Positions 1 to 64,000 of a stretch of DNA of 64,000 bases are shown here, piece by piece. This stretch comes from Aliidongia dinghuensis. Lineage in GTDB: Bacteria; Pseudomonadota; Alphaproteobacteria; ATCC43930; CGMCC-115725. A program made the translations under genes and the position numbers. Below the pieces are notes generated by a model. The model had not been told where the DNA came from and did no database searches. It was given only the letters and a program-made list of their open reading frames with translations. The DNA is taken from assembly GCF_014643535.1 (NCBI RefSeq), contig NZ_BMJQ01000014.1, positions 62,001-126,000 on the forward strand. The letters are read 5' to 3'. The stretch's first letter is position 1. Each line of letters opens with the position of its first letter.

Positions 1-858
1 GCCGATACCGCGCTCTATCGCGCCAAGGCGGCCGGCCGCGGCACCTACCGCTTCTTCGAGCCGGAGATGGACACGCGCCTGCAGGAACGCCGCCTGCTCG
101 AGCGCGACCTGCGCCAGGCGCTCGCCGAGGGTCAGCTCGAGGTCCACTACCAGCCGCTCGTCGAGTGCAACTCCGAGGCGCTGCTCGGCTTCGAGGCGCT
201 GGTGCGCTGGCGCCATCCTGAACGCGGCCAGGTACCGCCCTCCGAGTTCATCCCGGTTGCCGAGGAGAGCGGCCTCATCATCCAACTCGGCGAATGGGTC
301 ATGCGGACCGCCTGCCGCGAGGCGGCAAAATGGCCGGGCGACCAGCGCATCGCGATCAACCTGTCGCCGGTCCAGTTCCGCCATGCCGACCTGGCGCACA
401 AGATCCTGACCATCGTCGAGCAGACCGGCCTGGCGCCCGAGCGGCTCGAGCTCGAGATTACCGAGGGCGTGCTGATCGAGGATACGGAACACACACTGGC
501 GACGCTCAGCCTGCTCAAGTCCGCCGGCATCCGCGTGTCGCTCGACGATTTCGGCACGGGCTATTCGAGCTTGAGCTACCTGCAGCGCTTCCCGTTCGAC
601 AAGATCAAGATCGACCGCTCCTTCGTCTGGGAGATGGGGCGCAACGCCGACTCGATGGCGATCGTCCGCTCGGTCATCGCACTCGGCCGCTCGCTCCGCA
701 TCACGGTCATCGCCGAGGGCGTCGAAACCCCGGAGCAGCTGGCACTCCTGCAGTCGGAACAGTGCGACCAGGTCCAGGGCTTCCTCCTCGGCCGCCCCGT
801 CCCGGCGCGGGATCTCACCCAGCTGATGACGGACGCCGAAACCGCCGCCGCCGAGTGA
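1..858 (+). CDS. GGDEF-EAL c-di-GMP phosphodiesterase, C-terminal part
   Basis: The frame is open from base 1, so the 5' part of the gene lies outside the window. The first 20 or so residues (ADTALYRAKAAGRG) match the end of a GGDEF domain. The rest is a full EAL domain that hydrolyses c-di-GMP to pGpG. The catalytic and metal-binding signatures are all visible: FEALVRWRHP, INLSPVQF, LELEITE, LDDFGTGYSS, DKIKIDRSF, AEGVET and QGFLLGRP. An active phosphodiesterase is therefore expected. The missing N-terminus probably holds the rest of GGDEF and a sensor. The gene ends 10 bp before the convergent FAH gene. Confidence 0.95.
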   Translation, partial: ADTALYRAKAAGRGTYRFFEPEMDTRLQERRLLERDLRQALAEGQLEVHYQPLVECNSEALLGFEALVRWRHPERGQVPPSEFIPVAEESGLIIQLGEWVMRTACREAAKWPGDQRIAINLSPVQFRHADLAHKILTIVEQTGLAPERLELEITEGVLIEDTEHTLATLSLLKSAGIRVSLDDFGTGYSSLSYLQRFPFDKIKIDRSFVWEMGRNADSMAIVRSVIALGRSLRITVIAEGVETPEQLALLQSEQCDQVQGFLLGRPVPARDLTQLMTDAETAAAE

Positions 859-868
859 GACCGCCGCT

Positions 869-2077
869 TCAGAGCGTCGGCGTCACGGCTGGGCCGCTCA
901 GCCCGCGGGCCGCGAGATTGGCCATGAGCGCCCGCACGCCGAAGATCCAGGGCGTCACCTCGTCCGTGTGACGCACCCGGTTGACGAGCGCGCCCAGGTG
1001 GCGCGAGCGGATGACGACGACATCATCGAGCTTGTGGGTGAAGCCGCCGCCCCCGCCGGCCCGCTCCTGCGTCGGCGCGAACATGGTGCCGAGGAACAGG
1101 CAGAACCCGTCCGGATACTGATGATGGACCGACACCGTCTGGGCTACGAGATCGGCCGGGTCGCGGCTGATCCGGTTCATCGACGACAGGCCGTCGAGCA
1201 CGAAGCCGTCGGTGCCCTCGACCCGGAGCGCCACATCGGTCGTGCGGATCTCGTCGAGCGTGAAGCGCTCGTCGAACAGACGCACGAGCGGGCCGATCGC
1301 AGTCGAGCCGTTGTTGTCCTTGGCCTTGGACAGAAGGAGCGCGCTCCGGCCCTCGACGTCGCGCAAATTGACGTCATTGCCGAGCGTGGCGCCGACGATA
1401 CGGCCCTTGCTCGACACGACGAGGACGATCTCAGGCTCCGGATTGTTCCAGGTCGAAGCCGGATGGACGCCGATGTCGGCGCCGAAACCCACCGACGAAA
1501 GCGGCTGCGCCTTGGTGAAAATCTCGGCATCCGGGCCGATGCCGACCTCGAGGTATTGCGACCAGAGCCCGCGCTCGACCAGCGCCGCCTTGAGTGCCGA
1601 TGCCGTCTCCGAGCCCGGCTTGATCGAGCCCAGGTCGGCGCCGATGCGGTCGGCGAGCGCCTGGCGGATCGCATCGGCCGCAGCCGGATCGCCCTTGGCC
1701 TGCTCCTCGACCACGCGCTCGACCATGCTGGCCGCGAAGGTGACGCCCGCGGCCTTGATCGCCTGGCAATCGACCGGCGACAGCAGCCACGGCCGCGCCG
1801 GGTCGCGCACCGCCACATCGCTGTTGCGCAGCACAGCCTCGACCGTGCCAAGCCGCACGCCCTGGCGGACTGCAGACCGGACGAAACCGACGGGGTCGTC
1901 CAGCTCGAACAGCGCGGCCGTGGTCGCGGCCATGCGGCTGATGTCGACGAGCTCGCCGCCGTCGACCACGACGACCGCCGGCCCGCCGCCGGCACCCGGC
2001 ACCAAGGCTCTACCGACCCAGGTCCCGGCGGCGAAATCGTCGGCGGGCGTATAGTGATCGAACAGCGTCTTCGTCAT
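869..2077 (-). CDS. Fumarylacetoacetate hydrolase family protein
   Basis: A 402-aa protein of the FAH superfamily, which hydrates or cleaves C-C bonds in oxo-acids using a divalent metal. The C-terminal half carries the family core, including GIGPDAEIFTKAQPLSSVG, an acidic NPEPEIVLVV metal-site segment and GNDVNLRDVEGR. The start is placed at the ATG of MTKTLFDHY because a GGGAG ribosome-binding site precedes it; another ATG lies 8 codons upstream. About 400 aa is long for FAH-fold hydrolases but usual for the subgroup seen in sugar-acid (2-keto-3-deoxy acid) pathways. No pathway partner is adjacent, so the substrate is unknown. Confidence 0.85.
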   Translation of the reverse strand: MTKTLFDHYTPADDFAAGTWVGRALVPGAGGGPAVVVVDGGELVDISRMAATTAALFELDDPVGFVRSAVRQGVRLGTVEAVLRNSDVAVRDPARPWLLSPVDCQAIKAAGVTFAASMVERVVEEQAKGDPAAADAIRQALADRIGADLGSIKPGSETASALKAALVERGLWSQYLEVGIGPDAEIFTKAQPLSSVGFGADIGVHPASTWNNPEPEIVLVVSSKGRIVGATLGNDVNLRDVEGRSALLLSKAKDNNGSTAIGPLVRLFDERFTLDEIRTTDVALRVEGTDGFVLDGLSSMNRISRDPADLVAQTVSVHHQYPDGFCLFLGTMFAPTQERAGGGGGFTHKLDDVVVIRSRHLGALVNRVRHTDEVTPWIFGVRALMANLAARGLSGPAVTPTL

Positions 2078-2517
2078 GAGCGTCGCTCCCAATCGGTCCA
2101 TTTGTCTGATGATTGCCGGTGAAGCTAGCGTGCTTCACAGCGCCGGGCGAGCCCGCGTTTCAAAGATTTTTTCGATCGACACCATCATCATGATAGACAA
2201 AAACGATCGCGAGCGATCAAAGAGTGAGCCGGTTGCATCCGCGGCATGCGTGGGATTTCCGTCGCCAACCTTGAATGTGCGGCGCAACAACGGTATCTCC
2301 CAGGGCATGTTTGGGGAGTAGTCGCCCTCGGCCACGCCCAAGTGGCCAGGGGCGCACGTCAACATTCTCGGGGATGGCCCCGTGGCGTGCGCATCTCTCG
2401 ATCGGCCGAATGTGCCGGGCGACGGATTGACGAGACCAGCAGGCCGGAGGCGCCCCTTCTAGGGTCAGGGGATGCCGGATGCCGGCCGTGCTGCTTCTCG
2501 ACCCCCGAGAATCGTTC
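2078..2517. other. Intergenic region with one small palindrome
   Basis: About 440 bp between the divergent FAH and cation-transporter genes with no convincing gene. Short open frames on both strands have no recognisable domain. A 14-bp palindrome, GATCGC-GA-GCGATC, lies at 2204-2217 in a locally AT-richer stretch and could be an operator for either gene. The rest shows nothing I can name. Confidence 0.4.
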
Positions 2518-3909
2518 ATGGCCAGCGCGAAAGAAACCGTCGCGTTCACCTCCATTCTGGCGAGCGGGCTCCTGACCGCCCTCAAGCTCACCGTAGGCAT
2601 CCTGACCGGCAGCCTCGGCATCCTGTCAGAGGCCGCGCACTCGGCGCTCGACTGCGCCAGCACGGTGCTGACCTTCATTGCGATCCGGATCGGCGACAAG
2701 CCGCCCGACAAGGACCATCCCTACGGGCACGGCAAGGTCGAGAGCATCGCGGCGCTGGGCGAGACGGCGCTCCTGTTCGCGACCAGCGCCTGGATCATCG
2801 CGGCGGCGGGGGGCCGCATCCTCCACGGCGGCGCCGAGGTCGAGCCGAGCTGGACCGCGGTCGGCGTCATGGCGCTGTCCATGGTCGTCGACTTCTTCCG
2901 TTCGCGGAAGCTCCGGCAGGTCGCGCGCGAGACGAACAGCCCGGCGCTCGAGGCGGACGCACTGCATTTCCACGCCGACATCTACAGCTCCGGCGTCGTC
3001 ATCCTGGGTCTTGGGCTGGTGCAGCTGGGATATCCGCTGGGCGACCCGGTCGCCGCCATCGGCGTCGCGATCTTCGTGCTGCGCGCCGGCTATCGGCTCG
3101 GCCGCGAGACCATCGAGACGCTGATCGATACGGCGCCCGAGGGCATCGATGCGACCGTGCGCAACGCGATCCAGGGCATGCCTGGCGTGAGCCGGATCGA
3201 GCGCGTGCGCGGCGGGCCGCGCGGCAGCTCGGTCTTCGTCGATCTGGAGATCGCCGTCAGCCGCACCCTGCCGCTCGACCGCGTCGCCGAGATCAAGGAG
3301 GAGGTCACCAGCCGCATCCGCCAGGACTTGCCGGGCGCCGACGTGCTGGTCATGACGCGGCCGCTGGCGCTCGATGACGAAACCATCCTCGACCGGGTCC
3401 AGGTCATCGCGGCGACCCAGGGTGTGCCCGTCCATCACGTGACGGTGCAGCATGTGGGCGACCGGATTTCGGTCAGCTTCGACCTGGAGGTCGACGGGCG
3501 GCAAAGCATGGCGGACGCTCATGTCACAGCCTCGGCGCTCGAGCGCGGCATCCGCCATGAACTGGGCGACGAGATCGAGGTCGAGAGTCATATCGAACCG
3601 CTGCAGATGGACGCGATCGTCGGCATGGAGCTGCCCTGGGCCGACTTCCGGCGTATCCGCGACGAGATCGAGGCGCTGGCCGAAGCGACGCCGCTCCTGA
3701 TCGATGCCCACGATATCCGCGTGCGCGCGACCGAGGTCGGGCTCTATTTGTCGCTGCATTGCCACGTCCCGCCGGACACCTCGGTCGAGGACGCCCATGA
3801 CGCGGTCTCGGAGCTCGAACAGAAGATCCGACGGCAGATCGCGGGCGTCCGCCGCATCATCGTGCACGCGGAACCGCCCACGACCCCCGCACTGACGGAG
3901 CCGGCATGA
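2518..3909 (+). CDS. Cation diffusion facilitator family transporter with extended C-terminus
   Basis: A 463-aa inner-membrane divalent cation/proton antiporter (Zn, Fe, Mn or Co/Ni type) of the CDF family. The N-terminal 210 residues show the membrane region with HSALDCA (metal-site HSxxD-like motif) and HPYGHGKVE. After it come about 250 residues of cytoplasmic dimerisation-type (ZT_dimer) sequence, enough for two or three repeats, where typical CDF proteins carry one. The start is the ATG of MASAKETVAF; the open frame extends 13 codons further upstream. It overlaps the following PAS_5 gene by 4 bp (ATGA), so the two are probably translated together. Confidence 0.9.
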   Translation: MASAKETVAFTSILASGLLTALKLTVGILTGSLGILSEAAHSALDCASTVLTFIAIRIGDKPPDKDHPYGHGKVESIAALGETALLFATSAWIIAAAGGRILHGGAEVEPSWTAVGVMALSMVVDFFRSRKLRQVARETNSPALEADALHFHADIYSSGVVILGLGLVQLGYPLGDPVAAIGVAIFVLRAGYRLGRETIETLIDTAPEGIDATVRNAIQGMPGVSRIERVRGGPRGSSVFVDLEIAVSRTLPLDRVAEIKEEVTSRIRQDLPGADVLVMTRPLALDDETILDRVQVIAATQGVPVHHVTVQHVGDRISVSFDLEVDGRQSMADAHVTASALERGIRHELGDEIEVESHIEPLQMDAIVGMELPWADFRRIRDEIEALAEATPLLIDAHDIRVRATEVGLYLSLHCHVPPDTSVEDAHDAVSELEQKIRRQIAGVRRIIVHAEPPTTPALTEPA

Positions 3910-4490
3910 GCATCGATCAAGCCCGCATCGAGCGCTGGCGCGCCCTGCTGCTCGCCGGCGACACCGCCGAGATCCGCCAAGTCTTCGAGGCCGACGGTGC
4001 GCGGGGACCGTCGATCAAATGGCGGCCGGAGGCCGACGAGCTCCACCCGAAGCCGTTGCGCTTCGCGTTCGACCACTGGACTGAGGCCCTGGCCAGGCTC
4101 GGCCGCCCGAAGACCAGCCTCGTCGACCCGGTGGCACTCGCCCCAGCGCTCGGCTACCTCATGCTGGTGGACGCCGTCGACGGCGGTCAGGACTTCGTCT
4201 ACCGGCTGTTCGGCTCGATCCTCGGCTCGGTCTCCGGGTTCGACATGACACGCCGGCGCCTGTCCGAGCACCCGGCGTCCCCCTATATCCGGGAGTTCTC
4301 GACAGCGCTCTATCGCGCGGCGATCGAGCGCCGCGAACCGGTCTGGTCCCACTACGGGCCGGCGGTTTCGGTCACGACGACCGCGTGGGAGCGAATCATC
4401 CTGCCGCTCGTCGACGACGCGGACGAGGTCTGCCGCTTCCTGGTCGCGATCGTGCCGATCGGCCTCGACGGATTGCCGCTCCGCAACTGA
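3906..4490 (+). CDS. PAS_5 (DUF1488-type neighbour) PAS-like domain protein
   Basis: A 194-aa soluble protein resembling the PAS_5 family (PF07310) common in Rhodospirillales. The central part, with LGYLMLVDAV, FVYRLFGSIL and RREPVWSHYG, matches the PAS-like fold and suggests ligand sensing or protein interaction; no output domain is attached. The ATG overlaps the stop of the cation transporter gene (ATGA), so the pair is probably one operon. The function is unknown, and only the family resemblance is supported. Confidence 0.65.
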   Translation: MSIDQARIERWRALLLAGDTAEIRQVFEADGARGPSIKWRPEADELHPKPLRFAFDHWTEALARLGRPKTSLVDPVALAPALGYLMLVDAVDGGQDFVYRLFGSILGSVSGFDMTRRRLSEHPASPYIREFSTALYRAAIERREPVWSHYGPAVSVTTTAWERIILPLVDDADEVCRFLVAIVPIGLDGLPLRN

Positions 4491-4517
4491 AGCCGCGACG
4501 GCCGGCTCGCCCGCCGC

Positions 4518-5477
4518 TCAGCCGGCCAGATGGGCAGCCAGATGGGCGCGATACCAATCGCAGGTCGCGCGGACACCATCTTCGAGCGGGATCGAGGGCC
4601 GCCAGCCGAGCGCCGTGAGCTTCGTGCTGTCGACCAGCTTGCGCGGCGTGCCGTCGGGCTTGTCGAGCTCATGGACGAAACGCCCCTGCCAGCCGACCGT
4701 CCGCGCCACGAGCTCGGCCAGCTCGTTGATCGTCACATCACTGCCAAAGCCGATGTTGATCGGCGCTTCGTCGCCATAGTGCTCGAGCAGGAACACGCAG
4801 GCGTCGGCCAAATCGTCGACATGCAGGAACTCGCGCCGGGGCGTGCCGGTGCCCCAGAGCGCCAGCGTCCCGGCACCGGTCTCACGCGCCCGGTGCGCCT
4901 TGGCGATCAAGGCCGCCAGCACATGGCTCGTTTCGAGGTCGAAATTGTCGAACGGCCCGTAGAGATTGGTCGGCATCGCCGAAATGAAGTTGAGCCCGTA
5001 TTGCCGGCGATAGGCCTGGCACAGCTTGACCCCGGCGATCTTGGCGATGGCGTACCACTCGTTGGTCGGCTCGAGCGGCCCCGTCAGGAGCGAGTCCTCG
5101 GGGATCGGCTGCGGCGCCAGCTTCGGATAGATACAGGTCGAGCCCAGCAGCAAGAGCTTCGCGACGCCGGCCCGGCGCGCGCCTTCGACCAGGTTCGTCT
5201 CGATCGCCAGATTGTCGTAGAGGAAGGTCGCCGGGTGCCGGCTGTTGGCGAGGATGCCGCCGACCTTGGCCGCCGCGACGACGACCACGTCCGGGCGATG
5301 GCGCTCGAGCCACGCGAAAGTGTCCGCCTGGTTGGCGAGGTCCGCCTCGGCCCGTCCGAGCCCCAGGATCTCGCAGTCGACGCGGCCCAACCGCCGCACC
5401 AGCGCCCGGCCGACCATGCCGCGATGCCCCGCGACCGCGATCCGTTTGCCGGCGAGCGAAAAGTCCAAACCGTCCAT
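4518..5477 (-). CDS. fcl: GDP-L-fucose synthase
   Basis: A 319-aa extended short-chain dehydrogenase that converts GDP-4-keto-6-deoxy-D-mannose to GDP-L-fucose using NADPH, for surface polysaccharide synthesis. The N-terminus has the nucleotide-binding motif GHRGMVGRALVRRL. The catalytic Ser-Tyr-Lys set is visible in LLLGSTCIYPK and EWYAIAKIAG. TNLYGPFDNFD and RREFLHVDDLADA are typical of the family, and the length is normal. The usual partner, GDP-mannose 4,6-dehydratase, is not in the window. The gene is convergent with the PAS_5 gene. Confidence 0.95.
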   Translation of the reverse strand: MDGLDFSLAGKRIAVAGHRGMVGRALVRRLGRVDCEILGLGRAEADLANQADTFAWLERHRPDVVVVAAAKVGGILANSRHPATFLYDNLAIETNLVEGARRAGVAKLLLLGSTCIYPKLAPQPIPEDSLLTGPLEPTNEWYAIAKIAGVKLCQAYRRQYGLNFISAMPTNLYGPFDNFDLETSHVLAALIAKAHRARETGAGTLALWGTGTPRREFLHVDDLADACVFLLEHYGDEAPINIGFGSDVTINELAELVARTVGWQGRFVHELDKPDGTPRKLVDSTKLTALGWRPSIPLEDGVRATCDWYRAHLAAHLAG

Positions 5478-5590
5478 CTTGCGCGCCGTCCCGTCGCTTC
5501 AAGCGTCTCGATCGAGGCCCTGGCCGTCACGCTGCTGCGCGCTTAGCCGGGGCAGCTGATTAACATACGGGCCCAGGCTCACCAATGTGT

Positions 5591-6994
5591 TTACCGGACG
5601 GCTAGACTATCGGGCTTCGCCCACTCCCGCTTCTTGCGATAGATGGTGGACGCATCGATTTCCAAAAGGGCCGCCGCGCGCCCGACATTGCCGCCAGCCT
5701 CCGCCAAGGCGGCCTCGATCGCCTCACGCTCGATCACCGCCATCGGCCGGATTGCGCGGACCGGCGCCGCCGGCGCGGCCGTGAAGACCGCCGGCCGGGG
5801 CGGCACCGTGTCGCGCACGACCGGCGGCAACATCGCCGCAGTTGCAACACCGCCCGCCGAGAGGACCACGACATTGCGGACGACGTTCGCCAGCTGCCGG
5901 ACATTGCCGGGCCAGGGATAGGTCATGAGCAGGCGCTCGGCCTCGGGATCGAAGCCGTCGAAGGATTTACCCTCCTCCGCCGCGTACTGGTTCAGATAGT
6001 AGCGGGCGATCAGGATGATGTCGGTCCCGCGCTCGCGCAGCGCCGGCATCTGGATCGGCACGACGTTCAGGCGGTAGTAGAGATCCTCGCGGAACCGGCC
6101 GCCCCTGATCTCTTCGACCGGATCCCGGTTGGTGGCGCAGACGAAGCGCACGTCGACCTTGCGGACCGCATCGCTGCCGACCGGCTGGTAGGTCCCGGTC
6201 TGGATGAAGCGCAGCAGCTTTGCCTGCAGCGGCTGGTCCATCTCGCCGATTTCGTCCAGGAACATCGTGCCGCCGTCGGCCCGCGCGGCCGAGCCCTCGC
6301 GCGCCATGTGCGCACCGGTGAAGGCGCCCTTCACATGGCCGAACAGTTCGCTCTCGACCAGGTCGCGCGGCATGGCGCTGCAGTTGAGCGCCACGAACGG
6401 CCCATGGCTGCGCGGGCTCAGGCGATGGATCGCCTCCGCGGCGAGCTCCTTGCCCGTCCCGCTCTCGCCGGTCACGAAGATCGCCGCCTTGGACGGCGCC
6501 GCGTCGCGGAGCGTGCGATAGACCGCCTGCATCGCCGGCGACACGCCGATGAAATTCTCGAAACCTTCGGCTGCCGCATCGGACGCGAGCGTGCGCTCGA
6601 TCCGTTTCAGGCGCCGGAGCTCGAGCGCGTTCGTCAGTGTCACCTGCAGCCGCTCGGGGCTGAACGGCTTCACCAGGAAGTCATAGGCGCCGGCCCGCAT
6701 CGACTCGACGGCGGACGAGATCGAGCCGCCCGACGTCACGACGATGACCGGCGCGTCGCAGTTGGCGTCCTTGAGCGCCTCCATCACCTCGAACCCGTGG
6801 CCGTCGGGCAGATGCAGGTCAAGCAGCACTACCGAAGGACGTATATTGGCCAGGATCGCCCGCGCCTCGGCGATAGTCCCTCCGTGCAACGGTTCGACGC
6901 CTGCCCGCTCGAGATAGGCCTGGTAGAGTCGCGATAGCGTCGGGTCGTCCTCGACGAGAAGCACCTGCGGGCGATTGTCGGTCTCGCTCGACAT
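5591..6994 (-). CDS. Sigma-54-dependent response regulator (NtrC/LuxO type)
   Basis: A 467-aa transcriptional activator. Residues 9-125 form a receiver with the phospho-acceptor in VVLLDLHLPDGHG. Residues about 145-375 form the AAA+ domain with Walker A GESGTGKE, the sigma-54 contact loop GAFTGA and Walker B MFLDEIGEM. The C-terminus is a Fis-type helix-turn-helix (NVGRAAALLEIDASTIYRKK). The start is MSSETDNR, behind a GGGGTG stretch; the frame stays open 14 codons upstream. It is divergent from the hybrid kinase starting at 7215 and separated from it by 220 bp, so that kinase is its likely partner. Confidence 0.93.
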   Translation of the reverse strand: MSSETDNRPQVLLVEDDPTLSRLYQAYLERAGVEPLHGGTIAEARAILANIRPSVVLLDLHLPDGHGFEVMEALKDANCDAPVIVVTSGGSISSAVESMRAGAYDFLVKPFSPERLQVTLTNALELRRLKRIERTLASDAAAEGFENFIGVSPAMQAVYRTLRDAAPSKAAIFVTGESGTGKELAAEAIHRLSPRSHGPFVALNCSAMPRDLVESELFGHVKGAFTGAHMAREGSAARADGGTMFLDEIGEMDQPLQAKLLRFIQTGTYQPVGSDAVRKVDVRFVCATNRDPVEEIRGGRFREDLYYRLNVVPIQMPALRERGTDIILIARYYLNQYAAEEGKSFDGFDPEAERLLMTYPWPGNVRQLANVVRNVVVLSAGGVATAAMLPPVVRDTVPPRPAVFTAAPAAPVRAIRPMAVIEREAIEAALAEAGGNVGRAAALLEIDASTIYRKKREWAKPDSLAVR

Positions 6995-7214
6995 GGCACA
7001 CCCCGTTTTCGTCGCGCGTTCAATAGAAAAGATCACTCGGCCGGGCGTCGGTCAAGGGCCCGCCTCTGCGACACCCTCTCCTAATCTTTTCGAGAATCGC
7101 CGAGCAGCGTTCAATCTCTGGCAGGAATCGCCGTCGCCTGTCATAGTCCCTGGCGGATTGGTCCGAACTGACGGCCCAGGGTTGCCATCGATACGCGCGG
7201 ACCGGGAACGACGT

Positions 7215-10200
7215 ATGGGCATCCTGCACCTTAAAATTGCAGCACGTCTGACACTCGGCTTGATGCTGCTTGCCGGGCTCACGGTCTTTGTCGGCTCGAT
7301 CGCCTTCCTGTCCTTTGCCCACCTGCGCCGCGATTTCGACCAGATCGCAACGGTCGACTTGCCGGTCATCGGCGCCGCCTCGCAGCTCTCGCAACAGGCG
7401 CAGTCGATCGTCGCCTCGGCCCCGGCGCTCGTGGTCGCCGATAACCAGTTCGCGCGCCGCACGCTGGCACTCAGGATCGTCGACCAGGTGACGGCCCTCG
7501 ACGAGTTCATCAAGCGCCTCAAGGCCAAGGGCGTCGGCGGCGACCGGTTCGAGATGCTGACGCAGCTCAGGACCAGCCTGTTCGAGAATCTCACGCTGCT
7601 CGATCACGCGGTCGAGCGTAAGCTCGATCTCGAGCAGCGGGTGAGCGGCCAGCTCCGCGACCTGGGCGCCCTCGCCGAGCAGCTCCGGTCGCTCCAAGGC
7701 CCCGAGGACCCAGGATCGGACGGGGCGCCCAGCGCCAAGCTGCAGGCGCTCATCGCCCGCGGCATGGACAAGCGGCAGCTCGACGCATTTGCCCAGAACC
7801 TCGCCGCCCACGAGGCCGCAGCGCGCACTTTCGACGCCTGGCGCTTCAATGCCGGCCAGACGATCGCCGCCCTGCTGACGGCGGCCGACGCCACCCAGGT
7901 CCCGGCGCTCGAGACGATGCGCCGGTCGATCGAACGGCAGCTCGAGACCGGCACCACCCTCGTCGCCAACCTGCCGGCGCCGATCCGCGAACCGGCCGCC
8001 GCCTGGCAGACGGCGCTCGGCAACATGGTGCTCGGCGATAAAGGGCTGCTCGCCTCTCGCGCCAGCTACCTCGACACGACGCGGGCCATCCAGTCGGCGC
8101 TCGCCGCCAACAAGGTCTTCGCCGACCGGTTCGATGCCGCCGCGGCCAAGGTGGCCGACGACATCGAGCAGGACATCCTGGATACGAGCGGCGCCATCTC
8201 GGAACTGACGCATCGGCAGATCCACCGGATCTTCGCGCTGACCGCGCTCTGCATCCTCGCCGCCCTTGCCATCCTGATCTATATCCGCCGCAGCGTGATC
8301 GACCGCCTGCGCCGCTTGCGCGAGACGATGCGGACCCATGTCGCGGGCGAACCCGCCGCGATCGATATCAGCGGCAGCGACGAAATCGCCGACATGGCGC
8401 GGGCGCTCGAATTCTTCGTCGGCACCATTTCCGAGCGCGAGATCGCGCTCGCGGCGAGCGAAAGCCGCCTGAGGTCGGTCACCGCCAACCTGCCCGGCGC
8501 GATCCTCCGGCTGGCCGGTCGGCCGCAGGGGCCATTGGTCATTTCCTACATCAGCGAGGGCCTGCGCGAGCTGATCGGCCGGACGCCCGAAAGCCTGGTC
8601 GGCATCGACGATGCGATCTTCGACCTGATGCCGGCCGGCGAGCGCGGCGCGTTCGTCACCGCCCTCGCCCGCTCGTCCGAGCGGCAGGAGCAGGTCCTGT
8701 TCGAGTTCCGTCCGACCGCCCAGGAAGGCAACGCCGGCGCCAAGTGGCTGCGCTTCCTGTCCTTTCCCCGGCCGGGCGACAACGGCGAGACGGTCTGGGA
8801 CGGCCTCATCCTCGATTCGACCGAATGGAAGCAAGCCGATCTCGCGAAGCGCGCCTTCGTCTCGACCGTGAGCCACGAGCTGCGCACGCCCTTGACCTCG
8901 ATCCAGGGTTCGCTCGGCCTGGTCGCCGGCGGCGCCATGGGCGCGCTGCCCGAGGGCGCGCGGCGGCTCGTCGACATCGCCAACAGCAATTGCCAGCGCC
9001 TGACCCGGCTCATCAACGACATCCTCGATATCGAGAAGATCGAGCAAGGCCATATGGAGTTCGACCTGAAGCCGCAGGCGCTGATGCCGCTGCTGCGCCA
9101 GGCGGTCGAGGCGAACCGGGGCTACGGCCTGCCGCGCGGCGTCCATCTGAAGCTGATCGAGCTCGACCCCGACCTCGAGATCGAGGTCGACGCCGACCGC
9201 TTCATTCAGGTGGTCAACAACCTCGTCTCGAACGCGATCAAATATTCGCCGGAGGGCGGCCAGGTCGAGATCGGTGCCCGGTCACACGAGGGCACGCAGG
9301 GAGGGCTGCACGGGAACGAGGTCCGGATCTTCGTCAGCGACCACGGCGACGGCATCCCGAAGGCATTCCGCGAGCGCCTGTTCTCGCGCTTCACCCAGGC
9401 CGACAGCTCCGATCGCCGGGCCAAAGGCGGAACCGGCCTCGGCCTGTCGATCGCCAAGGCAATCGTCGAGCGGTTCGATGGCAGGATCGGCTTCGACACG
9501 GCCGAAGGCCAGGGGACGACGTTCTATTTCGACCTGCACGCAACCACGCTGTCCACCGGGACGGCGGCGCCGCCCCTGCCGCGGCGCGTGCTCGTGTGCG
9601 AGGACGATCCGATGTTCGCCGATATGATCGGCGACATGATCCAGCGCCGCGGGTCGAGCGCCCGCATCGTTCACACCGCGGCGGCGCTCAAGGAGGCGCT
9701 GACCGAGGAGCCGTTCGACACGCTGATCCTCGACCTGCTGCTGCCCGATGGCGATGGCATCGCGGTGCTGCGCGGGCTGCGCGCGGCGCCGGAAACCGCC
9801 AATCTGCCGGTGATCGTCGTCTCCGCCCGGGCCGAGGAGGCCCATGCCGAGGTCAACGGCAGCGTGCTCGGCATCCTCGACTGGATCGGCAAGCCGATCA
9901 ATCCGCACCGGCTGACCCAGGCGCTCGCAGGCGCAATGCGGCCGGTGGGCGCCGGCAAGGCGAACATCCTCCATGTCGAGGACGATGAAGACCTGTCGGC
10001 GGTGCTGCAGCACCTGGTCGGCAACCGGGCCGAAATGACGAGCGTCCATACCCGGCGCGAGGCGGCAGCACTCCTGGAACGCGAGCAGTTCGACCTCATC
10101 ATCCTCGACCTGGGGCTGCCGGACGGCACCGGCTATGAGCTGCTGGCGTACCTCGCCGAGCACAGGGTCCATCGGCTGACGCCGGTGCTGATCTTCTCGG

Positions 10201-10376
10201 CCCAGGCGCCGGATCCCGCGAGGTCACGCGCGGTCGCCGACGTGCTGCTCAAGTCCGTGACCAGCAACGCGGAACTCCTCGACCATATCGAGGCGCTGCT
10301 GGCCGGCGGCCACCAAGTGCGCCCTGCTTTGGCAAGTGATCCTCTTCATAATTCGGAAAGCTCGACGTCGGCATGA
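7215..10376 (+). CDS. Hybrid sensor histidine kinase (HAMP-PAS-HisKA-HATPase-REC-REC)
   Basis: A 1053-aa inner-membrane kinase. Transmembrane segments lie at about residues 8-30 and 338-360 and enclose a large, mostly helical periplasmic sensor. They are followed by HAMP (about 360-410), a PAS-like segment (415-540), HisKA with FVSTVSHELRTPLTS (about 548), HATPase with NNLVSNAIKYSPEGG and GGTGLGLSIAKAI, and two receivers (about 790-905, LILDLLLPDGDG; 915-1025, LIILDLGLPDGTG). The ATG at 7215 is chosen because the membrane segment begins right after it; the upstream in-frame 80 residues look non-coding. The receivers probably feed the Hpt protein encoded downstream. Confidence 0.93.
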   Translation: MGILHLKIAARLTLGLMLLAGLTVFVGSIAFLSFAHLRRDFDQIATVDLPVIGAASQLSQQAQSIVASAPALVVADNQFARRTLALRIVDQVTALDEFIKRLKAKGVGGDRFEMLTQLRTSLFENLTLLDHAVERKLDLEQRVSGQLRDLGALAEQLRSLQGPEDPGSDGAPSAKLQALIARGMDKRQLDAFAQNLAAHEAAARTFDAWRFNAGQTIAALLTAADATQVPALETMRRSIERQLETGTTLVANLPAPIREPAAAWQTALGNMVLGDKGLLASRASYLDTTRAIQSALAANKVFADRFDAAAAKVADDIEQDILDTSGAISELTHRQIHRIFALTALCILAALAILIYIRRSVIDRLRRLRETMRTHVAGEPAAIDISGSDEIADMARALEFFVGTISEREIALAASESRLRSVTANLPGAILRLAGRPQGPLVISYISEGLRELIGRTPESLVGIDDAIFDLMPAGERGAFVTALARSSERQEQVLFEFRPTAQEGNAGAKWLRFLSFPRPGDNGETVWDGLILDSTEWKQADLAKRAFVSTVSHELRTPLTSIQGSLGLVAGGAMGALPEGARRLVDIANSNCQRLTRLINDILDIEKIEQGHMEFDLKPQALMPLLRQAVEANRGYGLPRGVHLKLIELDPDLEIEVDADRFIQVVNNLVSNAIKYSPEGGQVEIGARSHEGTQGGLHGNEVRIFVSDHGDGIPKAFRERLFSRFTQADSSDRRAKGGTGLGLSIAKAIVERFDGRIGFDTAEGQGTTFYFDLHATTLSTGTAAPPLPRRVLVCEDDPMFADMIGDMIQRRGSSARIVHTAAALKEALTEEPFDTLILDLLLPDGDGIAVLRGLRAAPETANLPVIVVSARAEEAHAEVNGSVLGILDWIGKPINPHRLTQALAGAMRPVGAGKANILHVEDDEDLSAVLQHLVGNRAEMTSVHTRREAAALLEREQFDLIILDLGLPDGTGYELLAYLAEHRVHRLTPVLIFSAQAPDPARSRAVADVLLKSVTSNAELLDHIEALLAGGHQVRPALASDPLHNSESSTSA

Positions 10377-10455
10377 TCAACCGGCAGGTGAATGGCAGGG
10401 GACAGGTATCGCCGATGGCCGATCGAACTCACCCACCGCCCATTGGCGGCGCCTC

Positions 10456-10863
10456 GTGACCGAGCGCTTTCCCCCGCTCAGTCGCATCCTCTACGTCGAC
10501 GACGAGCCCGACATCCGCGAGGTCGCCAAGATCGCGCTCGAGGTGATGGGCGGTTTTACCGTCCGCGCCTGCGAGTCTGGAATGTCGGCACTTGCCGAGG
10601 CCCCGAGCTTCAAGCCCGATCTCATCCTGCTCGATGTCATGATGCCGCACATGGACGGCCCGGAAACTTTCGAGGCCCTCCGGCAGTTCGAGGCTTTGAA
10701 GACGGTGCCGATCGTGTTTTTCACGGCCAAGGCGCAGCGCTCGGAGGTCCAGGCGCTTCTGGAACTCGGCGCGCTCGACGTGCTCGCCAAACCGTTCGAT
10801 CCGATGACGGTGGCGCAGACTGTCTCGGAGATCTGGATGCGTCATCATGGCTGGGACAGTTGA
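10456..10863 (+). CDS. Single-domain response regulator
   Basis: A receiver-only protein of 135 aa, CheY-like. The acidic pocket is in ILYVDDEPD, the phospho-acceptor Asp in LILLDVMMPHMDG, and the conserved Thr and Lys in VFFTAKAQ and DVLAKPFDP. A GTG start (VTERFPPLSRIL) is preferred because the fold begins there; the frame is open 40 codons upstream without domain-like sequence. It lies 79 bp after the hybrid kinase and overlaps the Hpt-GGDEF gene by 17 bp, which suggests one phosphorelay operon. Confidence 0.88.
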   Translation: MTERFPPLSRILYVDDEPDIREVAKIALEVMGGFTVRACESGMSALAEAPSFKPDLILLDVMMPHMDGPETFEALRQFEALKTVPIVFFTAKAQRSEVQALLELGALDVLAKPFDPMTVAQTVSEIWMRHHGWDS

Positions 10864-12478
10864 GGATCTACAGCGCAGGCTTGCCGTCCTGCGCGACAAT
10901 TTCGTCCAGGAGTTGCCGCAGCGCCTCGCGCGCGTCGTGGCGCTGCAGCCGCGCGTGAACGGCGCCTGGCCGACCGATATCGCCGCTGATCTGCGGCTGC
11001 TCGCCCACAGCATCAAGGGTTCCGCCGGGACGTTCGGTTTCACCGAGCTGTCGGCGCGCGCCGCCCGGCTCGAGCGCCTCATCGCCCAGTCGTTGGCCCA
11101 GGCGGACGAGCCGTCGGCCGACCAGAAGCGCGCGATCCGCGAGGCGGCCGACACCCTTGCTGCAGCCGGCGCCGTCGACAAGGCGAGCGCCCAGGTCGCG
11201 GCCCCCCGCCGGCCGGGCCGCGCCACCAAGACGCTCTACCTGCTCGACGAGAACCCGGACCGGGCCGCGGCACTGATCGCGCAACTGCGGCAGTATGGCT
11301 ACCATCCCGAAGCCTTCGTCAGCGCCGAGACATTGATGATCGCGGTGGCGGAGCTGGAGCCGGTCGTCGTGCTGATCGATGCTAGCGGCGACGGCGCCCC
11401 GGACCGGGCGATCGCAGCGGTCACCCAGCTCAACGCCGATCGCGAACCCCGGATCCCGACGGTCCTGCTTGCCGGGCGCGGCGACATGAGCACGCGCCTT
11501 GCGGCGGTCCGCGCCGGCATCGAGATTTTCCTGCCCTGGCCGGCCGAGGTGTCGGAACTGGTCAACCGGCTCGATCAGCTGGCGACGCTCGACGACCAGG
11601 CGCCCTATCGGGTGCTGGTGCTGGGCGCGGATTCGATCGACGCCAACCGGACCGCGGCCTTGCTCGAAGCAGTCGGCATGCGCACGCGCGTCGCCCCCTC
11701 AGCGATGCGCATTCTCGAAACGCTGACCGATTTCCCACCCGACATGCTCGTTCTGGATGCAGCACTCGCCGACTGCACGGGCATGGAGCTTGCGGCACTC
11801 ATCCGGCAGTTTCCCGCCTGGTCGGGCCTGCCCATCCTGTTCCTGGCGAGCGCTGCCGAGGTCGAGCGCCAATTGTCATCGGCCAGCGCCGACGCCGACG
11901 ATTTCATGGTGAAGCCGGTTCCGCCCAAACGGCTGCGCGCCGCCGTCGCCGCCCGCGCGGAGAAGCGGCGCACCTTCAGCATCCTGGTGGCGCAGGACCC
12001 GCTGACCGGGCTCATGACCCATCGCGTGTTCGACCGCCGGATCGAGGCCGAGGTGGCGCGGGCCAGCCGGATGGAGCGGCCGCTCAGCCTCGCCATCCTG
12101 GATATCGACCGGTTCCGCGCCCTGAACGAGCGCCACGGCTATCCGGTCGGCGACGGCATCCTGCGGAGCCTGGCGCTGCTGTTGCGCCGGCGCCTGCGGC
12201 GCAGCGACCTCATCGGCCGGTTCGGCGGCGACCGCATTGCCGTGCTGCTGCCAGAAACCGAGGCCGAAATGGCCGAGGACCTGTTCGACCGCATCCGCCT
12301 GGCCTTCGCCAGCATGACCCACGGCGGCTCGGACGTGGCGGCGACAGCGACCTTCAGCACCGGCATCGCGGCGGCCCGTGTCGGCCGTCCCCCGGCCGAG
12401 CTGACCCGCGCAGCGGAATTGGCGCTCTTCGAAGCGAAAAAGGCGGGCGAAGGCGCGATCCGGCTCGAAGAGGACTGA
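10847..12478 (+). CDS. Hpt - receiver - receiver - degenerate GGDEF protein
   Basis: A 543-aa signalling protein. Residues 1-100 are a histidine phosphotransfer domain with the active His in LLAHSIKGSAGTFG. Two receiver-like domains follow (about 128-248 and 251-371). The first has lost most of the acidic pocket, and the second keeps VLDAALADCTG. Residues 381-541 are GGDEF-like, but the signature reads RFGGDRIAVLLPE, with Arg in place of the catalytic Glu. Diguanylate cyclase activity is therefore doubtful, and the domain may be regulatory or GTP-binding. The protein probably receives phosphate from the upstream hybrid kinase. The stop lies just before a palindromic repeat. Confidence 0.88.
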   Translation: MAGTVEDLQRRLAVLRDNFVQELPQRLARVVALQPRVNGAWPTDIAADLRLLAHSIKGSAGTFGFTELSARAARLERLIAQSLAQADEPSADQKRAIREAADTLAAAGAVDKASAQVAAPRRPGRATKTLYLLDENPDRAAALIAQLRQYGYHPEAFVSAETLMIAVAELEPVVVLIDASGDGAPDRAIAAVTQLNADREPRIPTVLLAGRGDMSTRLAAVRAGIEIFLPWPAEVSELVNRLDQLATLDDQAPYRVLVLGADSIDANRTAALLEAVGMRTRVAPSAMRILETLTDFPPDMLVLDAALADCTGMELAALIRQFPAWSGLPILFLASAAEVERQLSSASADADDFMVKPVPPKRLRAAVAARAEKRRTFSILVAQDPLTGLMTHRVFDRRIEAEVARASRMERPLSLAILDIDRFRALNERHGYPVGDGILRSLALLLRRRLRRSDLIGRFGGDRIAVLLPETEAEMAEDLFDRIRLAFASMTHGGSDVAATATFSTGIAAARVGRPPAELTRAAELALFEAKKAGEGAIRLEED

Positions 12479-12484
12479 TCGCGA

Positions 12485-12555
12485 TCCGGCTCCAATCAAA
12501 TATTTAGAGTGCGATTCACGCATTGGCTGGTTCCAGCCAAAGCGACCGCGCCCTA
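12485..12555. repeat. Dispersed palindromic repeat, copy 1
   Basis: Partner of the repeat at 38141-38266. A 30-bp block (12511-12540) is identical to 38221-38250, and the flanks differ at a few bases. A long hairpin runs from TAGAGTGCG (12505) to CGCGCCCTA (12555), with TTGGCTGG-TT-CCAGCCAA at its tip. The repeat begins 6 bp after the stop of the Hpt-GGDEF gene. Its right end, CTAG, is the point where the inverted-repeat-bounded island begins, so the island seems to have inserted here. Confidence 0.85.
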
Positions 12556-12618
12556 GGAGCTGTGGACTCTAGGGATTGAACGAAACCGATCTGAACGACC
12601 TGGGCAGAGAAACGGTGG

Positions 12619-12683
12619 TTTTCTTACCACCCTTTGATGCAGGAGCCGGTCCTCGTCAACCCTTGGCTTTCGTGGTAAGAAAA
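12619..12683. repeat. 12-bp inverted repeat upstream of the resolvase remnant
   Basis: TTTTCTTACCAC (12619-12630) and GTGGTAAGAAAA (12672-12683) form a perfect inverted repeat 41 bp apart. It lies 72 bp upstream of the truncated resolvase frame, where resolvase genes usually have their res site. It may be a res sub-site or the end of a lost element. Confidence 0.5.
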
Positions 12684-12754
12684 CCCGGTCAGACAGTCAT
12701 CGGCAGCAATCGCGGCGATTAGACGGGTTTGCTGCCCGCCGGAGGGTTCCGGAC

Positions 12755-12934
12755 ATGCTGATCGGCTATGCCCGCGTCTCGACGGAGGACCAGCAGCTCG
12801 ACCTGCAGCGCGATGCGCTGAGGCAGGCCGGCTGCGAGCAGATCTTCGAGGATCGGGCGAGCGGCGCCAAGGCGGAGCGGCCGGGTCTGGCAGCGGCAAT
12901 GGCATTCGCACGGTCTGGCACAGTGCCTGCATAA
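12755..12934 (+). pseudogene. Tn3-type serine resolvase, truncated N-terminal fragment
   Basis: A 59-aa frame beginning [18 protein letters not shown], the catalytic-serine start of Tn3-family resolvases. It continues normally through [15 protein letters not shown] to AMAFARSG and then leaves the family and stops. The full protein is normally about 180-200 aa, so the rest of the catalytic domain and the DNA-binding helix-turn-helix are absent. The break falls where a reverse-strand tyrosine-recombinase fragment begins, so this is a deletion or insertion scar. It is not expected to be functional. Confidence 0.75.
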
Positions 12935-13116
12935 TGGTGCCGGAACGCGAGCGCGATCTCGGCCGCCATTTGAGGGCGTGCCGCATGGACCCCGAAGTCG
13001 AAGCCCTGAGTGCACTCATTCCGACAGTCCGGGAATGTCACGATGAGAGATCCCGGCGAGCCGATCAACGGTGCGGGCCGGGATGTGACACGATAATCTT
13101 TCCGTCGCTTGCCCAT
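12921..13116 (-). pseudogene. Tyrosine recombinase, N-terminal fragment
   Basis: The reverse frame from the ATG at 13116 reads MGKRRKDYRVTSRP and later [16 protein letters not shown]. This resembles the start of tyrosine recombinases that have an N-terminal SAM-like DNA-binding domain. After about 65 residues it runs into the antisense of the resolvase fragment, so the catalytic domain is missing. Its ATG lies 2 bp after the stop of another recombinase C-terminus, which recalls the tandem recombinase genes of RIT-type elements. The assignment rests on general resemblance. Confidence 0.45.
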
Positions 13117-13118
13117 CG

Positions 13119-13295
13119 TCAGAGCAGCGCCTCATAAAGCTCGTCGACCGAGGCCTCGATGACCGAGAGATCGGTCGCCACGACCCGCAAATAAATCGCG
13201 GTCGTGGCCAGATCGGCATGGCCGAGCAGGGTTTGCAGGGTGAGTAGCGGATTGAGCTCAGCACCTTGAGCGGCCTGACGCCGCAAGAAGGCGGC
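13119..13295 (-). pseudogene. Tyrosine recombinase, C-terminal fragment
   Basis: About 58 residues ending at the stop at 13119. LQTLLGHADLATTAIYLRV is the classic C-terminal box of tyrosine recombinases and includes the nucleophilic Tyr. The N-terminal and central parts are missing; the upstream sequence in the same frame belongs to an IS1634-like transposase. The exact junction, near 13295, is an estimate from the change in similarity. Confidence 0.7.
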
Positions 13296-13499
13296 CAGTT
13301 CCTGGATGGCACCGCTCCTCAGGCAGGAGATCCAGTCGAAGCCGGCCGGTCGGACATCCTCGCGGATGCGCGCGCTGGTCAGCATCCCGCGGTCGCCGAC
13401 CAGTACCACGCGGTCGAGGGCGAAGCGCTGCTTCAGCTTGGCCACCTGGTCGGTGAGCGTGGCAGGATCGGCCGTGTTGCCGTCGAACTCAACCGTCCA
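13296..13499 (-). pseudogene. IS1634/IS4-like transposase internal fragment
   Basis: An open stretch reading WTVEFDGNTADPATLTDQV and then RVVLVGDRGMLTSARI, characteristic of the central DDE region of IS1634-family transposases (GDRGM carries a catalytic Asp). Only about 68 residues of a protein that is normally near 500-600 aa are present. It is fused in frame to the tyrosine-recombinase C-terminus, so the composite frame is a chimera produced by rearrangement and not a working gene. Confidence 0.65.
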
Positions 13500-13769
13500 A
13501 CTTGCATCCGAAGCCAGCGGCCCCTATCTCCCTATTGTCGAAAATGGTGGACCGGTCTGGTAAGCCCCGGTCAGCTTCCGTATGCGCGGAAAGCCCCAAT
13601 CCAGCCCAGCAGGGCCGCGGACCACGACGGAAGGCGGACGCATGCCGTCTTCCCGTCGGAAGGTCACGGCACGCGGCTGCCCTCAAGCGCATCGTCCGTC
13701 CATATCCCGGGAAGCGGTCTCGCGTCCTTCGCTGTGCCTTCGGCATATCGGGAAAAGGACGAACCACCC

Positions 13770-15335
13770 GTGCAAGATACACAAGTACTGATCATCGGCG
13801 GCAGCCTTGTCGGGCTGTCTGCAGCACTGTTCCTGTCATGGCGGGACGTGCCGACCATCCTGGTCGAGAAGCATCGCGGCAGCGCGCCGCACCCGCGCGC
13901 AACCGGGTTCACCGAACGCACGCTCGAGTATTTCCGCGCCGTCGGACTCGCCGATCAGGTGCCGCAGGTCGCACCCGGCACCCGGCTGCGCCGCGTCAAG
14001 GCGGAGAGTCTGTCCGGCCGCTGGCACGAAGAAACAGCCTGGACGCCGGGTGAGCAGGCGGAACGCCCGGGGACGGCATCGCCCTGCACCGGCGCCACGA
14101 TTGCACAGGACAGACTCGAACCCCTGCTGCGCGCGGCCGCGATCGAGCGCGGCGCCGACCTGCGACTTGGTACGGAGCTATTGTCGTTCGAACAGGATGG
14201 TGAGGGCGTCCTCGCGCGCGTCCGCCATTGCGACAGCGGCGAGGCATACGTCATTCGCGCCAGCTACATGATCGCGGCGGACGGTGCCGGCAGCCCCGTT
14301 CGCGAAGCGCTCGGCATCGCGCGCCGAGGTGTGGGCCATCTGCGCACCTTGCGCAGCGTGCTGTTCCGCTGCCCCGAGGCAGACAGCTTTCTTGCGCGGG
14401 GCGTGCAGCAGTTCGAGATCGAGCAGCCGGGGTTCCGCGCCTTCCTGACGACCTATGGCGACGGTCGCTGGGTGCTGATGTTCGACGATGATCAGGAGCG
14501 CGCCGATGCGGACTTGGCCGACATGGTCGGCAAGGCCCTGGGGCGCGACATGGCGTTCGAGCTGCTCGCCACCGGCCGCTGGGAGATGGCCGGTCGCATC
14601 GCCGAGCGATACAGCCATGGCCACATCTTCCTCGCCGGAGATGCGGCGCATCAGCTGCCGCCGACGCGCGGCGGATTTGGCGCCAATACCGGTATCGACG
14701 ACGCCTACAATCTGGCCTGGAAGCTGGAATGGGTCATGAGCGGGAGGTCGAGCCCTGTGTTGCTCGATACGTACAGTGACGAGCGTCAGCCGGTCGGCTG
14801 GCTCCGACACCAGCAGACCTTCGCGCGCCCCGACTATGCGCCATGGGCCGGCAATGCGCTGCAGGGCGAACCGCTTTATGGCAACGAGGCGATGGAACTG
14901 GGGCAACTGATGCGGTCCGCCGCCGTCATAGGCGCCAGCCTCGACCTGCCGCCGGCCGCGCATCCGGACGCATGGGCCGGACAACCGGGAACGCGCGCGC
15001 CGCACATCCCGATCAAGCGAGCGGGCGAGACGATCTCGACGATCGACCTGTTCACCCGCGAGTTCACGTTGATCTCGCAAGATCGCCGCTGGATCGCAGC
15101 GGCGCAACATGCGGCGTCCGCCCTGGCCATCAACATCGAGACCGTGCTGGTCGGCGAGGACGTGTTGTTCCCGGTATCGGACGCCTTTGGACGGCACTTC
15201 GGTGTCGCCCATGACGGCGCATCGCTTGTACGCCCGGATGGCATCATCGCATGGCGCTCGACGTGCGGTCATGAAGAGCGCGCGGCGTGCCTTCGCGATG
15301 CGCTGTCGACTATCGCTGCTTTGCGCGGGCGATAG
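13770..15335 (+). CDS. FAD-dependent aromatic monooxygenase (PheA/TfdB family)
   Basis: A 521-aa class A flavoprotein hydroxylase. The dinucleotide-binding motif is VLIIGGSLVGLSAALFL, the DG motif is ADGAGSPVREALG, and the GD motif is FLAGDAAHQLPPTRGGFG. A C-terminal thioredoxin-like extension matches phenol and polyketide hydroxylases. Such enzymes hydroxylate an aromatic ring with NAD(P)H and O2; the substrate cannot be read here. The GTG start is chosen for its GGAAAAGGA ribosome-binding site and because the Rossmann fold begins 5 residues later. It is the only intact non-transposition gene inside the island, so it is its probable cargo. Confidence 0.9.
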   Translation: MQDTQVLIIGGSLVGLSAALFLSWRDVPTILVEKHRGSAPHPRATGFTERTLEYFRAVGLADQVPQVAPGTRLRRVKAESLSGRWHEETAWTPGEQAERPGTASPCTGATIAQDRLEPLLRAAAIERGADLRLGTELLSFEQDGEGVLARVRHCDSGEAYVIRASYMIAADGAGSPVREALGIARRGVGHLRTLRSVLFRCPEADSFLARGVQQFEIEQPGFRAFLTTYGDGRWVLMFDDDQERADADLADMVGKALGRDMAFELLATGRWEMAGRIAERYSHGHIFLAGDAAHQLPPTRGGFGANTGIDDAYNLAWKLEWVMSGRSSPVLLDTYSDERQPVGWLRHQQTFARPDYAPWAGNALQGEPLYGNEAMELGQLMRSAAVIGASLDLPPAAHPDAWAGQPGTRAPHIPIKRAGETISTIDLFTREFTLISQDRRWIAAAQHAASALAINIETVLVGEDVLFPVSDAFGRHFGVAHDGASLVRPDGIIAWRSTCGHEERAACLRDALSTIAALRGR

Positions 15336-15696
15336 GCGGGAGGCAGAGATGATGCAGACGGTGCAGACCGGTAACATGGGTAACAGAATGGACCGGACGG
15401 ATGGGTGACAAGACACAGTCGGCAACCGCTCTGGGGCCTGCTCGGCCGATGACGTCTCACAACTTGACGGCTAGCACTACTTTGGCAGATTTGATTTTCG
15501 ACGTCGGTTTTGGGATTGAACTACAATCCCCATAGCGCGCCCGCCATCCCGCGGCTTCGCTCAATCCGGCTTCAATGAGGTCGCGATCTCGCGCGCCATC
15601 GACAGCACAGCCGCGCGACCTCACAGAAGCCCCCAGATTCCCAAACGACTTCAATCATGATTCAAGACTGCTTTTGGGGAGGCAGTCTTGCGCGTG
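15336..15696. other. Intergenic region before the IS5-type transposase
   Basis: A 361-bp gap, more AT-rich than its surroundings around 15460-15530. A hairpin, CAAGACTGC...GCAGTCTTG, sits just upstream of the transposase start (15664-15692). No copy of the CTAGGAGCTGTGGAC end is present here. A 65-codon reverse frame (15457-15654) has no recognisable domain. Confidence 0.45.
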
Positions 15697-16442
15697 ATGG
15701 ATCGTTTGGTACTGAGCGATTTGGCTTGGGAGAGGATGGCACCGCTGATCATCGGCCGGCCTGATCAAAAGGGTTCGACGGGTCGAGACAACCGGATGTT
15801 CGTCGAGGGCGTCCTGTGGATCGTGCGGACCGGTTCGCCTTGGCGGGATCTTCTCGAGGTCTTCGGCGATTGGAACAGCGTCTTCAGCCGCTGGAGCCGC
15901 AAAGGTGTCTGGTGGCGCATCTTCGAGGCGATGTCCGGCGATCCGGACTTCGAGTACCTGATCGTCGACTCGACCATCATTCGCGCCCACCAGCACGCGT
16001 CGGGGGCAAAAAAGGGGGGCCTGAAGATAAGGCCATCGGTCGCTCCCGTGGAGGCCTGAGCACCAAGATCCACATGGCCGTGCGGGAGCTCGGATGTCCC
16101 GTGCGCTTCACGCTTACAGCTGGCCAGAAAGGCGATGCGCCGCAGGCTGGGCCTTTGATCGAGGGCCTGCCCGCCGAGGTGGTCATGGCCGACACCGCCT
16201 ATGATGCCGACCACTTCCGCCAGGCGATCGTCGACAAGGGGGCGATCGCCGTCATCCCCAACAACCCGTCCCGAGCCCAGAAGCATCCGCTCGACAAGCA
16301 TCTCTAAGCCCAGCGACACCTCGTCGAATGCTGCTTCTCAAAGCTCAAGCAGTTCCGGCGCGTCGCCACCCGCTTCGAAAAGACTGCCCGAAACTACCTC
16401 GCCGTCGTCACCCTCGCAGCCATCGTGCTTTGGCTCCGGTAA
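15697..16442 (+). pseudogene. IS5-family (IS427 group) transposase, frameshifted and with an in-frame stop
   Basis: The first frame (MDRLVLSDLAWERMAPLI) carries the start of a DDE transposase up to IVDSTIIRAHQHASGAKKGG, including the first catalytic Asp. At an A6G6 run (16010-16021) the family sequence continues in the -1 frame (AIGRSRGGLSTKIHMAVREL, then EVVMADTAYDADHF with the second Asp). This fits the programmed -1 frameshift of IS427-group elements. A TAA at 16305-16307 then interrupts HL-AQRHLVECCFSKLK just before the catalytic Glu region. The last residues run to the stop at 16440. The element is therefore probably inactive. Confidence 0.85.
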
Positions 16443-16483
16443 GTGTCCACAGCTCCTAGACCGGCGCCTGCTGAATCGTCACC

Positions 16484-16936
16484 ATGGCGCCCATGTTCAC
16501 CTTCGCCCCCGCCGCCGAGAGCGACTTCGAGCGGCTGCTCCTGATCCGCCATGCCGCCATGCGCCCCTCGCTCGAACGGGTCGGTCGCTGGCATCCTCTG
16601 CGCGCCCGCAACCGGTTCCGCGCCGCGTTCCAGCCGGGCGAGACGCGCCTTATCCTGGTCGGCGACGCGCTCGCCGGCTGCGTCGCCCTCAAGCCGCAGG
16701 GGGACGCGCTCGAGCTCGACCAGTTCTACGTGGATCCGCATTTCCAAGGCGCCGGGCTGGGCTCGGCCGTGCTCCGCCGCCTGCTCGAAGAAGCGGACGC
16801 CGCCGGCAAACCGGTGGTGCTGACCGTGCTGCGCGAGAGCGATGCCGTCCGCTTCTACGAGCGCCACGGCTTCGCTGAGACCGGTGCGGAGGATTGGGAT
16901 CTGTTCTATCGGCGGCCGGTTCCCGTCGCACGTTGA
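16484..16936 (+). CDS. GNAT family N-acetyltransferase
   Basis: A 150-aa acetyl-CoA-dependent acyltransferase. The acetyl-CoA-binding motif A is visible in FYVDPHFQGAGLGSAVLRRL, and AVRFYERHGFAETG is the usual C-terminal motif. The acceptor cannot be predicted. A second ATG 3 codons in (MFTFAPA) is an equally good start. The gene begins 25 bp after the right end of the mobile island, so its original upstream region was probably displaced by the insertion. Confidence 0.88.
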   Translation: MAPMFTFAPAAESDFERLLLIRHAAMRPSLERVGRWHPLRARNRFRAAFQPGETRLILVGDALAGCVALKPQGDALELDQFYVDPHFQGAGLGSAVLRRLLEEADAAGKPVVLTVLRESDAVRFYERHGFAETGAEDWDLFYRRPVPVAR

Positions 16937-17068
16937 CCGCGCGCAGTGAAGCTCGCGCCTGCGTCACATAGCCTTCCCGGTCAAACTTGAGCGATGATTC
17001 GAAAAATGATATTGTAACATTAACTTAACAAGTCATCAGCAAGATGACGATAGCAGGGAGGCAGGACC

Positions 17069-18400
17069 ATGGCCGTTACCGCCATACATGGTCAACTTTC
17101 GGATTCCCAGCACAACGCAGAACTGCGCAAGGCGGTAATCGCTGCCACTGTCGGAACGACGATAGAATGGTACGATTTCTTCATATACGGCACCGCAGCC
17201 GGGCTGGTGTTTCCGAAACTCTTCTTTCCTAACGAGGACCCACTGACGGGCACACTGGCTGCGTTCAGCACCTATTTCGTCGGATTCGTCGGACGGCCGA
17301 TCGGGGCCGCGATCTTCGGGCACTATGGCGACCGGATCGGCCGCAAGGCGACGCTCATTGTCACACTGTTGCTGATGGGTATCGCGACCTTCCTGGTCGC
17401 GTTCGTGCCGAGCTATAGCTCGATCGGCATCTGGGGTGCCGTCATCCTGACCGTCCTGCGCATGCTGCAGGGCATCGGCGTCGGCGGCGAATGGGGCGGC
17501 TCGGTGCTGATCTCGATGGAATGGGCGCGCGGCCACGGCCGCCGCGGCTTCATCGCCTCGTGGCCGCAATTCGGCGTGCCGTCGGGCCTGTTCCTGTCGA
17601 ACCTGGTGATCCTCGGCTTCAGCGCCTGGTCAGGACCGGACTTCCTCACTTGGGGCTGGCGCGTGCCCTTCCTGCTCAGCATCGTGCTGATCGGCATCGG
17701 GCTGTGGATCCGGCTCGGCATCCTCGAGACCCCCATCTTCCAGCAGCTCGTCGAGGAGAAGCGCATCGAGCGCGCGCCGATCGTCGAGGTGGTGAAAAAG
17801 CAACCGCGCGAGATCATCCTGTCCGCGCTGCTGCGCATGGCCGAGCAGGCGCCGTTCTATATCTTCACCGCCTTCATCTTCGCTTATGGCGTCAGCACGC
17901 TCAAGATGTCGCGCGAGCTGATCCTGACCGCCGTGCTCGTGGCTTCGTGCGTATCCTTCTTCACCATTCCGCTGGCGGGCTACGCCTCCGACCTGATCGG
18001 CCGGCGGCGGATGTACCTGATCGGTGCAGCCGTGACCGGCGTGTTCGGCTTCCTCTATTTCGCCATGGTGGACAGCGGCGCATCGGCCTTGGTGTTCATC
18101 GCCATCGTGCTTTCGCTCATCCCGCATGACCTGCAGTACGGGCCTCAGGCCGCGCTCATCGCCGAGGCCTTCACGCCGCGCCTGCGCTACAGCGGCTCGT
18201 CGCTGGGATATCAGCTCGCCTCGGTCATCGCCGGCGGCCCAGCCCCGCTCATCGCGACCGCATTGTTCGCCGCCTATCACTCAGGCTACGCCATCGCGAT
18301 CTATATCGCGGCGTGCTCCATCGTCAGCCTGATCTCGGCCGCCCTGATGCCGGACTACACGGGTAAGGACATCTCGGCGGAATACGACCGCGTCACCTAG
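17069..18400 (+). CDS. MFS transporter, metabolite:H+ symporter (MHS) family
   Basis: A 443-aa protein with about 12 membrane segments. TIEWYDFFIYGTAAGLVF and the loop signature GDRIGRKATL place it in the MHS group (shikimate, alpha-ketoglutarate and proline/betaine carriers). LRMLQGIGVGGEWGGSVL is also typical. A GGGAGG ribosome-binding site precedes the ATG. The 132-bp upstream region is AT-rich, with TTGAGC and TATTGT boxes that could form a promoter. It is convergent with the aromatic-CoA operon (9 bp between stops), so it may import that operon's organic acid, but this is only positional evidence. Confidence 0.92.
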   Translation: MAVTAIHGQLSDSQHNAELRKAVIAATVGTTIEWYDFFIYGTAAGLVFPKLFFPNEDPLTGTLAAFSTYFVGFVGRPIGAAIFGHYGDRIGRKATLIVTLLLMGIATFLVAFVPSYSSIGIWGAVILTVLRMLQGIGVGGEWGGSVLISMEWARGHGRRGFIASWPQFGVPSGLFLSNLVILGFSAWSGPDFLTWGWRVPFLLSIVLIGIGLWIRLGILETPIFQQLVEEKRIERAPIVEVVKKQPREIILSALLRMAEQAPFYIFTAFIFAYGVSTLKMSRELILTAVLVASCVSFFTIPLAGYASDLIGRRRMYLIGAAVTGVFGFLYFAMVDSGASALVFIAIVLSLIPHDLQYGPQAALIAEAFTPRLRYSGSSLGYQLASVIAGGPAPLIATALFAAYHSGYAIAIYIAACSIVSLISAALMPDYTGKDISAEYDRVT

Positions 18401-18409
18401 CGAGCCCAC

Positions 18410-18814
18410 CTAACGAGAAGGGGCCCTGACGGCCGTCGCCTCGATCTCGACCAGCGCCTGGCGTTCGACCAGGCGCCGGACTTCGACCACAGCCATCGCC
18501 GGGAAATGCCGGCCCATGATCCGGCGGTAGGCAGCGCCGATCTCAGCCTGGTGCGCCAGGTAATCCTCGACATCGACCAGATACCAGGTGAGCCGCGTAA
18601 TGTCGCCCGGCCCCGCCCCGGCCTCGGCGAGTACGGCGAGGATGTTCTCCAGCGCCTGTCCGATCTGGGCCGGCAGGCCGTCGGCGAAGCGCCCGCCCAC
18701 GTCCCAGCCGATCTGGCCGCCGACGAAGATGGTTTCGCCCGACGCAGCGACGCCGTTCGCATAGCCCTTGGGCTTGGGCCAGCCGGGCGGCTGCAGGAAC
18801 CGGAGCCCGCTCAT
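18410..18814 (-). CDS. RidA family protein (enamine/imine deaminase)
   Basis: A 134-aa protein of the RidA/YjgF/YER057c/UK114 family, which hydrolyses reactive enamine and imine intermediates and releases ammonia. [19 protein letters not shown] and [14 protein letters not shown], with the conserved Glu, are family hallmarks. It is the last gene of the five-gene operon and its ATG overlaps the stop of the acyl-CoA dehydrogenase (ATGA). Its place in a ring-cleaving CoA pathway suggests that a nitrogen-bearing intermediate, such as an amino-enoyl-CoA, is formed. Confidence 0.9.
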
Positions 18815-19998
18815 GGCGCCACCTCCTGCAGGGTCTGGCCCTGTAGAATCTGCCGGGCGATGATCAGCTTCTGCACCTCGCTTGCCCCCTCGTAGATCCT
18901 GAGCGCGCGGATCTCGCGGTACAGTTCCTCGACCTTGACGCCCTGCTTGACCCCCAGGCCGCCGAAGATCTGCACCGCCTCGTCGATGACGCGCTGGGCC
19001 GCCTCGGTCGCGTAGAGCTTCGCCATCGCCGCCTCGCGCGTGATCCGCTGCCGCCGGACATCGCGGGTCCAGGCGGCACGGTAGACCAGCAGGGCGGCGG
19101 CATCGATCTCGAGCGCCATGTCGGCGAACTTCGCCTGGATCAGCTGCTGCTCGGCCAAGGGCTTGCCGCCGATGATCCGCGTCTTCGCCCGCGCCACCGC
19201 CTCGTCGAGCGCGCACCGCGCCATGCCGAGCGCTGCGGCCCCCACCGTCGGGCGGAAGACGTCGAGCGTCGCCATGGCGATCTTGAAGCCCTCGCCCGGC
19301 TGGCCCAAGAGCGCCGTATCGGGCACGACACAACCGTCAAAGCGCAGGGTCGCGAGCGGATGAGGGGCGATCACCTCGATCCGCTCGGCGATCTCGAGCC
19401 CGGGTGTCCGGGCGTCGACGACGAAGGCCGCGATACCCTTCGTGCCCGGCACACCGTCCACGCGCGCGAACACGACATAATGGTCCGCGATGCCGCCATT
19501 CGAGATCCAGGTCTTGAGCCCGTCGAGCCGCCAGCCGCCGGCGACGCGCGTGGCGGCCATGGTCATGGCGGCGACGTCGGAGCCGGCATCGGGCTCCGAC
19601 AGCGCGAAGGCGGCGATGGCATGGCCGGCGCGCACGGCCGGCAGATAGCGTTCACGCTGCGCTTCGGTGCCGAACAACGTGATCGAGCCCGTGCCGAGCC
19701 CCTGCATGGCAAAGGCGAAATCGGCCAAGGCCGAATGGCGCGCCAGGATCTCGCGCACCAGGCACAGGCTGCGCACGTCGAGCGCGTCGGCGCCCTGCGC
19801 ATTGGTACCGGCCTCAGGCACCGCCTCGGCGAGGAAGCCCGCGGAGCCGAGCGCCGTCACGAGCGCCCGACAGGTCCGGTCGAGATCGCCGTGCGGCAGG
19901 TTGTCGACCATGCCGCCCGCCCAGGCCTCGAGCCGCTCGGCGAGGCGGCGGTGCCGGTCCTCGAAGAACGGCCAGGAAAGGAAGCTCTTGTCGGCCAT
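18811..19998 (-). CDS. Acyl-CoA dehydrogenase
   Basis: A 395-aa FAD-dependent acyl-CoA dehydrogenase that introduces an alpha-beta double bond into acyl-CoA. Visible family features are [52 protein letters not shown] and, near the C-terminus, [10 protein letters not shown] with the probable catalytic Glu. Length is normal. It starts at MADKSFLSW, overlapping the stop of the crotonase gene by 4 bp (ATGA). It probably oxidises a cyclic or acyclic CoA ester formed after ring reduction. Confidence 0.93.
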
Positions 19999-20807
19999 CA
20001 ATTGCCCTCGAACTTCGGCTGCTGCTTCTGGGCGAATGCTTCGTAGGCCCGGCGGAAGTCGCCCGTCGCCATGCAGAGCGCCTGAGCCTGCGCCTCGGCC
20101 TCGATCGCGGTGTCGAGATCCATGGCCCATTCGCGGTGCAGCATGGTCTTGGTCATGCCATGGGCGAAGGTCGGACCGTCGGCGAGCCGCGCCGCCATGG
20201 CCTGGACGTCGGCCACAAGGCTCTCGCGTGGCAGCAGTCCGTTGAAGAAGCCCCAGCGCTCGGCCTCGACGCCGCCGAGGTTGCGGCCGGTATAAAGCAG
20301 CTCGGCTGCCCGGCCCTGGCCGATGATGCGCGGCAGGAGCGCGCAGGCGCCCATGTCGCAGCCGGCGAGGCCGACGCGGGTGAACAGGAACGCGACCTTG
20401 GCCTCGGCCGTGCCGTAGCGCAGGTCGGACGCCATGGCCAGGATGGCACCGGCTCCGGCGCAAACGCCGTCGATCGCGGCATAGATCGGCTGCGGGCACG
20501 CACGCATCGCCTTGACCAGGCCGCCGGTCATGCGCGTGAAAGCCAAGAGCTCCGGCATCTTCATTTCGGTCAGCGGGCCGATGATCTCGAACACGTCGCC
20601 GCCCGAGGAGAAATTGCCGCCGGCGCCCGTGATAACCACCACCTTGACGTCGTCGGCCGAGGCCAGCGCCCGGAACGTGTCGCGCAGTTCGGCATAAGAC
20701 TCGAAGGTGAGCGGGTTCTTCCGCTCTGGCCGGTTGAGCGTGATGGTCGCGACCTTGCCGTCGAGCCGACACAGGAAATGTTGGGGCGTGAAATCGCGGA
20801 AATTCAT
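19998..20807 (-). CDS. Enoyl-CoA hydratase/isomerase (crotonase) family protein
   Basis: A 269-aa crotonase-fold protein. [13 protein letters not shown] and [17 protein letters not shown] supply the oxyanion hole and CoA pocket. The segment that holds the second catalytic Glu in classical hydratases reads [16 protein letters not shown], so the reaction may differ from simple hydration, for example a ring hydrolysis or isomerisation. It overlaps both neighbours by ATGA junctions, which makes co-translation likely. It presumably acts on the product of the monooxygenase-reductase; the exact step is inferred only from operon position. Confidence 0.9.
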
Positions 20808-21562
20808 CACATCACCTCGCCGCCGGCGACGATCAGGGACTGGCCGGTCATGGCGGCAGCCTCGCGCCGGCACAGGAAAGCGACCGCGTCGGCCACCTCG
20901 TCGGGTTGAATCAGGCGTTCCTGCGGATTGTAGCCGGCGAAATGGGCGCGCGCCTCTTCGACGCTGCGCCCAGTCCTGGCCTCGATCACCTCGGCCGCGC
21001 GCTGGACCAGGTCGGTGTCCGTGAAGCCCGGGCAGACCGCGTTGACCGTGACTCCGGTCTTCGCAGTCTCCAGCGCCAGCGCGCGCGTCAGCCCAACGAG
21101 CCCGTGCTTCGCCGCGCAATAGGCGGATGCATAGGCATAGCCCTTCAAGCCGGCGGTCGAGGCGATATTGACGATGCGGCCCCAGCGACGCGCCAGCATG
21201 CCGGGCAGCGCCAGGCGGCAGGTGTGATAGGCGGCGGTCAAGTTGAGGGCCAGCATCGCGTTCCAGTCGCCCGGCTCGAGCTTGCCGAACGGCTTGGTCA
21301 GTGCTCCGCCCGCATTGTTCACCAGGATGTCGAAATGACCGATCAGCGCGAAGGCATGCTCGAGCGTCGCCGTGTCGGTCACGTCGGCGACGGCATGGGA
21401 GCAGTCGAGCGTCTCGGCCGCCGCCTCGAGCGCCGCGGTGTCGCGGCCCATGAGGACGAGGTCCGCCCCTTCATCCCGCAGCCGGCGGGCAACCGCGAGA
21501 CCGATGCCCTTGGCCCCGCCGGTCACGACCGCACTCAAACCCTCCAAAGGCCTGTCGCTCAT
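20807..21562 (-). CDS. SDR family oxidoreductase (3-hydroxyacyl-CoA dehydrogenase-like)
   Basis: A 251-aa classical short-chain dehydrogenase. The cofactor motif is [21 protein letters not shown] is present, and the catalytic Ser, Tyr and Lys lie in [21 protein letters not shown]. It is the second gene of the operon and overlaps both neighbours by 4 bp (ATGA). In aromatic-CoA clusters such proteins oxidise a hydroxyacyl-CoA or a ring alcohol; the specific substrate is not visible in the sequence. Confidence 0.92.
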
Positions 21563-23835
21563 GGTGCCGCTCCCTCCTGGCTGCGCGCCAGAAGCCGTTC
21601 GAGTTGCGCCTTGCCGGCGAGATAGGGTTTCGGCCAGACCTGCGCGCCATGCCCAAGCTGCGCCGCGGCGTGCAGGGTCCAGTGCGGATCGGAGAGATGC
21701 GGCCTGGCGAGCGCCACCAGGTCGGCCCGTCCGGCCGACAGGATCGAGTTCGCCTGGTCCGCCTCGGTGATGTTGCCGACCGCCATGGTCGCAATCCCGG
21801 CCTCGTTGCGGATCCGGTCAGCAAACGGCGTCTGGAACATGCGGCCGTAGACCGGTTGCGCCCGGACCGAGGTCTGGCCGGCCGAGACGTCGATCAGGTC
21901 GGCGCCGGCCGCCCGGAACGCGCGCGCGATCTCGACCGCGTCCTCCGGCGTGATGCCGTCCGGGACCCAGTCCGTCGCCGAGATGCGCACCGACATCGGC
22001 TTCTCCGCCGGCCAGGCCGCGCGCATCGCCCGGAACACCTCGAGCGGGAATCGCAGCCGGTTCTCCAGGCTACCGCCGTATTCGTCGGTGCGCCGGTTGG
22101 TGAGCGGCGAGATGAAGGACGACAGCAGGTAGCCGTGGGCGGCATGCAGCTCGACCATATCGAACCCGGCTGCCGCGCCGCGCCGGGTCGCGGCCACGAA
22201 CGCGTCCAGCACCGCCTCCATTTCGGCGTGGGTCATCGGCCGCGGCACCTGGTTCAGCGGGCTCCAGGCGACCGCCGACGGCGCCATCACCGGCCAGTTG
22301 CCGGCGTCGAGCGGCTCGTCCATGCCCTCCCAGCCGAGCTTGGTCGAACCCTTCGGCCCGGAATGGCCGAGCTGCAGGCAGATCTTCGCCGCCGACTGGC
22401 CATGGACGAAATCGGTGATACGCCGCCAGGCCTGCGCCTGGTCGTCGTTCCACAGCCCCGCGCAGCCTGGCGTGATCCGGCCCTCGGGTGTCACACAGGT
22501 CATCTCGGTGAAGACGAGCCCGGCGCCACCCAGCGCGCGGGCGCCCAGATGCACCAGATGGAAATCGCCCGGCACGCCGTCCGTGGCGCTGTACATCGCC
22601 ATGGGCGAGACGACGATGCGGTTTTCGAGCCTGAGGCCGCGCAGCGTGAACGGCAGGAACATCGGCGCCAAGGGTCGATCAATGCCTGCCCGCCCGCCGA
22701 GCCAGCGCTCGATGCCCTCGACATAGGCCCGGTCCCTGAGACGCAGGTTCTCGTGGCTGACGCGCTGGCTGCGGGTCAAGAGCGAATAGGCGAACTGCTC
22801 CGGCTCCAAGCGCGCATAGCGGTCGACATGCTCGAACCATTCGGTCGAGTTGCGCGCGGCCGACTGGATCTTCAGCACCTCGACGCGCCGCTCGGCCTCG
22901 TAGGCGGCCAGTACCGCCGGCACGTCGTTGCCCAGGCGCCGGAATGCCCCGGCAAGCGCGATCGCGTCCTCGAGTGCCAGCTTCGTGCCGGAGCCGATCG
23001 AGAAATGCGCCGAATGCGCCGCATCGCCCATCAGCACCAGATTGCCCTTGATCCAGGTCTCGTTCGAGACGCGCGGGAAACTGATCCAGTCGGAGCCCTT
23101 GAGGTGGCGGCTGTTCGCCATCAGCGCCTCACCGTCGAGCCAGGGCGCGAACAGCTGCTCGCAGAAGGCGGTGGTGGCGGCCGTGTCGGCGCCCTCCAGC
23201 CCGGCGGCCCGCCAGGTCTCCTCGCGCGTTTCGACGATGAAGGTCGAGGTCTCGCGGTCGAAGCGATAGGCGTGCGCCTGGAACCAGCCCCATTCGGTCT
23301 CGACGAAGATGAAGGTGAACGCGTCGAACCGCTTGTGGGTGCCGAGCCAGACGAACTTGTTCGCCTGCAGCGTGATCTGCGGCCGGAAATGCGCCGCGTG
23401 TGCCGTGCGGATCCGGCTGTTGATGCCGTCGGAGGCAACGATCAGGTCGGCATCGGCGAACGCCTCGAGGTCGCTCACCTCCGTCTCGAAGACGAGCCGG
23501 ACGCCGAGCTCGGCCGCGCGATCCTGCAGGATCGCGAGCAGATGCCGGCGCGCGATGCCGCAGAAGCCGTGGCCGCCCGACGTGATGCAGCGGCCCTTGA
23601 AATGGATGTCGATGTCGTCCCAATGGGCGAAGCTGTCGATGATCCGTTCCTGGCTCGTCGTATCGCCGCCCTTCAGGTTCTCCAACGTCTGGTCGGAGAA
23701 CACGACACCCCAGCCGAACGTGTCGTGCGGCCGGTTGCGCTCATAGACCGTGACGTCATGCGCCGGGTCGACCTTCTTCATCAGGATGGCGAAATAAAGC
23801 CCGGCCGGGCCGCCACCGACGCAGACGATCTTCAT
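21559..23835 (-). CDS. Bifunctional FAD monooxygenase / OYE-type reductase (2-aminobenzoyl-CoA or salicylyl-CoA type)
   Basis: A 758-aa two-domain protein. Residues 1-375 form a class A FAD monooxygenase ([49 protein letters not shown]). Residues about 395-758 form an Old Yellow Enzyme-like FMN reductase ([35 protein letters not shown]). This architecture is known for 2-aminobenzoyl-CoA monooxygenase/reductase, which hydroxylates and then reduces the ring, and for proteins annotated salicylyl-CoA 5-hydroxylase. RidA in the same operon favours the amino substrate. No CoA ligase for the substrate is in the window. It is the first enzyme gene after MarR. Confidence 0.93.
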
Positions 23836-23875
23836 GGAGCATCCTCCGCAAAGAATTTCGGATTGGAAGTAGTTT

Positions 23876-24373
23876 TCATGCCGCCCGCTCCCGAACGGAC
23901 TGCTTGAGCTTGCCCAGGAGCTCGAGCAGCAAGACCATCTCGGCGCGGGTCAGCCCGGCCATGAGCCCATCGATCCAAGCCTGGTGAGTGGGTGCCATGG
24001 CGGCGAACAGCCGGGCACCCGCGGCGGTCGCCTGGATGAGCGCACTGCGGCCGTCGGCGGGGTTCGCCCGCCGCGCGACCAGCCCGTCCCTCGCCATGGC
24101 GTCGACGAGGCCGGTGACGTTGCCGTTGGACACCATGAGGCGCGACGAGAGCGCGCTCAAGGTCAGGCCATCCGGCGCCCGGTCGAGCTGGGCCAGCACG
24201 TCGAAGCGCGGCAGCGTCGTTTGGAACTCAGTCCGGAGCCGGCCGCGCACCTGGTCTTCGATCAGTTCGGTGCAGGTCAGGAGCCGGAGCCAGAGGCGCA
24301 GCTGCAGCCGATCGTCCTCGGCCACGGCGCTCTCCCGATCGGGGCTCACGGCAGGATCCACGTCGAGCAGCAT
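23876..24373 (-). CDS. MarR family transcriptional regulator
   Basis: A 165-aa winged-helix repressor. [20 protein letters not shown] is the recognition region and [16 protein letters not shown] the wing; the remaining helices give the dimer interface. It lies 40 bp upstream of the monooxygenase-reductase on the same strand. A 24-bp AT-rich perfect palindrome sits 11 bp before its start codon. Family precedent suggests it represses the operon and itself until an aromatic acid or its CoA thioester binds; the ligand is unknown. Confidence 0.93.
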
Positions 24374-24384
24374 GACGCCTCCCT

Positions 24385-24408
24385 ATATATTTTATGTCTA
24401 AAATATAT
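24385..24408. promoter_or_regulatory. AT-rich palindrome, probable MarR operator
   Basis: ATATATTTTA-TGTC-TAAAATATAT is a perfect 10-bp inverted repeat with a 4-bp spacer, in DNA that is otherwise very GC-rich. It lies 11 bp upstream of the marR start, where a bound repressor would block transcription of marR and the catabolic operon. Size and symmetry suit a MarR dimer. Confidence 0.7.
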
Positions 24409-24606
24409 TGCCGTTCGAGTGAGGTCAAGGCGCCCGTTCCACCAACAGGCTCGCCTGCTGCGCCCGGTCGATCGATTTGCCGGATGCGCACGGAATAAAT
24501 CCCGCGAAGTCGAGTCGTGGAGGGACGGATCAGGCGGTCACGGACAGGGGCGGCCGCCGCACATCGATCCGCATTGCATTCAAACAAGCCCTGACGGGAG
24601 AGTTCG

Positions 24607-25728
24607 ATGATCGAAAAACCACGCTCCGATCGAAGAGCCTTTCTTAAGACCGGCGCCTTTGCCGGCGCTGCGCTGGTTGCCGGCGCACCGGGTTCGATCT
24701 CTCAGGCCTCGGCGGCCCCATTCGGCGGGATATCACGGGGTGATGCCGCGATCCTCCGCTTCCTTTGCGCGGCCGAGATCATCGAGACCGATATGTGGCT
24801 GCAATATGCCGAGCTCGGCGGGACCCAGGACAGCGAGCTTCCCGGCCTGCCGACCGGCGGCAGCCCGGCCTACACCGCTGCGCTCAGCAACCTCGACAGC
24901 GACATGGCCCAGTATATCCATGACAACACCGAGGACGAGCTCACCCACGAGACCTTCATCAACGCCTACCTGGTTTCCAAGGGGGCGCACCCGGTCAGCC
25001 TCGATGCATTCCGCACCTTGCCCAGCAGCAAGGCGACCGGCGCCAACCAGATCGGCCGGCTGACGAACCTCATGAAGCTCACGGTCGATACGAGCTGGTA
25101 CACGCGCTATCGCAGCCGCGACTTCAACCCCGATCTCGACCCGCTGCACAAGTTCGCCAATGCAGTGCCGAGCCTGGCGAACGGGCAGTTCCCCGGCATT
25201 CCCCGCAGCGACGCCGACCTCACACCGCAGGGGCACATCCAAGCCATCGCGAACACAGCGGGCTTCCACTTCGCGCAGATCGAGCAAGGGGGCACCAGCC
25301 TTTATCCGGGCCTGGCCCTGCACGTGAGCAATCCGGAGGTGCTGCGCGTCGTGCTCAGCATCGGCGGGACCGAGGTCTGCCATTTCCAGACCTGGCACGA
25401 CAAGGCCGGCAACGCGGTTTCCGATCCGCTGGCGCCGTTGACCGACCCGACCAATCCCGCGCTCGTGTTCCCGAACCTCAACGTCAATCCGGGGGGCGAG
25501 GACTTCCAGACCAACCTGATCATGCCCGAGCCCTGCCCGTTCCTCAGGCCCGGCCTGCCGCGGGTCTCGATCATCCGGCCGGTTGCCACGTCCGGCGCGG
25601 CGATGGCAGCACTCAAGGGGCTGACCGGGATGGGCATCTTCATCGGGCAGTCGAAGCAGTTCTTCGAGTTCCTGCAGGATCTGGCCGAGGACGCCGACGC
25701 GGCCCGACGGCACGAGCAGGACGATTGA
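24607..25728 (+). CDS. Tat-exported ferritin-like domain protein
   Basis: A 373-aa protein. The N-terminus has a Tat-type signal (RRAFLKTGAFAGAALVAGAP, ending near ASAAPF), so it is probably exported folded. The mature part resembles the ferritin-like family PF13668: AEIIETDMWLQYAELG and DNTEDELTHETFINAYLV supply Glu and His residues suited to a di-metal four-helix bundle, and GGTEVCHFQTWHDKAG comes later. The metal and role are unknown. The gene is monocistronic, divergent from marR across 233 bp that include the palindrome. Confidence 0.8.
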   Translation: MIEKPRSDRRAFLKTGAFAGAALVAGAPGSISQASAAPFGGISRGDAAILRFLCAAEIIETDMWLQYAELGGTQDSELPGLPTGGSPAYTAALSNLDSDMAQYIHDNTEDELTHETFINAYLVSKGAHPVSLDAFRTLPSSKATGANQIGRLTNLMKLTVDTSWYTRYRSRDFNPDLDPLHKFANAVPSLANGQFPGIPRSDADLTPQGHIQAIANTAGFHFAQIEQGGTSLYPGLALHVSNPEVLRVVLSIGGTEVCHFQTWHDKAGNAVSDPLAPLTDPTNPALVFPNLNVNPGGEDFQTNLIMPEPCPFLRPGLPRVSIIRPVATSGAAMAALKGLTGMGIFIGQSKQFFEFLQDLAEDADAARRHEQDD

Positions 25729-25783
25729 ACTCGCCCTGACCTCGCCCGAGGCGGCGCCCGAAACGGTGGCTGCCTCGGGCTTT

Positions 25784-27883
25784 CTACTCCGCCGCGCGCA
25801 CTTCCTCGACCGGCTGCAGCGGCTCCGCCGCTGCCGGCTGGCCGGCGTGGACCACGACCGAGGACTGGATGTTGCTCGCGAACGGGATGTTCGCCTCCGC
25901 GAAGGCCAGCTCGATCCGCCGGTAGGCCTCAGTGCGCACCTCGAACTGCTTGCCGGGCGGCGTCTGCACCTTGCAGCGGAAGATCTTGGCGCCGGGCTGG
26001 ATACGATAGAGCTTGGCCTTCAAGGGCGACATGATGAACGGCGCCAGCTCCTCGTGCTCGAGCATCTCGAGCCCGATACGCTTCACGATGCGGCGCACCT
26101 GCTCGCTCTCGACGTCGATCGGCAGCGGGATCTCGAACTTGTCGATGACCCAGTCGCGCGAGTTGTTGCGCACGCTGCCGAGCGAGCCGTAGGGCACGAA
26201 ATGCAGCGGCCCATTCTGGTGGCGCAGCGCCACGGTGCGGAACGTGATCTTCTCGACCGTGCCCTTGGCCGTGCCGGCCTCGATATAGTCGCCGATGCGG
26301 AACACGTCCTCGATCAGGAAGAAGGCGCCGGAGAACAGGTCCTTGACCAGCGTCTGGGCGCCGAACCCGATGGCGATACCGACCACGCCGGCCGACGCCA
26401 GGAGCGGCCCGATATTGAGACCCAGGACCGAGAACGCCCACATGAGCGCCACGACTGCGATCACGATCATGCCGATCGAGCGCAGCAGCGGCTGAACCGT
26501 GCTGGCCCGGCTGCCCGGCCCGTTGACCTCGCGGCTCAAGGCGACGGCGAGCCCGGTCTCGAACAGGCGCCAGACGTACCAGCCGATGAGCAGGGTGATG
26601 CCGGCGTCGAACAGGACGCCCACGAAGGTTCGGGCGTCGCGCGCGCCCAGGATGCGGATGAAGTCGAACGACCAGAGCCGCGCCAGGAACGCGCCGGCGG
26701 CGATCAGCAACACCCAGGAGGCGGCGTAGTGCAGCACGTCCGTGAAGGCGTCGGTCGCGCGGATCTGTTCGTCGGTGCCCTGTTGGGAGCTGGCGGTCCG
26801 TGCCACCGCCTGCAGCGGCTCGCCCTCCTCGCCCGGCACGAAGATCATCTGCTGGGCGGCCGTCCGGCGCAGCAGCCGCGCCTTCACCTGGCGGAGCGCC
26901 AGCGCGATCATGCTGTCGAAAGCCGGCATGGCGGCGAGCACGATGAGCGTGCCCAGCACCCGGTCAAACGGTGGCAGCGGCAGCAGCAGCACGCCCAGGA
27001 CCCAGGTGGCGCCCAGCCCGAACACGCTCAGCACGGCAAGCGAGTGCCAGTAACGCGCGAAGCCCGTCAAATGCGGGCGCAGCTTGTGCAGCGCGCGCAG
27101 GCACATGTAGCCGACGACGAAGCTCGTCGTGATGATGATGAGATGCGGCAGCCCGTCGCCGAACCACAGGAAATAGAGTCCTTCGGCGACGAGATAGGGC
27201 CCCATGGCGACCGCGACGATGCGCGCCAGCGTGGCGCGGGCGCGGTGCGCCTCCGCATCGTCGATCGGCACCATGCGCAGGTTCGGCCGGTCGGCCGCGA
27301 ACGGCTGGCTCAGGATGATGAAGGCCGCCCAGCCGACCGTCGTGCTCTGGATGAACGCGTTGGCGAAACCCTGGAACACGTCGGTCGCGGGGAAGATCAG
27401 CCCGTGCGCGGTGAAGCAGAGATTGTAGAGCAGGCCGCTGCCGATCAGGAAGGCTGCCGGCGGCAGCAGGTCGAGCACCAGCCCCTCGAGGCCGAGCAGG
27501 ACGCCCTTGCCGGCGCGATCGACCGGGATCTGCGCCAGGCGCCGGCGCTCAGGCCCCGCGAGCCAGAAGACGATCGCAGCACCCAGCAACGCCACGACCA
27601 GCATCGCCGCGAGGCAGAACAGCACCCAGCCGGCCGAACCCAGGTCGCCATTGTTGGTAAGCAGCGTCGCCGCCTGGTGCCGCATGCCGGGCGCCTTCAC
27701 GGCATCGGCGACCATTGTCTTGACCGCCATCCACAGCTCATTCGTCGAATGGCCGAGATGGATCATCATGCGGCCGAACGGCTGGCCGCCGAACGTATGG
27801 GTGACGGCACCGTGCGCCGCCTGATCCGCCACCGTTGGATTGGCCGCCGCCGTGGAAGCCGCCGTGGACGCTGCGTCCGCCAT
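25784..27883 (-). CDS. Large MscS-family mechanosensitive ion channel
   Basis: A 699-aa inner-membrane protein with many hydrophobic segments in residues 120-470. The MscS core follows: GLNIGPLLASAGVVGIAIGF is the pore helix region and GAQTLVKDLFSGAFFLIEDV the start of the beta domain, with FVPYGSLGSVRNNSRDW further on. Such channels release osmolytes under membrane tension. At about 700 aa it belongs to the enlarged MscM/YbdG-like forms. The start at MADAASTAAS is chosen for its AAGGAAA ribosome-binding site; the frame is open 31 codons upstream. Confidence 0.9.
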   Translation of the reverse strand: MADAASTAASTAAANPTVADQAAHGAVTHTFGGQPFGRMMIHLGHSTNELWMAVKTMVADAVKAPGMRHQAATLLTNNGDLGSAGWVLFCLAAMLVVALLGAAIVFWLAGPERRRLAQIPVDRAGKGVLLGLEGLVLDLLPPAAFLIGSGLLYNLCFTAHGLIFPATDVFQGFANAFIQSTTVGWAAFIILSQPFAADRPNLRMVPIDDAEAHRARATLARIVAVAMGPYLVAEGLYFLWFGDGLPHLIIITTSFVVGYMCLRALHKLRPHLTGFARYWHSLAVLSVFGLGATWVLGVLLLPLPPFDRVLGTLIVLAAMPAFDSMIALALRQVKARLLRRTAAQQMIFVPGEEGEPLQAVARTASSQQGTDEQIRATDAFTDVLHYAASWVLLIAAGAFLARLWSFDFIRILGARDARTFVGVLFDAGITLLIGWYVWRLFETGLAVALSREVNGPGSRASTVQPLLRSIGMIVIAVVALMWAFSVLGLNIGPLLASAGVVGIAIGFGAQTLVKDLFSGAFFLIEDVFRIGDYIEAGTAKGTVEKITFRTVALRHQNGPLHFVPYGSLGSVRNNSRDWVIDKFEIPLPIDVESEQVRRIVKRIGLEMLEHEELAPFIMSPLKAKLYRIQPGAKIFRCKVQTPPGKQFEVRTEAYRRIELAFAEANIPFASNIQSSVVVHAGQPAAAEPLQPVEEVRAAE

Positions 27884-28071
27884 CGAGTTTCCTTGACTTA
27901 AAGCTACGCCGTCCTTGGCGCAGCATGCGCCGAGACGGGGCAATATGCACGCGCCTGCCGCGGCACGCCTGGACAAGCGCGTGTCTTGCCCCCGAAAATA
28001 GGTCGATCCTCGGCCGTCGCAATGCGCTCGGTCGCAAATCCGCTCCCGTCACCGAGAATTGATCCGCCCCC

Positions 28072-28572
28072 GTGCCGCCCAGGAAGCTCGACTCCATAGA
28101 CCTCAAGATTTTGGCCGAATTGCAGCGGGACGGGCGCATGACGAACCAGCGCCTGTCCGAGAAGATCGGCCTGTCGCCCCGCCCGTGCCTCGAGCGGGTG
28201 CGCCGGCTCGAGGCCGCCGGCCTCATCTCGGGATACCGCGCCGTCGTCGAGATCGGCGAGTTGCCCGACCTCGTCCATGCCTTCGCCGAGATCACGCTGA
28301 AGAGCCAGTCGACCCAAGCCCTGGCCGCATTCGAGCGGCATCTGGCCGACTGCGCCGAGGTCGTTGAGTGCGTGCTCGTCGGCGGCCAGTTCGACTATCT
28401 GGCGCAAATGGTCTGCGCCGATCTCGCGCGCTACAACGCGCTCACCACCCAATGGCTCGACGACCCGGCGATCGGCGTCGCGCGCATCACCTCCCGTTTC
28501 GTCATGAAGCGGGTCCGCCGGTTCGCCGGATATCCGCTCAGTCTCATCGAAAAAGCAGCACAGCAGAACTAG
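28072..28572 (+). CDS. Lrp/AsnC family transcriptional regulator
   Basis: A 166-aa leucine-responsive-type regulator. The N-terminal helix-turn-helix is visible in LDSIDLKILAELQRDGRM and NQRLSEKIGLSPRPCLERV, followed by the RAM ligand-binding domain (VVECVLVGGQFDYLAQMVC). The start is GTG. It lies 127 bp upstream of the aminotransferase-dihydrolase fusion on the same strand. As Lrp-type proteins often control the adjacent amino-acid gene, it is the likely regulator of arginine/ornithine catabolism here. Confidence 0.93.
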   Translation: MPPRKLDSIDLKILAELQRDGRMTNQRLSEKIGLSPRPCLERVRRLEAAGLISGYRAVVEIGELPDLVHAFAEITLKSQSTQALAAFERHLADCAEVVECVLVGGQFDYLAQMVCADLARYNALTTQWLDDPAIGVARITSRFVMKRVRRFAGYPLSLIEKAAQQN

Positions 28573-28699
28573 TCACCCACAAGTCGTTTTCGCAGCCGAT
28601 CCTGTCGCGCGACTCGCGCGCTTCGGCCGCACCTGTTGCGCCTCTCCCCCTAAAATCAAGGAGTTGGCAATCAGAGTGTTGGGGCGGCAGGAGCGGATC

Positions 28700-30829
28700 A
28701 TGCACGTGGGCGAGCTCGAGCGACGTTACGGCGCGCAGAATTACCTTCCGATCCCGGTCGTCCTCTCGCGCGGCGAAGGTGTCTGGCTGTGGGACGACCA
28801 GGGTCGCAAATATCTCGACATGATGAGCGCCTATTCGGCGGTCAGCCCCGGCCATTCCCATCCGCGCCTGGTGGCGGCACTGGTCGAGCAGGCTCATCGG
28901 CTGGCCGTGCCGTCCCGCGCCTTCATGAACGACAAGCTCGGGCCGCTCATGGAACGGCTCGTGAGCCTGACCGGGCTCGACAAGGTGCTGCCGATGAATA
29001 CCGGCGCCGAGGCTGTCGAGACCGCAATCAAGGCGGCGCGGCGCTGGGCCTATCAGGTGAAGGGCGTGGCCCAGAACCAAGCCGAGATCCTGGTCGCTTC
29101 CGGCAATTTCCACGGCCGTACCACGACCATCGTCGGTTTCTCGAGCGAGGATGCCTATCGCCAGGACTTCGGGCCGTTCACGCCGGGCTTCCGCATCCTG
29201 CCGTTCGGCGATCTCGCGGCCTTCGAGGCCGCAGTCGGGCCGAACACGGCGGCAATCCTGATCGAGCCGATCCAGGGCGAGGCCGGCATCCGGGTGCCAC
29301 CGGCCGGCTTCCTCAAGGGGCTGCGGCAACTCTGCGACCGCAAGAACGTGCTGCTGATCCTGGACGAGGTCCAGTCGGGCCTCGGCCGGACCGGCAAGTG
29401 GTTCGCCTATCAGCACGAGGACGTGCTGCCGGATGGCGTCATCCTGGGCAAGGCGCTGGGCGGCGGCCTGCTGCCGGTCTCGGCCTTCGTCGGCAAGGCA
29501 GAGATCATGGATCTGTTCAACCCAGGCAGCCATGGCTCGACCTTCGGCGGCAACCCGCTCGCCTCCGCCGTGGCGCTCGAGGCGCTCAACGTCATCGAGG
29601 ACGAGCAGCTCGTCACGCGCAGTGCCGTGCTCGGCCAGCACCTGAAGCAGCGACTGCTGGCGATCGGCTCGCCGGCGATCCGCGATGTGCGCGGCCTCGG
29701 GCTCTGGGTCGGCGTCGAGCTCGACCCGGCGCTGGCCGATGCGCGGCGCGTGTGCGAGCGCCTGGCCCAGCGCGGCGTGCTTACCAAGGAAACGCATGAG
29801 ACGGTGGTGCGCTTCGCCCCGCCGCTCACCATCACTCGGCAGGAACTGGATTGGGGGTTGGACGTGGTAGCAGAAACGATCAACGAGGCGACGCCGAAGG
29901 CCGTGGCCGGCCGTATCGTGCCCGCGGGGCACGCCCACGGCGCCGCCGCCCAACGCGCGACCACAGCGGCGTCAAATGGCCCGCATCTGGTGATGTGCCC
30001 GCCGGAGCATTACGAGGTCAGCTACAAGATCAATCCCTGGATGGACCCGGCCGCCTGGGCCGTCTCGGCCGAGACGCTCGCCCATGACGCCCGCGTCGGC
30101 TGGCAGAAGCTCTACGACACCTATCGCGCGCTCGGCGCCAACATCGAGATCATGCCGGCTCAACCGGGCCTGCCGGACCTGGTGTTTACGGCCAATTGCG
30201 CCGTCGTGCTCGACCGCAAGGTCCTGCTCGCGCGCTACAAATGCGCCGAGCGCCAGGGCGAGGAGGCCCATGGCCGCCGCTTCTTCGAAGGGCTGAAGCA
30301 GTCGGGCGTGGTCGACGAGATCCACGAGCTGCCGGCGGGCGTGTTCTTCGAAGGCGCCGGCGACTGCTACTGGGACCCGCACCGCCGCATGCTGTGGACC
30401 GGCTGGGGCCAGCGCTCCTCGCTCGAGGCACGCACCGCGATCGAGCGGATCTACGGTGTGCCGACGGCATCGCTCAAGCTGGTCGATCCGCGCTTCTACC
30501 ATCTCGACACCGCGTTCTGCGTGCTGTCGGGCGGCGAGGTGCTCTATGTGCCCGGCGCCTTCACCGAGGAAGGCCGCCAGCTGATGCGCGCCCTGATCGG
30601 GCCGGAACGGCTGATCGCGGTCGAGGATGCCGATGCCGAGACGCTCGCCGCCAACTCGGTCGCAGTCGGCCGCGACCTGGTGTTCGGCAGCTGCGGCGCA
30701 GCACTCGAAACGCAATTGAACGCCCGCGGCTACACGGTGCACCGCGTGCCGCTCGGCTCGTTCGGCCGTAGCGGCGGCTCGGCCTATTGCCTGACGCTTC
30801 GGCTCGACAATTACGCGCTGGCGAGCTGA
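28700..30829 (+). CDS. Fusion of ornithine aminotransferase and arginine dihydrolase-like (ArgZ/DDAH-fold) domain
   Basis: A 709-aa protein. Residues 1-400 are a complete class III PLP aminotransferase of ornithine:oxo-acid type (LPMNTGAEAVETAIKAARRW, LLILDEVQSGLGRTGKWFAY, PLP lysine in VILGKALGGGLLP at about 251). After a 25-residue Ala/His-rich linker, residues about 427-709 form an amidinotransferase-fold hydrolase: DLVFTANCAVVL with Asn near 499, FEGAGDCYW near 549, FYHLDTAFC near 601 and the catalytic Cys in GGSAYCLTLRL near 696. These match cyanobacterial ArgZ, which turns arginine into ornithine, CO2 and ammonia. Both steps could yield glutamate semialdehyde. The ATG has an AGGAG site; an in-frame TTG lies 12 codons upstream. 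Confidence 0.88.
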   Translation: MHVGELERRYGAQNYLPIPVVLSRGEGVWLWDDQGRKYLDMMSAYSAVSPGHSHPRLVAALVEQAHRLAVPSRAFMNDKLGPLMERLVSLTGLDKVLPMNTGAEAVETAIKAARRWAYQVKGVAQNQAEILVASGNFHGRTTTIVGFSSEDAYRQDFGPFTPGFRILPFGDLAAFEAAVGPNTAAILIEPIQGEAGIRVPPAGFLKGLRQLCDRKNVLLILDEVQSGLGRTGKWFAYQHEDVLPDGVILGKALGGGLLPVSAFVGKAEIMDLFNPGSHGSTFGGNPLASAVALEALNVIEDEQLVTRSAVLGQHLKQRLLAIGSPAIRDVRGLGLWVGVELDPALADARRVCERLAQRGVLTKETHETVVRFAPPLTITRQELDWGLDVVAETINEATPKAVAGRIVPAGHAHGAAAQRATTAASNGPHLVMCPPEHYEVSYKINPWMDPAAWAVSAETLAHDARVGWQKLYDTYRALGANIEIMPAQPGLPDLVFTANCAVVLDRKVLLARYKCAERQGEEAHGRRFFEGLKQSGVVDEIHELPAGVFFEGAGDCYWDPHRRMLWTGWGQRSSLEARTAIERIYGVPTASLKLVDPRFYHLDTAFCVLSGGEVLYVPGAFTEEGRQLMRALIGPERLIAVEDADAETLAANSVAVGRDLVFGSCGAALETQLNARGYTVHRVPLGSFGRSGGSAYCLTLRLDNYALAS

Positions 30830-30850
30830 TCCCCCGGCTCAAAGGCGGCG

Positions 30851-30884
30851 CCTCCCCGGCCCTCGCCCTGTCGGGCCGGGGAGG
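30851..30884 (+). terminator. Probable terminator after the fusion gene
   Basis: CCTCCCCGGCCC and GGGCCGGGGAGG form a 12-bp perfect stem with a 10-nt loop, 21 bp after the stop codon, followed by a short T run (AGCTTT). The U tract is weak but stem strength and position fit termination. Confidence 0.65.
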
Positions 30885-30923
30885 AGCTTTCAACGGGCGA
30901 GCCGTCGCCCCGCGCAGCCGTTG

Positions 30924-31331
30924 TTAGGGATTGATATGCTTCAGATTCGTCAGTTCGCCGACGATGTAGTGCAAGTGATTGACGTCCCAGCTGTGCTTGT
31001 GGAACATCGTCTTCAACAATTTCTCGGACGGATACCAATTCGACGGAATTGGCGCCGTGTAACTGCCGAACATGCCGGGATTCAGATCGTGATCGGCCTC
31101 GGCCTGGGCGGATAGAAAATTCTGCCTCGCCCATACCTCGTCAATGATCCCGCGCACGGTGAGGTCCATAACGGCATACTTTGCGCCACCGATCGGCTTC
31201 TGCCACGTGCCGTGAGGCCAAATCTGACAAAGCCTTTTATAGTTGGCACTATGCTCGATCGACTTTGATCCATCGTCCTTGCCAAATTTTTTCTTGACGG
31301 TTGTGCGAATTTTCTTGAAGGGATTAAACAT
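30924..31331 (-). CDS. Hypothetical protein, low-GC orphan
   Basis: A 135-aa soluble protein that I do not recognise. It has a basic N-terminus (MFNPFKKIRTTVKKKFGKDD) and a C-terminal half rich in Trp, His and Asn (PSNWYPSEKLLKTMFHKHSW). There is no signal peptide or membrane segment. An AGAGGG stretch lies upstream of the ATG. Its base composition is clearly less GC-rich than the neighbours, and so is the 205-bp stretch upstream, which points to recent acquisition. Whether it is translated is uncertain but plausible. Confidence 0.6.
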   Translation of the reverse strand: MFNPFKKIRTTVKKKFGKDDGSKSIEHSANYKRLCQIWPHGTWQKPIGGAKYAVMDLTVRGIIDEVWARQNFLSAQAEADHDLNPGMFGSYTAPIPSNWYPSEKLLKTMFHKHSWDVNHLHYIVGELTNLKHINP

Positions 31332-31536
31332 TCTTTCTGCCCTCTCTTAAGAGATACGGAGCGAAACCTCGATGCAGATTAAAAATGTGTCAGGCAGGCG
31401 GCACCTGGATCGGCAAGGAAAGTGAGCCGCCAAACCCGCCCTCGTAAAGTTAAAAATTTGGAAAAATTCTCCGAAAAAATGGGCATTCGCGCCAACCCGG
31501 TGCGCCGCCGTGACCGGGCCGAGCTCGATCATGCGC

Positions 31537-32238
31537 TCACACTCCGAGGCTGCGCCTGACCAATTCGGGGGCCGCGTCGAGATCGGCGCTGTCGCCGCTC
31601 CAGATCGTCCGGCCTTTCTCGATGATGACATGGCGGTCGGCAAGCCGCTTCAAGGCCGCCAGGTTCTTGTCGACCACCAGGATCGCCTCGCCTTCCTCCT
31701 TCAAGAGCGCCAGACAGCGCCAGATCTCCGCGCGCACCAGCGGCGCCAGCCCCTCGGTCGCCTCGTCCAGGATCAAGAGCCGCGGATTGGTCATGAGCGC
31801 GCGGCCGATCGCCAGCATCTGCTGCTCGCCACCCGACAGCGTGCCGGCGCGCTGCCGGCGCCGCTCCTCGAGGCGCGGGAACAGCTGATAGATCCGCCCC
31901 AGGTCCCAGGGGTCGGCCCGATCACGGCCAGAGGCGGCGGTCGCCACCAGGTTCTCGTGCACGGTCAGGGTCGGGAACACCCGCCGTCCCTCCGGCACCA
32001 GGCCGATGCCGCGCCGCGCGATGCGCTCCGGCGGCAGGCCCGCGATCTCCTTGCCCTGGAACTGGATCGAGCCGGCCCTGGGCGGCGTCAGCCCCATGAT
32101 GGCGCGGATCGTCGTGGTCTTGCCCATGCCGTTGCGGCCGAGCAGCGTCACGACCTCGCCTGCGCCGACCGAAAACGCAATGTCGAACAGCACCTGGCTC
32201 CGGCCGTAGGCTGCCTCGAGGCCTTCGACGACCAGCAT
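31537..32238 (-). CDS. livF: Branched-chain amino acid-type ABC transporter ATP-binding protein LivF
   Basis: A 233-aa ABC ATPase, the second nucleotide-binding subunit of a HAAT/Liv-type importer. Walker A is GRNGMGKTT, the signature motif is LSGGEQQML, and Walker B is RLLILDEATEGLAP. It is the last of five co-oriented genes, and its ATG overlaps the livG stop (ATGA). The substrate may be a branched-chain amino acid, another amino acid or an amide; the ATPase gives no indication. Confidence 0.93.
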   Translation of the reverse strand: MLVVEGLEAAYGRSQVLFDIAFSVGAGEVVTLLGRNGMGKTTTIRAIMGLTPPRAGSIQFQGKEIAGLPPERIARRGIGLVPEGRRVFPTLTVHENLVATAASGRDRADPWDLGRIYQLFPRLEERRRQRAGTLSGGEQQMLAIGRALMTNPRLLILDEATEGLAPLVRAEIWRCLALLKEEGEAILVVDKNLAALKRLADRHVIIEKGRTIWSGDSADLDAAPELVRRSLGV

Positions 32239-33005
32239 CAGACGGTCCCCGCCGCGTCGGCTTCGTCGGTGCCAAGATAGGCTTCGACGACCGCCGGATC
32301 GGCGCGGATCGCCGCCGGCGCCCCGGTCGCGATGGCACGGCCATAGACCAGCACCGTCACCCGGTCGGCGAGCGCGAACACGGCGTCCATGTCGTGCTCG
32401 ACCAGCAGCATCGCGACCCGGCCCTTGAGCTGCTGCAGGAGCCCGGTCATGCGCCGCGTCTCCTCAGGCCCCATGCCGGCCATCGGCTCGTCGAGCAGCA
32501 GGAGCTTGGGCTTGGTTGCGAGCGCCATGGCCAGCTCCAGCTGGCGCTGCTCGCCATGAGCGAGCGTGCGCGCCTTCATGTCGGCGCGCGGGCCGAGCCC
32601 GATCTCCTCGATCAGCCGGCGGGCCGGGTCTTGCAGCGCCGGCTGGTCCGCGGCCCGCCGCCAGAAGCCCCAATGGCGGCCGAGCCGCGCCTGCACTGCG
32701 AGCGCCACATTCTCGACCACAGTGAACTCGGGCAGCACGGCGGTGATCTGGAACGAGCGGACGAGCCCGAGCCGGGCGCGCGCCGCCATGCCGAGCCGGC
32801 TCACCTCGCGCCCATCGAAGCGGACCGTGCCCGCGTCGGACGCGAGCTCGCCCGCCAGCTGGGCGATGAGCGTCGACTTGCCGGCGCCGTTCGGCCCGAT
32901 CACCGCATGACATTCGCCCGGCGTCACGTCGAGCGACAGATCATCGGTCGCGACCAGGCCGCCGAAGCGCTTGACCAGCCCCCGGGCCTCGAGCAGCGCG
33001 CTCAC
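32238..33005 (-). CDS. livG: Branched-chain amino acid-type ABC transporter ATP-binding protein LivG
   Basis: A 255-aa ABC ATPase with Walker A GPNGAGKST and Walker B PKLLLLDEPMAGMGPEE. The signature position reads LAHGEQRQLELAMAL, with His for Ser-Gly, as in several LivG proteins. The C-terminus has the Liv-type extension (IRADPAVVEAYLGTDEAD). The GTG start overlaps the livM stop (GTGA). It pairs with LivF to energise the LivH-LivM permease. Confidence 0.92.
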   Translation of the reverse strand: MSALLEARGLVKRFGGLVATDDLSLDVTPGECHAVIGPNGAGKSTLIAQLAGELASDAGTVRFDGREVSRLGMAARARLGLVRSFQITAVLPEFTVVENVALAVQARLGRHWGFWRRAADQPALQDPARRLIEEIGLGPRADMKARTLAHGEQRQLELAMALATKPKLLLLDEPMAGMGPEETRRMTGLLQQLKGRVAMLLVEHDMDAVFALADRVTVLVYGRAIATGAPAAIRADPAVVEAYLGTDEADAAGTV

Positions 33006-33979
33006 GGCCGGTGCCGCCCGGTGAGGACGCCCCAGAGCCCGCCGCGCGCAAACAGGATGAGCGCCACCAGGATCGGCCCCAGTACGATCATCCAATGCTC
33101 GGTCCAGGCGGCGAGCCCGGTCTCGAGCAGGATCAGCACGGCCGCCCCCAGCACGGCACCGTAGAGCGTGCCGAGCCCGCCCAGGATGACCATGATCAAA
33201 AGGTCGCCGGACTTGGTCCAATGCAAGAGCTCCGGGCTGACGAAGCGCGCCTGGTTCGCCATCAGCGCACCGGCGAGGCCGGCCACCGCGCCTGAGAGCG
33301 TGAAGGCCGCGAGCTTGATGCCGTAAGGCCGGATGCCGAGCGCCGCCAGGCGCCGCTCGTTCTCGCGCACGCCGCGGAGCGCCACGCCGAAGCGCGCGTC
33401 GAGCAGGCGGCGGGCCAGGATCAGGAACAGGATCAAAAGCACGGCCACGACGTAGTAAAAGCTCATGTCGTCGCGAGTATCGAGGCCGGGCAGGATATTG
33501 CGCGGCCGGAAGCTCAGGCCATCGTCACCGCCATAGACCTTGAGCGAGACGAAGAGGAAGAAGAGCATCTGCGCGAAGGCGAGCGTGATCATGATGAAAT
33601 GCACACCGGCGGTCCTGAGCGACAGCGCGCCGATTGCAAGCGCCGCCACCCCCGCCAGCCCGACCGCGGCCGGCCAGACGACGAGCGCCAGGTTGGAGCC
33701 GGGCACGAGGCCCAGGAACGCCGTCTCCTCATGGGCATGGAACGCCAGGATGCCGACTGCATAGCCGCCGATGCCGAAGAAGGCGGCATGGCCGAAGCTC
33801 ACCATGCCGCCGAAGCCGACAGCCAAGTCGAGGCTCGCCGCCGCGAGGCCCATGATGAGGACGCGCGTGCCGAGCCCGACCAGGAACGGCTGCCCCACGG
33901 CCGCGGCCCCCCAGGGGTAGGCCAGGATCAGCACCAGTCCCGCGAGCAGCAGGCAGCGTTCGCGCGTGAGCCTAGCCAT
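33002..33979 (-). CDS. livM: Branched-chain amino acid-type ABC transporter permease LivM
   Basis: A 325-aa polytopic permease of the BPD_transp_2 family, with about 9-10 membrane segments. GFGGMVSFGHAAFFGIGGYA is the conserved N-terminal region and LIMVILGGLGTLYGAVLGA the coupling region for the ATPases. It overlaps livH by 8 bp and livG by 4 bp. Length is normal for LivM. Confidence 0.93.
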   Translation of the reverse strand: MARLTRERCLLLAGLVLILAYPWGAAAVGQPFLVGLGTRVLIMGLAAASLDLAVGFGGMVSFGHAAFFGIGGYAVGILAFHAHEETAFLGLVPGSNLALVVWPAAVGLAGVAALAIGALSLRTAGVHFIMITLAFAQMLFFLFVSLKVYGGDDGLSFRPRNILPGLDTRDDMSFYYVVAVLLILFLILARRLLDARFGVALRGVRENERRLAALGIRPYGIKLAAFTLSGAVAGLAGALMANQARFVSPELLHWTKSGDLLIMVILGGLGTLYGAVLGAAVLILLETGLAAWTEHWMIVLGPILVALILFARGGLWGVLTGRHRP

Positions 33980-34883
33980 GAGCCGGGAACAGCCCCCGCG
34001 GCCGCCACAGCAGGATCGCCGCCATCAGTACATAGACCGCCATGGACGAGGCGCCGCCGCCGATTGCGTCGGCCTCGGACGTGCTCATCAAGGTCTTGAG
34101 CAGGCCCGGCAGGAAGGCGCGCGTCAGCGTGTCGACCATGCCGACCAGCAGCGCGCCGACGAAGGCGCCGCGCACCGAGCCGATGCCGCCGATGATGATG
34201 ACGACGAAGGTCAGGATCAGCACCTGCTCGCCCATGCCGACCTGGACCGAGAACACCGGCCCGGCCATGACGCCGGCGAGGCCGGCCAGTAGCGCGCCCA
34301 GCCCGAAGACGACCGTATAGATGAGCCGGATGTCGACGCCGAGCGCACGGACCATCTCGCGGTCCGAACTGCCGGCGCGGATCAGCATGCCGAGCCGGGT
34401 GCGCGCGACCAGCAGATAGAGCAGGAGCGCCACCAGGAGCCCGACCGCGATGATCGCCAGCCGATAGGCCGGATAGGGCACGCCCGGCAGCAGTTCGACC
34501 GAACCCGCGAGCCACGGCGGCACCGCGGCGAACAGCGGCTGGCGGCCGAAGAGCCACGTCGCCGCCTCGTTGAAGAACAGGATGAGGCCGAAGGTCGCCA
34601 CGACCTGGTCCAGATGGTCGCGTGCGTAGAGCCGGCGCAGCACGGCCGCCTCGATCGCCATGCCGACGACGGCGGTCACGACCATGCCAATCGCGAGCGC
34701 GGCCGCGAAGGAACCGGTGGCATTGCCGGCCCAGGCCGCGGTGAAGGCGCCGATCATGTAGAGCGAGCCATGGGCGAGATTGATCAGGCCCATGATGCCG
34801 AACACGAGCGTCAGCCCCGCCGCGAGCAGGAACAGCATGATGCCGAATTGCGCCCCATTCAGGATCTGCTCAGCCAGCAGCAT
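33972..34883 (-). CDS. livH: Branched-chain amino acid-type ABC transporter permease LivH
   Basis: A 303-aa polytopic permease. LVFGIMGLINLAHGSLYMIG and IIIGGIGSVRGAFVGALLVG are LivH hallmarks, the latter the ATPase-contact loop. It lies 36 bp after the binding-protein gene and overlaps livM. It forms the heterodimeric channel with LivM. Confidence 0.93.
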   Translation of the reverse strand: MLLAEQILNGAQFGIMLFLLAAGLTLVFGIMGLINLAHGSLYMIGAFTAAWAGNATGSFAAALAIGMVVTAVVGMAIEAAVLRRLYARDHLDQVVATFGLILFFNEAATWLFGRQPLFAAVPPWLAGSVELLPGVPYPAYRLAIIAVGLLVALLLYLLVARTRLGMLIRAGSSDREMVRALGVDIRLIYTVVFGLGALLAGLAGVMAGPVFSVQVGMGEQVLILTFVVIIIGGIGSVRGAFVGALLVGMVDTLTRAFLPGLLKTLMSTSEADAIGGGASSMAVYVLMAAILLWRPRGLFPAHG

Positions 34884-34919
34884 GGACGCCGCCGCCCCTC
34901 GCCTACATCCCGCCCTCTC

Positions 34920-36125
34920 CTACATCTTGCACTCGGCCGCGTAGGCGTCGCCGTGCGCCTCGAAGATCTTGCCCATGGTCTTGAGCACGGGCTTGCCGTC
35001 GGCGCCCTTCACCACCTTGAGCGCGTACCAGTCTTCGATCGGATGCTGGTTCTGCCCGAACTTGAAGGCGCCGCGCACGGATTGGAAATCGGCCTGCCTC
35101 AGCGCTGCACGGAACGCGTCGGCCTTGGCGAGATCGCCGCCGACCGCGCGCAAGGCGCTCGCGACCAGCCGGGCGGTGTCGTAGCCCTGGGCCGCGTAAT
35201 AGGTCGGCGTGCGATGGAACTTCGCCTCGTAGGCGGCGACGAACGCCTTGCTCGCCGGATTGTCGAAGTCCGAGTTCCAGAAGGACGAGACCTGGACGCC
35301 CAGCGCCGCGTCGCCGACCGCGTCGAGCGTGCGCGCATCCATCGACGGCGAGGACACCACCATCGGGATCTTCTCCATGAGCCCGGCCTGGACATATTGC
35401 TTGAGGAACGTGATGCCGAGGCCGCCCGGTTCGAACTGGAACACGGCGTCCGGCTTGGCGTCGCGGATCTGCGCCAGCTCCGGCGCGAAATCGGTCTGGT
35501 CGAGCTTGGTATAAACCTCGCCCACCACCTGCCCCTTGTAGGCGCGCTTGAACCCGGCCAGCGCATCCTTGCCCGCCTGATAGTTGGGCGCCAGGATGAA
35601 CATCTTCTTGTAGCCGAGATTGTTCGCATCCTCGCCGGCCGACTCGTGCAGCGAATCGTTCTGCCACGGCACGACGAAATAGTTCTTGTGGCAGTCCTTG
35701 CCGGCGAAGTTGGACGGTGCAGCATTCGGCGAAATATAGAAAGCCCCGGCATCGAGGATGTCGGGCACCGTGGCGCCGGCGACGTTCGAGAAGATGATGC
35801 CGGTCATGAGCTTGATATGCTCGCTGCCAAGCATGCGCTGGGCGATGTCCTTGGCGTTGCCCGGCTTCAAGCCGTCGTCCGCGACCTCGACCGTGACCGG
35901 CACGCCGCCGAGCTTGCCGCCTTCCTGGTCGATCGCGAGCTGGAAACCGTCGCGCACCTCCTCACCCAGATAGCCGCCCGGGCCGGACAGGGTCGTAATC
36001 ATGCCGATCTTGACCGGATCGGCCGCCCACGCCTGAAACGCCCATATCTGACACGAGACTCCCATCGCCAGCGCGATCGCGCCGAGCGCCCGCTTGCCCG
36101 TCCCCGTCATCCCCCTCGCCGTCAT
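34920..36125 (-). CDS. ABC transporter substrate-binding protein (Liv/HAAT type)
   Basis: A protein of about 401 aa in the periplasmic binding protein family Peripla_BP_6. A Sec signal (KRALGAIALAMGVSCQIWAF, cleavage near AWAA-DPVK) is followed by the mature start VKIGMITTLSGPGGYLGEEV. Several in-frame starts exist (GTG 36161, ATG 36131, 36125 and 36110); 36125 is a compromise. The Liv family covers amino acids, urea, amides and aromatic acids, and the sequence alone does not settle the ligand. It is the first gene of the five-gene importer operon. Confidence 0.9.
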   Translation of the reverse strand: MTARGMTGTGKRALGAIALAMGVSCQIWAFQAWAADPVKIGMITTLSGPGGYLGEEVRDGFQLAIDQEGGKLGGVPVTVEVADDGLKPGNAKDIAQRMLGSEHIKLMTGIIFSNVAGATVPDILDAGAFYISPNAAPSNFAGKDCHKNYFVVPWQNDSLHESAGEDANNLGYKKMFILAPNYQAGKDALAGFKRAYKGQVVGEVYTKLDQTDFAPELAQIRDAKPDAVFQFEPGGLGITFLKQYVQAGLMEKIPMVVSSPSMDARTLDAVGDAALGVQVSSFWNSDFDNPASKAFVAAYEAKFHRTPTYYAAQGYDTARLVASALRAVGGDLAKADAFRAALRQADFQSVRGAFKFGQNQHPIEDWYALKVVKGADGKPVLKTMGKIFEAHGDAYAAECKM

Positions 36126-36344
36126 CCCCATGGCCCCTGTGCTTGTGTCCCGGGTTGGCACCCGGTTTCGTTACCGTCCAGCAGATCAAACTCGGCCGTC
36201 CGCCGCCAGCGAAAACGCGCGTGCCGGGTTACCGCTCCTGCCCGCCGACCGAATGGTCTCGCGCGCAACAGATGCGCCGCGGCCGGACTTGCGGCACGAT
36301 CCGGCCGCAATCCGCGAGCGACCGCCTGCAGAGGTGACGAAACC

Positions 36345-37661
36345 GTGCGACATGACATCATGCCGACCGTGGCCCCGGTACCGATCGGCCCAGTGCCGAT
36401 CGGCCATCCGCTCCGCCGATCGCTCAATGACGAGCTGCATGCGCGCCCCTTCACCATCGTCGAGGCGCCGGAGCATGTGCTGCACCTGGCGATCCTGTCC
36501 CGCCCCGGCGGTGGTGCCGAGGACCATCGGCGGCTTGCCCGGGTATGCGCCGGCTTCGGCGTGACGCCGCCCGAGGCCGGCAATCATTTCGCGCATGATT
36601 TCGGCCATTTCCGCCTGAAGTGGGAACGCCATACCGAGTTCGCGACCTATACGCTGTTCGCGGCCGGCAGCCGCGCGCTCACCGAGCCCGATCCGCTGCT
36701 GGCCCAGTTGCCGGCGGACTGGCTGGAGGCGCTCGGTAGCGATCTGCTCGTCGCTTGCCGCATCGCGGTCGAGCGGCGCGACGCGCCGTCGCTCCCGCAC
36801 GACGTCGTCGACCGCCTCGGCACCATGCCGCTCGCCGGCAACCGCGTGCTCGGCAACGGCGCCGAGGTCTGGACCGACTTCCGCATTCATGAAGACGGCC
36901 TCGCCCGCATCCTGCTGATCGACCTCGACTTGCGCGAGCGCCAGAGCGGGCGGCTGGTCCAGCGCCTGCTCGAAATCGAGACCTATCGCATGATGGCGCT
37001 CCTGGGCCTGCCCCACGCCCGTGCCGCGATGGGCACGATCCAGAGCCTGGGCGACGAGATTGCCCGGATCACGGAGGCGATGGCGCGCGAAGACGGTGCG
37101 GATGCGGATCGCGCGCTCCTGGCCCGGGTCATGGGGGTGGCCGCCCAGGTCGAGCAGTTGGCGGCGGCGAACGGCTATCGCCTGAGTGCGGCCGCGGCCT
37201 ATCACGCGCTTGTCGAAGCCCGGCTCGCCGAACTGCGCGAGAGTCGGATCGAGGGCCTGCCGACCTTGAGCGAATTCCTCGACCGCCGCCTTGCGCCGGC
37301 CATGGCGACCTGCCGCCACGCGGTCCAGCGCCAGGAGGCGCTGTCGCAGCGGCTCGCTCGTTCGGCCGAGCTGCTGCGCACGCGCGTCGACATCCAGCTC
37401 GAGGACCAGAACCGGGCCGTGCTGCAGTCGATGGATCGGCGGGCGCATTTGCAGCTGCGCTTGCAGGAAACGGTCGAGGGCCTGTCGGTCATCGCGATCA
37501 GCTATTACCTGATCGCGCTCATCGGCCATGTGCTGAGCGGCGTGGCCGCCGCCGGTATTGCCTTGCCGGCCGAGATCTTGGACGGCGCGCTGGTCCCCGT
37601 CGTGCTGTTCCTCGTCGCCCTCGCGGCGCACCGGGTCCGCCGCCGGCTTGCCCGCGACTGA
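36345..37661 (+). CDS. DUF3422 family protein
   Basis: A 438-aa protein of the DUF3422 family, frequent in alpha- and betaproteobacteria. HPLRRSLNDELHARPF and NHFAHDFGHFRLKWERHTEF are conserved blocks in the soluble N-terminal part. The C-terminus has a coiled region and two hydrophobic helices (about residues 383-428: VIAISYYLIALIGHVLSG and GALVPVVLFLVALAAH). It resembles a membrane-anchored protein with the anchor at the C-terminus. The GTG start has a GAGGTG ribosome-binding site; an ATG 5 codons later is possible. Function is unknown. Confidence 0.88.
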   Translation: MRHDIMPTVAPVPIGPVPIGHPLRRSLNDELHARPFTIVEAPEHVLHLAILSRPGGGAEDHRRLARVCAGFGVTPPEAGNHFAHDFGHFRLKWERHTEFATYTLFAAGSRALTEPDPLLAQLPADWLEALGSDLLVACRIAVERRDAPSLPHDVVDRLGTMPLAGNRVLGNGAEVWTDFRIHEDGLARILLIDLDLRERQSGRLVQRLLEIETYRMMALLGLPHARAAMGTIQSLGDEIARITEAMAREDGADADRALLARVMGVAAQVEQLAAANGYRLSAAAAYHALVEARLAELRESRIEGLPTLSEFLDRRLAPAMATCRHAVQRQEALSQRLARSAELLRTRVDIQLEDQNRAVLQSMDRRAHLQLRLQETVEGLSVIAISYYLIALIGHVLSGVAAAGIALPAEILDGALVPVVLFLVALAAHRVRRRLARD

Positions 37662-37701
37662 CCTTTATCGGCGGTCGAGCAGCGGCCCCAGGCCGAAGTA
37701 G

Positions 37702-37738
37702 GCCGCCAAAACTGACATCGAGCGTCAGCTTTGGCGGC
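37702..37738. terminator. Bidirectional hairpin between convergent genes
   Basis: GCCGCCAAA at 37702 pairs with TTTGGCGGC ending at 37738, and CTGAC/GTCAG extends the stem inside after one mismatch. It lies between the convergent stops of the DUF3422 and lipoprotein genes, so it probably terminates both transcripts. Confidence 0.6.
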
Positions 37739-37753
37739 AGCCCGTCAGATGCC

Positions 37754-38053
37754 TTACTGGTAGGGGTTAGGCGCGTAGTAACCCTGCGGCGGCGGCGGGG
37801 GTGGCGCGTAGTAAGTGGGCCGTTGCGGCGTCGTCGCAGCACCACCGACCGCACCGACCGCGCCGCCGATGAGCGCGCCGGTCGCAGCGCCACGGCCACC
37901 ACCGGCCGCGGCACCGAGCGCGGCACCGGCACCGGCGCCGAGCAAGCCGCCGCCGACGGCGCGCTGGCCTGGGTCGTAGGGGTCCGTGCATCCTGCGAGC
38001 CCCATCATCAGGGCCAGCGCAGCAGCACCGGGTATCAACAGCCGTTTCTTCAT
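37754..38053 (-). CDS. Glycine-zipper lipoprotein
   Basis: A 99-aa small lipoprotein. The signal peptide ends in a lipobox (LMMGLAGC, acylated Cys). Next comes a glycine-zipper region (GGLLGAGAGAALGAAAGGG and GALIGGAVGAVGGAA), which packs helices in outer-membrane proteins such as the SlyB and OmpA-associated families. The C-terminus is Pro/Tyr-rich (YYAPPPPPPQGYYAPNPYQ). The ATG of MKKRLLIPG is used; an in-frame TTG lies 5 codons upstream. It may stabilise the envelope. Confidence 0.85.
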   Translation of the reverse strand: MKKRLLIPGAAALALMMGLAGCTDPYDPGQRAVGGGLLGAGAGAALGAAAGGGRGAATGALIGGAVGAVGGAATTPQRPTYYAPPPPPPQGYYAPNPYQ

Positions 38054-38140
38054 CTTTCTCGTCTCCAACGGGGAAAATATCCCTCGTCAGAACGAACACG
38101 CCCTCGGCCCCGGCCGTTCCGCCAGGGTATCCGGGTGCAG

Positions 38141-38266
38141 CTAGAGCCGGATCGGAATGAGTGGGATCGCTTGGCGATCCACTCATTCCGTGAATCCGTC
38201 TCTAATCAAATAGTTAGAGCGCGATTCACGCATTGGCTGGTTCCAGCCAATGCGACCGCGCTCTAG
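38141..38266. repeat. Dispersed palindromic repeat, copy 2 (two hairpins, CTAGAG...CTCTAG ends)
   Basis: A 126-bp MITE/REP-like unit bounded by CTAGAG (38141) and CTCTAG (38266). Hairpin 1 pairs GGAATGAGTGG (38154-38164) with CCACTCATTCC (38179-38189). Hairpin 2 pairs TAGAGCGCG (38215) with CGCGCTCTA (ending 38265) and has a perfect inner stem CGCATTGGCTGG-TT-CCAGCCAATGCG. The 30 bp at 38221-38250 also occur at 12511-12540. Its right end supplies the stop codon of the neighbouring dehydrogenase. Confidence 0.85.
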
Positions 38267-39234
38267 GCGAGCCGGTTCGGCACGGGCTCGCCCGCGAACG
38301 CCGCCGTAATGCCATGGGCCAAGAGGCGCGCCATGGCGACGCGCGTCTCGAGCGTCGAACTGCCGATGTGCGGCAATGAAAATACATTCGGCAGCGTGCG
38401 ATAGGCGGGCGCGATGTTCGGCTCGCCCTCGAACACGTCGAGGCCAGCCGCGAAGATGCGGCCGGATTCGAGCGCCGGGATCAGCGCCTGGTCGTCGATC
38501 ACCTCGCCGCGCGCAATGTTGACGATGATCGCGCCCGGCGGCAGCCGCGCGATCCGTGCCGCGTCGATCAGATGTCGCGTCTCCGGGCTCGACGGGCAGG
38601 CGACGCACAGGAAGTCGCTCTCGACCAAGAGCGTGTCGAGCGTCGGGTGGTAGAGTGCGCCAGCTTCGTGCTCGGGGGAGAGCCGGCTGCGGTTATGGTA
38701 GTGCACCACCATGTCGAAGCCGCGGGCGCGCTTGGCAACGGCCCGGCCGATGCGCCCCATGCCGAGGATGCCGAGCCGCGCGCCGTGCACGTCGCGGCCC
38801 AGGAGCTGCAGCGCCGTCCAGCCGGTCCAGGCACCGCTGCGCACGAGCGCCTGGCTCTCGACGACGCGCCGGGCGGCGCCCAGCATCAGGAGCAGCGCGG
38901 TATCGGCGCAGGCATCGCTCAGCACGTCGGGCGTATAGAGCACGGTCAAGCCGCGCTCGCGCGCCGCCGGCGTGTCGATGTGTTCGTGGCCGACCGAATA
39001 TGTGGCCAGCAGGCGCACGCTCGCCGGCAGGCGCGCGATCGTCGCCGCGTCGAGCCGGTCCGTCGCGGTCACGACCAGCGCCTCGGCGCCGGCCGAATCC
39101 GCGACCAGTTCGTCGGCCGTCAGCGTCCGGCCATGGGCGTTGAAGCGCGCGTCGAACCGCTCGGAAAACTGCGCCTTGGCCTCGTCCGGCAATAGGCACG
39201 CGACGAAGACGCGTGTGCTTGAAAACGCCGTCAT
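38263..39234 (-). CDS. D-2-hydroxyacid dehydrogenase (glyoxylate/hydroxypyruvate reductase type)
   Basis: A 323-aa NAD(P)H-dependent dehydrogenase that interconverts 2-oxo acids and D-2-hydroxy acids. The cofactor motif is RLGILGMGRIGRAVAKRARG. The catalytic Arg, Glu and His lie in IVNIARGEVIDD, GLDVFEGEPN and LPHIGSSTLETR. It is closest in appearance to GhrB/GyaR reductases; substrate preference cannot be fixed. The stop codon (TAG) is formed by the terminal CTCTAG of the palindromic repeat. Confidence 0.93.
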   Translation of the reverse strand: MTAFSSTRVFVACLLPDEAKAQFSERFDARFNAHGRTLTADELVADSAGAEALVVTATDRLDAATIARLPASVRLLATYSVGHEHIDTPAARERGLTVLYTPDVLSDACADTALLLMLGAARRVVESQALVRSGAWTGWTALQLLGRDVHGARLGILGMGRIGRAVAKRARGFDMVVHYHNRSRLSPEHEAGALYHPTLDTLLVESDFLCVACPSSPETRHLIDAARIARLPPGAIIVNIARGEVIDDQALIPALESGRIFAAGLDVFEGEPNIAPAYRTLPNVFSLPHIGSSTLETRVAMARLLAHGITAAFAGEPVPNRLA

Positions 39235-39252
39235 GGGCCCCTCCTCGCGCCG

Positions 39253-40159
39253 TCAGGAAAAGATTTCCGGGGCCGCGACCACGACGTCGCGGCCGTTGCG
39301 CTTGGCAGCATAGAGCGCCTTGTCGGCCAGTTCGACCAGATCGGCGGCCGCGCGCCCGCGGTCGGGGATCATGCCAGCGAGGCCGACGCTGATGGTGAGG
39401 CAGCCGGCGGCCGGCGCGAACCGATGCTCGATCCGTTCCTCGGCAAGCGCCAGGCGCAGGCTTTCGGCCAGCATGTGGGCGCCGGCGCGATCGGTCTCAG
39501 GCAGGATGCAGGCGAATTCCTCGCCGCCATAGCGCGCGACATAGTCGCCCGGCCGGTTGAGCGCACGGCTGATGAGTGTCGCGACCCGGCGCAGGCAGAC
39601 ATCGCCCGCCGGATGGCCGTAATTGTCGTTGAAGCTCTTGAAATGGTCGACGTCGATCAGCAGCAGCGACAGCATGCGGCCGGTCCGCCAGCCGCGCTGC
39701 CACTCGCGCTCCAGCGTCCCGTCGAAGCCCCGCCGGTTCGGAATGCCGCAGAGGCCGTCGGTCAGCGCCAGCTGGGCCAGCGTGTCGCGATGGCGCTTCA
39801 GCTCCAGATGGTTGCGCGCGCGGATGCGGGCGATGTCGAAATTGACCGGCTTCGCCCAGTAATCGGCGGCGCCCATTTCGAGCCCGATCTTCTCGTCGGC
39901 CTGCTGGTCCTTGCCCGTCAGGAACACGACCGGCGTCTGGCTCAGCCGCTCATCCTCCTTCAAGCGATCCAGCACGTCATAGCCGCTCATGCCCGGCATC
40001 ATCACGTCGAGGATGATGAGGTCCGGCACCTCGCGGGACGCGATGCGCAGCGCATCCTCCCCGTTCATCGCGAACAGCACCCGGTAATGGCCATGGAACG
40101 CGCGATGGAGCCGCTTCAGGCTGAAGGGCTCGTCGTCGACGATCAGGATCGTCTGTGCC

Positions 40160-40167
<8 letters not shown>
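39253..40167 (-). CDS. Response regulator with GGDEF domain (diguanylate cyclase)
   Basis: A 304-aa PleD/WspR-like protein. The receiver (residues 1-120) has ILIVDDEPF and LIILDVMMPGMSG. The GGDEF domain (residues about 135-295) has VDHFKSFNDNYGHPAGD and the intact active site RYGGEEFACILPE, so c-di-GMP synthesis from two GTP is expected on phosphorylation. Its start overlaps the end of the hybrid kinase gene by 8 bp, and that kinase, with its own Hpt domain, is the probable activator. Confidence 0.94.
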
Positions 40168-42865
<2,698 letters not shown>

Positions 42866-43209
42866 GAGAGCGCCGGCCCTTCGCAGCAGCGCGCCACGCA
42901 GACGCTGCCGCCCATGAAACGCCTCGGGCCGGGGTTGCGACGCCTACCGATCATGCTCCCCGTCCTCCATCCTCATCGGGCCAAAGGGCGCCGTTGCAAA
43001 ATCCGCGCACGGAACTCGGTCGGCTCTTCGGTCTCGACGACCAAGGATTACCCAATATCCGATTCCATGCCCGCTCGGTAAGCACCAACAATGCCGAGTA
43101 AAGCGCAAAGCTGGGTCCTCAGGGCTTTGGTCGGCATCGGCTCTTTCGCAATCGCCGCCGACGTGACATGAAGGGCGCCACCCGACTCGGTGGAAATGGA
43201 ATCGTCGAA
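42866..43209. other. Intergenic region, nothing recognised
   Basis: About 344 bp between the divergent hybrid kinase and racemase-family genes. It must carry both promoters. I see no strong palindrome, RNA gene or coding sequence. Confidence 0.4.
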
Positions 43210-43848
43210 ATGCGCATCGCCTTGATCCATGCCCTTCGCCATTCGATCGCGCCGATCGAGGCCGCGTTCGCGCGGCTCTGGCCCGAGGCCCAGTTGCAGA
43301 ACCTGCTCGACGACCGCCTGTCGGCCGATCTGGCGCGCGACGGCCGCCTCACGCCGGCCATGACCGAGCGGTTCCTCACGCTCTCGCGCTACGCGGCCGG
43401 CGCCGGCGCGGACGGGCTGCTGTTCACCTGCTCGGCGTTCGGCCCCTGCATCGAGGCCTCGGCCGCGGCACTTGCCCCCTTGCCCGTGCTGAAGCCGAAC
43501 GAGGCGATGATCGCGGATGCCGTCGCCGCCGGCCGGCGCATCGGGCTGCTCGCCACCTTCCCACCGACGCTCGTCTCGATGCCGCCGGAATTCCCGGCCG
43601 GTGTCACCGTGGTGCCGAAACTGATCGACGGCGCGCTCGCGGCACTCGATGCCGGCGACGGCGCCGAGCACGATCGCCTGGCGGCGCAAGCCGCGCGCGA
43701 TCTCATGGATTGCGACGTCATCGCACTCGCCCAGTTCAGCCTCGCCCGCGCCGCCGACGCGGTCGCCGCCGCCACCGGCAAGCGGGTGCTCACCACGCCT
43801 GACTGTGCGGTCCTGGAACTGCGCCGCCGCCTGGAAGGGCGGACCTGA
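43210..43848 (+). CDS. Aspartate/glutamate racemase family protein
   Basis: A 212-aa protein of the Asp/Glu/hydantoin racemase and maleate isomerase superfamily. One catalytic Cys is visible in GLLFTCSAFGPCIEA; the position expected to hold the second has LAQFSLARAAD with no Cys, so racemase activity is uncertain. RIALIHALRHSIAPIEAAF is the N-terminal strand. The start is the ATG of MRIALIHAL; an in-frame ATG lies 14 codons upstream. The substrate is unknown, as neighbouring genes give no clue. Confidence 0.8.
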   Translation: MRIALIHALRHSIAPIEAAFARLWPEAQLQNLLDDRLSADLARDGRLTPAMTERFLTLSRYAAGAGADGLLFTCSAFGPCIEASAAALAPLPVLKPNEAMIADAVAAGRRIGLLATFPPTLVSMPPEFPAGVTVVPKLIDGALAALDAGDGAEHDRLAAQAARDLMDCDVIALAQFSLARAADAVAAATGKRVLTTPDCAVLELRRRLEGRT

Positions 43849-43936
43849 GCCGACCCGGCTCCCGCCACAACCTGATATCGTCACAAAATCAAAATAAAAT
43901 CTGTCTATAAGACCGCTTTTGTGACCGGAAGAAGCG

Positions 43937-46279
43937 GTGCTTCCCGCACGGATATCCAGGGCGCTGTGGTGGAGCGAATTGATCAGGCACGGTCGCGGGG
44001 CACGTTTGCACATTGACGATCGCCGCGCCGGCCGGCTTGCGGTCCTTCTCTCCGTCCTGATCCTCTGCTCGTGCCAGCGGCCCGACGGGGCCGCACCGAC
44101 GGAATCCCTTTCTGTGCCGTCGGTTGCCGACGCATCGGCCAAGCCCCAACCGCTCGAGCCGCCCGAACCCTTGGGCCTGCCAACCGCACAGAAAAGCGCC
44201 GCGCTCGTCCATCCCGGCACCGACGCCCCGGTGCGGCCGGTCGCCGGCGCCAGGTCCGGGGCGGTCGTGACCGCGGGCGACGACGTTTCGCTCAATTTCG
44301 TCGACACCGACCTACATGACGTCATGCGCTCGGTCCTGGGTGACCTCCTGGGCCTGAGCTACGTGGTCGACCCCAAGCTGCAGGCCAACATCACGGTCCA
44401 GACGACGCGGCCGCTGCATCGCGACCAGGTGCTGCCGGCGCTGCAGGGCATCCTGCGCGCCGACGGCTTCGGCCTGGTCGAGACGGCCGGGGTCTACCGG
44501 GTCGTGCCGATCGACGACCTTGCCCGTCATCCGGCCTCGACCAGCGTCGCCGGGCAGCCGGTCGCACCGGGCGCCGTCGCCACGCAGGTCGTGCCGCTGA
44601 AATACATCTCCGCGGCGAGCCTGCGCCAGACGATCGACGCGATCCTGCCCAAGGGTGTCTCGGTCCAGACCGACAGCGCGCGCAACCTTCTGATCCTGAC
44701 CGGCACCGGCGCCGATGTGGCACCCATCCTGGATCTGGTGCGCAGCTTCGACGTCGACTGGCTCGCCGCCATGTCCTTCGCGATCTATCCGGTCGAGACC
44801 AGCTCGCCGCGCGCCGTGGTCGCCGATCTCGACACCGTGTTCGGCACGCGCGGCACCGGGCCGCTCGCCGGTGCGCTGCGCTTCGAGCCGCTCGACCGGC
44901 TGAACGCCGTCCTGGTGGTGGCGCCCCAGGCGAAGTATCTCGAGGAAGCCCGGCGCTGGGTCGAGCGCTTCGACCGGGGTGACGACGAGAGCACGCCGCG
45001 GCTGTTCCAATATCATGTGCAGAACACCCGCGCGGCCGATCTCGCCCGGGTGATCTCCCAGGTATTCGGTACCGGCACGGCGGCGTCTCAGACGACGGCG
45101 CAGATCGCGCCCGGCGCCAATGCCGTGCCGCTCGCCGGCGGCACCGGCGCGCTGGGATCGGTCGGCACGACACAGACCGGCAATGGCGGACAGCTCGGCA
45201 ACGGGCAGCTCGGCAGCCAGACCAGCAGCGGACAGATCACGCTCGGCAACGCGACCACGCCCGGCACACAGACGCTCACGCCGACGACGTCGTCGTCCGA
45301 GCCGGATGATGCGCTCGCGACCGGCCTCAAGCAGGCGCTTGGCGCCGAAGCGGAAGCGAGCGGCCCGAGCCTGCCGCGGCTCAAGGTCGTCGCCGATGAC
45401 AAGAACAACATCCTGCTGGTCTACGCCCGGCCGCGCGACTACCGCATGCTGGAGGAAACGCTGCAGCGCCTCGACGTCGTGCCGCTGCAGGTGCTGATCG
45501 AGGCAACCATCGCCGAAGTGACGCTCAACAACGACCTGAAGTACGGCCTGCAATGGTTCTTCACCAAGGGCGCCGGCCGCTTCAGCCTGTCGCAGGGCAC
45601 CACCTTCAGCAATACGTCGGCCGACGTCACTGGCTCGATACCGGGGTTCAACTACGTGCTGGGCGGCACCAACACCAAGGTGGTGCTGAGCGCGCTGTCC
45701 GACATCACGCACGTGAACGTGGTCTCTTCGCCCGAGCTCTTGGTGCTCGACCATCGCACCGCGGCGCTGCAGGTCGGCGACCAGGTGCCGGTCATCAACC
45801 AGACCTCGCAGAGCACGCTCACGAGCAATGCCGCGGTCATCCAGAACATCGAATACGTCAACACCGGCGTCGTGCTGCAGGTGACGCCGCGCGTCAACAA
45901 GACCGGCATCGTGACGCTCGACATCGACCAGTCGGTGAGCGACGTCGCCAAGACCACCTCATCCGGCATCGACTCTCCAACCATAACCCAGCGCCGGATC
46001 GTGACCTCCGCCGTGGTCAAGGACGGCGCCACGATCGCGCTCGGCGGCCTCATCTTGAGCAACAAGAACGTCGGCAGCTCGGGCATCCCCCTCCTTTCCG
46101 ATATCCCCGTCTTGGGCGCGCTGTTCGGCACCCAGACGCGCAACGACGACCGGACCGAGCTCTTGATCCTGCTGACGCCGCGCATCATCCGCGACAGCGA
46201 CGAGGCGCGCGAGGTGACCGAGGAGCTGCGCAACCGCCTCGAGGCGATCAAGCCTGCCCTCGCCGACAAGCGCTCCTGA
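43937..46279 (+). CDS. gspD: Type II secretion system secretin GspD
   Basis: A 780-aa outer-membrane secretin. A hydrophobic signal ending VLILCSC looks like a lipobox, so it may be a self-piloting lipoprotein. N0-N3 domains fill the first 500 residues (LNFVDTDLHDVMRSVLGDLL; ARNLLILTGTGADVAPILDL). N3 is interrupted by a Gly/Thr/Ser/Gln-rich insertion at about 390-455. The secretin core follows, with VVSSPELLVLDHRTAALQVG, VPVINQT and GLILSNKNVGSSGIPLLSDI. The GTG at 43937 or a TTG at 43979 behind GGTGGAG are possible starts. It is cotranscribed with gspK and convergent with the other gsp genes. Confidence 0.93.
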   Translation: MLPARISRALWWSELIRHGRGARLHIDDRRAGRLAVLLSVLILCSCQRPDGAAPTESLSVPSVADASAKPQPLEPPEPLGLPTAQKSAALVHPGTDAPVRPVAGARSGAVVTAGDDVSLNFVDTDLHDVMRSVLGDLLGLSYVVDPKLQANITVQTTRPLHRDQVLPALQGILRADGFGLVETAGVYRVVPIDDLARHPASTSVAGQPVAPGAVATQVVPLKYISAASLRQTIDAILPKGVSVQTDSARNLLILTGTGADVAPILDLVRSFDVDWLAAMSFAIYPVETSSPRAVVADLDTVFGTRGTGPLAGALRFEPLDRLNAVLVVAPQAKYLEEARRWVERFDRGDDESTPRLFQYHVQNTRAADLARVISQVFGTGTAASQTTAQIAPGANAVPLAGGTGALGSVGTTQTGNGGQLGNGQLGSQTSSGQITLGNATTPGTQTLTPTTSSSEPDDALATGLKQALGAEAEASGPSLPRLKVVADDKNNILLVYARPRDYRMLEETLQRLDVVPLQVLIEATIAEVTLNNDLKYGLQWFFTKGAGRFSLSQGTTFSNTSADVTGSIPGFNYVLGGTNTKVVLSALSDITHVNVVSSPELLVLDHRTAALQVGDQVPVINQTSQSTLTSNAAVIQNIEYVNTGVVLQVTPRVNKTGIVTLDIDQSVSDVAKTTSSGIDSPTITQRRIVTSAVVKDGATIALGGLILSNKNVGSSGIPLLSDIPVLGALFGTQTRNDDRTELLILLTPRIIRDSDEAREVTEELRNRLEAIKPALADKRS

Positions 46280-46280
46280 C

Positions 46281-47177
46281 GTGGTGCGCCGACGGGCGGC
46301 GGCAGGACGTGCCTCTGGCGAAAGGGGCTTCGCGCTCATCAGCGTCCTCGCCGTGCTCGCGATCCTGGCCGTGCTGGTCGGCGGCTTCGCGCTCGCGAGC
46401 CGGCGCTCGCTGGAGCTAAGCCGCAACGCGGTCGCCGCCGCGACCGCCCGCGCCCGGGCCGAGGCCGGCATCTCGCTAGCGCTCGCCCATCTGCTCGATC
46501 CCGATGCGACGCAACGCTGGAACGCCGACGGCCGCGCGCATGCCGTGCGCTTCGACGGCGCCACCATCACCGTCACCATCCAAGACGAGGCCGGCAAGAT
46601 CGACCTCAACTGGGCGCCGCTCGAGCTCATCGCCGGACTGCTCGCCGAAGTGGGCGTCCCGACCGACGCCGCGCAGTCGATCCTCGACGCGATCGACGCG
46701 CGTCGCAAGGCCGGGACCCTGCCCGAGGCGCCGCCGGGCGACCGCGCCGGCGCGGCCCTCCTCGGCGGGCCGCGGCTCCGCGACCTGGCAGGGGCACCAT
46801 TCCGGCTGGTCGAGGAACTGAAGTCCGTGCCGGGTGTCAGCCAGGACCTCTACGACCGGCTGCGACCGGCCGTCACGGTCTATTCCGAGAGCCGGCACAT
46901 CGACCCGGCGAGCGCGCCGCGATTGGTGCTGCTGGCATTGCCCGACATGACGCCGGTCTCGGCGGACGCCATCCTGGCGGCGCGCCCAGCGACGGGCGGC
47001 CAGCCGCGACCGGACCTGCCGGCGGCGGCGCGGGCCTTCATCGGCGGCGGCGATCCGCGCGCGGTAACGATCACCGCGACCGTCGATCACCTGACCCGCC
47101 GCGCCGTGGTGTCGCTGACCGGCCGGGCGAACCAGCCGTACCAGATCCTTGAATGGCGGCAGGATTTCGGCAGCTAA
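46281..47177 (+). CDS. gspK: Type II secretion minor pseudopilin GspK
   Basis: A 298-aa pseudopilin that caps the pseudopilus tip with GspI and GspJ. The prepilin cleavage site is ERG-FALISVLAVLAILAVL. Unlike other pseudopilins it lacks Glu at +5, as is typical for GspK. VTIQDEAGKIDLNWAPLELI and ELKSVPGVSQDLYDRLRP are characteristic of the large GspK head domain. The GTG start lies 1 bp after the gspD stop. Its end overlaps the convergent gspC-like gene by 4 bp. Confidence 0.93.
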   Translation: MVRRRAAAGRASGERGFALISVLAVLAILAVLVGGFALASRRSLELSRNAVAAATARARAEAGISLALAHLLDPDATQRWNADGRAHAVRFDGATITVTIQDEAGKIDLNWAPLELIAGLLAEVGVPTDAAQSILDAIDARRKAGTLPEAPPGDRAGAALLGGPRLRDLAGAPFRLVEELKSVPGVSQDLYDRLRPAVTVYSESRHIDPASAPRLVLLALPDMTPVSADAILAARPATGGQPRPDLPAAARAFIGGGDPRAVTITATVDHLTRRAVVSLTGRANQPYQILEWRQDFGS

Positions 47178-47653
47178 CGGCGTGCCGGCTTGTCGCGCAG
47201 CAGCAGCACCGCCTCGCCCTCGCTGCCGGTGAGCACGAGCCGGTCCGACGCGATCGAACGGACTGTCCAGCCGCCGAGCGTCTCGCCCTCGTGCACGCGC
47301 AGCAGCTTCCGGTCGTTTTCCGGACGCACGAGCGCAATCCGCTCAGGTCCAGAGGTCAGGATGCCAGTGAGCTTAAAATGCTGCTCGACCGCGGACAGCG
47401 CGGCATCGCCTGAGGCGGGCGGCCGGCGGCTCTGGCTGAACAGCGGTCGCTGGGTCACGGCCGCATAGGCTTCGAGCGGCCCGAGTGATGTCGCCGCAGA
47501 CGGCGGTGCCGGCGCGGCCGAGGGCGACGTCGTCCGGCTCGGCTCGGGCGAGGCTGGCTCCCGCCCGAACGTCTGCCATTCGGCACCGATCACGGCGGCG
47601 AGCAGCACGCAGGCCGCGGCCCAAGCGAGGGTGTTCGATCGGCCGAGCCTCAT
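47174..47653 (-). CDS. GspC/GspN-like inner-membrane component of type II secretion
   Basis: A 159-aa bitopic protein: one N-terminal membrane helix (TLAWAAACVLLAAVIGAEW), a Pro/Ser/Ala-rich linker, and a small domain with QRPLFSQSRRP, FKLTGILTSGPERIALVRP and LGGWTVRSIASDRLVL. This matches the homology region that GspC uses to contact the secretin. The PDZ or coiled domain at the C-terminus of enterobacterial GspC is absent. It is the last gene of the gspE-to-C unit and overlaps gspM (ATGA). Naming between GspC and GspN is uncertain. Confidence 0.75.
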   Translation of the reverse strand: MRLGRSNTLAWAAACVLLAAVIGAEWQTFGREPASPEPSRTTSPSAAPAPPSAATSLGPLEAYAAVTQRPLFSQSRRPPASGDAALSAVEQHFKLTGILTSGPERIALVRPENDRKLLRVHEGETLGGWTVRSIASDRLVLTGSEGEAVLLLRDKPARR

Positions 47654-48228
47654 GGCGCGCCTCGCAAGAAACCGTAGAGATCGACCGAGAAGTCCAGCAG
47701 CACCCGGTCCGGATTGCGCTCGACCTGCCGGTCGGCCGCCTTGGTGCGGATGCTGAGACCGTCGAGCACCAGGGTCGGCGACCCGGCCTCCGCCGCATAG
47801 AGCACCCGCTGGATCGCCGGCAATGTCATGGACATCTCGCCGCGCACACCGACGCGGCGGAAGCCGCCGATCTGCCAGACCGGCAGCACCTGCGTGCTCT
47901 TGAGTTCGCCATGAACCGAGTCGACCAGGGTCTTGAGCCGCGCCTGCAGGTCGGCGGCGGCCAGGGTCTCGTTCGGCGCGGCGAGGAAGCCCTGGCTCGC
48001 ACGCGTCTCGCGGACGAGCCGCTCCCGCTCGGCCCGAAGTTCCGGCAACCGCTCGGCGAACGCCCGATAGCGCGCCGACAGCGCGTCGAGCCGCGCGATC
48101 TCGGCCATGCGCGCCGCATACGCGTCGAGCACGGGATCGACGACGAGTGCCTTCAGCGCGAGGAGTGCCAGGCCGAGGAGGACGAGCGCTGCGGCCCTAC
48201 CGACCCAGGTCGGCCGATGAGGCGTCAT
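47650..48228 (-). CDS. gspM: Type II secretion protein GspM
   Basis: A 192-aa bitopic protein with one N-terminal membrane helix (AAALVLLGLALLALKALVVD), a coiled segment of about 60 residues and a ferredoxin-like periplasmic domain (LPVWQIGGFRRVGVRGEMSM). It matches GspM, which partners GspL in the inner-membrane platform. It overlaps gspL and the gspC-like gene by 4 bp each. Confidence 0.85.
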   Translation of the reverse strand: MTPHRPTWVGRAAALVLLGLALLALKALVVDPVLDAYAARMAEIARLDALSARYRAFAERLPELRAERERLVRETRASQGFLAAPNETLAAADLQARLKTLVDSVHGELKSTQVLPVWQIGGFRRVGVRGEMSMTLPAIQRVLYAAEAGSPTLVLDGLSIRTKAADRQVERNPDRVLLDFSVDLYGFLRGAP

Positions 48229-49298
48229 GGCGCGGCCCTCCCCGCGACCTCAGCCGCGATGTTGAACTGCTCCTGCACGCTGTGCGGCGCTTGCGTCACC
48301 GGCGAACGGAACGACGGCTTCGCAAAGAAGCCCGAGCGATCGAGCAGGGCGATGACCGACGAGGCCGACGCCGTCGATCCGGTGATCGCGACCGCATCGC
48401 CCGACATCTCGAATGCGGTCAGCCAGGTGTCGTCGGGCAGCAGCTTGGTCAGCGCGTCGAGCGTCCGGGTCGGCGACGGCGCCGCGCGCTTGCGTTCGCC
48501 GAGAAACCCCGCGTCCCGGCTGCGGGCCTGGATCTCGGCCTCCAGCCGGAGCGCTTCATCCGCCTCGCGCTTTTCCGCTGCGACCACGTCCGTGAGCGTA
48601 TCGATGTGCTGCTGCATGCGGACGAGCGGCACCACGATCGTCGCGGCGGCCAGCACGACGGCCAGGCCGGCAAGCAGCCCGGGCACGCCGCGGCGCCATG
48701 ACCGGCTGCCGATCGATGCTTCGCGCCCCCGGAGGTCGGGCGAGGCCAGTGGATAATGCTCGTCACCCGCGACTTCGACCCGAGAGGGTGCCACGCCCAG
48801 CGCCGTCGCGCGCGCAACCAGGGCATCGACCGCGGCCCGCGCGGCGATCGTGAGTTCGACCCGCAGCTGGGCCCGCGCCCGATCGCGCTCGACCACGCGG
48901 AAGGCGTGATAGACCGTCTCGGGCGGATAGGGTGAGCGGCGCGGCAATTCGAACTCGACGGCATCCGCGAGATTGCGCTCTGCGGCGAGCGGCAGCGGCA
49001 GGATCGAGCGGAGCGCAATCTCTGCCGGCAGCTGGATCGTCGCGGCCGAGAGGCGGCGCGCCGCCACCAGCCGCTCGACTTCGGCGGCGCCCTCGCCCAC
49101 GGCAACCATCTCGGCGCCCTTGCGGATCGAGAGGCACAAGTCGCCAGTCGCAGCTGGTGCCACCACCCATTCGCTCTTCGCCGCCGCAATCCGGCGCCGG
49201 AGCCGCTCGGGCAAAGAGGCGCGCAATTCGCCGAGCCACCAGCCGAGGGCGCGGCGCGCGACGATGGAGAAGGTCGAGAAGGTGCTGGTCACCATCAT
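48225..49298 (-). CDS. gspL: Type II secretion protein GspL
   Basis: A 357-aa bitopic protein. The cytoplasmic half resembles the actin-like/PilM-type GspL domain that binds GspE (LPAEIALRSILPLPLAAERN and DAVEFELPRRSPYPPETVYH). A membrane helix (VPGLLAGLAVVLAAATIVVP) at about 212-232 precedes a PilN-like periplasmic domain. The ATG at 49298 is used; the open frame reaches a TTG 6 codons earlier. Confidence 0.88.
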   Translation of the reverse strand: MMVTSTFSTFSIVARRALGWWLGELRASLPERLRRRIAAAKSEWVVAPAATGDLCLSIRKGAEMVAVGEGAAEVERLVAARRLSAATIQLPAEIALRSILPLPLAAERNLADAVEFELPRRSPYPPETVYHAFRVVERDRARAQLRVELTIAARAAVDALVARATALGVAPSRVEVAGDEHYPLASPDLRGREASIGSRSWRRGVPGLLAGLAVVLAAATIVVPLVRMQQHIDTLTDVVAAEKREADEALRLEAEIQARSRDAGFLGERKRAAPSPTRTLDALTKLLPDDTWLTAFEMSGDAVAITGSTASASSVIALLDRSGFFAKPSFRSPVTQAPHSVQEQFNIAAEVAGRAAP

Positions 49299-49328
49299 GG
49301 TCGGGCGGTCATCCAAGAGAGCCGGACG

Positions 49329-49940
49329 TCATTGGAACCCGGCCTCGGCCGGACGCGGCGCTACGACGAGATCGGGCGCTGACGAACCATCGGCGAAGGT
49401 AATACGAAGGCGGACGAGTGCCGGCAGCCCCCAGGCGCCGGGCCAACGGTCATGCCAGCCCGGCCGTCCGGCGCCGACGTCGGCGCCGAAATAGGCGAAG
49501 CGCGCGGCGCCGACCCCGTCGAGCAGCACCGAGCGGGACTGGCGCGCGTCACCGAGGGCGCCGGCACGGAACACCAGCCGATGCCGCCCGCCCTCGTCCT
49601 CGACGCCGAGCCGCTCGGCATGGAACGCGCCCGGCGCCAGATAGACCGGCGGCGGGCCGACGAAGCGCAGGCCATTCGCCGTGCCGTCGAACGCGACGGC
49701 GTCCTCACCATCTCCCGTCGGCAGCGGGCGCGCATCGGCCAGCACCCGCTCAAGGAAATTGCTGGTGAGCGCTAGCCCGGACGCCCGGTCAAGCCGGTCC
49801 GTGCCGCCAGCAACGAGATGGCCGATCGTGCGCAACCCGCCGGACAGCAGGACCGACATCAGCCCGAAGATCGCGAGCACGACCAGCAGCTCGAGGAGCG
49901 TGAAGCCGGCAGTGCCCTCGCTGGACTGGCGGGCCGTCAT
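49329..49940 (-). CDS. gspJ: Type II secretion minor pseudopilin GspJ
   Basis: A 203-aa pseudopilin. The prepilin peptidase site is GTAG-FTLLELLVVLAIFGLM with Glu at +5. The C-terminal head has GVGAARFAYFGADVG and LPALVRLRITFADG, typical for GspJ. Its ATG overlaps the gspI stop by 4 bp. It forms the tip complex with GspI and GspK. Confidence 0.92.
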   Translation of the reverse strand: MTARQSSEGTAGFTLLELLVVLAIFGLMSVLLSGGLRTIGHLVAGGTDRLDRASGLALTSNFLERVLADARPLPTGDGEDAVAFDGTANGLRFVGPPPVYLAPGAFHAERLGVEDEGGRHRLVFRAGALGDARQSRSVLLDGVGAARFAYFGADVGAGRPGWHDRWPGAWGLPALVRLRITFADGSSAPDLVVAPRPAEAGFQ

Positions 49941-50374
49941 CGCGGCGCCCCCAGGCGGATGGTCTGGAGCGCCACGGCCCGCCGCGCGGTACCGTCGGGC
50001 CACGACACGCTCGCCGCCAGGACATAGGGCACCAGATAACCGTTGGCGGCGATATCGCTCTCGCGCCGGACCGTGGCGCGGACGTGGAAGCGCCCTTGGT
50101 CGAGTTCCGCCACGTCGCCGTCGCGGAGCGGCGCCACCGTGCCCATCGCCTCGAGCGTCGATTCGGCGAGTGCTGCCGCCGAGGTCTCGGCCTCAGCCCG
50201 CGCCATTCCGGTAAGCGCGCTTCTGGTGAGCCCGAACAGCGCGCCCAGGGCCAGCACCGCAATGGCAAGCGCGATCAGCACCTCGATCAAGGTGAAACCC
50301 CGGTCATTGCGGGCTCTCGACGGTGACCCGGCCCGTGACCCAGTCGACGCGCACGTCGAGACGGCGAGTACCAT
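49937..50374 (-). CDS. gspI: Type II secretion minor pseudopilin GspI, start uncertain
   Basis: The frame contains the prepilin motif DRG-FTLIEVLIALAIAVLALG and a GspI-type head (SWPDGTARRAVALQTIRLG). The only ATG in frame (50374) would give an unusually long 29-residue leader lying wholly inside gspH. An ATG that overlaps the gspH stop (50307, ATGA) matches the arrangement of the other gsp genes, but it is one base out of frame. A single extra base in the ACCGG that follows would give MTRGFTLIEV. Either a 1-nt deletion or sequencing error, or an unusual start, is likely. Confidence 0.8.
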   Translation of the reverse strand: MVLAVSTCASTGSRAGSPSRARNDRGFTLIEVLIALAIAVLALGALFGLTRSALTGMARAEAETSAAALAESTLEAMGTVAPLRDGDVAELDQGRFHVRATVRRESDIAANGYLVPYVLAASVSWPDGTARRAVALQTIRLGAPR

Positions 50375-50774
50375 CGGCGAGCGCCACGCCGCCGCCGGTC
50401 GAGCTGCCATCCGGAAAGAAGCGGATGGCGCCGGCCGCGCGGCCGAGCTGTTCGCCCTCGACCGTGAGCATGGCGAGGCGGAGGCCGGACGGCAGGTGTC
50501 GAGTTCGGCCCGGCCCGCCCTCAAATGCGCCGGTCGCGAGGTCGAGCGCGAATTCCGCCGGCCGCCCCTCGTCGATCGCCCGGGCCCGCGCCCGCTGCAT
50601 CTGGTCGGCCAGCTCATGGGCGGCACTCCTGAGGCGGGCACCGCCGTCGAGACGCGACAGCACCGGCGCCGCCATGGCGAAGACCGTGGCGACGAGCGCC
50701 AGGCACACCAGGAGCTCGATGAGCGTGAACCCGGCAGCACCGGCGCGGGTTCGAGCGACGGCCCCGCATGTCAT
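50304..50774 (-). CDS. gspH: Type II secretion minor pseudopilin GspH
   Basis: A 156-aa pseudopilin with prepilin site GAAG-FTLIELLVCLALVATVF and a GspH-like head (RSAAHELADQMQRARARAID). It directly follows gspF with a 4-bp overlap. In most type II loci gspG, the major pseudopilin, lies between gspF and gspH; it is absent here. A GspG role for this protein is unlikely because the conserved GspG core after the helix is not seen. Confidence 0.88.
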   Translation of the reverse strand: MTCGAVARTRAGAAGFTLIELLVCLALVATVFAMAAPVLSRLDGGARLRSAAHELADQMQRARARAIDEGRPAEFALDLATGAFEGGPGRTRHLPSGLRLAMLTVEGEQLGRAAGAIRFFPDGSSTGGGVALADGTRRLDVRVDWVTGRVTVESPQ

Positions 50775-52018
50775 GCCGCGACGTCATAGACGCTGAGGAT
50801 CGCCGTCAGCAGCGCACCGACGATGGCCGCGACGACGGCGCCGAGCAGGATGGTGACGGCCGGGACCAGCAATGCCAGCAGACGAGCGATGCCGCGCCGC
50901 GCCTCCTCGTCGAAGATCTCGCCCAGCTTCAAGAGCATGTCCTCGAGCCGGCCCGCTTCCTCGCCGGCGCGGATCAGCTGCACGGCGAGCGGCGGAATGC
51001 CCGGCGCCTCGGCAAGCGCCGTGGCCATCGGCTTGCCCGCTTCGAGGGCCGCGCCGAGCGGCGCCAGGGCGCCGGCGATCGCCCGGTTGCCGACGGCTTC
51101 TTCGGCGATCTTGAGTGCTGCGAGCGGCGAGAGGCCGTTGCCGAGCAGGGTGCCGAGGGTCAGCGCGAAACGCCCGATCTCGAGCTTCACGACGATGTCG
51201 CCGAGCCGCGGCAAGCGCAGCAGCCACGCGTCGCGCCATCGCCGGACGTCCGGCCGCTTCAGCGCCTCCCGCCCGGCGAGCGCCGCCAAGCCGGCAAAGA
51301 CCAGCGCCGCCCAGCCATAGCCGTTCACCAGGTCGGATGCCGTCAGCACCGCCTCGGCCGCAAACGGCAGAGGGCCGGCGCTCTGCTCCAGCATCGGTCG
51401 GAACTGCGGCACGACGTTGCCCAGCAGCATCGCGACCGTGCCGGCACCGGTCAGCAGCACCAGGCTCGGATAGATCAGCGCCGACGTCGCTTCATCCGCG
51501 ATCGCGAGCGAGCGGCGCAGATAGTCGGCGATCCGGCGCAGCGCACGATCGAGCGAGCCGCCCGCCTCGCCGGCGCGCACCATGCCGATGTAGAAGCGCG
51601 GGAAGAAACCGCCCTCAGCCGCCATGGCGTCGGCGAGCGTGCTGCCGGAGCGGACGCGATCCAGTACGGCCTGCACGACCTCCCGGTCGTCCGGCCGGTT
51701 GAGGATGTGCTTTGCGAGGTCGAGCGTCCGGTCGAGCGCCAGCCCGGCCTCGAGCAGGGTCGCGAGCTGCTCGGTCAGCGCCAGCAGCTGGCGCTCCGAC
51801 CGGCGCCCCAATGAGCGGCGGGGCTTCATGAGCGGCGCCGTCAGGATATGGGCCGGCAGCAGGCGGGCGAGACGGCGCTCCGACGCCACTTCGGCGCGGA
51901 TCGGCACATGGCCGAGGCGATGCAGTTCGGCCACGATCGCCGCCCGGCTCTCGCCCTCCATCTCGCCGGTGACGAGCTTGCCAGACCCGGCAACCGCCTC
52001 GTAGCGATAGAGCGCCAT
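50771..52018 (-). CDS. gspF: Type II secretion inner-membrane platform protein GspF
   Basis: A 415-aa polytopic protein with the two GspF/PilC repeats: LTEQLATLLEAGLALDRTLD in the first and FALTLGTLLGNGLSPLAALK in the second. Each repeat is followed by hydrophobic helices; the last one (LLALLVPAVTILLGAVVAAI) is at the C-terminus. The ATG of MALYRYEAVAG is used and lies 6 bp after the gspE stop. Confidence 0.94.
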   Translation of the reverse strand: MALYRYEAVAGSGKLVTGEMEGESRAAIVAELHRLGHVPIRAEVASERRLARLLPAHILTAPLMKPRRSLGRRSERQLLALTEQLATLLEAGLALDRTLDLAKHILNRPDDREVVQAVLDRVRSGSTLADAMAAEGGFFPRFYIGMVRAGEAGGSLDRALRRIADYLRRSLAIADEATSALIYPSLVLLTGAGTVAMLLGNVVPQFRPMLEQSAGPLPFAAEAVLTASDLVNGYGWAALVFAGLAALAGREALKRPDVRRWRDAWLLRLPRLGDIVVKLEIGRFALTLGTLLGNGLSPLAALKIAEEAVGNRAIAGALAPLGAALEAGKPMATALAEAPGIPPLAVQLIRAGEEAGRLEDMLLKLGEIFDEEARRGIARLLALLVPAVTILLGAVVAAIVGALLTAILSVYDVAA

Positions 52019-52024
52019 GACCAA

Positions 52025-53731
52025 TCACGGCTCCCGCGTCACGAGCAGCACCTCTTCGAGCGTGGTCACACCGGCGAGTGCCTTCGCGAGCCCGTCCTCG
52101 AACATCGGCACCATGCCCTCCTCGACCGCAAGCCGGTGGATCTCGGCCGCCTCGGCACGCCGCAGCACCAGGCGGCGGATCGGATCGCTCATGACCAAGA
52201 GTTCGGCAACGGCGAAGCGGCCGCGATAGCCGGTGCCGTGGCAGGCGGCGCAGCCGCGCGCGCGATGGAACTGGAGCGGTCCGGCCGTCTCCGGCAGCCG
52301 CAGCTCACGGGCCAGTTCCGGCGCCGCTTGATACGGTTCGGCGCAGGCCGGGCAGAGCCGGCGCACCAGGCGTTGCGCCCAGATCCCGGTGACGGTCGAG
52401 GTCACGAGGTAATTGTCGACGCCCATGTCGATGAGCCGGGCGATCGTCGCCGCGGCGCCGTTCGTGTGCAGCGTCGACAGCACCAGATGGCCGGTGAGTG
52501 CCGCCTGGACCGCGATCTGCGCGGTTTCGAGGTCGCGCATCTCGCCGATCATGACGACGTCCGGGTCCTGGCGCAGGATCGAGCGCAGCACGCTTGCGAA
52601 ATCGAGCCCGATCTGCGGCTTGACCTGGATCTGGTTGACGCCGTCGACCTGGTACTCAACCGGGTCTTCGACGGTGAACAGCTTCTTCTCCGGCGCGTTG
52701 AGCCGCATCAGCGATGTATAGAGCGTCGTCGTCTTGCCGCTGCCGGTCGGCCCGGTGACAAGCAGGATGCCCTGCGGCCGGTCGAGCAGATCGCAATAGC
52801 GGCGGATGAGCGGCGGCTCGAATCCCAGGCTCGGCAGGTCGCCGGCCAGGCTCGACCGGTCGAGGATGCGCAGCACCACGCTTTCGCCGTAGAGCGTGGG
52901 CGAGGTCGAGACGCGCAGGTCATAGTCTTGGCCCTGCACCGTCGTCCGGATCCGACCGTCCTGCGGCAGGCGCCGCTCGGCGATGTTGAGCTTCGCCATG
53001 ATCTTGATGCGCGAGGTGATCGCCGCCCTCAGGCGAAACGGCGGCGCCTCGACATCACGCAGCTGCCCGTCGATCCGGTAGCGGACGGCGAGCCGGTTCT
53101 GGAACGGCTCGATGTGGATGTCGGAGGCGCGCGCCTCGACCGCGCGGGCGATCAGCTGGCCGACCAGCTTGATGACCGGCGCCTCGCTCGCAAGGTCGCG
53201 GAGCCGGTCGGCATCCTCGAGCAACTCGTCGTCGTCCCCCACCCCGCTGCGCGGCGTCTCGTCCGATTGCGGCCCTGCCGGCCGATAGAGGCGCTGATAG
53301 GCCGCCTCGAGCTCCGACGGGATGGCGACCAACGGTCGGATCGCCCGAGCCACGACAAGCGCCATCGCGCGCCGCGCGTGGTCGTCGAACGGATCGACCA
53401 TGGCGAGCGCCAACTCGTCGGCGCTCTCGGACAGCGGCACGATGCCGTTCTGGTGCAGGAAGCCGGTGTTGAGCCGATCCGCGAGCACGGGCTCGGCCGG
53501 ATAATCGACCGGCCCGGCGAGAGGAAGGCCGAGCTCGGCCGCGACCACCTCGGCCACGTCGCGCTCGCCGGCGAAGCCGAGCTTGATCAGCAGCGCCTCG
53601 AGACGTTCCTCTGTGCCCGCCTGCAGGCGCAACGCCCGGTCGAACGCCGCCGGGTCGAGCTTGCCGCGTTCGATCAGGCCATCGGCCACCGCGCGCTCGA
53701 ACAGCCTGCGTTCCGCCCCCTGGGTCACCAT
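52025..53731 (-). CDS. gspE: Type II secretion ATPase GspE
   Basis: A 568-aa cytoplasmic ATPase. The N-terminal domain (residues 1-150) binds GspL. Walker A is GPTGSGKTTTLY, the Asp box is FTVEDPVEYQVDGVNQIQV, Walker B is PDVVMIGEMRDLETA, and the His box is HLVLSTLHTNGA. The four-Cys zinc motif is present (CPAC...CAAC). All catalytic parts are intact. It is the first gene of the eight-gene gsp unit on this strand, 234 bp from the divergent phospholipase gene. Confidence 0.95.
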   Translation of the reverse strand: MVTQGAERRLFERAVADGLIERGKLDPAAFDRALRLQAGTEERLEALLIKLGFAGERDVAEVVAAELGLPLAGPVDYPAEPVLADRLNTGFLHQNGIVPLSESADELALAMVDPFDDHARRAMALVVARAIRPLVAIPSELEAAYQRLYRPAGPQSDETPRSGVGDDDELLEDADRLRDLASEAPVIKLVGQLIARAVEARASDIHIEPFQNRLAVRYRIDGQLRDVEAPPFRLRAAITSRIKIMAKLNIAERRLPQDGRIRTTVQGQDYDLRVSTSPTLYGESVVLRILDRSSLAGDLPSLGFEPPLIRRYCDLLDRPQGILLVTGPTGSGKTTTLYTSLMRLNAPEKKLFTVEDPVEYQVDGVNQIQVKPQIGLDFASVLRSILRQDPDVVMIGEMRDLETAQIAVQAALTGHLVLSTLHTNGAAATIARLIDMGVDNYLVTSTVTGIWAQRLVRRLCPACAEPYQAAPELARELRLPETAGPLQFHRARGCAACHGTGYRGRFAVAELLVMSDPIRRLVLRRAEAAEIHRLAVEEGMVPMFEDGLAKALAGVTTLEEVLLVTREP

Positions 53732-53900
53732 CTCGCGTTTTCCGACCGCACCATCGGCCGTTTATAGCGCCGGCATCTGACAGTTCTGTGACGGCCAACC
53801 GCTGCGCGGGAGCTTTCTTAATTTTGTATGTACGCTGGCGAAATTTCCGAAAACCGAAACACGGCCGTCATTTAACAATTTTATAAAATCCCGCGCATTT

Positions 53901-53930
53901 AGCCGGCCAGGCATCGAGGCCGGCTTTTTC
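53901..53930 (+). terminator. Intrinsic terminator in the leader of the phospholipase gene
   Basis: AGCCGGCC and GGCCGGCT form an 8-bp GC-rich stem with a 9-nt loop, followed by TTTTTC, only 35 bp upstream of the phospholipase ATG. No gene ends upstream on this strand for over 6 kb. If transcription starts upstream of it, it would act as an attenuator. Confidence 0.6.
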
Positions 53931-53965
53931 GATTTTCCCGGCTTCGATTTTCCTGGGGTGGAAAC

Positions 53966-55705
53966 ATGCACATCAAGTCCGCGTCGATTTTACGGAAGGC
54001 CGTGGCAAGCACGCTTATGGCTGCCACGTCGCTCAGCACCACGCTCGTTCCGATGTCCGCCCTGGCTGCGACCACCGGCACGGCCACGCCGATCCAGCAT
54101 GTCGTCGTGCTGTTTCAGGAGAACGTCTCGTTCGACCATTATTTCGGCACCTATCCGAAGGCCGCCAACAACGGCGGCGAGACGACCTTCGCCGGCGTCG
54201 CGGCGCCGAGCTTCACCGCCAAGACGAACACGCCGGACGTGGCCGGCCTGACGCCGGCTCTGCTGACGCACAACCCGAACAAGGATACGAGCGGCAACGC
54301 CGCCAACCCGTTCCGGTTCCTGCCGTCGCAGGCCTTCACCTGCAGCATGAACCATGCCTACACGGGTGAAGAGGCCGCGGCCGACAAGGGCCTGATGGAT
54401 CAGTACCCGCAGAACAACGCCAACCGCGGCAACGGCTGCGACCCGGCCGGCTCGACCGTCATGGGCTATTACGACGGCAACCTCGTGACCGCCTACTGGA
54501 CCTACGCACAGCATTACACGCTGAGCGACAACAGCTACGGCACGAACTTCGGTCCGTCGACGCCGGGTGCGCTCAACCTGATTTCGGGCAACACCTACGG
54601 CGGCCAGCTGCCGATCGCGACCTCCTCGGGCAATGCCTACGATCCGGGCAACACGACGGGCGAGCAGGACGTGAGCCTGCTGAACGATCTCGACGCCTAT
54701 CTCGACGATTGCGGCGGCGACAAGGGCGGCACGGCCCATGCCGCGACGCTGCAGATGAACGGCCCGAACATCGGCGACCTGATGAACGCCAAGGGTGTTA
54801 CCTGGGGCTGGTTCCAGGGCGGCTTCGCGCCGACCCAGGCCGCGACCTTCGACGGCAACGGCAACATGCTGACCCCGGCCGTGTGCGGCGCCACCCACAC
54901 GGGCCACCAGGTCACCGTCAACGGCACGACCTACACGGTGCCGAACCCGACGATCAATTTCACGGGCGACATCCATACGAACGTCGCGGACTATTCCTCG
55001 CACCACGCGCCGTTCATGTACTACCCGAACACCCGGAACCCGCATCACCTGCGCCCGACCTCGGTCGCGGCGATCGGCACGACGGACCAGGCCAACCACA
55101 ACTACGACACCAGCGACTTCTTCGCGGCACTCGCCAACGGCAACCTGCCGGCGGTCAGCTTCATCAAGGCACCGGCCTATCAGGACGGCCATCCGGGCAA
55201 CTCGGACCCGCTGACCGAGCAGGCCTGGATCGTGTCGACCATCAATGCGATCCAGCAGTCCTCGGCCTGGGGCACCACGGCGATCATCATCGCCTATGAC
55301 GATTCGGACGGCTGGTACGACCATGCCATGCCGACGAACGTGCGCCAGTCGACGATCAGCGCCGACGCGCTGACCGGCACCGCCGCCTGCGGCACCGCGC
55401 CCACCGGTGGCGTCCAGGGCCGTTGCGGCTTCGGCCCGCGCCTGCCCATGATCCTGGTCTCGCCCTACGCCAAGACCAACTTCGTCGACCACACGCTGAC
55501 CGACCAGTCGTCGATCATCGCGTTCGTCGAGAAGAACTGGAACCTCGGCTTCATCGACGGCCCGACGGCGCCGACCTACGGCTCGGGCTCGACCGACCGC
55601 TACGCCGGTGCGCTCGACGGCATGTTCGACTTCGTCGACGCGCCCAACACCCGCCAGCTCCAGCTCGACCCGATCAAGGGCACGATCGTCGGCAAGGCCT
55701 GGTAA
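53966..55705 (+). CDS. Exported phosphoesterase / phospholipase C family protein
   Basis: A 579-aa protein with a Sec signal peptide (cleavage near MSALA-ATTG). It belongs to the phosphoesterase family PF04185 (phospholipase C, AcpA-type acid phosphatase). Metal and catalytic motifs are visible: VVVLFQENVSFDHYFGTYP, NLISGNTYGG, IIIAYDDSDGWYDHAMP and RLPMILVSPYAK. It would hydrolyse phosphodiester or phosphomonoester bonds outside the cell. It stands beside the gsp genes and is the best candidate substrate for that system. Codon use is like that of a strongly expressed gene. Confidence 0.9.
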   Translation: MHIKSASILRKAVASTLMAATSLSTTLVPMSALAATTGTATPIQHVVVLFQENVSFDHYFGTYPKAANNGGETTFAGVAAPSFTAKTNTPDVAGLTPALLTHNPNKDTSGNAANPFRFLPSQAFTCSMNHAYTGEEAAADKGLMDQYPQNNANRGNGCDPAGSTVMGYYDGNLVTAYWTYAQHYTLSDNSYGTNFGPSTPGALNLISGNTYGGQLPIATSSGNAYDPGNTTGEQDVSLLNDLDAYLDDCGGDKGGTAHAATLQMNGPNIGDLMNAKGVTWGWFQGGFAPTQAATFDGNGNMLTPAVCGATHTGHQVTVNGTTYTVPNPTINFTGDIHTNVADYSSHHAPFMYYPNTRNPHHLRPTSVAAIGTTDQANHNYDTSDFFAALANGNLPAVSFIKAPAYQDGHPGNSDPLTEQAWIVSTINAIQQSSAWGTTAIIIAYDDSDGWYDHAMPTNVRQSTISADALTGTAACGTAPTGGVQGRCGFGPRLPMILVSPYAKTNFVDHTLTDQSSIIAFVEKNWNLGFIDGPTAPTYGSGSTDRYAGALDGMFDFVDAPNTRQLQLDPIKGTIVGKAW

Positions 55706-55718
55706 GTCCCGCGCGCCA

Positions 55719-55753
55719 GGCGACGGTCCGGGGCCCCGCTCCGGACCGTCGCC
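55719..55753 (+). terminator. Terminator after the phospholipase gene
   Basis: GGCGACGGTCCGG and CCGGACCGTCGCC form a 13-bp perfect stem with a 9-nt loop, 13 bp after the stop. No T run follows, so it may also serve as an mRNA 3'-end stabiliser. Confidence 0.65.
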
Positions 55754-55789
55754 CTCCCCCGGGGCCCCTATCGATAACGGAGATTTCCC

Positions 55790-56395
55790 ATGAACATGCG
55801 CGTTCTTCTCGCGGCCGCAGGGATGGCGCTCGCCGTCGTGGCCGCCCAGCCAGCCAAGGCCGACATCATCGTCAACGGCGACTTCGGGACCAACGACTTC
55901 ACCGGCTGGACCTTGAGCGGCAGCAACCTCAGCGCCGTCAGCGTCGGCCACGCCACGGCCGCCCCGGGCTCGATCGGCGCACCGACCGGCAATGCCGCTT
56001 ATCTCGGCACCTTCGGCAGCGAGATCGACCTGTCGCAGGCCCTCTCGACCGTCGCGGGCACGACCTATGACCTGACGTTCCAGCTGCAGGCCGACAGCGG
56101 CACGGCGGCGCCCGACTATTTCACGACGACGATCGACGGCGTGGTGCTGAGCCAGCTGTCGCTCCTCAACGTCGGCGACCAGGTCTTCCAGACGTTCGAC
56201 GCGCAGTTCACCGCGACCGGCAGCTCGACGCTGCTCAACTTCGCCGTCTCCAACGATCCCTCGTTCTTCGAGCTCGCGAACGTGTCGGCGACCGACGTGC
56301 CGGAGCCGCCGACCTGGGCGCTGCTGATGGCGGGCGTTGCGGGCCTCGTCGGGCTCGGCCTGCGCCGTCGCAACACGCCTGCGACCTTCGCCTGA
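55790..56395 (+). CDS. PEP-CTERM sorting domain protein
   Basis: A 201-aa exported protein. A Sec signal peptide (cleavage near AKA-DIIVNG) is followed by a beta-rich body (FGTNDFTGWTLSG) of the kind seen in extracellular matrix proteins. The C-terminal PEP-CTERM tripartite anchor is VPEPPTWALLMAGVAGLVG with LRRR after it, and it directs cleavage by an exosortase. No exosortase gene is in the window. A GGAGA ribosome-binding site precedes the ATG. Confidence 0.9.
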   Translation: MNMRVLLAAAGMALAVVAAQPAKADIIVNGDFGTNDFTGWTLSGSNLSAVSVGHATAAPGSIGAPTGNAAYLGTFGSEIDLSQALSTVAGTTYDLTFQLQADSGTAAPDYFTTTIDGVVLSQLSLLNVGDQVFQTFDAQFTATGSSTLLNFAVSNDPSFFELANVSATDVPEPPTWALLMAGVAGLVGLGLRRRNTPATFA

Positions 56396-56416
56396 GACCA
56401 TACGCGATCGACATGG

Positions 56417-56451
56417 GCGAGGCCGTCCGTCCCGGGCGGCCTCGCCTCTTT
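56417..56451 (+). terminator. Terminator after the PEP-CTERM gene
   Basis: GCGAGGCCG (56417-56425) pairs with CGGCCTCGC (56437-56445), and CTCTTT follows. It lies 21 bp after the stop codon. Confidence 0.7.
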
Positions 56452-56504
56452 GATTCTGCCAAGATCATGCGCCGTCTCCCGCCGAGGCGGCCGAGGAGCC
56501 CCGG

Positions 56505-58550
56505 GTGAGCCGTTTCCTTGCCGCAATCCAATTCACCGCTCTGCTGCTGCTTGTGGCGCCCCAAATCGTCGCGCCCCAGGCGGCGCGCGCGGACTGGGAC
56601 GATCAGCCCGGTTTCGGCTTCACCGGCGACTACCTCGTCACGAGCCCTGAGGCGCCTTGCGGCACCGGCACACCGCCGCGCGGCCATTTCCCGCCCGAGA
56701 TCCCCACCACGGCCCCGTTCCAGATCGTGACGCTGACGGTGAAGCAGGACCCGAACCGGCTCTGCTACGTGTTCGGCAAGATCGCCGAGGCGCCGACGAT
56801 CCGCGTGCGCCAGGGCGAGGACATGTTCATCAAGTTGCGGAACGAGATCACCGATCCGGCGGCGCTCGACAAGCTGGTGCCCGTGGGCCATCTCGACGAC
56901 CCCAATCCCGAGATCAAGGCCGAGGCCGGCACCTACCCGGTCGAGCCGGCGATGCATCACAAGGCGACCGGCCGGACCAACCTGCATGTCCATGGCCTCG
57001 CCGTATCGCCGAACGTGCCGCAGGACGAGACGTTGAAGACCTGCGTCGATCCGGCGACCGGCCCCTCGCCGACTAGCCCGGCCCCGACCAGCCCGGCCCT
57101 CTGCGGGCGGCGCGAGTTCGTCTATCACTATCGCATCGCCCCCACGATGCCCGCCGGCCTCTACTGGTACCATCCGCATGTCCATGGCGAGGTCCAGGCG
57201 CAGATGCTGATGGGCCTGTCGGGCGCCTTGATCGTCGAAGGTCCGGCCGATGACGCGCGCCGCGCCGCCGGGATCGAGGACCGCGTCTTCGTCATCCGCC
57301 AATCCCAGGATCTGGACGCGCCGCCGCCCGCTGCCGCCACGGCCGATGCGGCACCCGCCAAGCCCGAGGCAGCCAAGCCCGACGCGCCCAAGCCCGAGGC
57401 AGCGAAGCCGCATCGCAAGCGGCCGAAGCTCGAGGGCGAGCAAATCGACACGGCCGACGAGATGGCCTGCTCGGACAACGCCGGCACCGACGAGCTGACC
57501 CTGAACGGCGCCCAAGTGCTCGACGGCGACGCGAAGGACACCGACCTCGCCCATCTCGAGATCGCCGCCGGGCAGAAGCAGCTCTGGCGCGTGCTGAACG
57601 CAGCGACGGACTCCTTCCTCGATCTGCAGCTGGTCGACGAGACGGGCAAGGCAGTGCCGATGGCGATCGAGGCGCGCGACGGCGTGCCGCTCATCAACGA
57701 CGCCGGCAACCTGCTGGCGGCCGAGAGCACGGCGGCGGCACAGCTGGTGCCGCCCGCGGGTCGGCTCGAGTTCTACGTCGACGCGCCAGCCGTAGGCCGG
57801 AAGCTCTATCTCGTCAGCCACAAGGTCGACACCGGCTGCGCCGGCGACAAGGTGCCGGAACGCAAGCTCGCCTATCTGACCGCGATCGAGCCGACCCAGC
57901 CGCTGCCGCCGGCGAAGCTGCCGGCGCCGATCACGACGGCCGCCCTGCCCGGCCCGTTCAACGGCATCCTGGCGCGCAAGACCGACAAGGTCCGCACCCT
58001 CGCCTTCGCCGAATATCCGCATCCGGGCTCGGACGACCTCAACGACTTCTATATCTTCGAGCGCAAGCCCGGCGCCGTCGTGCGCCCTTACGATATGGGC
58101 GGCGAGCCGGCGATCACGGTCAATGCCGGCACGACCGAGGAATGGGTCGTCGAGAACTGGACCAACGAGCTGCACGCCTTCCACATCCACCAGGTGCACT
58201 TCCGCGTGCTCGAGGTGAACGGCAAGCCGGAGAAAGATCCGGAACTGCTCGACGTCATGACTGTGCCGGCTGCGCGTACGAGCTCTGGCGACGTGACCAA
58301 GGCGAAGGGACCTGTCATGCCCGGCCGGATCCGCATCAAGCTCTATTTCCCACCGGAGCTGGCCGGCGACATCCCGTTCCACTGCCATCTGGTCGACCAT
58401 GAGGATTCCGGGATGATGGCGGTGCTGCGCGTGCTGCCGCCGCAGACCGCACAGCAGCGGAAAGCGGAACTGACGCCGGCGGACCTGCTGAAGAACGCGC
58501 CGATCTGCCGCGCAGCCGACGGCACCGCGCCTTCGTCGAAGCCGGAATAG
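56505..58550 (+). CDS. Multicopper oxidase family protein
   Basis: A 681-aa exported oxidase with a Sec signal peptide (cleavage near AARA-DWDD). All four copper-binding motifs are present: NLHVHGLAVSP, YWYHPHVHGE, HAFHIHQVHF and PFHCHLVDHEDSGMM. They bind one type 1 and a trinuclear cluster that reduces O2 to water. A low-complexity AKPEAAKPDAPKPEAAKP insert at about 280-310 separates the first two cupredoxin domains. The GTG start has a GAGGAG site. The substrate (metal or phenolic) is unknown. Confidence 0.92.
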   Translation: MSRFLAAIQFTALLLLVAPQIVAPQAARADWDDQPGFGFTGDYLVTSPEAPCGTGTPPRGHFPPEIPTTAPFQIVTLTVKQDPNRLCYVFGKIAEAPTIRVRQGEDMFIKLRNEITDPAALDKLVPVGHLDDPNPEIKAEAGTYPVEPAMHHKATGRTNLHVHGLAVSPNVPQDETLKTCVDPATGPSPTSPAPTSPALCGRREFVYHYRIAPTMPAGLYWYHPHVHGEVQAQMLMGLSGALIVEGPADDARRAAGIEDRVFVIRQSQDLDAPPPAAATADAAPAKPEAAKPDAPKPEAAKPHRKRPKLEGEQIDTADEMACSDNAGTDELTLNGAQVLDGDAKDTDLAHLEIAAGQKQLWRVLNAATDSFLDLQLVDETGKAVPMAIEARDGVPLINDAGNLLAAESTAAAQLVPPAGRLEFYVDAPAVGRKLYLVSHKVDTGCAGDKVPERKLAYLTAIEPTQPLPPAKLPAPITTAALPGPFNGILARKTDKVRTLAFAEYPHPGSDDLNDFYIFERKPGAVVRPYDMGGEPAITVNAGTTEEWVVENWTNELHAFHIHQVHFRVLEVNGKPEKDPELLDVMTVPAARTSSGDVTKAKGPVMPGRIRIKLYFPPELAGDIPFHCHLVDHEDSGMMAVLRVLPPQTAQQRKAELTPADLLKNAPICRAADGTAPSSKPE

Positions 58551-58559
58551 AAATGGAAA

Positions 58560-58588
58560 GGGGCGCTCCGGCATCGACGGAGCGCCCC
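58560..58588. terminator. Hairpin terminator between convergent genes
   Basis: GGGGCGCTCCG (58560-58570) pairs with CGGAGCGCCCC (58578-58588). It lies between the convergent oxidase and SPGYWK-protein stops and could serve both strands. Confidence 0.7.
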
Positions 58589-58620
58589 CAATCAGGCGGA
58601 AAAGGATCGGGCCGATCGCC

Positions 58621-59283
58621 TCAGGTGGCAATCTGGATTAGATAGGTCTCACCCTGACTGACCGTCCAGCGCTCGCCGGAACCATCCTTGTAAGTGCCGT
58701 TGTAGAGGGCCACCACCTGGGACGTCGTCAGCGGATAGTTGCTGATGTTGGCGCCGCTGCTGCGGTTGCTGTTGAGCGCATTCAGATAGCCGGCCGCGTA
58801 CTGGGACTCGGTGCTGCCCGGCATGTTCTTCAGCACATATCCCAGCGGCTGGTTCGGACCCGCGCCGAAGAGCGCCGCAAACGTCAAGGAAGCGTCGGGA
58901 TAGCTGTTGTTGTAGTGGTTGGACGGCTGCGGACTGGCCAAGGCCGCGTTCGAGGTGTAGGCCTGCTTCCAATAGCCGGGCGACCGACCGGTGCCGCAGC
59001 TCACCCCCAACGGCTGGTGCGACAGGTTGTTGATGCCGCCCGCCGTCTGCGCCGAGAGGAACGCCGACGGCACGACGCAGGAACCACCGTAGACCGGTCG
59101 GTTGCGCATCAGCACGACGCCGGTCGCGGCCCCGGCAGCCCCCGCCATCCAGGCGCGGCGCGAGGGCTTTCCCGCACCGGCAGCCGACTTCGGCATGTCG
59201 ACAGAACCAGGCGCACCGGCCGCGCCCGCGGCCTGGTCACCCTGGATCGGCGCCGGCATTTCCGGCGATAGCTTTTCCGTCAT
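58621..59283 (-). CDS. Tat-signal protein with a SPGYWK motif, function unknown
   Basis: A 220-aa protein. A 40-residue hydrophilic N-terminus precedes a Tat-like signal (SRRAWMAGAAGAATGVVLM), longer than usual. The mature part has two Cys (GGSCVVPS and GVSCGTG) and the SPGYWK motif (GTGRSPGYWKQAYTSNAAL), a motif recurrent in secreted bacterial proteins of unknown function. The rest is Asn/Ser/Gly/Tyr-rich. Because Tat export yields a folded protein, it could be a second type II secretion substrate. I do not recognise an enzymatic domain. Confidence 0.8.
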   Translation of the reverse strand: MTEKLSPEMPAPIQGDQAAGAAGAPGSVDMPKSAAGAGKPSRRAWMAGAAGAATGVVLMRNRPVYGGSCVVPSAFLSAQTAGGINNLSHQPLGVSCGTGRSPGYWKQAYTSNAALASPQPSNHYNNSYPDASLTFAALFGAGPNQPLGYVLKNMPGSTESQYAAGYLNALNSNRSSGANISNYPLTTSQVVALYNGTYKDGSGERWTVSQGETYLIQIAT

Positions 59284-59633
59284 AAGAGTTGCCCGAAAGC
59301 CGTTAAAAAGAAGCGGAAATTACCGACGCGTAAACCGTCGGGTTCCTTTACACATTGCCAGAGACGCCGGCGAGTGCTCGAGGGCCACCGCTCAGAATAA
59401 TATGCTACCGATGAATTGTTTAATTTTGTGTAGCGAAAAGGACGATTGCTGGCAAGGGGCCAACATAGCCGCAGGTATGTCATCGCGGCTGTGGCGCAAC
59501 GCGCGACTGTGGACGGTCGTTCCGGGGAAGCGAGCGGGCGCATCTCGCGGCACGCCGCCCCCGTACCATGGCTCCGGCGCCGTGCGGAACACGGCTAACC
59601 GCGCCGCGACACTATGTCATTGAAAAGGGAGGT
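59284..59633. other. Intergenic region before tRNA-Ser
   Basis: About 350 bp with an imperfect dyad CCGACG...CGTCGG near 59321-59340 and an AT-rich stretch around 59400-59440 (AATTGTTTAATTTTG), both suitable for promoter or operator elements of the SPGYWK gene. No coding sequence stands out. Confidence 0.4.
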
Positions 59634-59726
59634 TGGCGGAGGGGATGGGATTCGAACCCACGATAGAGGTTTACCCTCTATAACGGTTTAGCAAACCGCC
59701 GCCTTCAGCCACTCGGCCACCCCTCC
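59634..59726 (-). tRNA. tRNA-Ser(GCU)
   Basis: Reading the reverse strand, GGAGGGG starts the acceptor stem and CCCCTCC closes it, followed by discriminator G and an encoded CCA. The anticodon loop reads TTTGCTAAA, giving GCU for AGC/AGU serine codons. A long variable arm (TATAGAGGGTAAACCTCTATC) and the T loop GGTTCGAATCC are clear. About 93 nt with CCA, typical for a class II tRNA. Confidence 0.97.
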
Positions 59727-59935
59727 ACCGATGAGTGGGTTTTTTCACGGCGTTTGTGCAACCGTTCTTAAAGAGGGGCGGTCAACCTGTCAACGGACTG
59801 TCTCGCACGCCACGTCCCCGTCGCGCGCAGGGCGGCTGCGCGCGGTCGACCAGAGCGTTTTTCTTGCGCCCCCGACGCAAGTCCGGCGCCGGCCCGGCCA
59901 CAAGCCGGCGCGCCGGCGTGTGTTACCAGCGTGTG

Positions 59936-60097
59936 TTAGAGGATCTGCGCGATCAGATAGCTGACCCCGACGACCGCGGCCCAACTGGCAGTGGCGGAGG
60001 CAAGCGCCACCGTCACGCGCAGGCTGCGTGACCATTTGAGGTCTTTCGAGGCGCCCCCCATCGGGCAACGCGTGGAATGTTCCGAATTTACGAGCAT
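59936..60097 (-). CDS. Small membrane protein, 53 aa, hypothetical
   Basis: A short frame with a Lys/Arg-rich start (GGASKDLKWSRSLRVTVALA) and one hydrophobic helix to the C-terminus (SATASWAAVVGVSYLIAQIL). It would be a single-pass membrane protein. An upstream GTG and ATG 2 codons apart are possible starts; a GGAGGGG lies 14 bp upstream. I do not recognise a family. Translation is plausible from composition but not certain. Confidence 0.5.
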   Translation of the reverse strand: MLVNSEHSTRCPMGGASKDLKWSRSLRVTVALASATASWAAVVGVSYLIAQIL

Positions 60098-60175
60098 GAT
60101 CACGGCCTTGACCCCTCCCCGGGTCCCTGCTGTTTCATGACACAATGATGATATAGGCAAATTAACAACAAATGC

Positions 60176-60206
60176 AAAAGGGGTCGAGCATCGCTCGACC
60201 CCTTTA
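60176..60206 (-). terminator. Terminator of the gatCAB operon
   Basis: AAAGGGGTCGAGC and GCTCGACCCCTTT form a 13-bp stem with a 3-nt loop and A/T flanks (TTTT on the gat strand). It lies 25 bp after the gatB stop. A/T runs on both sides allow action on either strand. Confidence 0.9.
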
Positions 60207-60230
60207 TTTACTTCGCAGTTGCGAGATAAA

Positions 60231-61712
60231 TTACGGCGCCAGCTTCTTGCGCAACAAATCGTTGAGCAAGGCGGGATTGGCTTTGCCCCCGGTTGCTTTC
60301 ATCACCTGGCCGACGAAGAAGCCGAACAGCTTGTCCTTCCCGGAACGGTATTCAGACACCTTATCTCCATTCGCCGCCAGCACAGCATCGATCGCCTGCT
60401 CGATGGCGCCGGTATCCGTCACCTGCCGCAAGCCCTGCGACTCGACGATCTCGCCGGCGCTCTTGCCGGTTTCGAGCATCGCCTGGAACACGTCCTTGGC
60501 GATCTTGCCCGAGATCGTGTTGTCGGCGATGAGATCGACAAGTTCGCCCAAGGCCTTGGCCGAGATCGGCGACGCCTCGATGCCCACGCCCAGCTTGTTC
60601 AAGGCGCCGAACAGGTCGCCGGTCACCCAGTTGGCCGCGAGCTTCGGATCGCGGCCTGCAGCCACCTCCTCGTAGTAGTACGCAGTCGCCTGCTCGGCCA
60701 CCAGCACGCCCGCGTCATAAGGGCTGAGCTTGAAGTCGGCGATGAAGCGCGCCTTCTTCGCGTCCGGCAGCTCCGGCATATCCGCCTTGACCCGCTCGAT
60801 CATTGCCGGATCGAGCACCAGCGGCAGCAGGTCCGGATCGGGGAAGTAGCGATAGTCGTGCGCCTCCTCCTTGGAGCGCATGGGCCGCGTGACGCCGCGG
60901 CCGGAATCGAACAGGCGCGTCTCCTGCTTGATCGCGCCGCCGTCCTCCAGCACCTCGATCTGGCGTCGCGCCTCGTACTCGATCGCCTGCATGACGAAGC
61001 GGATCGAGTTCACGTTCTTGATCTCGTTGCGCGTGCCGTAGGGCTCGCCCGGCCGGCGCACCGAGACGTTGCAGTCGCAGCGCATGGAGCCTTCCTCCAT
61101 GTTGCCGTCGCAGGTGCCGAGATAGCGCAGGATCGAGCGCAGCTTCTTGAGGTACGCCCCCGCCTCCTCGGCCGAGCGCATGTCGGGCTCCGACACGATC
61201 TCCATCAGCGGCACGCCGGCCCGGTTGAGATCGATGAAGGTCATCGTCGGCGACTGGTCGTGCAGGCTCTTTCCCGCGTCCTGCTCCAGGTGCAGGCGCG
61301 TGACGCCGACCTCGCGCGTCGAGCCGTCGGGCATATCCAGCACGAGCTGGCCCTTGCCCACGATCGGCTGGCTGAACTGCGAGATCTGATAGCCGTTCGG
61401 CAGATCGGCGTAGAAATAGTTCTTCCGGTCGAACACCGAGACCTGGTTGATCTCAGCATCGAGGCCGAAGCCGGTCTTGATCGCCTTCTCGACCGCCTGC
61501 TCGTTGATGACCGGCAGCATGCCCGGGAAGCCGGCATCGACCGGCGAGACCTGGGTATTGGGGTCGGCGCCGAACGCGGTCGCAGCCCCAGAGAACAGCT
61601 TCGCCTCGGTCGTGACCTGGGCATGGACCTCGAGGCCGATCACGACCTCCCACTTGCCGGTCCGGCCTTCGATCAGCAACTCGTCGCGCACGGGAACGGT
61701 GGTGCTGCTCAT
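60231..61712 (-). CDS. gatB: Asp-tRNA(Asn)/Glu-tRNA(Gln) amidotransferase subunit B
   Basis: A 493-aa subunit that phosphorylates the misacylated Glu- or Asp-tRNA and binds the t[54 protein letters not shown] and the Zn-binding [14 protein letters not shown] are all conserved. The tail ([19 protein letters not shown] onward) is the YqeY-like tRNA-binding domain. Length is normal. It follows gatA with a 3-bp gap. Confidence 0.97.
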
Positions 61713-61715
61713 GGC

Positions 61716-63194
61716 TCAGGCCCTCCCCGCCCGCTCGGGCTTCGCTGTGAACCCCGCCGCCGTCTCGAGCGCGCCGGCGGCGCGGATCATGGTCTCCTCG
61801 TCGAACGCCCGGCCGATGATCTGCAGGCCCAGGGGCAGGCCGTCGGCCGTGAGCCCCGCCGGCACCGAGATGCCCGGCAGGCCCGCGAGATTGACCGGCA
61901 CGGTGAACACGTCGTTCAGGTACATGGCGAGCGGATCGTCCATCTTCTCGCCGATCCCGAAGGCGGCCGACGGCGCCGTCGGCGTCAGGATGACGTCGCA
62001 CTGCTGGAACGCCTGCTCGAAATCCTTGGCGATCAAGGTGCGCAGGCGCTGGGCCTTCAGGTAATAGGCGTCGTAATAGCCGGCCGATAGCACATAGGTG
62101 CCGATCAGCACGCGCCGCTTCACCTCCGCGCCGAAGCCTTCGGCCCGGGTGTTCTCGTACATCTCGTCGAGCGAGGCGCCCGGCACGCGCAGGCCGAAGC
62201 GCACGCCGTCGTAGCGCGAGAGGTTGGCCGAGGCCTCGGCCGGCGCGATGATGTAATAGGTCGGCAGCGCGTACTTGGTCATCGGCAGGCTGATCTCGAC
62301 CGGCGTGGCGCCCGCCGCCTTCATCCAGTCGATGCCCTGCTGCCACAGCGCCTCGATCTCGGCCGGCATGCCGTCGAGGCGGTATTCCTTGGGAATGCCG
62401 ACGCGCAAGCCCCGGATGTCGCCGGTGAGTGCCGCCTTGAAGTCCGGCACGGCGAGCGGTGCCGAGGTCGAATCCTTCGGATCATGGCCGGCCATGACGC
62501 TGAGCATGATCGCCGCGTCCTCGACCGTGCGGGTCATAGGCCCCGCCTGATCGAGCGACGACGCGAAGGCGACGATGCCCCAGCGCGAGCAGCGGCCATA
62601 GGTCGGCTTCAGCCCGACGATGCCGCAGAAACCGGCCGGCTGGCGGATCGAACCGCCGGTGTCGGTGCCGGTCGCCGCCAGCGCCAGGCGGGCGGCGACC
62701 GAGGAGGCCGAACCGCCGGACGAGCCGCCCGGAACCAGCTGGCGATTGCCGCCTTCCTTGCTCCAGGGATTGATGACCGGGCCGTAATAGCTCGTCATGT
62801 TCGACGAACCCATGGCGAACTCGTCGAGATTGAGTTTGCCCAGGCAGGTGGCGCCGGCATCCCACAGCTTCTGCGTGATGGTCGACTCATAGGGCGGCTT
62901 GAAGCCGTCCAGGATGTGCGAGGCGGCCGTGGTCAGCACGCCCTTGGTGCAGAACAGGTCCTTGATCGCGATCGGCAGGCCCTCGAGCACGCCGCCCTCG
63001 CCGCGCGCCAGGCGCTCGTCGCTCGCCTTCGCCATATCGAGCGCCTTCTCCGGCGTCTCGGTGATGAAGGCGTTCAAATCGCGCGACGCCTCGATCGCGG
63101 CGATATGCGCCTTCGCAAGCTCGACGGCGGAGAATTTCCTGTCGGCCAGCCCCTTGCGGGCGGACGCCAGGGTCAAATCGGTAAAATCGCTCAT
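61716..63194 (-). CDS. gatA: Asp-tRNA(Asn)/Glu-tRNA(Gln) amidotransferase subunit A
   Basis: A 492-aa amidase that hydrolyses glutamine and delivers ammonia to GatB. The Ser-cisSer-Lys amidase signature is visible: [17 protein letters not shown] with the Lys, and [19 protein letters not shown] with both serines. [20 protein letters not shown] follows. Length is normal. The ATG overlaps the gatC stop by 1 bp. Confidence 0.97.
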
Positions 63195-63481
63195 TACTCG
63201 ACCACCTTCGGCACGGTGAAGAAACCGTGCAGCGCACCGGGCGCGTTCTTCAGGATGTCGTCGGCCCGATTGCCGTCGGTCACCTTATCGGGACGCATCG
63301 GCAATGTGATGGCGGCGACGCTCGTCATCGGCTCGACACCTTGCGTGTCGACCTCGTCCAATTGCTCGACCCAATGGAGGATCTTGTTGAGCTCTTGGCC
63401 AAGCGCTTCGCGATCGGCTTCGGGAACCTTGATGCGTGCCAGGGTGGCGATGCGCGCCACGGTGGCCTTGTCCAACGACAT
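63194..63481 (-). CDS. gatC: Asp-tRNA(Asn)/Glu-tRNA(Gln) amidotransferase subunit C
   Basis: A 95-aa small subunit that stabilises the GatA-GatB complex. [16 protein letters not shown] and [20 protein letters not shown] are the family pattern, and the C-terminus FFTVPKVVE is standard. The start is MSLDKATV; the frame is open 11 codons upstream. It is first in the gatCAB operon, divergent from ruvX across 131 bp. Confidence 0.96.
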
Positions 63482-63612
63482 GAGATAAACCTCGGGGTCT
63501 TCCGGGAACGCCACCGCCGGAAGGTCCGCCTCGGGATCGCTCGTGCGGGAAAACCGAGCGCGGCCCAGGGCGTTGCCTGATCTCGACGGAAGCCGGAAGC
63601 TAGCACCCCATC

Positions 63613-64000
63613 ATGCCGATCCGCAACCCTACGGAACTCAAGGCCTGCCTCGCCCCGGGCGAGCGGCTCCTGGGGCTCGATCTCGGCACCAAGACGATCG
63701 GCCTCGCGCTCTCCGACACGCTGCTGATGGTGGCCTCGCCCTTGAAGACGCTGACGCGCGGCAAGTTCAAGGACGACGCGGCGGCACTGGCGGCACTCCG
63801 CCGCGAACATCGGGTGGGTGCGCTCGTCCTGGGCCTGCCCATCAACATGGATGGCACCGAGGGACCGCGCGCCCAAGCGACCCGCGCCTTCGCGCGCAAT
63901 CTGATGGCGATAGACGACCCGAACATCCTGTTCTGGGACGAGCGCCTGTCGACCGCTGCCGTGACGCGCGGCATGATCGAGGCCGATCTCTCGCGCAAGC
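63613..64000 (+). CDS. ruvX: Holliday junction resolvase-like protein RuvX/YqgF, 5' part
   Basis: The first 129 codons; the gene runs off the window. It begins MPIRNPTEL and reaches the RNase H-like nuclease core LLGLDLGTKTIGLALSDTLL with a catalytic Asp, then VLGLPINMDGTEGPRAQ and FWDERLSTAAVTRGMIE with a second acidic residue. YqgF/RuvX processes rRNA ends and may resolve Holliday junctions. Its place divergent from gatC is common in alphaproteobacteria. Confidence 0.93.
   Translation, partial: MPIRNPTELKACLAPGERLLGLDLGTKTIGLALSDTLLMVASPLKTLTRGKFKDDAAALAALRREHRVGALVLGLPINMDGTEGPRAQATRAFARNLMAIDDPNILFWDERLSTAAVTRGMIEADLSRK

Follow-up and report, generated by a model that had tools for sequence, protein, structure and literature searches.

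In the window, i.e., the 64,000-nucleotide stretch of Aliidongia dinghuensis DNA analyzed here, ten genes encode an Xps-type type II secretion system (T2SS) that is otherwise complete but has probably lost the gene of the major pseudopilin, gspG, by deletion, the shaft of its endopilus being most likely built of GspG made elsewhere in the genome and shared with another machine. This reading draws on the gene content, the loss between gspF and gspH, the detection of gspG only at other places in the genome, and phylogeny. The genes are arranged in two convergent units, D-K on the plus strand and E-F-H-I-J-L-M-N on the minus strand (Table 1), which meet tail to tail with a 4-bp overlap of the stop codons of gspK and gspC/N. 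The stop codon of gspF and the ATG of gspH also overlap by 4 bp (positions 50771-50774), thus gspG cannot fit between them. The gene is absent from the window altogether, and gspO is absent beside the window T2SS genes. The convergent layout, both overlaps and the lack of gspG and of a prepilin peptidase gene at the locus had been noted in the preliminary description, and they hold on re-examination.

Table 1. Genes of the T2SS locus and the neighboring phosphoesterase gene, with the evidence for their assignment
Feature	Position	Strand	Evidence
gspD, secretin	43937..46279	+	TIGR02517, 477 bits (cut-off 351); Pfam Secretin, Secretin_N, N0 domain
gspK, minor pseudopilin	46281..47177	+	NF037980, 88 bits (below cut-off 130); T2SSK_1st
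gspC/xpsN-like linker	47174..47653	-	NF041470 XpsN, 32 bits (weak); no Pfam family; position
gspM, XpsM type	47650..48228	-	NF040576, 138 bits (above cut-off); PF10741, 75 bits
gspL, PilN-domain type	48225..49316	-	PF05137, 52 bits; position
gspJ	49329..50003	-	NF006453, 49 bits (below cut-off); prepilin N-terminus
gspI	about 49937..50374	-	NF047828 XpsI, 49 bits (below cut-off); GFTLIE motif at 50299
gspH	50304..50774	-	XpsH, 100 bits (below cut-off 160); PF12019
gspF, TTG start	50771..52024	-	TIGR02120, 305 bits (below cut-off 424); PF00482 above cut-off; GspF tree
gspE, ATPase with MshEN domain	52025..53731	-	TIGR02533, 618 bits (just below cut-off 630); PF00437 T2SSE, 455 bits; MshEN, 55 bits
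Signal-peptide phosphoesterase, phospholipase C / acid phosphatase family	53966..55705	+	PF04185, 252 bits; TIGR03396, 158 bits (below cut-off)

The secretin, possessing the N0 and N domains of a GspD, scores 477 bits as GspD versus 188 as PilQ, the latter value being below the PilQ cut-off; the combination of a PilT retraction ATPase and a PilQ-type secretin, which would mark a type IV pilus, was not found at the locus, nor was a second ATPase gene. The GspE protein displays the Walker A, Walker B-like and tetracysteine motifs of an Xps-type ATPase, with the GEMRD box and the CxxC...CxxC zinc motif in place. The platform proteins F, L and M and the linker C/N are encoded, the match of the linker being weak. 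The locus also encodes all four minor pseudopilins (H, I, J and K), each with the expected family as the best match and a score below the equivalog cut-off. The start of gspI is unclear: a scan for start codons revealed no ATG, GTG or TTG close to the leader, and the nearest in-frame start, an ATG at 50374, lies 25 codons upstream, within gspH; the leader may be long, or there may be an error or a lesion at this point. The phosphoesterase gene, divergent from gspE, may encode a cargo protein of the window T2SS.

An operon without gspG, a gspI without a nearby start codon and the branch length of the window GspF (0.87 versus 0.10-0.18 for the tips G016, G017 and G019; here and below, G-numbers designate compared genomes and C-numbers contigs) would fit a machine that is losing its function and, after the loss of gspG, persists as a relic without secretion. 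We consider this unlikely, as the reading frames are open, most neighboring genes abut or overlap by 4 bp and the GspE motifs are intact. Moreover, the identity of the window GspE to that of G023:C11 is only slightly lower than the identity of the G016 protein (0.62 versus 0.69), and for H, I and J the identity to G023:C11 is about equal for the window and G016.

The draft genome (91 contigs, 7.37 Mb, estimated 100% complete) contains three T2SSs with GspE-type machines, located in the window and on contigs C8 and C40, and across the whole genome gspG was detected only twice, on contigs C8 and C26, in both cases above the GspG equivalog cut-off of 88.85 (149.7 and 146.5 bits). The C8 gene adjoins the C8 T2SS on the opposite strand, tail to tail with gspK. 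No T2SS accompanies the C26 gene in the stretch read, and there is no other T2SS gene in its cluster, which is of a cell-surface-signaling, two-partner-secretion and PstS-like kind, its neighbors being a TpsA-like gene, two PstS/DING-like genes and genes for STN, TonB, ECF sigma, FecR, TpsB and ExbBD. The two copies share 93.0% DNA identity over 483 bp with an identical N-terminal region, and their flanks are unrelated. A whole-genome search for prepilin N-termini returned 12 matches, namely H, I and J of the three systems, the window K and the two gspG products, and no prepilin-type gene beyond this set. One full-length gspO with both A24 domains was found, at C8; two other A24 matches lie on C4 and C6. 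Thus, both the GspG and the GspO of an Xps-type T2SS are available in this genome, and at the genome level the T2SS is not reduced.

The preliminary description had left a choice between the borrowing of missing parts and a reduced pseudopilus. The former is supported by the two gspG genes and the one complete gspO elsewhere, with no other prepilin-type gene detected. The latter would imply that one of the machine's own pseudopilins, e.g., GspH, acts as the major subunit and makes GspG unneeded. This agrees with the presence of all four of H, I, J and K in an operon intact in its other parts, yet we regard it as very improbable, considering that each subunit matches its own minor-pseudopilin family best and is ordinary in this respect, that window-type relatives combine the same H, I and J with a separate G, and that the same cell has a complete GspG.

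In all five window-type loci read, belonging to other genera of the same family (G016, G017:C483, G019, G023:C11 and G038:C102), gspG lies between gspF and gspH. In the GspF tree the window groups with the first four of them (97/93), and G038:C102 is placed nearby. Since gspG is kept at this position in window-type relatives, we infer that the window gene, ancestrally situated between gspF and gspH, has been deleted locally. The preliminary description had named an adjacent gspG in a close relative as grounds for rejecting its reading, since this would point to a deletion confined to this assembly; the adjacent gene was indeed found, in other genera of the family, and an assembly-only artefact is not indicated, because the gspF/gspH overlap is clean and the genome is estimated to be complete. 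That a private window gspG is merely missing from the 91 contigs is, correspondingly, extremely improbable: the draft state of the genome, with C40 being 15.5 kb long and bearing an inverted, partial copy of gspK (643 bp), would allow for such a gap, but the F/H junction lies within a long contig, and F/H junctions without gspG recur in other genomes. The split layout, regarded in the preliminary description as unusual, turned out to be ordinary for the window type, as the convergent D-K / N-M-L-J-I-H-G-F-E arrangement is identical in G016 and, up to the contig end, in G017.

In the GspG tree, the sequences of C8, C26 and G010 fall together (100/100) within the type-B clade of 17 rows (100/100), which is separate from the type-A GspGs. 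As the two remaining GspGs are both members of the C8-type clade, the old window gspG was not simply moved; its transfer to C26 in particular was ruled out, since the gene there is of type B and copies that of C8 at 93% identity. In G013 and G014, a machine of C-type by GspF has an adjoining gspG-gspO pair of B-type by GspG, therefore a B-type GspG does occur beside a non-B machine. A search for convergence of the window parts toward type-B residues gave no clear signal, nor did the platform show adaptation to a foreign GspG, which speaks against the shared supply. Of 31 sites diagnostic for type A versus type B, the window GspF retains the A residue at 22 and has the B residue at 3. For GspE, where contact with GspG is not expected, the figures are 29 (A) and 7 (B) of 43 sites, and N, D and K provided no usable A/B diagnostic sites in this search.

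Relatives with several T2SSs repeatedly possess fewer gspG genes than machines. Within the order (24 genomes of at least 95% completeness searched, machines counted by T2SSM_b), all four genomes with more than one T2SSM_b have fewer gspG: 3 versus 2 in G000 and 2 versus 1 in each of G013, G014 and G022, where contamination amounts to 7% in G022 and, of the two G013 GspM matches, one is a fragment situated at the end of a contig. Each of the six genomes with a single T2SSM_b has a single gspG, that of G009 being split over two contigs. Non-B machines lack their own gspG at F/H in 7 of 8 cases with a B machine in the genome, versus 0 of 5 where no B machine was detected (Fisher p = 0.005; the test is post hoc and uncorrected for relatedness); G017:C419, with gspG directly after gspF, stands outside both the GspF tree and this count. 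G023 has a B machine, yet its A machine retains its own gspG, so a genome with a B-type machine does not always lose the gene. Machines devoid of gspG at F/H recur in G007, G013, G014, G022 and G023 and, in other families, in G045 and G201.

Two gspG copies, the C26 one unlinked to a T2SS in the stretch read, could also mean a dedicated supply, with the C26 gene serving only the window or C40 and the C8 gene only C8. Such a division without sharing seems doubtful, given the 93% DNA identity of the copies and their identical N-terminal region, the presence of three machines versus two gspG genes, and the single gspG detected for two machines in each of G007, G014, G022 and G201.

At the class level, displaced gspG was ruled out for G058, G122, G143 and G259 (F-G-H normal, L-M-N-D elsewhere) and for G266 (G grouped with H-I-J and separated from F), and G190, in which G adjoins H at the end of a contig and F is out of view, was dropped. 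The class GspM survey leaves out G094, where an L-M pair standing alone gave the match, and the class survey leaves out the gspG-bearing G043, G050, G055, G093, G117, G125, G192 and G246. The class-level GspF search also catches probable type IV pilus PilC genes; for some genomes it finds no GspF near gspG.

Under the shared supply that we favor, GspG for the window endopilus shaft would come from C8 and/or C26, would be matured by the GspO of C8, the sole complete prepilin peptidase found, and would be primed by the H-I-J-K tip that the window itself encodes. GspG would presumably be co-expressed with the window machine and polymerize on it. At least two of the three T2SSs (window and C40) would share one major pseudopilin type, and secretins, platforms and tips would stay private to each machine. 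If this is true, diverged T2SSs of one cell (the window and C8 GspF are 39% identical) have interchangeable major pseudopilins, and machine and substrate specificity would have to reside in the tip, platform and secretin and not in the shaft; there would also be natural strains in which losing one small gene family should stop several secretion systems. It would also follow for annotation pipelines that a T2SS locus can lack gspG or gspO without being incomplete. More tentatively, several T2SSs might depend on one shared GspG encoded in trans, the PUMA3-like cluster of the C26 copy, with its genes for cell-surface signaling and phosphate-binding proteins, possibly turning it into a common signal-controlled valve on the secretion of all machines; this would amount to a modular design in which the shaft is common property and the tips, platforms and secretins are private.

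The levansucrase T2SS of Gluconacetobacter diazotrophicus, according to a 2004 paper, reportedly has the gene order lsdG-O-E-F-H-I-J-L-M-N-D. With lsdG and lsdO said to precede E-F-H, it resembles the displaced G and O in the family of the window bacterium, whereas it is reportedly a single system in which G is placed at the edge, and the window bacterium has no gspG in the locus and several machines. The pseudopilins GDI0483-0485 of that system lie within the operon GDI0481-0490 (PMC2765452). Dispersed T2SS genes, at five separate loci, are described in Acinetobacter and Legionella, and in Acinetobacter type IV pili and the T2SS share the prepilin peptidase (PMC4713064, PMC6617341); as far as the available portions of these papers tell, there is one T2SS and one gspG, with no major pseudopilin sharing among T2SSs, unlike our proposal. 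The literature searched, mostly without subscription papers and in part as excerpts (including PMC10128026), yielded no description of several T2SSs sharing one major pseudopilin. The C26 cluster is reminiscent of the Pseudomonas Hxc T2SS associated with PUMA3, LapA/DING and two-partner secretion, but there the whole hxc operon is present (PMC2729926, PMC2225411), and the C26 cluster read contains no T2SS gene other than gspG. Finally, the Xps T2SS of Xanthomonas euvesicatoria is given as xpsE, xpsF and xpsGHIJKLMCD (PMC11981180). In contrast to that arrangement with xpsG after xpsF, the window is without gspG and its D-K pair forms a separate convergent unit, whereas the XpsM-, XpsH- and XpsI-type parts, the XpsN-like linker and the E-F-...-H-I-J order are common to the window and the Xanthomonas Xps system.

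The type II secretion system (T2SS) genes of the window proved to be arranged in two convergent units, as the preliminary description had held: gspD-gspK on the plus strand and gspE-F-H-I-J-L-M-N on the minus strand, with stop codons overlapping by 4 bp. The direct joining of gspF to gspH, also by a 4-bp overlap, was likewise confirmed, and neither gspG (major pseudopilin) nor gspO (prepilin peptidase) lies inside the locus. Profiles identified the parts as those of an Xps-type T2SS, the linker GspN scoring weakly and the minor pseudopilins below the equivalog cut-offs. GspE possesses an MshEN domain, and the Walker A, GEMRD and tetracysteine motifs are intact. No ATG, GTG or TTG occurs in gspI within 24 codons of the GFTL motif, the nearest in-frame start being an ATG 25 codons upstream, within gspH. 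The three products encoded beside gspE (Table) are possible candidates for T2SS cargo.

Relatives were sought among 39 genomes of the family (24 with gspG, 24 with a GspF-profile match), from which 40 stretches were read. In the GspF tree (40 rows), the window groups with G016, G017:C483, G019 and G023:C11 (compared genomes and their contigs; support 97/93). The contig G016:C191 displays exactly the window layout, plus gspG between gspF and gspH, and gspG also occupies this F/H junction in G017, G019, G023:C11 and G038:C102. The position of gspG in these relatives indicates that the window-type system once had it and that it was lost in the window.

Both gspG and gspO are present elsewhere in the source genome (G000; 7.37 Mb, 91 contigs, estimated completeness 100%, window on contig C14). 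The GspG family matched twice, on contigs C8 and C26, both proteins passing the GspG equivalog cut-off, and a peptidase with both A24 domains adjoins gspE on C8; two more A24 matches are at C4 and C6. The 12 matches to the prepilin N-terminus family comprise two GspG, three each of GspH, GspI and GspJ, and the window GspK, with none left over. T2SS-type ATPases number three (C8, C40 and the window) out of seven T2SSE-family matches, and three of the six secretins belong to T2SSs. The C8 system is ordered O / E-F-H-I-J-L-M-N-D-K; its gspG is encoded on the other strand, separated by 5 bp from the gspK end. The order in the C40 system is E-F-H-I-J-L-M-N-D-K, beside which gspG was not found in the part of C40 read. 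From these gene orders, gspG lies between gspF and gspH in none of the three systems, and two have none nearby. The C26 and C8 gspG genes share 93.0% DNA identity over 483 bp, with unrelated flanks.

Table. Coordinates of the features discussed.
Stretch	Positions	Strand	Feature
Window	49937-50374	minus	gspI
Window	53966-58550	plus	phospholipase C/acid phosphatase-family phosphoesterase, PEP-CTERM protein, multicopper oxidase-domain protein; adjoining gspE
C8	74509-74835		gspG
C26	20535-20861		gspG
L015 (G000:C26)	70-19902		same-strand cluster: TpsA-like exoprotein (DUF3739), two tandem PstS/DING-like proteins, STN-domain protein; further members TonB, ECF sigma factor, FecR, ShlB/TpsB, ExbB-domain protein, ExbD
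L016 (G000:C40)	11208-11850		inverted partial gspK copy (643 bp, 88.8% identical) adjoining gspE
L129 (G022:C93)	8557-9957		gspO-gspG pair; other T2SS genes not found on the 19 kb read
L171 (G201:C233)	3742-14288		T2SS locus
L170 (G201:C17)	9876-15900		T2SS locus

The C8-type (type B) systems fall in a GspF clade of their own (15 rows, 100/100). All members but one (14 of 15) have gspH directly after gspF, without an intervening gspG; in the remaining member, G022:C167, no gspH was found beside gspF. Their gspG, where seen, lies on the other strand after gspK (e.g., G010, G007:C92, G027, G005:C307) or beside gspO (G031, G020). In the GspG tree (36 rows), a group formed by the C8, C26 and G010 proteins (100/100) is nested in a type-B clade of 17 rows (100/100), outside which the GspGs of window-type relatives (type A) fall. 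The type-B clade includes the gspG-gspO pair adjoining the C-type machines (a GspF class) of G013 and G014, which links a B-type GspG to a machine of another type. A distant T2SS-like type in G001, G004, G005 and G021 (L134, L164, L165, L167) has its own divergent gspG in a separate clade (100/100).

Among 24 genomes of the order (completeness at least 95%), all four with multiple T2SSM_b matches have fewer gspG: 3 vs 2 in the source genome and 2 vs 1 in each of G013, G014 and G022, the last with no gspG in either T2SS stretch read. One of each occurs in G006, G009 (gspG split across two contigs), G010, G016, G027 and G038; G031 has gspG and GspF with no GspM match, and the remaining 13 have neither gspG nor GspM. 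In family genomes having a B machine, seven of eight non-B machines lack gspG at the F/H junction (window, C40, G007:C192, G013:C437, G014:C476, G022:C121, G023:C557; exception G023:C11), vs none of five where a B machine was not found (G016, G017:C483, G018, G019, G038); Fisher p = 0.005, for a post hoc count that includes the sister genomes G013 and G014 as well as genomes of just 78-87% completeness (G007, G017, G018, G019 and G023).

Across the class (232 genomes, completeness at least 97%), gspG is present in 38; in 23 of these, a same-strand GspF match ends no more than 1 kb upstream of it. Seven of the remaining 15 genomes were read, confirming displaced gspG in five (G000, G010, G045, G201, G257); in G266 gspG is grouped with H-I-J apart from gspF, and in G190 it adjoins gspH at a contig end. 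Displacement is thus not unique to the source family. T2SSM_b occurs more than once in three of the class genomes (G000, G045, G201), and each of these has one or more machines lacking gspG at the F/H junction. G045 has two machines and two gspG, neither adjoining a machine in the stretches read. G201, which belongs to another family, has two machines and one gspG, so that a second family also shows fewer gspG than machines; within the F-H gap (~293 bp) of the G201 system on C233, no gspG was found.

GspG is the filament subunit, and all five pilins are matured by GspO (PMC10128026). Lacking GspG, a machine that has D, E, F, L, M and N plus an H-I-J-K tip can follow the known mechanism only when this subunit is provided. 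The window machine probably receives it from elsewhere, the C8/C26 protein being the simplest source; a search for convergent residues in the window platform found none. The cluster in which gspG of C26 is the sole T2SS gene resembles the Pseudomonas PUMA3/Hxc region, where hxc and a two-partner system are under VreI control (PMC2729926) and a DING protein has Hxc genes on its flanks and Hxc as export route (PMC2225411); its T2SS share is a lone gspG, vs hxc in Pseudomonas. One of its PstS/DING-like proteins was scanned and is PBP_like_2, the other being a tandem near-copy, and its ExbB is fused to DUF2341 and laminin-G-like domains.

In G. diazotrophicus, gspG and gspO are reportedly located outside the E-F-H... 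genes. Pseudopilins GDI0483-0485 of this bacterium are named in PMC2765452. Dispersed T2SS genes are described for Acinetobacter (PMC4713064) and Legionella (PMC6617341), the former source also reporting a prepilin peptidase shared between systems. Our literature search found no description of one major pseudopilin common to several T2SSs. Dispersed T2SS genes and a shared prepilin peptidase are known; a major pseudopilin common to several T2SSs, as proposed here, would apparently be a feature not yet described.
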